From: Alphaproteobacteria bacterium
Lineage (GTDB): Bacteria; Pseudomonadota; Alphaproteobacteria; ATCC43930; CGMCC-115725
NCBI GenBank assembly: GCA_030041385.1
Contig: JASHNY010000029.1
Coordinates: 1 to 34,970 of the forward strand
Length of the DNA: 34,970 bases
Reading direction: 5' to 3'
The notes under the pieces are model-generated. The model did no database searches. It was not told where the DNA came from and saw only the letters and a program-made list of their open reading frames with translations. Positions 1-34,970 of the stretch are shown one piece after another. Within the stretch, counting starts at the first letter, position 1, and each line of letters opens with the position of its first letter. A program made the position numbers and the translations under genes.

Positions 1-1
1 C

Positions 2-211
2 GACACCCGGTTGTTGACGGTGACGGCGGCGGACGGCGCGGCCTTCCCGGTGACTGGCGTCACGCCCTCGCGCAGCCAGGTGACTGCCGGGATCGGCTTT
101 ACGATGGTCGCCGCCCCCAACCTCTCGATCTACGCCAACTACGACGCCGTGCTGCCGACCGGCAACACCACCGAACAGGTCGTCCAGGGCGGGCTCCGCT
201 TCAGGTTTTGA
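2..211 (+). CDS. Autotransporter beta-barrel protein, C-terminal end (partial)
   Basis: This open frame enters from the left edge and ends at a TGA at 209-211. The roughly 69 visible residues alternate polar and hydrophobic positions and read as the last strands of an outer-membrane autotransporter barrel: a strand around 'AGIGFTMVAAPNLSIYANYDA', a short turn, and the closing strand 'QGGLRFRF' with the C-terminal aromatic residue recognised by the BAM machinery. The passenger domain lies outside the window, so nothing can be said about its role. The TTG at 11 is inside the gene and is not a start. What is seen is the C-terminal strand signature; assignment to the autotransporter domain family is inference from that pattern. 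Confidence 0.75.
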   Translation, partial: DTRLLTVTAADGAAFPVTGVTPSRSQVTAGIGFTMVAAPNLSIYANYDAVLPTGNTTEQVVQGGLRFRF

Positions 212-444
212 CCGAGACATAAAAGGGCCGCTTATGGCCGATCCACGACTGCGGCCCCGCCGTCCCGGTGGGGCCGCCCCCGCGGCCGCCGACTCGGCAG
301 AGCCACGCGGAAAAGGGGGCGTCGGGAAGGAGGCAGAAACCCGCCATCCGATCAGGCGGCTCCAAGCGGTGGTGGATGCCCCAAAAGGGACATGTTCCCG
401 CTTCCTTCACTCGCGCAGACCAAAAAAAGATCATCCGCCAATTC
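212..444. other. Intergenic stretch with a GC hairpin, no convincing gene
   Basis: No reading frame here looks protein-like on either strand; the frames that stay open are rich in Arg, Pro and Ala as expected for shadow frames. A perfect 8-bp inverted repeat (GCGGCCCC at 251-258 with GGGGCCGC at 270-277) lies 40 bases after the autotransporter stop and may act as a weak terminator, although no T-run follows. A near-palindrome GGGACATGTTCCC lies at 387-399. Confidence 0.4.
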
Positions 445-702
445 CTATGGTCGTAATGCTCGCTGAAGGAACTGAAGCGCGTCAGCGATCGATTGATCGC
501 GAATCGCTGCGTCAAATCCCATCGAATAGCCGGGCGCCGCGGCGATGCACGCACGAAAGGCGGCCGGATCAAAAGGCTTCGCCTCGCCGTCTATAAGCAA
601 AGCCGTCTGCTTTGGTCCGAGCAGGACGAGTGGGCATTTTTTTGTGCTGACGTATTCTGGATAGAAGCGGATTCGTCGTAGATCACTCACCCGTTCGAGC
701 AT
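445..702 (-). CDS. Small hypothetical protein (85 aa)
   Basis: I do not recognise a family. The 85-residue product has a protein-like composition: a basic N-terminus, a central hydrophobic patch ('CPLVLLGPKQTALLIDGE'), then a mixed helical C-terminal half ending 'ALQFLQRALRP'. No signal peptide, membrane helix or metal-binding motif is visible. It could be a free-standing small gene or the surviving end of a larger one. Its ATG at 700-702 lies inside the DNA that would encode the membrane-helix extension of the divergent SPFH gene, so at least one of these two gene ends is probably disturbed. Third positions are less G/C-biased than in genes right of the tRNA, in keeping with accessory DNA. 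Confidence 0.45.
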   Translation of the reverse strand: MLERVSDLRRIRFYPEYVSTKKCPLVLLGPKQTALLIDGEAKPFDPAAFRACIAAAPGYSMGFDAAIRDQSIADALQFLQRALRP

Positions 703-755
703 GGCTTGCCCTGCCAGCGATCATCTTCGCCGTCGCCGTCCTAAAAGGGCTCGTC

Positions 756-1520
756 GTGCTTCAGCCTAACGAGAGCCTTGTCTGTCTATTGTTCGGAAGT
801 TATGTCGGCACTAAACACCGGGCAGGTTTTTGGTGGATCAATCCTTTCAATTCCAAGCAGAAAATCTCGCGCCGTCTGGAGACATTGGAGAGTGGCCCGC
901 TTAAGGTCAACGATGCTGTCGGCAATCCGATTGATATCGGTGCGGTAATCGTCTGGCCTGTGGAGGACGCCGCAAAGGCGTCTCTGGAGGTCAACTCCTA
1001 CGCCGACTACGTGAAGGCGCAAAGCCAAACCGCCCTGCGGCGAATGGCGAGCGTGCACCCTTACGATCTGGTCGAGGCCGAGGAAGCCGTGAGGCAAGGC
1101 GAACGACCGACAAGTGAAACAGAGAAACCGGACCACGATCAGACACCGGTGTCGCCAGTCAGTTTGCGCGACGGTGGCGATGCCGTCATTGAAGCCTTGC
1201 TGTACGAGATCAGGACACGCATGGAGCCGATCGGCGTCTCGGTGCTTGAAGCACGAATCTCCCACCTCGCCTATTCGTCGGAGATCGCGGGCGCCATGCT
1301 TCGCAAGCAGGCGGCCAGCGCAGTGGTTGCCGCCCGGCGCATGGTCGTGAAAGGCGCCGTGAGCATCGTCGAAGACGCTCTGAGCGAGCTCGACAAGAAA
1401 AAACTCGCTGACGCCCTCGATCCGGAACGTAAAGCAGCCATGATCTCCAATCTGCTCGTTGTCCTGGTTGGCGACAGGGAAGTCGCTCCCGTAATCAATA
1501 CCGGCACCCTGTATTCGTAA
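756..1520 (+). CDS. SPFH/band-7 domain protein with 5' end in doubt
   Basis: The 254-residue product resembles SPFH (stomatin/prohibitin/flotillin/HflK) proteins, membrane-anchored oligomeric scaffolds. Visible features are the entry motif 'LQPNESLVCLLFGSYVGT', the band-7 core with 'LKVNDAVGNPIDIGAVIVW' (residues about 50-70), 'YADYVKAQSQTALRRMAS' (about 80-100) and the C-terminal helical 'AAMISNLLVVLVGD'. The only canonical start is GTG 756, which leaves the protein without its membrane anchor. Upstream in the same frame (about 693-755) the DNA still encodes a hydrophobic helix beginning 'WLALPAIIFAVAVL', the expected transmembrane segment, but no ATG, GTG or TTG exists between the stop at 648-650 and 756. 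Either a rare start is used or the 5' end is truncated. It is followed 6 bp later by an Arc-like gene, suggesting one transcript. Confidence 0.75.
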   Translation: MLQPNESLVCLLFGSYVGTKHRAGFWWINPFNSKQKISRRLETLESGPLKVNDAVGNPIDIGAVIVWPVEDAAKASLEVNSYADYVKAQSQTALRRMASVHPYDLVEAEEAVRQGERPTSETEKPDHDQTPVSPVSLRDGGDAVIEALLYEIRTRMEPIGVSVLEARISHLAYSSEIAGAMLRKQAASAVVAARRMVVKGAVSIVEDALSELDKKKLADALDPERKAAMISNLLVVLVGDREVAPVINTGTLYS

Positions 1521-1526
1521 CCGCTT

Positions 1527-1730
1527 ATGGCTCAGCGAGGTCGGCCGCCCGGACCGGAGCGCATCGCCTTCCCGCTCCGCGCTGAGAAAGCCATTCTTGA
1601 TGCAGTAAAGCGATGCGCGGCAGCGGACTTACGGAGCGTCAACGCCGAAATCGAGATACTTCTACGCGAGGCACTGGCGCGCCGCGGCATTCGAGTGAGA
1701 CCCGCGGACAACGGGGAGTTCGGTGAGTGA
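1527..1730 (+). CDS. Arc-type ribbon-helix-helix DNA-binding protein (67 aa)
   Basis: This 67-residue basic protein fits Arc-family or HicB-like ribbon-helix-helix regulators. A short N-terminal segment 'RIAFPLRAEKAILDAVKRC' supplies the beta-strand and first helix, and 'RSVNAEIEILLREALARRG' the second helix; the 'SVNAEI' sequence is the usual turn between the two helices of Arc-like repressors. Such proteins bind operators as dimers and often repress their own operon. It starts 6 bp after the SPFH stop, and its TGA overlaps the GTG of the next gene (GTGA at 1727-1730), so the three genes are probably transcribed together and the last pair translationally coupled. A role as antitoxin is possible by family, but no partner toxin is visible. 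Confidence 0.75.
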   Translation: MAQRGRPPGPERIAFPLRAEKAILDAVKRCAAADLRSVNAEIEILLREALARRGIRVRPADNGEFGE

Positions 1731-3160
1731 GACGTATCCACGTTAATCGCCGTGGCCTGCTGCTTGCGGCGCTCACCCTGCCGGTCACCGCGGCGGCTGG
1801 CTACGCCCAGCAGGAAGACGAGGTGAAAGACGAGACTGCGTCGCCACCTGATCGAGGGCCGTTCTCCGACGCGATTCGCGCATTGCTGGCGCAGCGCATC
1901 GACATCGGGCGGGACAGCGTCGGCTATGTCGCGGTGGTCCGCGATGCCAATGGCCCCCGCCTGGTGACTTACGGCACGGCGGACGGCCCGAACAGCCGCC
2001 CGCTCGACGGTGACACCGTCTTTGAGATCGGCTCGATCACCAAGGTGTTCACGGCGCTGCTGCTGGCGGACATGGTCGAGCGCGGCGAGGTGGCGCTGAC
2101 CGACGAGGCGGAAAAGTACCTGCCGCCGGAGGGTCGGCCAAAGCCATTCGAAGGTAAGCCGTTCTCGCTGCTTGATCTGGCCACTTACACATCCGGCCTG
2201 CCGCAAAGGCCGACCAATATGGACCCGCGGGACAAGGCCAATCCCTATGCCGGCTACACCGAGCAGCAGCTCTACGAATTCCTGTCCACATACACGCCGC
2301 GATACTATCCGGGATCGCATTACGAGTATTCCAATGTCGGGTTCGGCTTGCTCGGGCATGTCCTTTCGCTGCGGGCGGGTCTCAGCTACGAGGAGTTGGT
2401 CACCTCGCGCATTTGCAACCCGTTGGGACTTAACGACACACGGATTACGTTGACGCCGGCGATGCGCGAGCGGCTGACGCAAGGCCATGACGGGTCGCTG
2501 CACCCTGTGCCGAACTGGGACCTGCCGACGCTCGCCGGCGCCGGCGCGCTACGCTCGACGGCGAACGATATGATGCGCTTCCTCGACGCTTGTCAGGGCA
2601 AGCGGAAAGCCGACCTCGGCCCCGCCATCGCAAGCCTGCTGAATGTGCGCCGCCAGACCGACAAGAACGACTATTACGCCGCTTCGGGTTGGTTTGTGGA
2701 CACCGCGCACAACGACGAGCTCGTCCTGAAGGATGGTGACACCGGCGGCTATACAGCGTTCATCGGCTACTCGACGCGGACAGGCGTAGCCGCCGTCCTT
2801 CTGGCCAATACGGCGAGCTGGACGACCAACGCAATGCTTGGACGCCATCTTCTCAACGCGAATTTTCCTTTGCCGGCGCTGCACCAGCAGGTGTCGCTCG
2901 ATCCGGCAAAGCTGAGCGCCTATGCTGGCCGCTACCCGTTGACGCCGCAGTTCGTGCTGACCGTGACGCCGAAGGACGGACATTTGATGGTCCAGGCCAC
3001 GGGACAAGAGGAGTACGAGGTCTTCCCGAAGAGCGATACGCAGTTCTTCTACCGGGTGGTGAATGCGCAGATCACCTTCGAGATGGGACCCGATGGTCGC
3101 GCCTCGGCGCTGGTGCTGCACCAGAACGGCAAGGATCTGCGAGGGGTGCGGGCACCCTAG
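1727..3160 (+). CDS. Tat-exported serine hydrolase (class C beta-lactamase/DD-peptidase fold)
   Basis: The 477-residue protein begins with a twin-arginine-like signal ('NRRGLLLAALTLPVTAAAG', residues 7-25), so it is probably exported folded to the periplasm. The penicillin-recognising serine hydrolase fold is marked by S103-I-T-K106 (nucleophile serine and base lysine), Y201-S-N203 and K335-D-G at the position of the KTG/HxG motif. Family members are beta-lactamases, D-amino-acid peptidases or esterases; sequence alone does not decide. The C-terminal 90 residues ('YAGRYPLTPQFVLTVTPKDG' onward) form the small beta-rich domain often attached to such enzymes. The GTG start overlaps the stop of the Arc-like gene. 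All catalytic motifs are intact, so it is expected to be active. Confidence 0.88.
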   Translation: MRRIHVNRRGLLLAALTLPVTAAAGYAQQEDEVKDETASPPDRGPFSDAIRALLAQRIDIGRDSVGYVAVVRDANGPRLVTYGTADGPNSRPLDGDTVFEIGSITKVFTALLLADMVERGEVALTDEAEKYLPPEGRPKPFEGKPFSLLDLATYTSGLPQRPTNMDPRDKANPYAGYTEQQLYEFLSTYTPRYYPGSHYEYSNVGFGLLGHVLSLRAGLSYEELVTSRICNPLGLNDTRITLTPAMRERLTQGHDGSLHPVPNWDLPTLAGAGALRSTANDMMRFLDACQGKRKADLGPAIASLLNVRRQTDKNDYYAASGWFVDTAHNDELVLKDGDTGGYTAFIGYSTRTGVAAVLLANTASWTTNAMLGRHLLNANFPLPALHQQVSLDPAKLSAYAGRYPLTPQFVLTVTPKDGHLMVQATGQEEYEVFPKSDTQFFYRVVNAQITFEMGPDGRASALVLHQNGKDLRGVRAP

Positions 3161-3260
3161 AACGCGTCGACATCGGGGCTGAGGCAGCGGAGCGAACGCT
3201 GGCGGCGCGACGGGCCAGTTGGCAAGGTCCGGTCAGCGAACGAGCGCCATCGCCGTTGCG

Positions 3261-3530
3261 TCAGATTTCCATCTGCAAACTGCGGAGCAAGCTGCGGCGC
3301 GTCGCCTCTTCAAATTCCGCCGGCCAGGTCACCCCGACCCGCGCTGCGAGTCGCTTAGCCCGCGGGAGAAAAATGGCGGCGAAGGCGCTGTGGGCCTGGA
3401 TCACGCTCTCTCGCGTGGCAGATTGGGGTGGAATAGAGACGAGTGCCTCTCTCTGGTCTTCGGTCAGAAGTGCGTTGCGGTGAAGGGCGCCGCCACGTTT
3501 CCACGGTGCGACGCCGTTCTCCTCCAACAT
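3261..3530 (-). pseudogene. C-terminal remnant of an unidentified gene next to tRNA-Gly
   Basis: About 90 residues, from 'LMLEENGVAPWKRGG' to the end at 3261, look like genuine protein, with helical segments such as 'SVIQAHSAFAAIFLPRAKRLA' and 'WPAEFEEATRRSLL'. The frame stays open further upstream, but those residues are Arg/Pro-rich and then run into the antisense of the tRNA gene, so they are not part of the original protein. The composition is that of the C-terminal end of a larger cytosolic protein, possibly a nucleotidyltransferase-like family, a weak memory-based resemblance. The ATG at 3528-3530 has no convincing ribosome-binding site. Loss of the N-terminal part beside a tRNA gene is typical of damage at an integration boundary. 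Confidence 0.5.
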
Positions 3531-3667
3531 AAGATCAAAGGTCGTACGACGAAGGTGAGGCGGCGTCGGCGATCGGGTCTCCGGGAGATCGGGGGGCCTT
3601 GGAGCTACGCCACGGTATCCCCCGACTTTCCGCCAACCGCTTCCATTCGTTGCCCACGCCCGCCATG

Positions 3668-3692
3668 AAGCAGAAACGGCCCTTTCGGGCCG
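3668..3692 (-). terminator. Rho-independent terminator downstream of tRNA-Gly
   Basis: On the minus strand a 6-bp GC stem (CGGCCC / GGGCCG, 3677-3692) closes a GAAA tetraloop and is followed by the T-rich TTTCTGCTTC. It lies about 30 bases past the 3' end of the tRNA and is well placed to end its transcript. Confidence 0.6.
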
Positions 3693-3722
3693 CTTGTAAC
3701 GTCTTGAAAATATTCTGTGTTT

Positions 3723-3797
3723 TGGAGCGGGCGAAGGGATTCGAACCCTCGACCCCAACCTTGGCAAGGTTGTGCTCTACCCCTGAGCTACGCCCGC
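3723..3797 (-). tRNA. tRNA-Gly (anticodon GCC)
   Basis: Read on the minus strand, the sequence starts GCGGGCGTAGCTCAG, contains the anticodon arm CTTGCCAAG with anticodon GCC, the T-arm core GGTTCGAATCCC, and ends CGCCCGC-T-CCA. The 7-bp acceptor stem pairs perfectly (3791-3797 with 3727-3733) and CCA is encoded (3723-3725). The gene is 75 bases with CCA and decodes GGC/GGU. It separates damaged accessory genes on its left from a housekeeping run on its right, and tRNA-Gly genes are common integration sites. Confidence 0.97.
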
Positions 3798-3926
3798 CTC
3801 CGCGGCTTCCATATCACGTCGGGGGTAGGGGTGCGCAAGGGGCTGCGGTGCGGTGCGCTGCCGCCGGCTGCGGCCGGCCCGTGCGAATGCTTGCGTCCGG
3901 CCTGGCCGCGGCCGCATGGTGGGCCG

Positions 3927-4448
3927 ATGCTGCCCGCACCCGCCACGCCCGAGACCCTGTTCGCCCGCCTCCAGCAGCTCGGCATCGCCAGCCGCACGTA
4001 CACCCATCCGCCGGTCTTCACCGTCGCCGAGGCGGTGGCGTTGCGCGGCACCCTGCCCGGCGGCCATACCAAGAACCTGTTCCTCAAGGACAAGAAGGGC
4101 GGGCTGTGGCTCGCGGTGATGCTCGAAGAGCGCCGCACCGACCTGAAGCGGCTCGCCGACGCGCTCGGTGCGCCGCGGTTTTCGTTTGGCAGCGGGGAAT
4201 TGCTGTACGAGGTTCTCGGGGTGCGGCCGGGCAGCGTGACCCCGTTTGCCTTGGTCAACGGCGCGCCGGATCGGATCGCCGTGGTGCTCGACCGGGCGAT
4301 GCTGGCGATCGACCCGCTCAATTTTCATCCGCTCGCCAACGACCGCACCACCGCGATCGCGCCGGGCGATCTGCTGCGCTTCATCGCTGCCTGCGGACAC
4401 GTACCGCACATCCTCGATCTCGACCCGCTGGAGCGGCCGGCGGGCTGA
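3927..4448 (+). CDS. Prolyl-tRNA deacylase, ProXp-ala/YbaK-like editing domain
   Basis: This 173-residue free-standing editing domain hydrolyses mischarged Ala-tRNA(Pro), protecting proline codons. The hallmark stretch 'GGHTKNLFLKDKK' (residues 45-57) carries the conserved catalytic lysine (K49 here), and later segments 'SFGSGELLYEVLGVRPGSVTPF' and 'NFHPLANDRTTAI' match the single-domain prolyl-tRNA synthetase-associated family (PrdX/ProXp-ala). Length agrees with the family. The ATG at 3927 is chosen because the frame upstream only reads through the antisense of the tRNA gene. It is a cytosolic housekeeping protein and the first gene of a co-directional run ending at 6769. Confidence 0.92.
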   Translation: MLPAPATPETLFARLQQLGIASRTYTHPPVFTVAEAVALRGTLPGGHTKNLFLKDKKGGLWLAVMLEERRTDLKRLADALGAPRFSFGSGELLYEVLGVRPGSVTPFALVNGAPDRIAVVLDRAMLAIDPLNFHPLANDRTTAIAPGDLLRFIAACGHVPHILDLDPLERPAG

Positions 4449-4526
4449 GCGCCGCTGCACATCGCGGCTGTCTTGTCTTGGCGCCCCCGTGCGGCCATTT
4501 TGTGGGTGGAATCAGGAGGGGAGCGG

Positions 4527-5441
4527 ATGGCGAACGAACCATTGATCGGCGACGGCGCGGCCGGGGCGGCGCCCGTCAAGGACGTAACCACGGCGAATTT
4601 CATGGCCGAGGTTGTCGACGCCTCGTTCGACCAGCCGGTCATCGTCGATTTCTGGGCGCCGTGGTGCGGGCCGTGCAAGCAATTGGGCCCGATTCTCGAA
4701 CGCGTCGTGCGCGCGGCCAACGGCGCGGTGCGCATGGTCAAGCTCAACATCGACGAGAACCCCGAAATCGCACAGCAGATGCGCATCCAATCGATCCCGG
4801 CGGTCTACGCCTTCAAGGACGGCCGCCCGGTCGATGCCTTTGTCGGCGCCGTGCCGGAAAGCCAGGTCAAGCAGTTTGTCGAACGGCTTGGCGGCGGCCG
4901 CGCCGGCCCCTCCCCGGTCGAGGAGGCCGTGGCGATGGCGAAACAGGCGGCGCAAGGCGGCGACCATGCCAGCGCCAGCGCGCTCTACGCGCAGGTCCTG
5001 CAGCACGAGCCCGAGAATCCCGAGGCAATCGGCGGCCTCGCTCGCGCCTTCATCGCGCGCGGCGACCTCGCCCGCGCCCGCCAGGCGCTCGACCACGCAC
5101 CCCAGGAACTCACCGGCCACGCCGAGATCGCCGCCGCCCGCTCGGCCCTCGACCTCGCCGAGCAGGCGCAGAAGGCGATGGGGTCGGCCGGCAAACTGCG
5201 CGCGCGCCTGCAACAGAACGAGGACGACCACGAGGCCCGCTTTGAACTGGCGACGGCACTGTTCGGCTCGGGCGAACGCCAGGCGGCGATCGACGAATTG
5301 CTGGTGCTGTTCAAGCGCGACCGCGAATGGAACGAGCAGGCGGCACGCAAGCAGCTCGTCAAGTTTTTCGAGGCGATGGGGCCGACCGACCCGCTGACCG
5401 TAGCGTCGCGGCGCCGGCTGTCGTCGCTGATGTTTTCGTGA
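4527..5441 (+). CDS. cnoX: Thioredoxin-TPR chaperedoxin (CnoX/YbbN family)
   Basis: The 304-residue protein joins an N-terminal thioredoxin domain (residues about 15-130) to a C-terminal alpha-helical TPR-like region (about 135-300). The redox motif W46-C-G-P-C50 is complete, followed by the cis-proline loop 'SIPAVYAFKDG'. CnoX proteins hold unfolding clients during oxidative stress and pass them to GroEL or DnaK; E. coli CnoX has lost one redox cysteine, whereas this version keeps both and so could also act as an oxidoreductase, as reported for alphaproteobacterial members of the family. The ATG at 4527 is preceded by AGGAGGGGAG, a strong ribosome-binding site. No signal peptide is present, so it is cytoplasmic. 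Confidence 0.92.
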   Translation: MANEPLIGDGAAGAAPVKDVTTANFMAEVVDASFDQPVIVDFWAPWCGPCKQLGPILERVVRAANGAVRMVKLNIDENPEIAQQMRIQSIPAVYAFKDGRPVDAFVGAVPESQVKQFVERLGGGRAGPSPVEEAVAMAKQAAQGGDHASASALYAQVLQHEPENPEAIGGLARAFIARGDLARARQALDHAPQELTGHAEIAAARSALDLAEQAQKAMGSAGKLRARLQQNEDDHEARFELATALFGSGERQAAIDELLVLFKRDREWNEQAARKQLVKFFEAMGPTDPLTVASRRRLSSLMFS

Positions 5442-5478
5442 ACGCCGGCTGGCGCCGGCCGGCCAAGGATCTGCGGCG

Positions 5479-6141
5479 ATGAGCGAACCCGGCAAACCCG
5501 AGGAACGGCCCCCGCTCCCTGAGACATTGCCGATCTTTCCGCTGACCGGCGTGCTGCTGCTGCCGCGCGCGCGGCTGCCGCTCAACATTTTCGAGCCGCG
5601 CTACCTGGCGATGACGCGCGATGCGCTCGGCGGCGAGCGCCTGATCGGCATGGTGCAGCCGAGCGACCCCGGCGAGGGCGGAATGAATCCCGCCGTCTAC
5701 ACGATCGGCTGCGCCGGCCGCATTACCGCCTTCGCCGAGACCGATGACGGCCGCTACCTGATCACGTTGACCGGGGTGTCGCGCTTTCGCATCCGCGAGG
5801 AATTGCCGCTGCGCTCGGGCTATCGCCGGGTCGTGGCGCAATGGGGCGAGTTCGCCGGCGACCTGATTCAGGACGATGCCGGGTTCGACCGCCAGCGCCT
5901 GGTTCGCGGGCTGCGGGCGTTTTTCGCCGCGCGCCAGATCGAGGCCGACTGGGACATGATCGACAAGGCGTCGGGCGAGCACCTGGTCGCCTCGATCGCG
6001 ATGCTGTGCCCGTTCGCGCCGAGCGAGAAGCAGGCTCTGCTCGAAGCCGCCGATCTTGCCGCTCGTGCCGAGCTGCTGACTGCCCTCGTCGAGATGGCGG
6101 CGGTGGCGGCAACGCCCGAAGGCGGCGCGAGCCGGCACTGA
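5479..6141 (+). CDS. LON substrate-binding domain protein (stand-alone)
   Basis: The 220-residue product is a single Lon N-terminal (LON/PUA-like) domain without the ATPase or protease parts. The start 'LPIFPLTGVLLLPRARLPLNIFEPRY' pattern (residues about 15-40) and 'GCAGRITAFAETDDGRYLITLTGVSRFRI' further on are the family signature. Such free domains are common in alphaproteobacteria, usually beside thioredoxin/CnoX and Trm112-like genes exactly as here; their precise function is unknown, with substrate recruitment or an adaptor role proposed. It begins 37 bp after cnoX and ends 27 bp before the Trm112-like gene, so one operon is likely. Confidence is high for the family and low for a detailed role. 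Confidence 0.9.
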   Translation: MSEPGKPEERPPLPETLPIFPLTGVLLLPRARLPLNIFEPRYLAMTRDALGGERLIGMVQPSDPGEGGMNPAVYTIGCAGRITAFAETDDGRYLITLTGVSRFRIREELPLRSGYRRVVAQWGEFAGDLIQDDAGFDRQRLVRGLRAFFAARQIEADWDMIDKASGEHLVASIAMLCPFAPSEKQALLEAADLAARAELLTALVEMAAVAATPEGGASRH

Positions 6142-6168
6142 ACCGCTCGCCTGCAAAAGGGGGAAAGC

Positions 6169-6387
6169 GTGGAAGGATTTGCCGAGATTGATCCAAAACT
6201 GCTCGAGATCCTGGTGTGTCCGCTGACCAAGGCGCCGCTGCGCTACGACCGCGAGGCACACGAGCTGATCAGCGACGAGGCGCGGCTCGCCTACCCGATC
6301 CGCGACGGCATCCCGATCATGCTGGTCGACGAGGCACGCGCCCTGAGGGACGACGAAACCCCGGCGAAGCGGCTGCCGTCACCGTGA
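6169..6387 (+). CDS. Trm112/YcaR family small protein
   Basis: A 72-residue protein with the Trm112-like core: '[25 protein letters not shown]' (split over residues 10-35) followed by '[15 protein letters not shown]'. In eukaryotes and archaea Trm112 activates several methyltransferases; bacterial members are short, often with a single Cys as here (C17), and their partner is mostly unknown. The start is a GTG after AAAGGGGGAAAG. It sits between the LON-domain gene and the DUF971 gene, an order often kept in alphaproteobacteria. Confidence 0.9.
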
Positions 6388-6397
6388 GCGCCCTCGC

Positions 6398-6769
6398 GTG
6401 ACCCTTGGCAAGACGGCGCCGTGGCCGACCGAATTGCGCCTGAGGCGCGCCGAGAAGGTGCTCGACATCGGCTTCGACGACGGCCGGCGCTTCACCTTGC
6501 CGGCCGAGTACCTGCGCGTCGAGAGCCCGTCCGCCGAGGTGCAGGGGCATGGGCCGGGGCACAAGGTCATCATCGCCGGCCGCGCCCATGTCGGCATCAT
6601 GAACCTCGAGCCGGTCGGCAATTACGCAGTGCGGATCAAGTTCGACGATTTGCACGATACCGGCATCTATTCGTGGGAATACCTGTACCAGCTCGGCGTC
6701 GAACAACCCAAACGCTGGCGCGACTACCTCGCCGCCCTGGCCGAGAAAGGACTGAAGCGCGAGCCCTGA
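6398..6769 (+). CDS. DUF971 protein (gamma-butyrobetaine hydroxylase-like N-terminal domain)
   Basis: The 123-residue protein contains the compact DUF971 fold, the domain also found at the N-terminus of gamma-butyrobetaine hydroxylase. Visible landmarks are 'WPTELRLRRAEKVLDIGFDDG' at the start, 'LPAEYLRVESPSAEVQGHG' in the middle, and 'GNYAVRIKFDDLHDTGIYSWEYL' near the end. Stand-alone DUF971 proteins have been linked to iron-sulfur cluster proteins such as the Mrp/ApbC ATPases, but the function here is not shown by sequence. GTG start, 10 bp behind the Trm112-like stop; last gene of the + strand run, facing the minus-strand GNAT gene. Confidence 0.9.
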   Translation: MTLGKTAPWPTELRLRRAEKVLDIGFDDGRRFTLPAEYLRVESPSAEVQGHGPGHKVIIAGRAHVGIMNLEPVGNYAVRIKFDDLHDTGIYSWEYLYQLGVEQPKRWRDYLAALAEKGLKREP

Positions 6770-6796
6770 GGCGGGGTGTCAGGCCCGCATAAGGCT

Positions 6797-7501
6797 CTAC
6801 CGGAAGCTCGCCAGCCTTCGCCTCTGCCGCCCGTCGGCGTCGAAATTGCCGGGGTCGAGCCAGGCGTCAAAGGCGGCGCGCAATCGCGGCCACTCGCCGT
6901 CGATGACCGAGAACCAGGCAGTGTCGCGGTTGCGCCCCTTGGTGATCGTCGCCTGGCGGAACCGCCCTTCGTATTGGAACCCCAGCCGCTCGGCGGCGGC
7001 GCGCGACGGCAGGTTCAGCGAATCGCACTTCCACTCGTAGCGCCGGTAGCCGAGCTCGTCGAAGGCGCGGCGCATCATCAGGTACATCGCCTCGGTCGCG
7101 GCCGGGCGGCGCTGCAGGCGCGGGCTGAAGACGAGGCCGCCGACCTCGATCGAGCCGATCGCCGGCTGGATATGCAGGTAGGTGGCGACGCCGACGGCGG
7201 TACCGCGCGCGGCATCGACGATGGCGTGGTACATCGGGTCGTCGCTGCCGGCGACGCCGTCGATCCAGGCGCGGTAATCTGCCAATGTCGCGAACGGGCC
7301 GAAATTGAAATAGGTGAAGATGCGGCCGTCTCGATCGTCGCTGTTGGCGTCGAACAATTCGGCAGCGTGGCGCGCGGGATCGAGCGGCTCGACCCGGCAG
7401 AACCGGCCCGACATCGCGGTGCGCGGCGGCCGCGGCCGCGGGGTCCAGCCCGGAACCGGCCGGCCGACCTCCTGCCCGAATTCGTTGACGCGCGACTCCA
7501 T
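6797..7501 (-). CDS. GNAT family N-acetyltransferase (RimJ/RimL type)
   Basis: The 234-residue protein is a GCN5-related N-acetyltransferase of the larger RimJ/RimL-like group that modifies protein termini or small amines using acetyl-CoA. Evidence is the central beta strand 'IGSIEVGGLVFSPRLQR', the CoA-binding loop region 'RRPAATEAMYLMMRRAFDELG', and the classic end 'CDSLNLPSRAAAERLGFQYEG' (N..S...A.. LGF.xEG). The second of two close ATGs, at 7501, is preferred since GGGAAG lies 6 bases before it. It is the last gene of a minus-strand group behind two transporters; a detoxifying partnership is possible but not shown. Confidence 0.87.
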   Translation of the reverse strand: MESRVNEFGQEVGRPVPGWTPRPRPPRTAMSGRFCRVEPLDPARHAAELFDANSDDRDGRIFTYFNFGPFATLADYRAWIDGVAGSDDPMYHAIVDAARGTAVGVATYLHIQPAIGSIEVGGLVFSPRLQRRPAATEAMYLMMRRAFDELGYRRYEWKCDSLNLPSRAAAERLGFQYEGRFRQATITKGRNRDTAWFSVIDGEWPRLRAAFDAWLDPGNFDADGRQRRRLASFR

Positions 7502-7548
7502 CGGCATCTTCCCGCGGCGGTGCTCCCGACCTCGCTTCGCCGCTATGC

Positions 7549-8748
7549 CTAGCCCAGCCAGCGCGCCGCGTCACCGGAAAAACCGGCGAGCCACCACAGC
7601 CCGAACAGGATCGTCACGATCGTCAGCGGCGCGCCGACGCGGAAATATCGCCAGAACCCGATCGTCACGCCGCCGGCGCGGGCGCCCTGCACGACGATCA
7701 GGTTGGCGACCGATCCCAGGAGGGTGAAGTTGCCGGCCAGGGTCGAGGCCATCGCCACGGTCAGCCAGGCCCGGTGCGGGTCGGCCGCGCCGGCGAGCAG
7801 CGGCCTCAGCACCAGCACGGCCGGAACGTTGCTGACCAGGTTGGACAGGACCGCGGTAGCCAGCGTCAACACCGGCGCGCGGTCGAGCCTGAGCCGGCCG
7901 ATGTCGGCCATCAGCGACGGCGTCAATACCGCCTTCTCGAACCCGGCGACGACGACGAACAGCCCGGCGAACAACAGCAGGAGCGGCCAGTCGATCGCGC
8001 GATAAATCCGCTCGGCGCGCACGACGCGCGTGACCAGCAGAACGCCGCCGGCGACAAGCGCCGCCTTGGCCGGGGGTTGGCCGGCAAAGAACGCCGCCAT
8101 CATCAGCACGGTGACCGCCGCCGATTTGATCGCCAGCGGCCGGTGGAGATGGGCCGGCATCGCGTTCCGCCCCAGCGGCGCGCGGCCGCGGAACTCGGCC
8201 GGGTGGAACAGGGCCACCAGCACGACCGTCGCGACCAGCCCGAAAGCGGCGACCGGCGACAGGTGCGCGGCGAAATCGGTGTAGGCGATCCGGGAAAAGC
8301 TGCCCACCAGGATGTTCTGCGGGTTGCCGGTAATCGTCGCCGTGCTGCCAATATTGGCCGCCATCGCCACCGCCAGCAGGTAGGGCACGGGATCGCGGCG
8401 CAGCCTGCGGGCAAGGTCGAGCACCAGCGGGGTCATCACCAGGCAGATCGCGTCGTTGAGCAGGAACGCCGACAGGATCCCCGCGGCAAACGTCACCGCG
8501 ACGAGAAGCTGAAGGGGATGCCGCGCCCGGGCGACCACCCAGCTGTTGACGAGCCGAAAGACCCCGGCGAGCCGCAAATTGGCGACAACGATCATCAGCC
8601 CGAGCAACAGCGCCAGCGTGCCGAGATCGACGGCGCGGGCGGCGGCTTCGACCGACAGGACGCCGGCCGCGAGCATCAGGCTGGCGCCGATCAGCGCGGC
8701 TCCTGCCCGGTCGAGGCGAAAGCCGGGCAACTTGCCGAGCGCGATCAC
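7549..8748 (-). CDS. Anion/arsenite-type permease (SLC13 / ArsB-NhaD superfamily), start uncertain
   Basis: A 399-residue polytopic membrane protein with about ten hydrophobic helices. The conserved re-entrant-loop sequences 'SAFLLNDAICLVMTPLVLDL' and 'NIGSTATITGNPQNILVG' place it in the ion-transporter superfamily of ArsB, NhaD, CitM and SLC13 carriers; the second half repeats the pattern with 'SNLVSNVPAVLVLRPLL' and 'AGNFTLLGSVANLIVV'. The substrate (arsenite, Na+/H+ or a dicarboxylate) cannot be decided. The first canonical start, GTG 8748, cuts into helix 1: the same frame encodes a further hydrophobic run 'ALTVAIAIFAATYL' back to a stop at 8806-8808 with no ATG, GTG or TTG, so a CTG start near 8787 is possible. 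It lies between an MFS gene and a GNAT gene on the same strand. Confidence 0.85.
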   Translation of the reverse strand: MIALGKLPGFRLDRAGAALIGASLMLAAGVLSVEAAARAVDLGTLALLLGLMIVVANLRLAGVFRLVNSWVVARARHPLQLLVAVTFAAGILSAFLLNDAICLVMTPLVLDLARRLRRDPVPYLLAVAMAANIGSTATITGNPQNILVGSFSRIAYTDFAAHLSPVAAFGLVATVVLVALFHPAEFRGRAPLGRNAMPAHLHRPLAIKSAAVTVLMMAAFFAGQPPAKAALVAGGVLLVTRVVRAERIYRAIDWPLLLLFAGLFVVVAGFEKAVLTPSLMADIGRLRLDRAPVLTLATAVLSNLVSNVPAVLVLRPLLAGAADPHRAWLTVAMASTLAGNFTLLGSVANLIVVQGARAGGVTIGFWRYFRVGAPLTIVTILFGLWWLAGFSGDAARWLG

Positions 8749-8845
8749 GAGATAGGTGGCCGCAAAAATCGCGATCGCGACGGTCAGCGCTTCCTCAACA
8801 AGAAATCACATCACCGGAAATCACGTCCGGCCGTGCCGCCCCCGT

Positions 8846-10255
8846 TCAGGCGAGGCCGGGCGCGGTCTCGGTCACCAGTTCGAGCTGGCCGATCGTCTCG
8901 CGCCCGAACAGCAGCGGGATGAAAGCGCCAACCACCACGACAAGCAATATCGTCCCGAAGAATATCGTCGCCGAGGCCGTGAACGGCGCCATCAGAAACG
9001 GCGCCAGCACGCCCGAAAAGACGCGCCCGAACGATTCGCCGAACAGATGGCCGCGCCCACGCAACGCGGTCGGGAACTGCTCCGAGAGGTAGATTCGCGA
9101 CGCCGTCGCCGCCGACAGCACCGTGAAGCCGGTGATCAATGCGCCGAGAACCATGAAGGTCGGCGCATAGACGCCCGCCCGATGCGCCAGCAGCATCAAC
9201 AACAGGCCGGGGAGCGAGCCGAGCAGCGCATAGGTGATGGTCCACCGTCGCCCAATGATCTCCATCAGGAAGCCGGTGAAGGCCTTGCCGGGGATGCTGG
9301 CGACGAACACCAGCGAGGCGACGCCGAGGCTGGCGCCGACCGCGGCGCCCTGATCGACCAGCGCCTTCGGCAACAATACGGAGATCAGGAAGAAGGCGAT
9401 GCTGGCAAAGACATAGCTGAGGATGCCGATGGCGGTCCAGCGCAGCTGGCCGCGCCGCAGCAGGGCCCGGTAGGGCGGCAGTTCCTCGTTCGCACCCGGC
9501 GATTTGCCGCCCAGTTCCGCCAGCGTCAGCGGTGATACCCGGCCGCCCGCCCGCCGGATGATGCGGTTGACGATATCGACCGCCTTGTCCGGCTGCCCGC
9601 GCCGCAAATGCCAGCGCGGGCTTTCCGGTATCGCCAGATAGATCAAGGCCGGGATCACCAGAAACGCCAGGCCGCCCGGCAACGCCAGCAGCCGGAAGGA
9701 ATTGGGGTTGCCGGCGAGCAGGCCGCCGACGAACGGCAACACCGTGAACGAGGCGGCCAGCGACACCTCGTAGACGGCGCCGAAGGTGCGCCGGTGCTGC
9801 GCCGGCATCAGCTCGGCGGCGATCGGGAACGGGGCCGAGACCGCGAACCCGCCGCCGAACCCGGTCAACAGGCGCACGAGGATCAGCTGGTTCGCGGTGT
9901 GCACCAGGGGGATCAGCAAGGTGAAAAACGTCGTCGCGGCGACCCCGATCAGCATGATCGTCTTGCGGCTGAAATGGTCGGAGATCGCCGAGGCGACAAA
10001 GCCGCCGACGCAGATCATCGAGGTCGAGGCGACGGCGAGAAAGCGGATATCGGTGGGGGTGAGGTGCAGCGGCCCCTTAGCCAGCAGGATCAACGAGCCG
10101 GTCATCACCAGGTCGTAGCCGTCGACGAAGCCGACCAGCCCCAGCACCGCAATCAGCATCAGGTGATAGGCGCTGAACGGCACGCTGTCGAGCTTGCGCC
10201 CCAGCGCCCGGCTGCCCGCACCTGCCGATGGGTTTGCCAGAATCGCCGCGTCCAT
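8846..10255 (-). CDS. MFS transporter (aromatic acid/metabolite:H+ symporter-like)
   Basis: The 469-residue protein has twelve predicted membrane helices. Helix 1 carries 'GFVDGYDLVMTG', a DGYD motif typical of the aromatic acid:H+ symporter (AAHS) and sugar-porter-like branches; loop 2-3 has the MFS motif A relative 'SDHFSRKTIM'; 'AIPESPRWHLRRGQPDKA' marks the long central loop after helix 6. These carriers import organic acids with protons. The ATG at 10255 is chosen because CGGAGGAGG sits just upstream; the frame stays open to 10300 without a good site. The 97-bp gap to the SLC13-like gene allows co-transcription. The 270 bp upstream contain no other gene and should hold its promoter. Confidence 0.88.
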   Translation of the reverse strand: MDAAILANPSAGAGSRALGRKLDSVPFSAYHLMLIAVLGLVGFVDGYDLVMTGSLILLAKGPLHLTPTDIRFLAVASTSMICVGGFVASAISDHFSRKTIMLIGVAATTFFTLLIPLVHTANQLILVRLLTGFGGGFAVSAPFPIAAELMPAQHRRTFGAVYEVSLAASFTVLPFVGGLLAGNPNSFRLLALPGGLAFLVIPALIYLAIPESPRWHLRRGQPDKAVDIVNRIIRRAGGRVSPLTLAELGGKSPGANEELPPYRALLRRGQLRWTAIGILSYVFASIAFFLISVLLPKALVDQGAAVGASLGVASLVFVASIPGKAFTGFLMEIIGRRWTITYALLGSLPGLLLMLLAHRAGVYAPTFMVLGALITGFTVLSAATASRIYLSEQFPTALRGRGHLFGESFGRVFSGVLAPFLMAPFTASATIFFGTILLVVVVGAFIPLLFGRETIGQLELVTETAPGLA

Positions 10256-10526
10256 GGCCTCCTCCGGGTTGGCGCAACCCGGTCGGCACGCGGCGCACAA
10301 GGAGCGAGGCCGAAGCGGCTGATTATTGGTCTTGCCGAACGTTGATGGGTTTTTTTACGCCTCGCAGATTGGACGGCCGCGCCGACCGTCGCTGGGTTGA
10401 CGTGCTGCCTTTGCCCTCGTGCCGGGCGGTTCGCGCCGTCCCGTGCCGGTTTGCGCCAGGATGACCCGGCGCTTCCCTCCACGGTAATCGAGCCGCGGCG
10501 AACCGCAACCGGAAAATCGACGGCTT

Positions 10527-11651
10527 CTACCGCTTTCGCAGCAGGAACTCGCGCCCGGCCTTGACCATCGGCTTGTCGTCATAGGCGACAATGTCGGCGG
10601 TGGCATAGGTCTCAGACCACAATTCGGGCAGGTACGAGCCGGTGCCGATCACATCGATCGGCGCGTTCGCCGCCGCCATCATTCGGCATTTGGCCGGGCT
10701 GAACCCCGAGCTGGCGACGATCCGGACCTTGGGAAAGCCCGCGGCATCGAGCACGAGGCGCAATTGCCACAGCGCCGCCGCAGTCACCCCGGTGCCGACC
10801 AGGTAATGCAATTCCTCGTTGCTGCGGTAGCCGTGGATCGCTTGCGGCGCCCGCTCTTCGAGCACGGCATAGGAGCTCGCCAGGTCAAGCCCCTCGCAAT
10901 ACCTCCCGCCCGGCGTGTCCATGCGCAATGACAGTCTCCCGGCGCCGGCCAGATCGGGAAACCGCCGCGCCACCGCGACCGCGTCGCTGGTCTCGCGGCC
11001 GAAATAATCGATCAAAACGGTCAGCGGCTCGTCCGGGAAGGTCTCGTGGTACATCTCGGCGGCGCGCACGGTCGAGCCGGCATAGCCGATCAGGGCATGC
11101 GGCATCGTGCCGAGCCCCTTGTTCTGGCCGAAGAAATGGGCCGTCGCGTCGGTGGCGCAGCCGACGAACCCGACCGCGCCGGCGACCTTCTTCGCATGGG
11201 CCGAGCCGACCGCGGCGGCATAGGCCATCATCGCCTGCATCTCCGCCCCGGCGCAGTGCCGCGCATCCATCGCCAGAAACGCGACCCCCGGCAGATCGGC
11301 GCACATCGCCGAGGCGTTGTAGGCGGCGACGCAGGCCGGCCCGAGCTTTTGCAGTAATACGGTTTCGAGGTCGACGAGATGGTAGAGCGGGCCGGTCACA
11401 TAGAGGATCGGCTCGCCGGCGCCGACCATGCCGCCTTCGGGGTGCAGCAATTCGATGTCGAACCGCGTGCCGCGCGCCGCCGCGGTCGCTTCGAGAAACT
11501 CGATCGCGAGCCGCGGCGTGCACACGACCGGACGGCGCATGAACACCGCGTAGGTCGCGGTGCGATCGCCGAAACGCCCGACGATCGCCTTGGTTTTCAG
11601 GAAGTAGCTGTCGGTGTGCGCCGCCAACCCGGCGGCGCCGTCCTCGGCCAC
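10527..11651 (-). CDS. pncB: Nicotinate phosphoribosyltransferase family protein
   Basis: A 374-residue protein of the nicotinate phosphoribosyltransferase family, which makes nicotinate mononucleotide from nicotinate and PRPP in NAD salvage. Landmarks in order are 'AAHTDSYFLKTKAIV' at the N-terminus, 'DLETVLLQKLGP' (about 95-106), 'MDARHCAGAEMQAMMAYAAA', 'GTMPHALIGYAGSTV' (about 180-195), 'RMDTPGGRYCEGL' and the phosphate-binding 'IVASSGFSPAK' near residue 310. Family length is usual for the shorter bacterial and archaeal forms. It starts with GTG only 11 bp behind the DAHP synthase stop, so the two are probably one transcript. The family also contains proteins with uncertain base preference, so nicotinate specificity is inferred. 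Confidence 0.85.
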   Translation of the reverse strand: MAEDGAAGLAAHTDSYFLKTKAIVGRFGDRTATYAVFMRRPVVCTPRLAIEFLEATAAARGTRFDIELLHPEGGMVGAGEPILYVTGPLYHLVDLETVLLQKLGPACVAAYNASAMCADLPGVAFLAMDARHCAGAEMQAMMAYAAAVGSAHAKKVAGAVGFVGCATDATAHFFGQNKGLGTMPHALIGYAGSTVRAAEMYHETFPDEPLTVLIDYFGRETSDAVAVARRFPDLAGAGRLSLRMDTPGGRYCEGLDLASSYAVLEERAPQAIHGYRSNEELHYLVGTGVTAAALWQLRLVLDAAGFPKVRIVASSGFSPAKCRMMAAANAPIDVIGTGSYLPELWSETYATADIVAYDDKPMVKAGREFLLRKR

Positions 11652-11662
11652 CGATCCCTGCC

Positions 11663-13057
11663 CTACGACACCGCGGCCAGCCGGCTCGCGCTCGGCGCAC
11701 CGTTGCCGTGGCGCGCCTCCTTCAGCGCGGCGGCGATCTCGAAGGCGAGTTCGAGCGCCTGGCTGGCGTTGAGGCGCGGGTCGCAGTGGGTCAGGTAATT
11801 GTCGCCGAGCGAGGCCTCACTGATCGCCTGGGCGCCGCCGATGCATTCGGTGACGTTCTGCCCGGTCAATTCGAAATGGACGCCCCCGGCATGGCTGCCT
11901 TCGGCGGCATGGATCGCCAGCGCCGCATGCAATTCGTCGAGAATGCGGTCGAACGAGCGGGTCTTGTACCCGTTGGCCGACGTCACCGTGTTGCCATGCA
12001 TCGGATCGATGCACCACACGACCGCCCGCTGTTCCCGCTCGACCTTGCGGATCAGCCGCGGCAGCCGGGCCTCGACCTGGTCGGCGCCCATGCGGGTGAT
12101 CAGCGTCAACCGCCCGGGCTCGTTGGCCGGGTTGAGCCGGTCGATCAACCGCAGCAGGTCGTCAGGTTCGAGCGTCGGGCCGCATTTCATGCCGATCGGG
12201 TTCTTGATGCCGCGCATGAATTCGACATGGGCGCCGTCGAACTGGCGGGTGCGGTCGCCGATCCAGACGAGATGGGCTGAGCAGTCGTACCAGTCGCCGG
12301 TAGTTGAATCGACCCGGGTCAGCGCCTCCTCGTAGCTGAGGAACAGGCCCTCATGCGCGGTGTAGAACTCGGTCTCGCGGATCTGCGGCGTGGTTTCCGA
12401 GTTGAGCCCGCATGCGGCCATGAAATCGAGCGTCTCGGTCAGCCGGTCGGCCAGCGCGCGATAGCGCTCGCCTTGCGGCGAATCGGCGACGAAATCCTGG
12501 TTCCACGCATGCACCCGGTGCAGATCGGCATAGCCGCCCTGGGCGAAGGCACGCAGCAGGTTGAGCGTCGCCGCCGACTGGCTGTAGGCCTGCACCATGC
12601 GCTGCGGGTCGGGTTCGCGTCCGGCGGCGTCGAACTCGAGGCTGTTGATGATGTCGCCGCGGTAGGACGGCAATGTCACCCCGTTGCGGGTCTCGGTATC
12701 GCTGGAGCGCGGCTTGGCGAACTGGCCGGCCATGCGGCCCAATTTGACCACCGGCAGGCCGCCGCCGAAGGTCAGCACCACCGCCATCTGCAACAGCACC
12801 TTGAACATATCGCGGATGTTGTTGGGATGGAATTCGGCGAAGCTCTCGGCGCAATCGCCGCCGAGCAGAAGGAAGGCGCTGCCGGCGGACACAGCGCTGA
12901 GCCGCTCCTTGAGCCGGCGCGCCTCGCCGGCGAAGACCAGCGGCGGATAGGTGCGCAACGTGTTCTCGACCCGCCCGAGGGCGGCCTCGTCGTCGTATCC
13001 CGGCACCTGCCGGATCGGCAGGCCGCGCCAGCTGTCAGGGTTCCAGTTCCGGATCAT
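11663..13057 (-). CDS. aroG: 3-deoxy-7-phosphoheptulonate synthase, class II (plant type)
   Basis: The 464-residue enzyme condenses phosphoenolpyruvate with erythrose-4-phosphate, the first step of the shikimate pathway. It begins with the class II signature '[17 protein letters not shown]' and carries '[14 protein letters not shown]' with the metal-binding Cys, '[17 protein letters not shown]', '[12 protein letters not shown]' and '[17 protein letters not shown]' with metal-binding His and Glu. Class II enzymes are about 450-470 aa, distinct from the 350-aa E. coli type. The ATG at 13057 is chosen because it begins the conserved protein start and is preceded by AAGGTGGT; the frame upstream is not protein-like. 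It heads a two-gene unit with the phosphoribosyltransferase. Confidence 0.95.
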
Positions 13058-13180
13058 CGCACACCACCTTCGCGCAGACGTCGAGTTGTGTCGAGACGTG
13101 AATCGCTCACAGGTTACCTCCGCGGTTGGAGGCCGTCCTGCCGGTGGCGACATTCGGATCACGGGAACCATGAAACACGA

Positions 13181-13203
13181 AAGCCGCCTCGGGAGGGCGG
13201 CTT
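13181..13203 (-). terminator. Rho-independent terminator behind the toxin gene
   Basis: A perfect 8-bp stem (AAGCCGCC / GGCGGCTT) with a 7-base loop, followed on the minus strand by CGTGTTTC. It lies about 155 bp after the toxin stop and 124 bp before the DAHP synthase start, so it separates the two units. Confidence 0.55.
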
Positions 13204-13357
13204 CGGAAAGAACGCAAGCGCGATCCTAGGCCGCCGTCATGTACCGGCGGTACCAAAATCGCGCCACGGAACGGGCGCCGAACAACACTGCCACAGGTTC
13301 CATGGCACGGGTTCTACCGGGAGCGCCGGCGATAAGCAAGGGGTTTGCGCACCAAGC

Positions 13358-13753
13358 TCAACCGCGCGGCACGACAAACGGCCGGATCAATGCAGCAAAG
13401 TCGTCTTCGCTGCTTTGGTGATCGACAAGATCGATGACTGCCTGCGCCCAAGCCACGCTGTCCTCGATCGCGACATCCCAGCCGTTTTCGTTCAGGAACT
13501 GCACCATTGCGACAAACGCGGTTCGCTTGTTGCCTTGCTCGAAGGCGTGCGCCTGGGCAATCCCGGCCAGCAGCCTGACGGCAAGCACGACAACGTCCTC
13601 CTCACCATAGGCAAAGGCGTTCTGCGGGCGCGCGAGAGCGCTTTCAAGCAGGCCGTGATCGCGCACAAAGTGCTGCTCGCCGGTGAGCTGTACCAGCCTT
13701 TGGTTGATGGCGATGGCGGTCTCGGGGGACGGCCAGCTCGGCTCACTTGGCAA
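13358..13753 (-). CDS. doc: Doc/Fic-family toxin (death-on-curing)
   Basis: The 131-residue protein carries the Doc form of the Fic motif, H69-A-F-E-Q-G-N75-K-R77-T, with the catalytic His and the NKR sequence that binds the nucleotide. It also has the family lead-in 'RDHGLLESALARPQNAFAYGEE' (residues about 31-52). Doc kinases phosphorylate elongation factor Tu and stop translation; other Fic proteins AMPylate targets. The start is a TTG at 13751-13753, inside the end of the upstream antitoxin gene (11-bp overlap), which fits coupled low-level translation of a toxin. All key residues are present, so it should be active. Confidence 0.88.
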   Translation of the reverse strand: MPSEPSWPSPETAIAINQRLVQLTGEQHFVRDHGLLESALARPQNAFAYGEEDVVVLAVRLLAGIAQAHAFEQGNKRTAFVAMVQFLNENGWDVAIEDSVAWAQAVIDLVDHQSSEDDFAALIRPFVVPRG

Positions 13754-13913
13754 GGCGGTCGAGGATCTTAGGAAACCGCCGGATGATTTCCTTGGTCAAC
13801 GCCTCACGGTCCACCTTGCCCTTGACCGGGCGGGCGCGCAGCGGCTTCTGGACCGCGCCATGCTTGTCGGCAGCGGCCGCCGCATGCGTCTCTTTCTGTT
13901 CGACCGTGTCCAT
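13743..13913 (-). CDS. Antitoxin of the Doc pair (56 aa)
   Basis: A small 56-residue charged protein ahead of the toxin. The first half is Ala-, Lys- and Gln-rich and probably disordered; the second half 'KVDREALTKEIIRRFPKILDRLAK' (split) is a single amphipathic helix of the kind that blocks the Doc active site. The ATG at 13911-13913 has GCGGAGG 5-6 bases upstream and is preferred over the longer frame that reaches 13970. Its stop lies 11 bp inside the toxin gene. No DNA-binding domain is evident, unlike Phd, so autoregulation is not supported by the sequence. Identity as antitoxin rests on position, overlap and the end motif 'RFPKIL', seen in partners of Doc toxins. Confidence 0.7.
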   Translation of the reverse strand: MDTVEQKETHAAAAADKHGAVQKPLRARPVKGKVDREALTKEIIRRFPKILDRLAK

Positions 13914-14015
13914 CGAGTCCTCCGCCGCGCGCGTCGGCTTCAATGTGACTGTGCCTGTGGCCCAGCGCAAGCCTCGCGCCGCGCCCTCACTCGCCTCGAA
14001 CCGACGATGCCCGTG

Positions 14016-15395
14016 CTACTCCGCCGCCGCCTTCTCCGGCGGGCGGACATATTTGTCGCGCATCGTCACGAATTCCTCGGCGGCGCTGGGGTGGATGCCG
14101 GTGGTCTGGTCGAACTGCTTCTTGGTGGCGCCGCATTTGACCGCAATCGCCAGGCCCTGGATGATTTCGGGCGCATCCTGCCCGAGCATATGGCAGCCGA
14201 CGACGCGGTCGCTCTTGGCATCGACGACCAGCTTCATGAAGGTGCGCTCGCTGCGCCCCGACAAGGTGTTTTTCATCGGCCGGAAGCGGGCCTGGTAGAT
14301 GTCGACCTCGCCATACTTCGCGCGGGCCGCCGCTTCGGTCAGGCCGACCGTACCGATCGGCGGCTGGCTGAACACCGCCGAGGGCACGTCGGCATGGTCC
14401 ATCACCACCGGGTTGTTGTTGTAGAGCGTCTCGGCGATGGCGCGGCCTTCGGCGATGGCCACGGGGGTCAGGTTGATGCGGTCGGTCACGTCGCCGACCG
14501 CGTAAATGTTCTTGACGCTCGAACGCTGCCATTCATCGACGATCACCGCGCCGTTGTCGTTCAGGCTCACCCCGGCCTCTTCCAAGCCCATGCGCTTGGT
14601 GTTCGGCTTGCGCCCGGTCGCATACATGACGAGGTCGGTGGCGATCCGGTCGCCAGCCGTGGTGGTGACCGTGTATCCCCCGGCATCCTTGTCGATCCGC
14701 GCGACCTGGGTGCGGCCACGGATATCGACGCCGCGCGCCTTCATTTCCTCGCCGAGATAGACCCGCAAATCCTCGTCGAAGCCGCGCAAGAGTTCGGGTT
14801 GGCGGATGATCTCCACGACCCCGCTGCCAAGTGTCGAGAAGATGCCGGCGAATTCGACTGCGATATAGCCGCCGCCGACGATGACGATGCGCTGCGGCAA
14901 TTGCGGCAGGTCGAGCGCCTCGTTCGACGAGATGACGTGCTCGATGCCGGGGATGTCCGGGGTTTCGGGCCATGCGCCGGCGGCCACCAGGATGTTTTCG
15001 GCGGTGTAGCGCTTGCCGCCGACCTCGACCGTGTGCGGGTCGACGATCACGGCGCGCGCCTCGAAAATCTTGACCCCGCTGTTGTTCAGCATGTTGACGT
15101 AGATCTGGTGGAGGCGGTCAAGCTCCTTGTTTTTGGCGGCGATCAATTTCGGCCAGTCGAAATCGGGGGTCGGCACGGTCCAGCCGAACCCTTCGGCATC
15201 CGCGAAGGAATCGGCGAACTGGGCGCCGTAGACGAGCAGCTTTTTCGGCACGCAGCCGCGCAAGACGCAGGTGCCGCCGACCCGCCATTCCTCGCAGATC
15301 GCCACGCGGGCGCCATAGCTGCCGGCGCGGCGCGAGCTCGCCACTCCGCCCGACCCGGCACCGATCGTCAGCATGTCGAAATCATAGCGCGGCAT
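14016..15395 (-). CDS. gor: Glutathione-disulfide reductase
   Basis: The 459-residue FAD enzyme reduces oxidised glutathione with NADPH. The FAD site is 'TIGAGSGGVASSRRA' (residues 10-24), the redox pair is C43-VLRG-C48 in 'GGTCVLRGCVPKKL', the NADPH domain is marked by 'IVGGGYIAVEFAGIFSTLG' (about 168-186) with an Arg a short way on, and the C-terminal catalytic pair H435/E440 lies in 'GIHPSAAEEF'. The 'VLRGCVPKKL' version of the site distinguishes glutathione reductase from lipoamide dehydrogenase. Full length, cytosolic. It is divergent from the PPOX gene at 15500 and stands 102 bp upstream of the antitoxin gene on the same strand. A glutathione S-transferase lies further right in this window. 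Confidence 0.95.
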   Translation of the reverse strand: MPRYDFDMLTIGAGSGGVASSRRAGSYGARVAICEEWRVGGTCVLRGCVPKKLLVYGAQFADSFADAEGFGWTVPTPDFDWPKLIAAKNKELDRLHQIYVNMLNNSGVKIFEARAVIVDPHTVEVGGKRYTAENILVAAGAWPETPDIPGIEHVISSNEALDLPQLPQRIVIVGGGYIAVEFAGIFSTLGSGVVEIIRQPELLRGFDEDLRVYLGEEMKARGVDIRGRTQVARIDKDAGGYTVTTTAGDRIATDLVMYATGRKPNTKRMGLEEAGVSLNDNGAVIVDEWQRSSVKNIYAVGDVTDRINLTPVAIAEGRAIAETLYNNNPVVMDHADVPSAVFSQPPIGTVGLTEAAARAKYGEVDIYQARFRPMKNTLSGRSERTFMKLVVDAKSDRVVGCHMLGQDAPEIIQGLAIAVKCGATKKQFDQTTGIHPSAAEEFVTMRDKYVRPPEKAAAE

Positions 15396-15499
15396 CGCCG
15401 TTTACTCCGTCATCTGGGGCCGTTCGATGTTCTGGTTGTCACAACCCGCCGCTCGCCGCAAGCTCCGGGGCGAGTCCGGCATCTCTGGGGAGAACTATC

Positions 15500-15898
15500 A
15501 TGGCCGTCATTCCCGACCGGTATCTCGATCTTCTGCGCGACAAGAAGGCGTTCGCCAGTCTCGCCACGATCATGCCCGACGGTTCGCCGCAGGTGACCCC
15601 GGTGTGGTTCGACTACGTCGGCGGGGCGATACGGGTCAACACCGCCAAGGGGCGGGTCAAGGCGCGCAACCTGAAAGTGGGGGCGGCCGTCGCCCTGTCG
15701 ATCATGGATCCCGACAACGCCTATCGCTATGTGCAGGTGCGCGGCCGGGTGCGCAAGGCTACCGAGGAGGGCGCGGCCGCTCATATCGACTCGCTGGCCA
15801 AGAAATATCTCGGCAAGGACAAGTACCCGTTCGCCCAGCCGGGCGAGGAGCGGGTCATGTACGAGATCGAGCCGCGCGCGGCGCAGGGGATGAGCTGA
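15500..15898 (+). CDS. PPOX-class (pyridoxamine 5'-phosphate oxidase-fold) flavin/F420-binding protein
   Basis: The 132-residue protein is a split-barrel of the pyridoxamine-phosphate oxidase superfamily, in the group annotated as PPOX-class F420-dependent enzymes. Signs are 'AFASLATIMPDGSPQVTPVWFDYV' (residues about 18-41), the cofactor-contacting 'IRVNTAKGRVKARNL' and 'VALSIMDPDNAYRYVQVRGRV'. These bind FMN, F420 or haem and reduce or sequester small molecules; the cofactor cannot be told from sequence. The ATG follows GGGGAGAA with good spacing. Its TGA is directly followed by the TTG of the next gene, so the two are probably translated from one message. Confidence 0.88.
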   Translation: MAVIPDRYLDLLRDKKAFASLATIMPDGSPQVTPVWFDYVGGAIRVNTAKGRVKARNLKVGAAVALSIMDPDNAYRYVQVRGRVRKATEEGAAAHIDSLAKKYLGKDKYPFAQPGEERVMYEIEPRAAQGMS

Positions 15899-17101
15899 TT
15901 GCCTGGGACAGGGCGCGATGCCGGCCCCGCAGCCGGCACGAGCGCCGTCGCTGCCGAGGCGGTCGCCCGCGCCGAAGCGTGGCTCGCGGCATGGGATGGT
16001 CACGGCGACCACCGCACCGCGACGGCGGGCGATGCCGCCGGCGCGGCCTGGCTCGCCGGCGAGGCGGCGGCACTCGGCGCCACGCCGCGCTTCGAGGATT
16101 TCCGCCTCGACCGGCTCGACCCCGCTGCCGCCTATCTCGAACTCGCCGGGCATCGCATAGGCGGAGTGCCCGCCTTCGACGCGCCTGCGAGCGATGCCGA
16201 AGGGATCGCCGGGCGGCTCGCCCTGCCTGGCGGCGAAGGCGACATCGTCGTCGCCGAATTGTCGCCGCATGCGGTCTATAGCGGTGAATACCAGGCATTG
16301 CGGCGACGCGCCGGGCAACGCGGGTTCGCCATCCTGTGCGCCGGCGACGCGCCCGGCATGGCGCTGCTCAATGCCGAGCAGTTCCGCGAGCCCTATGGCG
16401 CGCCGACGATCCACCTCGCCAGCGAGGCGCGCGGGCCGCTGCTCGAGGCTGCCGGAAGCGGCGCCCCTGCCCGCCTCGTCGCCCACAGCCGCCGCACCCG
16501 CGCGGCTGCGCGGAATGTCGTCGTCACTATCCGCGGGCGCGACCCCGCCCGCACGCCGCTGGTGGTGATGACGCCGCGCAGCTCATGGTGGCAATCGACC
16601 GCGGAGCGCGGCGGCGGCATCGTCTGCTGGCTCGAATCCCTGCGCGCCCTTCTCGCCGAACCGCCGGCCTGCACGGTGGTATTGGCGGCCACCAGCGGCC
16701 ACGAGCTCGGCCATCTCGGCCTCGACGATTTCGTCGCCCGCCGCCCGGGATGGGACCGCCCGCCGGATCAGGGCGGCGCTCGCTGGGTTCATTACGGCGC
16801 CAATATCGGCGCCGCCGGCGGGCGCCTGTCGCTGATGGCGCCGGACGATGCGCTGCGTGCGCTGGCCGCCGCCGAACTCGCCCGCGCCGGCCGCGCGCCG
16901 GATCGCGTTGCACCGAAGGACCAGGTTCCGAGCGGCGAGACCCGCGACATCCATCGCGCCGGCGGCGCCTATCTGACCCTCGTCGGCACCAACAGGCTGT
17001 TTCACCTGCCGCAGGACCGATGGCCGCACGCGGTCGATGCGGCTGCCATCGCGCGCATCGCCGCCGCCGCGGCGCGGATCGCTGCTGCCCTCGCGCGCTG
17101 A
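15899..17101 (+). CDS. M28-peptidase-like protein with degenerate metal site
   Basis: A 400-residue Ala- and Arg-rich protein. The N-terminal half resembles the PA-like insert of M28 aminopeptidases ('YGAPTIHLASEARGPLLEAA'), and the C-terminal half has 'NVVVTIRGRDPARTPLVVMTPRSSWWQS' (split) followed by 'ERGGGIVCWLESLRAL' and 'ATSGHELGHLGLDDFV', matching the order of an M28 zinc-peptidase core. At the place of the usual H-x-D ligand this protein has PRS, and the A-x-DN ligand is replaced by 'AERGGG', so ordinary zinc chemistry looks lost; HELGH is a possible alternative metal motif. No signal peptide is clear. The only available start is TTG 15899, immediately after the preceding stop. Family-level confidence is moderate. 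Confidence 0.65.
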   Translation: MPGTGRDAGPAAGTSAVAAEAVARAEAWLAAWDGHGDHRTATAGDAAGAAWLAGEAAALGATPRFEDFRLDRLDPAAAYLELAGHRIGGVPAFDAPASDAEGIAGRLALPGGEGDIVVAELSPHAVYSGEYQALRRRAGQRGFAILCAGDAPGMALLNAEQFREPYGAPTIHLASEARGPLLEAAGSGAPARLVAHSRRTRAAARNVVVTIRGRDPARTPLVVMTPRSSWWQSTAERGGGIVCWLESLRALLAEPPACTVVLAATSGHELGHLGLDDFVARRPGWDRPPDQGGARWVHYGANIGAAGGRLSLMAPDDALRALAAAELARAGRAPDRVAPKDQVPSGETRDIHRAGGAYLTLVGTNRLFHLPQDRWPHAVDAAAIARIAAAAARIAAALAR

Positions 17102-17215
17102 AGGCGACCCGACCGGCCGATCACTTCGATCCGTGCCGGCTTGATTTGCCGGATTCGCTCACCAGCTTGCTGGATTGCTGCATCGCAGCAAGAGCCAATC
17201 CCGCAAAGGTGTCAT

Positions 17216-17524
17216 ATGAGGAACGAGCTTATAGCGGCCGCGTGCGCAGTGATGACTGCCGCAATCTTCGCTACCGCAGCACTGGCCGAGGAAGGACCCA
17301 AGGTATCGTCTGAGCATTACGCCCCGAACGTGTCGGCAACCGTGCCGTCCAATTCCTCGGCGGCGGCGATGATGGGGCCGAAGGTTTCGGGTGACGACCA
17401 TGTGCACACCGCGCCGGCAGATTACGTCGGCGGCCGGGCCGCCGCGGGCGCGCCGCATTACGTCTATCAGCAAGGCTACGACCCGTCCGGCAAGTGGCAC
17501 GGCCATTGGGTGCTGGTGCGATAG
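17216..17524 (+). CDS. Small secreted protein of unknown function (102 aa)
   Basis: A 102-residue protein with a Sec signal peptide (basic 'MRNE', hydrophobic residues 5-20, cleavage probably after ALA, about residue 24). The mature part is about 78 residues, twice contains the phrase 'GPKVS' (near residues 27 and 54), and ends in an aromatic-rich 'HYVYQQGYDPSGKWHGHWVLVR'-like tail (in two parts) with several His residues. I do not recognise a family. The repeated 'GPKVS' before 'SEHYAPN' and 'GDDHVHT' suggests an internal duplication. It is a separate unit, closed by the strong terminator at 17545. Confidence 0.75.
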   Translation: MRNELIAAACAVMTAAIFATAALAEEGPKVSSEHYAPNVSATVPSNSSAAAMMGPKVSGDDHVHTAPADYVGGRAAAGAPHYVYQQGYDPSGKWHGHWVLVR

Positions 17525-17544
17525 GAAAGGCCCAGGGCGAAAGG

Positions 17545-17580
17545 AAAGTCCTGCCGGGTGCAATATCCGGCAGGACTTTT
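17545..17580. terminator. Bidirectional Rho-independent terminator
   Basis: A perfect 13-bp inverted repeat (AAAGTCCTGCCGG at 17545-17557 with CCGGCAGGACTTT at 17567-17579) and a 9-base loop. A-runs and T-runs flank both sides, so it can terminate the small secreted-protein gene on the + strand and the MFS gene (ending 17584) on the minus strand. Confidence 0.9.
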
Positions 17581-17583
17581 CGC

Positions 17584-18924
17584 TTAGAGGGTGTCGGGCA
17601 GCGGCTTGCCGTTGGTTTCGGGCAGGAACGGCGCGGCGATGACGCCGAGAACGAACAGCATCCCGACGATCGTGGCCGCCGGGCCATATCCACCGAGGCC
17701 GACAATCAGGGTTCCGGCGATGATCGGCCCGATGCACGAGACAAAGCGCGGCGCGTTGAAGGTGAAGGCGATCGCGGTGCCGCGCATCCGGGTCGGGAAC
17801 AATTCCGGCAGCCATACCGGCGCCCAGGCCCAAATCCCGACCGTGAAAAAGCCGAAGACGCTGACGCACGCAAGCAGCACGCGGATGTCGTGCGCCCACA
17901 GATAGACCACCGGCGTCAGGACCAGGCATGCCGCGTACCACAGCATCGCCGTCGGCTTGCGGCCGATCGCGTCGGCGAGAAAGCCGAGGCTGATGAAGCC
18001 GAGCGTGCCGAAAATATTGGTCAGCAGCGCCGCGATCCCGGCAAAATGCGGCGCCGACTCGCCGGCCTTGGCGGCGATTGTGCCGACATAGGTCGGGATG
18101 AACGTCGCCACCCCCCAGAAGGCGAAGGTCACCGACAGCATCATGACCAGCGAGGCGATCAGCGGGCGCCGCACCGTCGGCTCGGCGAACAGGTCGGTCA
18201 CGGTCGAGCGGTTGAGGGCCAGCGCCTCGCCTTCGATCGCGGCACCGCTGCGGCGCGCCGCACGTGCCTGCCGCCGCCGCTCGTTGGACTGCTCCCAGCG
18301 CGGCGATTCGGGGATGCTGCGCCAGATCCATACGCAGATCAGCGCCGGCAATACCCCGACCAGATAGAGGAACCGCCAGGCATTAGGCCCGGTAGTGCCG
18401 ATCAGCAGCCACACGCACGAGGCGACGATGCCGCCGAGGCCGGCGCCGCATTGCAGCAGCCCGCCGCCCTTGCCGCGGGCATGATCGGGCCATAATTCCG
18501 AAACGATCGAGGCGCCGGTCGCCCATTCCGAGCCGATGCCGACGCCGACGAGAAACCGCAGAACCGCGAACGAACCCCAGCTCCACGCCAGCGCGCTCAA
18601 CCCGGTGGTCAGCGAGTAGGCGAGGATCGCCAGCATCATCGCGCGCTTGCGCCCGATGTAATCGGCGATGACGCCGCCGATCACCCCACCGGTGGCCCAG
18701 CCGAACACCGTCGTCGCCAGGATGTAGCCGGCATAACGCGGGATCGCCGCATACTCGGTTGCCGGCAATAGCTGATGCAGGGCAAAGCCGACGCTGACGA
18801 ACAGCGCAAAAATCTCGAACCCGTCGAACAGCCAGCCAAGGTTCGAGGCGATCAGAACCTTCCATTGCTCGCGCGACAGCGTCGTGTACCAGCGCGCCGG
18901 CGCGGCAACCGCATTCGCATCCAT
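17584..18924 (-). CDS. MFS transporter (metabolite:H+ symporter-like)
   Basis: A 446-residue major facilitator with twelve helices. Helix 1 contains 'NLGWLFDGFEIFALFVS', the D-G-[FY]-[DE] motif of MHS/AAHS-type importers; motif A is 'DYIGRKRAMM', repeated after helix 8 as 'DAIGRKPTAM'; and 'SIPESPRWEQS' marks the central loop. The ATG at 18924 follows AGGGAGGATCG and begins a normal MFS N-terminus. Substrates of this type are usually organic acids or related metabolites. It stands at the left edge of the flavin monooxygenase cluster on the same strand as the first genes of that cluster and could supply its substrate, but a 279-bp gap with a repeat separates them. Confidence 0.88.
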   Translation of the reverse strand: MDANAVAAPARWYTTLSREQWKVLIASNLGWLFDGFEIFALFVSVGFALHQLLPATEYAAIPRYAGYILATTVFGWATGGVIGGVIADYIGRKRAMMLAILAYSLTTGLSALAWSWGSFAVLRFLVGVGIGSEWATGASIVSELWPDHARGKGGGLLQCGAGLGGIVASCVWLLIGTTGPNAWRFLYLVGVLPALICVWIWRSIPESPRWEQSNERRRQARAARRSGAAIEGEALALNRSTVTDLFAEPTVRRPLIASLVMMLSVTFAFWGVATFIPTYVGTIAAKAGESAPHFAGIAALLTNIFGTLGFISLGFLADAIGRKPTAMLWYAACLVLTPVVYLWAHDIRVLLACVSVFGFFTVGIWAWAPVWLPELFPTRMRGTAIAFTFNAPRFVSCIGPIIAGTLIVGLGGYGPAATIVGMLFVLGVIAAPFLPETNGKPLPDTL

Positions 18925-19050
18925 ACCGATCCTCCCTGTCCCCCCGCGTCGGCCTTTGCCCGAGGGGGCGGCCATTATCGTTGCGAAAACCATACACTTC
19001 GGGAGCACAGGGGGCCAGTGGGCAGCGGCGCTTGCGCGGCCGTTCAGCTC

Positions 19051-19194
19051 GTCATTCCGGGATGCCCACGGGCCTGGCCGAGGGCAGGCCCGGAAACCAT
19101 GAACACTGTCAGTGAACGCTCGAAATTGGTGCGCGGCCGAAAACGCCGTGTTCCCGGATTCCGGGCTCGCGGCTTCGCCGCGCCGCGCAATGAC
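19051..19194. repeat. Dispersed intergenic repeat with GTCATT...AATGAC ends
   Basis: A 144-bp non-coding element bounded by GTCATT (19051) and AATGAC (19189-19194), containing internal inverted segments such as GGCCTGGCC and CCGGATTCCGG. Its outer ends match those of the palindromic repeat at 26360 (GTCATTGCG / CGCAATGAC), so both probably belong to the same family of small mobile or structural repeats common in alphaproteobacteria. Confidence 0.55.
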
Positions 19195-19203
19195 AGCCAG
19201 TGG

Positions 19204-20346
19204 CTACCGGCCCCGAAACGCCGGCATCACGTCGCGCGCGAACCAGCGCAATTGCTCGATGAACTCGCCGGGCGGCAGGCCTTCGGCCCAGTGGATCATG
19301 AAGTCTTCGAGGCCGGGGTACTGCGCCTCGACCGATTTGATGCCGTCGATGACCTGCGCCGGCGTGCCGCAGAACCATGCTTTTTGCTGCACCCCGTCAC
19401 GCAGCGAGGGGATATGCGCGGGCGCGCCGGGCGTGCCCCAGGTGCGCCCCTGCTCGTCGGCATAGCGCACGAAGCCAAACGGCGCGAACCATTTGAAGCG
19501 CTCGTCATGCGCCGGTTCGAGGCGGCGGATCGCCGCTTCCTCGCTGCCGGCGAGATGGACCCCGGCGCCCCAGATCATGTCTTCGCCCAGCTGCTTCGGG
19601 CGACCGTGGCGGACGCAGGCGTCGCGATAGGCGCGCACCACGTCGTCGAGAATCTTGGCGCCGTTCAGCGTCACCATCGGCTTCATGCCGTATTGCGCCA
19701 TCATGTCGATCGTGCGGCCGCTGGCGATCGGCATGTAGATTTCGACCGGCAGATGTTTCGGGCGCGGCACGCAGGTGATTTCCTTCAGATCGTAGCCGCG
19801 ATACGGAACCGGCGGCGGCGCCTCGAAATACTTGCCCTTGTGGTGAAACGATTCCTCGTTGAAGCATTTGAACAGAAGCTGAACGCCTTCCTCGAAGATT
19901 TCGCGGTTGGCGGCAGCGTCGAGCAGCGGCCCGCCCAGGGTCTCGACCTCGCGGGTGTGATAGCCGCGCCCAACGCCCAAGACGACCCGTCCGTCGGTGA
20001 CGATGTCGGCCATCGCGTAGTCTTCCGCCAGGCGGATCGGGTGCCACATCGGCAGGATGTTGAAGCCGCAGCCGAATTTAAGCTGCTTCGTCTGCGTCGC
20101 CAGCCACAGCCCCCACTGGATCAGGTTGGGGATGCACTCGTAGCCTTCGTGCTGGAAATGGTGCTCGGCCGCCCACAGGCAGTAATAGCCGTTTTCGTCC
20201 ATGACCCGGGCAACCCGGCGCGAGGTCTCGAACACCTCGCTGAGCCGCTCGTTGGAATAGCGGCGGTCGTTGGCCGGGGTGCCGTCGAGCCCGACATTGT
20301 CGAGCTCGATCTGGCCGACATAGATCGCGTGGAACCGCTTGATCAT
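19204..20346 (-). CDS. LLM-class flavin-dependent monooxygenase (type A, paralogue 1)
   Basis: The 380-residue protein is a luciferase-like TIM barrel that uses FMNH2 and O2. Signature segments are 'YCLWAAEHHFQHEG' (residues about 55-68), 'KFGCGFNILPMWHPIRLAEDYAMAD' (about 90-114, in two parts) and 'RVVLGVGRGYHTREVE' with the flavin phosphate loop. The same segments recur in the gene at 25143 with few changes, so the two are clear paralogues. Family members oxidise alkanals, sulfonates, nitro compounds or heterocycles, and the substrate is not readable here. It follows the FAD-dependent oxidoreductase gene by 13 bp on the same strand, so they are one operon. A separate flavin reductase is needed; one is encoded at 30659. 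Confidence 0.9.
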   Translation of the reverse strand: MIKRFHAIYVGQIELDNVGLDGTPANDRRYSNERLSEVFETSRRVARVMDENGYYCLWAAEHHFQHEGYECIPNLIQWGLWLATQTKQLKFGCGFNILPMWHPIRLAEDYAMADIVTDGRVVLGVGRGYHTREVETLGGPLLDAAANREIFEEGVQLLFKCFNEESFHHKGKYFEAPPPVPYRGYDLKEITCVPRPKHLPVEIYMPIASGRTIDMMAQYGMKPMVTLNGAKILDDVVRAYRDACVRHGRPKQLGEDMIWGAGVHLAGSEEAAIRRLEPAHDERFKWFAPFGFVRYADEQGRTWGTPGAPAHIPSLRDGVQQKAWFCGTPAQVIDGIKSVEAQYPGLEDFMIHWAEGLPPGEFIEQLRWFARDVMPAFRGR

Positions 20347-20359
20347 CCCATTGCTCCTT

Positions 20360-21823
20360 CTATTCCCAGCGCGGTTCGGCCGCGGCGTTGCGTCCGGAGA
20401 TGCGGCCGAATGCCAGGCATTCGCCGATATTGCCGGTGCCCTGATAGAGATAGCTGTAGATCGACCCCAGTTCCCCGGCGCTGTAGAGCCGCCGGATCGG
20501 CGTGCCGTCGGGGCGCACGATCTGGCCTCTTTCGTTGCGGCGCGGCCCGCCCTGGGTGTTGAGCATCGAGGGCGACAGCTCGACCGCGTAGTATGGCGGC
20601 TCGGCGAGCGGCGCCAGCATCAGGCTGCGGCCGAACGCGTCGTCGCGCCCGTCGCCGCAAGCGCGGTTCCAGCGCGCAACGGTCTCCGCCAGCACGGCAG
20701 GGTCGAGCCCGACGAGTTCGGCAAGCGCGGCCGGGCTGTCGGCCCGCCTGATCCAGCCCTTGGCCAGTTCGGCGCTGTTGTCCGCGCTCCATTCGTAGCG
20801 CTCGACGATCTGCGTCCAGCCGTGGCTCGGGTGCATGTCGTAAAGCGGTCCGGCGCGAAACAGCGTGTCGTCGAAGATCATGAACATCGGGCACGGGGTC
20901 GCCAGCGGCAGCCACCGCCCATGAAACGGCACCTTGCCGTGCCGGGTCTTGTATTTCTCGTCGCAGAAGCGCCGCGCGTCGGGCCCGACCACGATCATGC
21001 CGCCCGGCATCTGCTTGCTGAAGTGCAAGGCCTGCATCGACAAGGTCGTGCGCACCTCCGGCACCTTGAGCGCCATCGACGGGCCGGCGTAATTGTTCAT
21101 GTGCCAAAGATCGGCGCCGACCGCCATCGCCATCGCGATCCCGTCGCCTTCGTTGTAGGGCGAACCGGAGGTGTAGCAATAGGCAATCCCGGGGAGATAA
21201 TTGCGGATCATCTCCTGGTTGTTCTCGAAGCCGCCGCAGGTCAGCACCACCGCCTTGCGCGCCTTGACGTAGACCGCCTCGCCGCCGCGCTCGGCACGGA
21301 TGCCGAGAATCTCCTTCGTCGTGTTGTCCTGAACGAGCTCCCGGCCCGGCGTCTCGTAGAGGATCGGGATCGGCCGCTGCTCGACCAGGCTTTCAAAGCG
21401 CTTCCAGGTGAAGGAATAGCCGTAGGTCGGCCCGTCATGGAATTTGTGGACGCAGCCGGCGCCGGGCAGGTCGGGAAACTCGATCCCGACCGGGGGGTGC
21501 TGATGCTCTTGCGGATCGCCGCCGACGCCCTTCAGCCAGTCGTTGTTGCGGCACATTTCCTCCGCCCACGCCGCCACCATCGCCGGCGGGACGGTGTAAG
21601 GACCGCACAGCGCGGTCAGGTAGGCGGCGGCCTCCACCGGCGATGCAGTGTTGAGGTAGCCCTGGCCGGCGACCCGCGTGTTGCCGCCATGCTCGCCCCT
21701 GGGCGCCTTTTCGAGAATGACGACGCGCGCGCCCAGATCGTGCGCGGTCACGGCCGCCGCCACTCCCGCCGCCCCGAACCCAACCACCGCGACATCCGTT
21801 TCGACATCCCATTTGTGCGGCAC
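20360..21823 (-). CDS. FAD-dependent oxidoreductase (fumarate reductase / 3-ketosteroid dehydrogenase-like flavoprotein)
   Basis: A 487-residue flavoprotein. The dinucleotide-binding loop is G15-F-G17-A-A-G20 followed by 'VVILEKAPRGEHGGNTRVAGQG' (in two parts), the typical Glu-Lys and GGNT sequence of the fumarate reductase/succinate dehydrogenase flavoprotein superfamily; 'VLTCGGFENN' marks the second flavin contact; 'GELGSIYSYLYQGTGNIGEC' near the C-terminus closes the FAD site. Relatives include ketosteroid dehydrogenases, tricarballylate dehydrogenase and urocanate reductase, which add or remove a C=C bond next to a carbonyl. No signal peptide or haem domain is present, so it is cytosolic. 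The start is GTG 21823, with AAGGAG 9 bases upstream; the longer open frame is an artefact. Heads an operon with the downstream LLM gene. Confidence 0.9.
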   Translation of the reverse strand: MPHKWDVETDVAVVGFGAAGVAAAVTAHDLGARVVILEKAPRGEHGGNTRVAGQGYLNTASPVEAAAYLTALCGPYTVPPAMVAAWAEEMCRNNDWLKGVGGDPQEHQHPPVGIEFPDLPGAGCVHKFHDGPTYGYSFTWKRFESLVEQRPIPILYETPGRELVQDNTTKEILGIRAERGGEAVYVKARKAVVLTCGGFENNQEMIRNYLPGIAYCYTSGSPYNEGDGIAMAMAVGADLWHMNNYAGPSMALKVPEVRTTLSMQALHFSKQMPGGMIVVGPDARRFCDEKYKTRHGKVPFHGRWLPLATPCPMFMIFDDTLFRAGPLYDMHPSHGWTQIVERYEWSADNSAELAKGWIRRADSPAALAELVGLDPAVLAETVARWNRACGDGRDDAFGRSLMLAPLAEPPYYAVELSPSMLNTQGGPRRNERGQIVRPDGTPIRRLYSAGELGSIYSYLYQGTGNIGECLAFGRISGRNAAAEPRWE

Positions 21824-21836
21824 TGACGCTTGCTCC

Positions 21837-21866
21837 TTGGTCTGTCCCCATCGGCTACCGTACACT
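21837..21866 (+). promoter_or_regulatory. Possible promoter of the alpha/beta hydrolase gene
   Basis: TTGGTC (21837-21842) and TACACT (21861-21866) are 18 bases apart and end 26 bases before the ATG at 21893. They lie within the 69-bp divergent gap between the FAD oxidoreductase and hydrolase genes, so a regulator here could control both. Prediction by consensus only. Confidence 0.3.
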
Positions 21867-21892
21867 GGCACCAGGCTTTCCCGGAGGAAACC

Positions 21893-22738
21893 ATGCCCGA
21901 TACGCTTGCAGCCGATGCCCGCCATGCGGTGACGATCGAGGATGTCGAATACCAGCGCCAGAACGGCCGCCCGATGCTGGCGCGGCTGTACCGGCCAGGC
22001 GGGACCGGCCCGTTCCCGGCGGCGTTGCAGGTGCATGGCGGCGCGTGGACCAGCAAGGACCGCACCGACAACGACTTCATCGCCAAGGCGCTGGCCGAAA
22101 GCGGCATCTTCGTCGCCTCGATCGATTTCCGCATGCCGCCGGACGGGGCGCATCCGGCCTCGCTGCAGGACATCAATCTCGGCATCCGCTGGCTGAAGGC
22201 GAGCGCGTGCGAGTTCAAGAGCCGGCCCGAATGGGTCGGCTCGTTCGGCACGTCGAGCGGCGGCCACCAGGTCCTGCTCGCGGCGATGCGGCCCGATCAC
22301 CCGCAATACGCGGCATTGCCCGGACCGGCGGGAATCGATGCACGCCAGGCCTGGGTGATTTCCGGGTGGGGCGTGCTCGACCCGCTGCTGCGCTACAACC
22401 TGGCGAAGCAGGCCGGCAACGCCGAGCTGGTCAAGAACCACGACGTTTTCTGGGGCAGCGAGGCGGCGATGGCCGACGCCGCCCCGCCCCTGATGCTGGA
22501 GCGGGGTGAGAAATGCGCCTTGCCGCCGGCGCTGGTGTTCGGCGGCGACAGCGACGAATGGGTGCCGGTCGAGTTGATGAAGAGCTTTGTCGCCAACTAC
22601 CGCAAGGCCGGCGGCGAGTGCGAATTGCAGCTTTATGAAGGCGCCAACCACGGCTTCATGACCGGCAAGCCGGATGCGCCCTATGCCGCGCGGGCGATCG
22701 AGCGGATGCGCGCGTTCATCCGCAACCACACGGCATAG
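21893..22738 (+). CDS. Alpha/beta hydrolase (esterase/lipase, HSL-like)
   Basis: The 281-residue enzyme has the oxyanion-hole motif H48-G-G, nucleophile elbow G119-T-S121-S-G, an acid in 'GGDSDEWVP' (D219 or D221) and the catalytic H253 in 'ANHGFM'. The HGG motif places it with hormone-sensitive-lipase-like carboxylesterases, which cleave short acyl esters or lactones. The ATG at 21893 follows CCGGAGGAAACC, an excellent ribosome-binding site. No signal peptide, so cytosolic. It diverges from the FAD oxidoreductase gene and could hydrolyse the ester or lactone made by a monooxygenase step in the cluster; this is inference from context. Confidence 0.9.
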   Translation: MPDTLAADARHAVTIEDVEYQRQNGRPMLARLYRPGGTGPFPAALQVHGGAWTSKDRTDNDFIAKALAESGIFVASIDFRMPPDGAHPASLQDINLGIRWLKASACEFKSRPEWVGSFGTSSGGHQVLLAAMRPDHPQYAALPGPAGIDARQAWVISGWGVLDPLLRYNLAKQAGNAELVKNHDVFWGSEAAMADAAPPLMLERGEKCALPPALVFGGDSDEWVPVELMKSFVANYRKAGGECELQLYEGANHGFMTGKPDAPYAARAIERMRAFIRNHTA

Positions 22739-22802
22739 GCGCCGCCCCGGTCATTCCGCGCCGGCATCGACGACATCAGAGAGGGCAATGGGCCGGGACT
22801 GG

Positions 22803-24158
22803 CTATCGGCCCGGTGCAGCGCTAGCCCAAACCGCCGCGTCGAACCGGCTTTGCGGCCAATCGAGGCCGTAATGCTCGCGCAGGGTCGTGCCTTCGTATT
22901 CGGTGCGGAACAGGCCGCGCCGCTGCAATATCGGGATGACCTCGCCGGCAAACGTTTCGAGCTGCTGCGGGAACAGCGGCGGCATCACGTTGAAGCCGTC
23001 GGCGGCGCCGTCATTGAACCAGTCTGCCATCAAATCGGCGATCTGCTCCGGCGTGCCGGCGATCACGTAATGGCCGCGCGCACCGGCGAGGTAGCCGAGC
23101 AATTGCCGCAATGTCGGCTGGTCGCGCCGCACCAGGTTCAGGATTACCTCGGTGCGGCTGCGCGCGGCCTGGACCGTGGCGGGGTCGGGGAAATCCTCGG
23201 GGCGCAGCGGGCGGTCGAGCGGCAGGTCGGAAAAATCGTGCCCGCCGAACCGGTTGGAGAGCCGCTTGCGGCCGACCTCGGCATCGGTCAATTCGTTGAC
23301 CTCGCGCGCCAGGCGCTGCGCCTCCGCCGCGGTCGCCGCGATCATCGGGCTGAGCCCCGGCAGGATCAATACGTGGCCCGGGTCTCGGCCCTCGGCCCGC
23401 GCCAGGCTTTTCAGGTCGGCATAGAATTCCTGCGCCGTCGCCTTTTCCATATGCGCCGTGAACACGGCGTCGGCGTGCCGCGCGGCAAAGCGGCGGCCGG
23501 TGTCTGACGATCCCGCCTGCACCAATACCGGCCGACCTTGCGGGCAGCGCGGCATGTTGAGCGGCCCGGCCACCCGGTAGAAATCGCCGCGGTGGTCGAT
23601 CGGCTGGATGCCGCCGGAGTCGGCGTAAAGCCCGCTCGCCCGGTCGTCGAGCACCGCATCCGCGGCCCAGCTGTCCCACAGCGCCTTGACCACCGCCATG
23701 AATTCCTCGCCGCGGGCATAGCGGTCGTCGTGGGTCACCTGGCCGGCGCCGCCGAAATTGCGCGCCGCCGTTGCCAGCCACGAGGTGACGATGTTCCAGG
23801 CGGCGCGGCCGTTGCTGATATGATCGATCGAGGCGAACTGCCGGGCCAGGTTGAACGGCTCGGTATAGGTGGTCGACGCGGTCGCGATCAGCCCGATATG
23901 GCGGGTCGATACCGCCAATGCCGCCAGCACCGTGATCGGTTCGAGCCAGGTGCGTGCCGCCTGCGCCACATCCTCGCCGAGCGCCAACTGGTCGGCGAGG
24001 AAGACCGAATCGAATTTTGCCGCTTCGGCCCGCTGCGCCAGATCCTGGTAGTAGCGAATATCAGTGAGCGCGTAGGGCGAGGTATCGGGGTGCCGCCAGG
24101 AGGCCTCGTGATGGCCGCGGCTGTGGAAAAACAGGTTCAGATGCAATTGCCGCTTCAT
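22803..24158 (-). CDS. LLM-class flavin monooxygenase, NtaA/SnaA/DszA type (copy 1)
   Basis: A 451-residue luciferase-like enzyme of the nitrilotriacetate monooxygenase (NtaA/SnaA/DszA/SoxA) branch. Diagnostic pieces are 'FHSRGHHEASWRHPD' near the N-terminus, 'FDSVFLADQLALG', 'IGLIATASTTYTEPFNLARQFASIDHISNGRAAWNIVTS' (read across residues 88-127), 'GRPVLVQAGSSDTGR', and the C-terminal 'PILQRRGLFRTEYEGTTLREHYGL'. These enzymes use FMNH2 from a separate reductase to break C-N or C-S bonds or hydroxylate heterocycles. The ATG at 24158 is preferred over one 18 bases upstream. The gene follows the SDR gene by 34 bp on the same strand, so both are likely expressed together. Confidence 0.92.
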   Translation of the reverse strand: MKRQLHLNLFFHSRGHHEASWRHPDTSPYALTDIRYYQDLAQRAEAAKFDSVFLADQLALGEDVAQAARTWLEPITVLAALAVSTRHIGLIATASTTYTEPFNLARQFASIDHISNGRAAWNIVTSWLATAARNFGGAGQVTHDDRYARGEEFMAVVKALWDSWAADAVLDDRASGLYADSGGIQPIDHRGDFYRVAGPLNMPRCPQGRPVLVQAGSSDTGRRFAARHADAVFTAHMEKATAQEFYADLKSLARAEGRDPGHVLILPGLSPMIAATAAEAQRLAREVNELTDAEVGRKRLSNRFGGHDFSDLPLDRPLRPEDFPDPATVQAARSRTEVILNLVRRDQPTLRQLLGYLAGARGHYVIAGTPEQIADLMADWFNDGAADGFNVMPPLFPQQLETFAGEVIPILQRRGLFRTEYEGTTLREHYGLDWPQSRFDAAVWASAAPGR

Positions 24159-24192
24159 GCCGCCCTCGCGAGGCATTCGCTGCCGGAATCGT

Positions 24193-24939
24193 TCACGAGA
24201 TCGTCACCCCGCTATCGACCGGCAGAACCTGGCCGGTGACCATGCGGGATTCGTCACTGGCAAGATAAAGCGCCATGCCGGCGATGTCTTCGGGCTCGAT
24301 CAGGCCGAGCAGGTGCGATTGGGCAAGCCGGGTCAATGCCGCGTTGCCGGCGACCAGCCGCCTGACCCGCTCGGTCATCGTCGCCGACGGCGCGATGGCG
24401 TTGACCCGCACCTTCTGCGGCGCATAGGCAACGGCAAGCGAGCGGGTGATCGCGGCGATCCCGCCTTTGGCCGCGGTGTAGCAATCGCGGCCGGGCACGC
24501 CCATCAAGGCGACGTTGGAGCTCATGTTGATCACCGAGCCGCCGCCGGCCTTGACCAACTCGGGGATGCCGAAGCGGCAGCCGAGAAACGTGCCGTAAAG
24601 GTCGAGCTTGATCGCCCGCCAGAATTCGTCGAGCGGCGCGTTGACCGCGGTGTCGTCGGCCGCGGTCGAGCCGCCGGCGTTGTTGTGCAATACGTCGAGC
24701 CGGCCGAACTGGGCGGCCGTGGTGCGGATCGCCCGCTGCAGGCTGTCGGGGTCGGTCACATCGGTCGCGATCGCGATCGCCGCGTGGCCGGCGAGATGCG
24801 CGGTTTCCTCGCCGGCCCGCGCGTCGATGTCGGCGATTGCCACCTTGGCGCCTTCACGCGCGAACAGGATCGCGGTGGCGCGGCCGATCCCGGTGCCGGC
24901 GCCGGTGATGAAAGCGACTTTGCCTGCCAGCCGTGCCAT
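24193..24939 (-). CDS. Short-chain dehydrogenase/reductase (SDR)
   Basis: The 248-residue classical SDR has the cofactor loop 'TGAGTGIGRA' (residues 12-21), the acidic 'DID' at the end of strand 2 (37-39) that favours NAD(H), 'DVTD' (60-63), 'NNAGG' (86-90) and the catalytic S140/S141, Y154, K158 set in 'CYTAAKGG'. The C-terminal 'DESRMVTGQVLPVDSGVTIS' is standard for the FabG-like group. It oxidises or reduces a secondary alcohol/ketone, and in this context could act on a product of a neighbouring monooxygenase. The ATG at 24939 follows AAGGAGAGG. It is the first gene of a two-gene minus-strand unit and diverges from the LLM gene at 25143. Confidence 0.92.
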   Translation of the reverse strand: MARLAGKVAFITGAGTGIGRATAILFAREGAKVAIADIDARAGEETAHLAGHAAIAIATDVTDPDSLQRAIRTTAAQFGRLDVLHNNAGGSTAADDTAVNAPLDEFWRAIKLDLYGTFLGCRFGIPELVKAGGGSVINMSSNVALMGVPGRDCYTAAKGGIAAITRSLAVAYAPQKVRVNAIAPSATMTERVRRLVAGNAALTRLAQSHLLGLIEPEDIAGMALYLASDESRMVTGQVLPVDSGVTIS

Positions 24940-25142
24940 CGATCCTCTCCTTCCCGTGTGTCGATGGGACATCGTAGCGGCCCCGGCAGTCGAGGAGAAA
25001 CCGCCCGGATGGATGCGTTTCTCAACCACGCCCTCGGTTGAGCGGCAAAATTTCGGGGGTCATGGCGACCCTGCGATATTTCGGCGAGACAGAGCACGCC
25101 GCGGGCGAGGATACTGCCGGCCGCAATCCCGGGAGACGCCCG

Positions 25143-26327
25143 ATGATCACGAAATTCGACAGCTCGTATTACGGCACCGCCGACATGGAAAATCTCGGCT
25201 ATCGCGGCACGCCGATCAACGAGCGCCGCTATTCGCAGAAGGAGCTGGCGAAGGCGCTGCACAAGGTGGTGGCCTATGCCCAGTGCATGGACGAGCGCGG
25301 CTACAACACGTTCTGGATGGCCGAGCACCACTTTCAGCCGGAAGGGACCGAGCTGATCCCCAACCTGTTGATGATGGCGGCGCATCTGTGCGGGGTGACG
25401 AAGAACCTCAAGATCGGCTGCGGCTTCAACATCGTGCCGATGTGGCACCCGCTGCGCCTCGCGGAAGATTACGCGATGGCCGACATATTGACCGGCGGGC
25501 GGGTGATCTTCGGCGTCGGGCGCGGCTATCACACCCGCGAGGTCGAAACCTTCGGCTCGCCGCTGATCGACCAGGCGGCCAACCGCGAGATCTTCGAGGA
25601 AGGCGTCGAGGTGCTGTTCAAGGCCTTCGCGGGCAAGCCGTTCAGCCACAAGGGAAAATACTACACGATCCCGCCCGAGGTGCCGTATCGCGGCTACACG
25701 CTGAAGGAGATCACCTTGGTGCCGGGGCCGGAGCATCTGCCGGTCGAATGCTGGCAGCCGATCCAGAGCGGCTCCGAACGCGCCTTCGAGTTCATGGCCA
25801 AATACGGCATCAGCGGGGTGATCGGCGGCGGCTCGGCCGAAGGCGGCGCGGTCGAGCGGCACATGATCGGGTTCCAGCAGGCCTATGCAAGGCGCGGCAT
25901 CAAGCTCGAACTCGGCGAGCGGCTGGCGCTCGGCTACCAGTTCCACATCGCGTCGAGCCGCGAGCGGGCGATAAAAGAGGCCGCGCCGCATTACGAAGAG
26001 AACATGAAGATGTTCGGCGAATTGCGTCTGGTGCGGGCGCTCAGCGACGAGCAGATCGCGGCGATGCGCGACCCCAAACTGGCCGGCACGGTCAAACTGC
26101 CGACCATCGAGGATGCGGTAAAGGCGGGCGGCTTTCTTGCCGGCAGGCCCGAGGACATCATCGAGCATTTGAAGGCGGTCGAGAGCCGCTATCCCGGCCT
26201 CGACCGGGTCATCTGCGCGACCCCGCTCGGCACCCCTCTCGACGTGCAGCTCGAAGACCTCGACCGCTTCGCCAAGGAGGTGATGCCGGCGTTCCGCGGC
26301 ACCGCCCGGGCCGCAGCGGCGCAGTAA
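25143..26327 (+). CDS. LLM-class flavin-dependent monooxygenase (type A, paralogue 2)
   Basis: A 394-residue luciferase-like barrel closely related to the product of 19204. Shared segments include 'FWMAEHHFQPEG', 'LKIGCGFNIVPMWHPLRLAED', 'GRVIFGVGRGYHTREVETFG' and 'ANREIFEEGVEVLFKAF', nearly identical to paralogue 1. The last third diverges: it has an extra 'DPKLAGTVKLPTIEDAVKAGG' segment where paralogue 1 has a shorter loop, which suggests a different substrate pocket. The ATG at 25143 follows GGGAGACGCC. It diverges from the SDR/LLM pair across a 203-bp region without genes that probably holds both promoters, and converges with the next LLM gene across a palindromic repeat. Confidence 0.9.
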   Translation: MITKFDSSYYGTADMENLGYRGTPINERRYSQKELAKALHKVVAYAQCMDERGYNTFWMAEHHFQPEGTELIPNLLMMAAHLCGVTKNLKIGCGFNIVPMWHPLRLAEDYAMADILTGGRVIFGVGRGYHTREVETFGSPLIDQAANREIFEEGVEVLFKAFAGKPFSHKGKYYTIPPEVPYRGYTLKEITLVPGPEHLPVECWQPIQSGSERAFEFMAKYGISGVIGGGSAEGGAVERHMIGFQQAYARRGIKLELGERLALGYQFHIASSRERAIKEAAPHYEENMKMFGELRLVRALSDEQIAAMRDPKLAGTVKLPTIEDAVKAGGFLAGRPEDIIEHLKAVESRYPGLDRVICATPLGTPLDVQLEDLDRFAKEVMPAFRGTARAAAAQ

Positions 26328-26359
26328 TCGATCTCGGCGGAGTTGAGTCCGGCCCCATC

Positions 26360-26448
26360 GGGATTGCTTCCTCCGGGATCAAGCCTGGGGTCGCAATGAC
26401 CGTCGAAAGAGATCGTCATTGCGAGGAGCTTAGCGACAAAGCAATCCC
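26360..26448. repeat. Palindromic dispersed repeat between convergent genes
   Basis: The outer arms GGGATTGCTT (26360) and AGCAATCCC (26440-26448) and the inner arms TCGCAATGAC (26391-26400) and GTCATTGCGA (26415-26424) pair to form a long hairpin. The sequence 'GTCATTGCGAGGAGC...AGCAATCCC' is a well-known dispersed repeat type in alphaproteobacterial and other genomes. It lies between the ends of two LLM genes and could act as a terminator-like structure. Confidence 0.75.
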
Positions 26449-26481
26449 GCTCCGCTTGGCGCAGATGGACCGGAATTCGAG

Positions 26482-27807
26482 CTAAGGGAAAAACCGGTTC
26501 GCCGGACGCGGCAGACCGAGGTTTTCGCGCAATGTCGTGCCCTCGTATTCACGACGGAAGAGGCCGCGGCGCTGCAGTTCGGGGACGACGCGGTCGACGA
26601 ACTCGTCGAGCCCGCCCGGGACCCACGGGAACATGATGTTGAACCCGTCGCAGGCGTCGCCGCAGAGCCATTCCTCCATCTGGTCGGCAATTGTCCTCGG
26701 CGTGCCGACCATGGCGAGCCCGCCGTAGGAGCCGGCGATCTGCGCGAGCTGGCGCACCGTCAGATTGTCGCGCCGGGCGCGCGCGATGACCCGCTCACGG
26801 CCGCTTTTCGAGGCGTTGCTTTCGGGAATGTCGGGGAGCGGCGCGTCGAGCTCGAAGCCCGAGGCGTCGTGCCCCAATGCGATCGACAACGAGGCGATGC
26901 CGCTGTCCGGGTGCACGCGGCTGTCGAGCAAAGCCCGCTTCTGCCTTGCCTCTTCGACCGTGTCGCCGACCACGACAAGGCAGCCGGGCAGGATTTTGAG
27001 GTGGTCGGGATCGCGCCCGGCCGCCTTGGCGCGGGTCTTGATGTCGGCATAAAGGCGCTGCGCGTCGGGGAAATTGCCGCCGCTGGCGAACACCATTTCC
27101 GCGGTCTCGGCGGCAAGCTGGCGGCCGGCATCCGACGCGCCGGCCTGGACGATAACCGGCCAGCCCTGGATCGGCCGGGCGATGTTCAAGGGCCCGCGCA
27201 CCGACAGGAACTCGCCCTTGTGGTCGAGCACGTGCATCCGGTCGGGGTCGAAATAGATGCCTTCCTCGACATCGCGGACAAACGCATCCTCGGCCCAGCT
27301 GTCCCACAGCCCTGTCACGACATCGAAAAACTCGCGGGCGCGGCGATAGCGCTCGCCGTGCTCCATATGCTCGGTGAGGCCGAAATTGAGCGCCGCGTCG
27401 GGGTTCGAGGTGGTGACGAGGTTCCACCCGGCGCGCCCGCCCGAGATATGGTCGAGCGAGGCGAAGCGCCGGGCGATCACATAGGGCGGCTCGAACGTCG
27501 TCGAGGCGGTGGCAATCAGGCCGATATGCTTCGTCACCATCGCCAAAGCCGGCAGCAGGGTCAGCGGGTCGAACGAGGTCACCGTGGCGCTGCGCTTCAA
27601 TGCCGCCATCGGCATGTTCAACACCGCCAGATGGTCGGCCATGAACCACGCGTCGAAGCGCCCCGCCTCGAGCTTTTGCGCAAAGCGGATCAGGTGCTTG
27701 AGGTTGAAATTCGCGTCAGGCCAGGCGCCGGGATAGCGCCACCATGCGGTATGGATTCCGACCGGGCGCATGAAGGCGCCGAGACGCAGCTGTCGCGATG
27801 CGGCCAT
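26482..27807 (-). CDS. LLM-class flavin monooxygenase, NtaA/SnaA/DszA type (copy 2)
   Basis: A 441-residue member of the NtaA/DszA branch. It begins 'LRLGAFMRPVGIHTAWWRYP', has 'FDAWFMADHLAVLN', 'GLIATASTTFEPPYVIARRFASLDHISGGRAGWNLVTTS' (read across residues 96-134), 'GWPVIVQAGASDAGR' and ends 'PELQRRGLFRREYEGTTLRENLGL', each the counterpart of a segment in the other two NtaA-type proteins of the window. It is about as different from copy 1 as such enzymes usually are when substrates differ. It stands alone on the minus strand between two copies of the dispersed repeat and diverges from the TrpF-like gene. It needs external FMNH2. Confidence 0.92.
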   Translation of the reverse strand: MAASRQLRLGAFMRPVGIHTAWWRYPGAWPDANFNLKHLIRFAQKLEAGRFDAWFMADHLAVLNMPMAALKRSATVTSFDPLTLLPALAMVTKHIGLIATASTTFEPPYVIARRFASLDHISGGRAGWNLVTTSNPDAALNFGLTEHMEHGERYRRAREFFDVVTGLWDSWAEDAFVRDVEEGIYFDPDRMHVLDHKGEFLSVRGPLNIARPIQGWPVIVQAGASDAGRQLAAETAEMVFASGGNFPDAQRLYADIKTRAKAAGRDPDHLKILPGCLVVVGDTVEEARQKRALLDSRVHPDSGIASLSIALGHDASGFELDAPLPDIPESNASKSGRERVIARARRDNLTVRQLAQIAGSYGGLAMVGTPRTIADQMEEWLCGDACDGFNIMFPWVPGGLDEFVDRVVPELQRRGLFRREYEGTTLRENLGLPRPANRFFP

Positions 27808-27841
27808 GCCGACGCTCCGTTAAACGTGTTCAGGCGATGCT

Positions 27842-27869
27842 GTCATTGCGCGCGGGGCGAAGCAATCCC
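27842..27869. repeat. Half copy of the GTCATTGCG...AGCAATCCC repeat
   Basis: GTCATTGCGCGCGGGGCGAA followed by GCAATCCC is one arm-pair of the same repeat family seen at 26360, here without the second half. It lies in the divergent gap between the LLM gene at 26482 and the TrpF-like gene. Confidence 0.7.
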
Positions 27870-27944
27870 GCGCCGGGCCCCCCACCTGACCCACTTCGAA
27901 AGCCGGCTTGCGCGACAGGCCACGGCCGACTTAAACCGGATGCC

Positions 27945-28631
27945 ATGCTGACGCAAATTTATGAAGTCGGCACACCGGACGAGGCGCGATCGATCTCGCT
28001 GATCGGTGTCGATCACATCGGCATTCTCGTCGGCGAGGGTCGGTTCCCGCGCGAGCAGTCAGTGATCGCTGCGCAACGGATAACGGCGGCGATTTGCCGG
28101 CCGGCAAAATTCTCGGCCCTGTTCCTCGGCTCCGACCGTGCCTTTATCGAACGGTCGGTTCAGCAGCTCAAGCCGGCCATCCTGCATCTCGGAGCGGCGC
28201 CGGACCTGCTCTCGCCGCAAGACCTGGCGGCGCTCAGGTCGAGGGTGCCGCCGCACATTTTGATCATGCGGAGCGTGCCCGTCATCGGGGACGAAAGCAT
28301 CGCGATCGCACGGAGCTACGACGGCATCGCAGATTTTCTGCTGCTTGACAGCCACCGCGTCGCCGACAGGCAAATCGGTGCGCTCGGCATCACCCACGAC
28401 TGGAGCATCAGCCGCCGCATCGTCGAGCAGGTCCGTATTCCGGTGATCCTCGCCGGTGGGCTTGGCCCGGACAACGTGGCGGAGGCGCTCCGCATAGTTC
28501 GTCCGGCCGGCGTCGACTCGAAAACCCGGACCGATCGCGGCGGCTCGCACGCCAAAGACCTCGACCGCGTGCGGCGGTTCCACGAAGCGGCAAAGGCCGC
28601 GGGTCTCTCCGACCCGAACCGGCAGGCTTAA
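27945..28631 (+). CDS. TrpF-like (beta/alpha)8-barrel protein without the catalytic Cys
   Basis: A 228-residue barrel resembling phosphoribosylanthranilate isomerase. The C-terminal phosphate-binding end is well kept: 'IPVILAGGLGPDNVAEAL' (residues 165-182), 'PAGVDSKTRTD' (187-197) and 'HAKDLDRVRRF'. D135 in 'FLLLDSH' matches the general acid of TrpF. At strand 1, where TrpF has K-I-C-G with the general base Cys, this protein has Q4-I-Y6-E7, so ordinary isomerase activity is doubtful. No other trp gene is nearby and the neighbours are catabolic, so a different sugar-phosphate or amine substrate is likely. It leads a four-gene + strand run (TrpF-like, GST, LLM, FMN reductase). The longer open frame upstream contains the repeat and is not used. 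Confidence 0.8.
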   Translation: MLTQIYEVGTPDEARSISLIGVDHIGILVGEGRFPREQSVIAAQRITAAICRPAKFSALFLGSDRAFIERSVQQLKPAILHLGAAPDLLSPQDLAALRSRVPPHILIMRSVPVIGDESIAIARSYDGIADFLLLDSHRVADRQIGALGITHDWSISRRIVEQVRIPVILAGGLGPDNVAEALRIVRPAGVDSKTRTDRGGSHAKDLDRVRRFHEAAKAAGLSDPNRQA

Positions 28632-28680
28632 CGAGGCGCGCGGCGCACTCTACAATCGCCGAGCGCGGGAGCGAGGGGTG

Positions 28681-29310
28681 ATGTACAGACTGTTCGCCCG
28701 CCCCGGCTGGGGCTCGACCCTGGTGGAGGCGCAGCTCGCCTGGTACGGGCTGCCCTTTACGATCGAGGACGTGGACGATCTGTTCGCCTCGGCCGCCGCG
28801 CGCGAGCGGTTGGCCGCGGTGAACCCGGTGGCGCAGGTGCCGACGCTGGTCTTGCCCGATGGCTCGGTGATGACCGAAAGCGCCGCGATCACGTTGCACC
28901 TGGCCGACATCACCGGCAGCCGGACGCTGGTGCCGGCGCCGGGCGAGCCCACCCGGCCGCGCTTTCTGCGCTGGCTGGTGTTTCTGGTGGCGAACGTCTA
29001 CCCGACCTTCACCTATGCCGACGACCCGGCGCGGTTCGCGCCGGCGGCGTGTGCCGCCCAGTTCGGCGAAAACGTCGCGCGCTATCGCGAGGTGCTGTGG
29101 GGCATCGTCGAGCGCGAGGCCGGCGACGAATGGTTTCTCGGTGCGCGCTTTTCCGCGCTCGACCTCTATCTGGCGGTAATGACGCGGTGGCGGCCGCGCC
29201 GTGCGTGGTTTGCCGAACAGTGCCCGCGGCTCCACGACATCGCCGTGCGGGCCGAGGCCCGGCCGGAACTGGCCGCGGTGTGGCAGCGCAATTTCCCCGC
29301 AAATTCGTGA
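28681..29310 (+). CDS. Glutathione S-transferase
   Basis: The 209-residue protein has an N-terminal thioredoxin-like domain with 'NPVAQVPTLVLPDG' (the cis-Pro loop that holds glutathione) and 'MTESAAITLHLAD' (the glutathione gamma-Glu contact), then an all-helical C-terminal domain with 'FSALDLYLAVMTRW', the conserved N-capping box region. Such enzymes conjugate or de-conjugate glutathione, or isomerise and dehalogenate. The GTG at 28678 and ATG at 28681 are both possible starts; ATG is used here. It lies 49 bp behind the TrpF-like gene and 17 bp before an LLM gene, so it is probably part of the same catabolic operon. Glutathione reductase is encoded at 14016. Confidence 0.9.
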   Translation: MYRLFARPGWGSTLVEAQLAWYGLPFTIEDVDDLFASAAARERLAAVNPVAQVPTLVLPDGSVMTESAAITLHLADITGSRTLVPAPGEPTRPRFLRWLVFLVANVYPTFTYADDPARFAPAACAAQFGENVARYREVLWGIVEREAGDEWFLGARFSALDLYLAVMTRWRPRRAWFAEQCPRLHDIAVRAEARPELAAVWQRNFPANS

Positions 29311-29327
29311 CAGGAGCGCGACCCGAC

Positions 29328-30656
29328 ATGAGCACACCCGCGCGGCAGATGCATCTCGGGGTTTTCGTCCTCGGCAGCGGCAACCATTCGGCCGGCTGGC
29401 GCTATGAAGGCGCCGCCACCAGCCACATGCAGCTGCCGGTGATGCAGGAGATCGCCCGCATCGCCGAGCGCGGCAAGTTCGACCTGCTGTTCATCTCCGA
29501 TTCGATGGTCATGGACCCGGGGGACCACCCCTCGTTCCTGTGCCGCTTCGAGCCGACGACGCTGATCTCGGCACTCTCGGCCTGCACCACCCATATCGGG
29601 CTCGGCGCCACGGTGTCGACGAGCTTTTCAGAGCCGTTCAACGTCGCCCGCCTGTTCGGCTCGATCGATCATTTGAGCGGCGGGCGCGCGGCGTGGAACG
29701 TCGTCACCACCTCGAACGTCAAGGTGGCGCAGAATTTCGGCCGCGACGAGCACCTGGACCACGATTTGCGCTATCAGCGCGCCGAGGAATTCGTCGATGT
29801 CGTGCGCGGCTTGTGGGATTGCTGGGACGACGGTGCGATCGTCGCCGACAAGGCGACCGGCCAGTACATCGACGCCGCGAAGGTGCGCCCGCTCGATCAC
29901 CAGGGCCGGTTCTTTCGGGTGAAGGGCCCGGTCAACATGGCGCGCTGCCCGCAAGGCCACCCGGTGATCATCCAGGCCGGCGGCTCGCCATCGGGGCTGG
30001 AACTCGCGGCGCGCACCGCCGATGTCGTCTTTTCCGTCGTGCAGGAGCTCGATTCGGCCAAGGCGGCCTATGCCGACCTCAAGGGCCGCATGGCCAAATA
30101 CGGCCGCGCGCCGGGCGAGATCGCAGTGTTGCCGGGGGTCATGCCGATCATCGGCAGCAGCGAGGTTGAGGCGCGCGACAAGCTGGCGAAACTGCAAAGC
30201 TGGATCACCCCGACCAACGCGCTGACCCTGGTCGCGAGCCGCATCGGCTACGACGTGTCGGGGCACCCGCTCGACGGGCCGGTGCCGCCGCCGCCCGCGA
30301 GCCAGGGCGGGCAGACCTTCCACAAGGTGCTGTACGAGATGGCGCGGCGCGAAAAGATGACCCTGCGCGACCTCTACAATCTGACGGCGGCGGCGCGCGG
30401 GCACTGGGTGATCTGCGGCACGCCGCAAACGATCGCCGACACGCTCCAAGAATGGTTCACCGAGGGCGCGGCCGACGGATTCAACATACTGCCCGCCTAT
30501 TTCCCCGGCGCCTTCGCCGAATTCGTCGATCTCGTTGTGCCGGAACTGCAGCGCCGCGGCCTCTACCGGCGCGACTACCAGGGAACGACGTTGCGCGACC
30601 ATTTCGGCCTCGCCCGCGTGCCGGCGCCGGCGCGGCAGCGTGAGGCGGGAGAATAG
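29328..30656 (+). CDS. LLM-class flavin monooxygenase, NtaA/SnaA/DszA type (copy 3)
   Basis: The 442-residue protein has the branch features 'MHLGVFVLGSGNHSAGWRYEG', 'FDLLFISDSMVMDPGDHP', 'GLGATVSTSFSEPFNVARLF', 'IDHLSGGRAAWNVVTTSN', 'GHPVIIQAGGSPSG' and the end 'PELQRRGLYRRDYQGTTLRDHFGL'. It is the best candidate for the main oxygenase of a two-component system, since the gene for an NADPH:FMN reductase starts 2 bp after its stop. ATG 29328 has AGGAG 12 bases upstream, slightly far. The family includes enzymes for nitrilotriacetate, EDTA, dibenzothiophene sulfone and related compounds; the actual substrate is open. Confidence 0.93.
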   Translation: MSTPARQMHLGVFVLGSGNHSAGWRYEGAATSHMQLPVMQEIARIAERGKFDLLFISDSMVMDPGDHPSFLCRFEPTTLISALSACTTHIGLGATVSTSFSEPFNVARLFGSIDHLSGGRAAWNVVTTSNVKVAQNFGRDEHLDHDLRYQRAEEFVDVVRGLWDCWDDGAIVADKATGQYIDAAKVRPLDHQGRFFRVKGPVNMARCPQGHPVIIQAGGSPSGLELAARTADVVFSVVQELDSAKAAYADLKGRMAKYGRAPGEIAVLPGVMPIIGSSEVEARDKLAKLQSWITPTNALTLVASRIGYDVSGHPLDGPVPPPPASQGGQTFHKVLYEMARREKMTLRDLYNLTAAARGHWVICGTPQTIADTLQEWFTEGAADGFNILPAYFPGAFAEFVDLVVPELQRRGLYRRDYQGTTLRDHFGLARVPAPARQREAGE

Positions 30657-30658
30657 CG

Positions 30659-31246
30659 ATGCCCGACGTCCCGCGCCTGCTGATGCTGGTCGGCGCTGCC
30701 ACGCCGCCCGGTCGGCTCGCGAATGCGGTCGCCTATGCGGCGGATGCGGCGCGCGCCGCCGGCCCCGGCATCGAGGTGGACATCCTCAATCTCGCCGACA
30801 CGCCGGTCGAAATCTGCGACGGCCGCGCGCTCGACGCCTACGCCGCGCCGACGCGACAGGCGGTCGCGCGCATCGCCGGCGCCGCCGCGGTGTTGATCGC
30901 CGCGCCGGTGTACCGGGCGAGCTATCCCGGCGTCTTGAAAAACCTGCTCGACACCACCCCGGTCGAGGCCTTGCAGAACAAGCCGGTCGGCATCCTGGCG
31001 ATGGGCGGCTCGCCGCATCATTATCTCGCGGTCGATAGCCAGCTGCGGGCGGTACTGGCCTGGTTCGGCGCTCTGGTCGCGCCGACCGCGGTCTACATCA
31101 CCGGCGCCGATTTTCGCGACGGGAAGCTGGCGGCCGAACGCGCCCGCCGGGACCTCGCCGCCCTGGTCGAGACCTTGATCGTGCTATCGCGCCGGCTCGG
31201 CCCGGCCGCGCTCGGCCCCAAACCGCTTGCCGCCCAGTTCACCTGA
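30659..31246 (+). CDS. NADPH-dependent FMN reductase (SsuE/MsuE-like)
   Basis: A 195-residue flavodoxin-like reductase that supplies reduced FMN. The N-terminal 'LLMLVGAATPPGRLANAV' stands at the FMN-phosphate loop (normally GSxRxxS, here partly altered), 'LIAAPVYRASYPGVLKNLLD' (residues about 80-99) is the hallmark P-x-Y-x-x-S-x-P-G-x-L-K-N motif, and 'KPVGILAMGGSPHH' the second FMN contact. SsuE and MsuE partner LLM sulfonate monooxygenases. It lies 2 bp downstream of an NtaA-type LLM gene and closes the + strand run; it may also feed the other four LLM enzymes of the cluster. Confidence 0.92.
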   Translation: MPDVPRLLMLVGAATPPGRLANAVAYAADAARAAGPGIEVDILNLADTPVEICDGRALDAYAAPTRQAVARIAGAAAVLIAAPVYRASYPGVLKNLLDTTPVEALQNKPVGILAMGGSPHHYLAVDSQLRAVLAWFGALVAPTAVYITGADFRDGKLAAERARRDLAALVETLIVLSRRLGPAALGPKPLAAQFT

Positions 31247-31579
31247 GCGCCATCGCCTCGTTCCCCGCCCGCCTTCGTAAACAGCCTCGCACCGCGAATC
31301 TGGCGGCGCTCCGGGAGTTGCGCGGTGATGGCGGCGGCCGCTGCCCGGCATAAAAAGACCAGCGTTCCTCGGCATTAAAGAACAGGCGCGGCCGGGCATA
31401 AAAAAACGCGTTGGCGTTTCGGTTACAATTCTTGCCGTCGCGGCCGCGCCGGGGGGTTGGGAAACGGCCGGATCACGGTCATGCCGGCAAGGGCCGGTTC
31501 ACCCATCCGCAAATTCAAGGCCGCAAGCAGCCGCTTTCGCCGGCGGGCGCCAGCCGGGCGATTTCGAGGAGGTTGAAGA
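31247..31579 (+). promoter_or_regulatory. Gene-free region ahead of the sulfatase-like gene, with three phased GGCATWAAA repeats
   Basis: No convincing gene lies here. GGCATAAAAAG (31347), GGCATTAAAG (31371) and GGCATAAAAA (31395) begin at exactly 24-bp intervals, while the sequence between them differs, so the spacing and the motif are conserved and the spacer is not. That pattern suggests direct-repeat binding sites for a regulator of the downstream gene. A TACAAT at 31424-31429 could be a -10 element, but no good -35 was found. The strong GAGGAGG before 31580 is the ribosome-binding site. Confidence 0.45.
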
Positions 31580-33247
31580 GTGAGCGCGGACCACGAAGAT
31601 GCCATGCCGGACCGCCGCCGCATTCTGCTGGGCGGCACGACGCTTGCCGCCGCGTCGCTGCTCGGCTCCGTGGCTTCGATCCAGGCTGCCGAGGCGCAGC
31701 CCGCTGCCGCCCCGGACGACCCCGTCGGGCGGCGACCGAACATCCTGGTCATCTTCGGCGACGATATCGGCCAGTCCGACATCAGCGCCTATACGTTCGG
31801 CCTGATGGGCTATCGCACGCCGCACATCGACCGCATTGCCCGCGAGGGCATGATGTTCACCGATTATTATGCGGAGCAGAGCGATGTCGCCGGCCGCTCG
31901 ACCTTCATCACCGGCCAGGCGACGCTGCGCACCGGGCTGTCGCGGGTCGGCATTCCCGGTGCCGCGATCGGTCTCAATGCCCAGGACATCACGATCGCCG
32001 AGGCGCTGAAGCCCCTCGGCTACGCCGCCGGCCAATTCGGCACAAACCGCCTCGGCGACCGCAACGAATACCTGCCGACCGTGCATGGGTTCGACGAGTT
32101 TTTCGGCGACCTTTACGACCTCAACGCCGAAGAAGCGCCGGAGCAGCCCGATTATCCGAAAGACCCTGCCTTCCGCGCCCGTTTCGGCCCGCGCGGCGTG
32201 CTCAAATGCATCGCCACCGACAGCGACGACCCGACCGTCGATCCGCGCTTCGGCAGGGTCGGCAAACAGACCATCGAGGACACCGGGCCGCTGAGCCACA
32301 GGCGCATGGAAACGATCGACGACGAGACCACCGACGCCGCGATCGATTTCATCGAGCGCCAGAACAAGGCAGGGCGGCCGTTTTTCGTGTGGATGAACAC
32401 GACGCGCATGCACCTTTACACGCATGTTCGCGCGTCGCTGCGCGGGCAGAGCGGCATGCCCGACAACGAATACGCCGACGGCATGATCGAGCACGACGGC
32501 GATGTCGGGCGGCTGTTGAAAGCGCTCGACGATCTGAACATCGTGAACGACACGATCGTGGTCTACACGACCGATAGCGGGCCGCACCTGAATGCCTGGC
32601 CCGACGCGGGAACGACCCCGTTCCGCGGCGAAGCCGGGAGCGGCTGGGAAGGCGCCTATCGGGTGCCGGCAATGGTGCGCTGGCCCGGCCATATCAAGCC
32701 CGGCACCGTGTCGAACGAGATCTTTTCGGGGTGCGACTGGTTTCCGACCCTGTTGGCTGCCGCGGGCGACCCCGAAATCAAGGACCGGCTGGAGAACGGT
32801 TGGGACCTCGGCGACCGCACCTGCAAGGTGCATCTCGACGGCTACAATCAGCTGCCCCACCTGACCGGGCAGCAGGAAAAGTCGGACCGCAAGGGCTTCA
32901 TCTATTTCGATGCGGACGGTCAGGTCATTGCCGTGCGTTTCGGCCCGTGGAAGGCGGTGTTCGCCGAAGAGAAGCCCCTCGCCACCCCGGCTGCCCAGGG
33001 CGAACCGCCGAGGTTCCGGCGCTCGCCGCGAATTTGCAACCTGCGCATGGACCCCTACGAGCGCGCCGAAACCGCCTCCGGCGCCTATTACGACTGGGCG
33101 CTGCGCCACGCCTTCGTATTGCTCGAGGTGCAGGGGATCGTGGCCGCCTTTGCCGCCACGCTGGAGGAATTTCCGCCGGCGCAGCGGCCGCAGAGCCACG
33201 GCCTCGACCAGGTCATGGCGATATTGCAGCAGCCGACGAGCGACTGA
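31580..33247 (+). CDS. Tat-exported sulfatase-family protein lacking the formylglycine site (probable pseudoenzyme)
   Basis: The 555-residue protein is full length and aligns by eye from end to end with type I arylsulfatases. It has a twin-arginine signal (R12-R13-R14 then 'ILLGGTTLAAASLLGS'), so it is predicted to be periplasmic. D61-D62 of the calcium site are present ('IFGDDIGQ'). The activation motif, normally C-x-A/P-x-R in 'AEQSCTAGR', reads 'AEQSDVAGR': the Cys that becomes formylglycine is Asp102. In addition 'FGKNHLGD' is 'FGTNRLGD' (T155, R157), 'NTTHMH' is 'NTTRMH' (R276), 'TDNGPH' is 'TDSGPH' (S333), and the Lys of 'GEKN' is Ala352. The surrounding scaffold is well kept and no frameshift is present. 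GTG start with GAGGAGG upstream. Sulfate-ester hydrolysis by the normal mechanism is not expected. Confidence 0.9.
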   Translation: MSADHEDAMPDRRRILLGGTTLAAASLLGSVASIQAAEAQPAAAPDDPVGRRPNILVIFGDDIGQSDISAYTFGLMGYRTPHIDRIAREGMMFTDYYAEQSDVAGRSTFITGQATLRTGLSRVGIPGAAIGLNAQDITIAEALKPLGYAAGQFGTNRLGDRNEYLPTVHGFDEFFGDLYDLNAEEAPEQPDYPKDPAFRARFGPRGVLKCIATDSDDPTVDPRFGRVGKQTIEDTGPLSHRRMETIDDETTDAAIDFIERQNKAGRPFFVWMNTTRMHLYTHVRASLRGQSGMPDNEYADGMIEHDGDVGRLLKALDDLNIVNDTIVVYTTDSGPHLNAWPDAGTTPFRGEAGSGWEGAYRVPAMVRWPGHIKPGTVSNEIFSGCDWFPTLLAAAGDPEIKDRLENGWDLGDRTCKVHLDGYNQLPHLTGQQEKSDRKGFIYFDADGQVIAVRFGPWKAVFAEEKPLATPAAQGEPPRFRRSPRICNLRMDPYERAETASGAYYDWALRHAFVLLEVQGIVAAFAATLEEFPPAQRPQSHGLDQVMAILQQPTSD

Positions 33248-33294
33248 CCCGGAGCCGCGCCGTCGGACGAGCGCCGCGGCACCGCCGCCCGCGG

Positions 33295-34617
33295 TCAGCC
33301 GGCGATATTTTCGGCGTTGCGCAGAAAGCGCCGGTTCGGCGCGCTGCGCGGGCGCCGGCCCAGGCGTTCGTGCGCCAAGGCCAGGGCGACATCGCGCTGT
33401 CCGGCGCGGGTCGCGGCTTCGGCGAGCGTCCAGGCGATAACGTCGCGCTGCGCGTGGCTGCCGCCGATCTGCCACAGATCGACGCGAATCCGCAGCAACA
33501 GCTCGACCGCCTCGGCATAGGCGCCGCGATGGAACGCCGCCAGCGCCTCGACTGCCGGAATCCCGACCGTGCGGTAGAGTCCGGCCGCCTCGGCTTCGCT
33601 CGCCGCGGTGTTGCGCATCGCCGCCAGCCGCCGCTCGACCCGCGACTCCTCTCCCGAGCGCAACTCGGCCATCGCCGCGTGAATGTCGGTGAAGACGAGG
33701 CATTTCCCGTCGGCATGGCCGTCCCACAGTTCCGCCAGCTCGGCCCAGCGTCCGCCGACGTCGCAGCCGAGCGTGTCGAGCCGCCACAACAGCGCCGAGG
33801 CGTTGGTCAGGCTGTTGCCGAGCCGGCGCTGCGTGGCGCGGATCGGACCGTCGTAAAGCGCCAGCGCCGCCTGGTACTGCCCCAGTTCGAGGTGGAACAG
33901 CGCCTTGTGCCACCAGATGTGGACCTCGTTGGTGTGGCCGGGACCCGACCATTTCTGTTCTCGCGCCGCCATCCAGCCCAGCCCGTCTTCGGGCCGGCCG
34001 GTCATTTCCATCACATGCGCGACGGTGTGGTGCGGCCAGAAACTGGTCGGTTCAAGCTCGGCAGCCCGGCGCGATTCATCTTCGGCGCGGCCGTAATCGC
34101 CGGCTTCCTCCGATCCGAAAGCGTGAAAGGCCAGCATCGTGGCATACCCGGGCTGGTCGGCCGACCAGCACGGCAAGGCCCGCGCCGAGCGGTCGCGCAC
34201 CCAGTGGAAGCGCCCGAGAAACCCGTCCGCCAATGCCGCGGCCTGGTGCGCGACGAGATCGAACGGATAATGCATCAGGTGCCGGTCCAACACCGCGACG
34301 GCGGCGGCCCGAGCCCCCTCCACCTGGTGCGACAGGGCGCCGAGATGGGCCTGTTCGCGCTCGTTGAGCGCCAGCTTCCGCACCATGTCGAGCAGCGCGC
34401 GGGCCTGGACCAGGAGGGCGGGATCGTTGGCCATCGTCAGCAGCCACGCCTTGCCCAGATGCGCCATCGCGAATTCCGGCGCGGCCTCGCGCGCGGCATC
34501 GAACAGGCCGACGGCATCGCCGTGAACCAGGTTGAAGGCACGCACGGCCTCGTCGTAGGCGGCGACGGCGGCGGCGGTTGCACCGGAAAGCGGATGTCCC
34601 TGGGCGTCCTGAAGCAT
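33295..34617 (-). CDS. TPR protein of the TTC38-like family
   Basis: A 440-residue all-helical protein that resembles eukaryotic TTC38 and its bacterial relatives. Landmarks are 'QDAQGHPLSGATAAAVAAYDEA' near the N-terminus (in two parts), 'LNEREQAHLGAL', 'TSFWPHHTVAHVMEMTGRPEDGL' around the middle, 'IWWHKALFHLELGQYQAALALYD' and 'GRWAELAELW'. The H-T-V-A-H and W-W-H-x-A-L sequences are characteristic. Its function is unknown; TPR arrays usually bind peptides. No signal peptide. The ATG at 34617 is preferred over 34629 because GGAG lies 6 bases before it. It converges with the sulfatase-like gene with only 47 bp between their stops, and follows a LysR-type gene on the same strand. Confidence 0.82.
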   Translation of the reverse strand: MLQDAQGHPLSGATAAAVAAYDEAVRAFNLVHGDAVGLFDAAREAAPEFAMAHLGKAWLLTMANDPALLVQARALLDMVRKLALNEREQAHLGALSHQVEGARAAAVAVLDRHLMHYPFDLVAHQAAALADGFLGRFHWVRDRSARALPCWSADQPGYATMLAFHAFGSEEAGDYGRAEDESRRAAELEPTSFWPHHTVAHVMEMTGRPEDGLGWMAAREQKWSGPGHTNEVHIWWHKALFHLELGQYQAALALYDGPIRATQRRLGNSLTNASALLWRLDTLGCDVGGRWAELAELWDGHADGKCLVFTDIHAAMAELRSGEESRVERRLAAMRNTAASEAEAAGLYRTVGIPAVEALAAFHRGAYAEAVELLLRIRVDLWQIGGSHAQRDVIAWTLAEAATRAGQRDVALALAHERLGRRPRSAPNRRFLRNAENIAG

Positions 34618-34776
34618 CCTCGGCTCCATCGCTGACAAGGGCGGCCCGGCATCGCGCCGCACGGCTCGGCGGGCGGTGCGGCGGCTCGCCGCCGGCGCAG
34701 CTTACCATCGGATGCGAGGATTGGCTCGCCCGCGCACGTCCTGGCGCAGCCGGCACATCGGCGGCGGCCGCGCCTG

Positions 34777-34970
34777 TCAGCCGCGAGGGTGGGTCTCGCG
34801 CCAGATCTCCAGCCAGGCCTGCGCCGCATGCGACAGATAGGCGCCGCGGCGCCAGATCATGACCATCCGGCATTCGGTCTGCGGCTCCTGCAGCAACACC
34901 CGGTGCAAGGCCTGGCGATCGAGCTTTTCCGCCATGCCCCGCGGCAGGAAGGCGACGCCCAAGCCGACGG
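34777..34970 (-). CDS. LysR-type transcriptional regulator, C-terminal end (partial)
   Basis: About 64 residues enter from the right edge and end at 34777. The pattern 'LGVAFLPRGMAEKLDR' followed by 'MVMIWRRGAYLSHAAQAWLEIWRE' is the end of a LysR substrate-binding domain: the 'G-x-A-x-L-P' loop that closes the effector pocket, then the last strand and the terminal helix. The DNA-binding half lies outside the window. It is on the same strand as the TPR gene, which begins 160 bp further along, and might regulate it, but no target site can be named. Position 34962 is an internal TTG, not a start. Confidence 0.8.
   Translation of the reverse strand, partial: VGLGVAFLPRGMAEKLDRQALHRVLLQEPQTECRMVMIWRRGAYLSHAAQAWLEIWRETHPRG

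Follow-up and report, generated by a model that had tools for sequence, protein, structure and literature searches.

The gene at positions 31580–33247 (+ strand) of the window probably encodes an exported sulfatase-fold pseudoenzyme that derives from an ordinary formylglycine (FGly) arylsulfatase. Judging from its residues, the protein is very probably no sulfatase, and it looks to be still maintained. The window is the whole stretch of DNA that was analysed, bases 1–34970 of a contig (C122 in our numbering) from a 4.39 Mb draft assembly of 264 contigs (completeness 98.5%, contamination 2.6%). The gene is one intact, full-length open frame of 555 codons with a GTG start and without an internal stop; as the original prediction had it, there is no frameshift. 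A pseudoenzyme, in the definition given by PMC10211241, is a homologue of an enzyme family without the conserved catalytic motifs, and the window protein is such a homologue. The features of the gene are given below, with residue counts from the 180 distinct full-length homologues that we surveyed.

31566–31572, + strand: Shine-Dalgarno-like GAGGAGG, 7 nt upstream of the GTG start, read from the sequence
31580–33247, + strand: sulfatase-fold ORF, 555 aa (PF00884, E 3.6e-40; PDB sulfatases by sequence and fold)
31604–31693 (end approximate), + strand: putative N-terminal export signal with a twin-arginine look (PDRRRILLGGTTLAAASLLG...), from the translation; we take the motif to be a twin-arginine one
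31760–31765, + strand: Asp61-Asp62, metal-ligand pair (ARSA D29, D30; roles from PMC4014121 Table 2), kept; Asp in 180/180
31883–31885, + strand: Asp102 (GAT) at the formylglycine Cys (ARSA C69), within AEQSDVAGR; 179 Cys and 1 Ser in 180, TGC in the sisters
31886–31888, + strand: Val103 replacing the family Thr beside the nucleophile; Thr in 180/180
31895–31897, + strand: Arg106 (ARSA R73), kept; 180/180
32042–32044, + strand: Thr155 (ACA) replacing Lys (ARSA K123); Lys in 180/180
32048–32050, + strand: Arg157 (CGC) replacing His (ARSA H125); His in 180/180
32117–32119, + strand: Asp180 replacing the family His, aligned to ARSA residue 150; His in 180/180
32405–32407, + strand: Arg276, family-typical and no catalytic replacement; R 138, H 41, A 1 among 180
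32411–32413, + strand: His278 (CAC; sulfate-binding, ARSA H229), kept; 180/180
32573–32578, + strand: Asp332 kept and Ser333 (AGC at 32576) replacing Asn (ARSA D281, N282); Asp and Asn in 180/180
32633–32635, + strand: Ala352 (GCC) replacing Lys (ARSA K302); Lys in 180/180

Fold and active-site residues

The sulfatase domain and the S1 fold are both present: PF00884 is matched, the best 50 of 613 Foldseek matches are all sulfatases, and the nearest solved structures by sequence and by fold are PsFucS1 (7aj0), followed by human arylsulfatase A (ARSA). An AlphaFold model from a 34-row alignment reached a pLDDT of 79.9 and a pTM of 0.85, against 80.9 and 0.86 for the canonical sister L013 as a control, and as far as this model tells the fold is kept. 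We considered whether low confidence in the loop at residues 350–354 reflects a disordered pocket and rejected the idea, since the same loop is low in the canonical control, and thus no claim about the pocket is drawn from the model there. Low confidence at residues 181–184 is found in the window protein alone, and at the equivalent of 336–342 in the control alone. The N-terminal signals of two sisters, L013 and L008, are similar to that of the window protein; the canonical sisters read RRNVLL or RRNILL where it has its putative export signal.

For ARSA, Table 2 of PMC4014121 gives D29, D30, D281 and N282 as metal residues, FGly69, then R73, K123 and H125 as FGly-binding residues and H229 and K302 as sulfate-binding residues, and the same ten residues appear in Table 3 of PMC7404199. 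Our alignment with ARSA maps them onto window residues 61, 62, 332, 333, 102, 106, 155, 157, 278 and 352. Five of these positions are kept, namely the three metal Asp (D61, D62 and D332), the Arg (R106) and the sulfate-binding His (H278), and the window protein shares these, along with the Pfam Sulfatase domain and the fold, with FGly (S1) sulfatases such as PsFucS1 and ARSA. Unlike in those enzymes, the other five are replaced (C102D, K155T, H157R, N333S and K352A): the FGly Cys/Ser is absent, the metal site of Asp, Asp, Asp and Asn has Ser333 for its Asn, and among the residues binding FGly (Arg, Lys, His) and sulfate (His, Lys), R106 and H278 stand beside the replacements Thr155, Arg157 and Ala352. 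The original prediction had named these five replacements, and the alignment bears it out at each (C69, K123, H125, N282 and K302 of ARSA), but its statement that the whole catalytic set is replaced goes too far, with half of the ten residues kept. Its reading of Arg276 as a lost catalytic His was a misalignment, as Arg is the usual residue there and the true His is His278. It also overlooked H180D and T103V.

In the formylglycine motif, given as C/S-x-P/A-x-R in PMC10154612, Asp102 stands in place of the Cys or Ser. Of 4058 sequences, section 7 of PMC5066984 counts, as printed, 3202 with Cys and 857 with Ser. Formylglycine arises from either of these residues (PMC5066984), and the known S1 mechanism is unavailable to a protein with neither at position 102. 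We infer that the window protein would form no formylglycine and hydrolyse no sulfate esters. Among the titles and abstracts on inactive or pseudo-sulfatases that a limited search of the open-licence PMC literature turned up, none describes Asp in the FGly place of a bacterial sulfatase. The host itself has probably not lost sulfatase maturation, given that its genome has two FGE-family matches and a canonical sulfatase paralogue on another contig (C34, 56% identity).

Homologues and phylogeny

Our survey took in 214 loci from the genome collection, other genomes and one viral contig, which yielded 186 full-length homologues with blastp scores of 400 bits or more; 180 of these are distinct. 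None of the 180 carries C102D, T103V, K155T, H157R, H180D, N333S or K352A, and positions 103, 155, 157, 180, 333 and 352 do not vary among them at all. The only Ser-type member is a locus in a Burkholderia record (L076:7851-9671). Nine partial frames, excluded from these counts, are canonical wherever visible, as are 12 additional matches outside the counts, one of which shows only the last three positions. Reading the residues at the fetched loci, we saw no wider clade with Asp102 in the host's own genome, family, order and class sample, in the relatives of three homologue-bearing genomes, or in the best 80 of 589 candidate loci and the one viral-contig locus. The homologues were picked by similarity to the query, with the genome collection contributing those best 80 of 589 candidate loci, and such a set could fail to include a rare second case. 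A plasmid search covered 454 records, with a top identity of 62.9% among the matches listed. Within the genomes searched, the window protein is a singleton.

The nearest genes among the matches listed, at ~70–71% identity over nearly the full length, come from a Xanthobacteraceae MAG and a Beijerinckiaceae MAG, both of the Hyphomicrobiales, and from one further genome (L165), but all three are canonical. The two Hyphomicrobiales genes each carry two labels in our data (L127, which is L013, and L128, which is L008). The query is sister to these two, with support of 100/96, in a tree with 56 of 132 homologues that leaves L165 outside. These nearest genes suggest descent from an ordinary FGly arylsulfatase. 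On this single lineage the nucleophile and the Lys, Lys and His contacting FGly or sulfate were replaced, and almost every other invariant position was left as it was. One further candidate for a query-specific change, N82H, was rejected, as L008 likewise has His there.

The lineage has also changed elsewhere. The terminal branch of the query, flagged as long by the tree program, measures 0.44 compared with ~0.2 in the sisters, the polarised changes number 68 against 30 and 29 in the two sisters, and 22 query residues occur in none of the 132 homologues, among them the radical changes W473Q, L482S and F486C. The query is thus accelerated outside the near-invariant columns. Such a long branch, with its further radical and lineage-specific changes, would also be expected of a recently dead gene, that is, an arylsulfatase gone out of use in this lineage and now drifting without a role. 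Its being a singleton points the same way, with every other copy in its own family (39 genomes, the host and 38 others) at no more than 58% identity. We regard a dead gene as unlikely, on the grounds of what has been conserved.

Conservation and selection on the lineage

Drift in a gene without a role would not be expected to hit catalytic columns while sparing structural ones. Among the 93 columns with at least 98% conservation across the 180 homologues, the query keeps 86 and alters 7, and five of these seven lie within the published ten active-site residues (hypergeometric P 9e-5), so that 5 of the 10 are altered inside that set compared with 2 of the 83 columns outside it. Adding position 180, which presumably belongs to the active site as well, gives an 11-residue set with six altered (P 4e-6); restricted to the strictly invariant columns, the test on the ten residues is weaker (P 0.002). 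When each of 132 homologues was left out in turn, the mean number of near-invariant violations was 0.47 per member with a maximum of 4, and a single active-site violation was found in total, the Cys to Ser change of the Burkholderia locus.

Codon models of six taxa gave a query-branch omega of 0.089, 0.071 and 0.084 in three runs, the third without the seven odd codons, over a background of ~0.05. Omega = 1 was rejected on the query branch in each (2dlnL 47, 53 and 45), with an upper bound of about 0.12–0.14; these estimates are read with synonymous sites near saturation, at ~3–4.5 neutral changes per codon on that branch. The rise over background is slight: the LRT was 4.0 in an earlier run (omega 0.091), and in the second of the three runs an omega of 0.05 was not rejected on the query branch (2dlnL 1.5). 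Omega is thus raised in two of the three runs, as relaxed constraint would give. The value of 0.07–0.09 spans the whole branch and averages the time before and after the catalytic loss, with 0 of the 180 distinct homologues sharing that loss and no second genome with the changes to separate the two periods. The branch as a whole is under purifying selection, and its mean omega allows just a short fully neutral period.

The gene shows neither a broken frame nor a neutral substitution pattern, either of which would mark a pseudogene; its frame runs without a stop or frameshift behind a Shine-Dalgarno-like site. Taken with the near-invariant columns that are kept, the concentration of changes on catalytic positions and the branch omega, the gene looks unlike simple decay. 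The original prediction of a catalytic loss on a scaffold kept under selection is in line with both the conserved columns and the selection on the branch, and the neutral dN/dS that it had named as a sign of decay was not what we found.

Possible roles of the protein and its neighbourhood

If the gene is maintained as a pseudoenzyme, the protein would be retained for a function other than that of a sulfatase, in which, once exported, it most likely binds a ligand or a partner. A divalent cation may still be bound by the three metal Asp and by Asp102, which occupies the site once taken by FGly. With the scaffold preserved and the chemistry lost, such a binding or partner function appears the most economical reading. 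The original prediction had offered sulfated or other anionic ligands, and our analysis speaks against them: binding of a sulfated ligand is disfavoured because both Lys that contact FGly or sulfate are lost (K155T and K352A) and the family His180 has become Asp. The pocket is less cationic than the family's, with Arg106, Arg157 and His278 remaining. The original prediction had also proposed a partner for an active sulfatase, a role that the protein might have; the genome search placed no other sulfatase match inside the window.

Could the pocket instead have been rebuilt for another reaction, by way of the metal site, Asp102 and His278? We consider a new enzyme quite unlikely. The changes do cluster in the active site, several of them introduce functional residues (C to D, H to D and H to R), and nothing has changed at the three metal Asp, at Arg106 or at His278. 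Active enzymes can tolerate substitutions at such positions: phosphonate monoester hydrolase BcPMH, a related enzyme, has Tyr/Thr for the FGly-binding Lys/His pair and His for the metal Asn (PMC4014121 Table 2). However, BcPMH, unlike the window protein, retains FGly and the equivalent of the sulfate-binding Lys in that table, and Asp at the nucleophile position occurs in none of the homologues that we examined. With the nucleophile and both Lys gone, loss is simpler than gain. More specifically, an alkaline-phosphatase-superfamily protein with Asp in the nucleophile place and a four-Asp metal site (61, 62, 102 and 332), serving new non-sulfatase chemistry or cation-dependent binding, seems to us a long shot.

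That the protein is still a sulfatase through an unrecognised nucleophile is very hard to credit: it has retained the fold, the metal Asp, Arg106 and His278, but it offers no Cys or Ser for formylglycine, and both Lys contacting FGly or sulfate are absent. An artefact of sequencing or assembly is just as remote, for although the gene was seen once, in a draft genome of 264 contigs, the seven changed codons differ by 14 nucleotides, all in frame, from the nearest of the three sisters at each codon, which excludes a sequencing slip as the cause, and the codon-position GC pattern matches the neighbour genes (GC3 0.856 compared with 0.851–0.887 in three of them). The original prediction had itself raised a lone mutant or sequencing error should all homologues keep Cys or Ser at position 102; all 180 do keep one or the other, so the gene does stand alone, and it is the explanation by error that falls.

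The pseudoenzyme reading can be compared with other departures from the S1 active site. YejM/PbgA/LapC likewise lacks the crucial Cys/Ser in its periplasmic, sulfatase-like domain and was earlier judged to be no enzyme, but PMC7576196 describes it as a protein of the inner membrane that has an active-site Thr, and reports for it a phosphatase activity that depends on Mg. Against the YejM/PbgA/LapC model, whose cut-off is 825 bits, the window protein reaches 19. Section 7 of PMC5066984 notes nine S1 sequences from Planctomycetes and Lentisphaerae that lack the FGly-stabilising Arg and “may be inactive”. These nine lose the Arg, whereas the window protein retains it and loses the nucleophile and other residues.

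Upstream, the region 19204–31246 has the look of an island for the degradation of organosulfur compounds or xenobiotics. It holds five luciferase-like FMN monooxygenase genes (19204–20346, 22803–24176, 25038–26327, 26482–27807 and 29325–30656), three of which score above the NtaA/DmoA cut-off, and an MsuE/SsuE-like FMN reductase gene (30659–31246), under those family cut-offs, which ends 333 bases before the sulfatase-fold gene. An SDR gene and a GST-like gene also lie upstream. Within the monooxygenase cluster, 27798–28631 (+) is phosphoribosylanthranilate-isomerase-like, over the Pfam cut-off and at 84.5 bits against an NCBIfam cut-off of 216. Elsewhere in the window are a long ORF convergent with the sulfatase-fold gene that has neither a Pfam nor an NCBIfam match (33295–34662, −), a long ORF without a Pfam match (15899–17101, +) and a small Fic/DOC-family ORF of 131 aa (13358–13753, −). 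The two sister sulfatases each have a HAD-like gene on their 3' side (L013:4083-5114 and L008:3259-4317, 47% identical to each other), possibly a conserved pair. The window genes include no match to the HAD-like gene, and a 62% relative on another host contig has its frame flagged with one TGA. Comparing the window ORFs with the flanks of the homologue loci, many of them short, we found no common gene order; beyond the sulfatase, the comparison gave matches in frames that overlap that gene or lie antisense to it, and a weak one of the SDR at 33%. No functional link between the sulfatase-fold gene and its neighbours can be drawn.

Sulfatases are annotated by their domain match, and on that footing this gene would be named an arylsulfatase although its product lacks the defining catalytic residue. 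Should the protein prove stable and able to bind something, it would offer a clean natural case of the passage from enzyme to pseudoenzyme, with canonical sisters at 70% identity for comparison.
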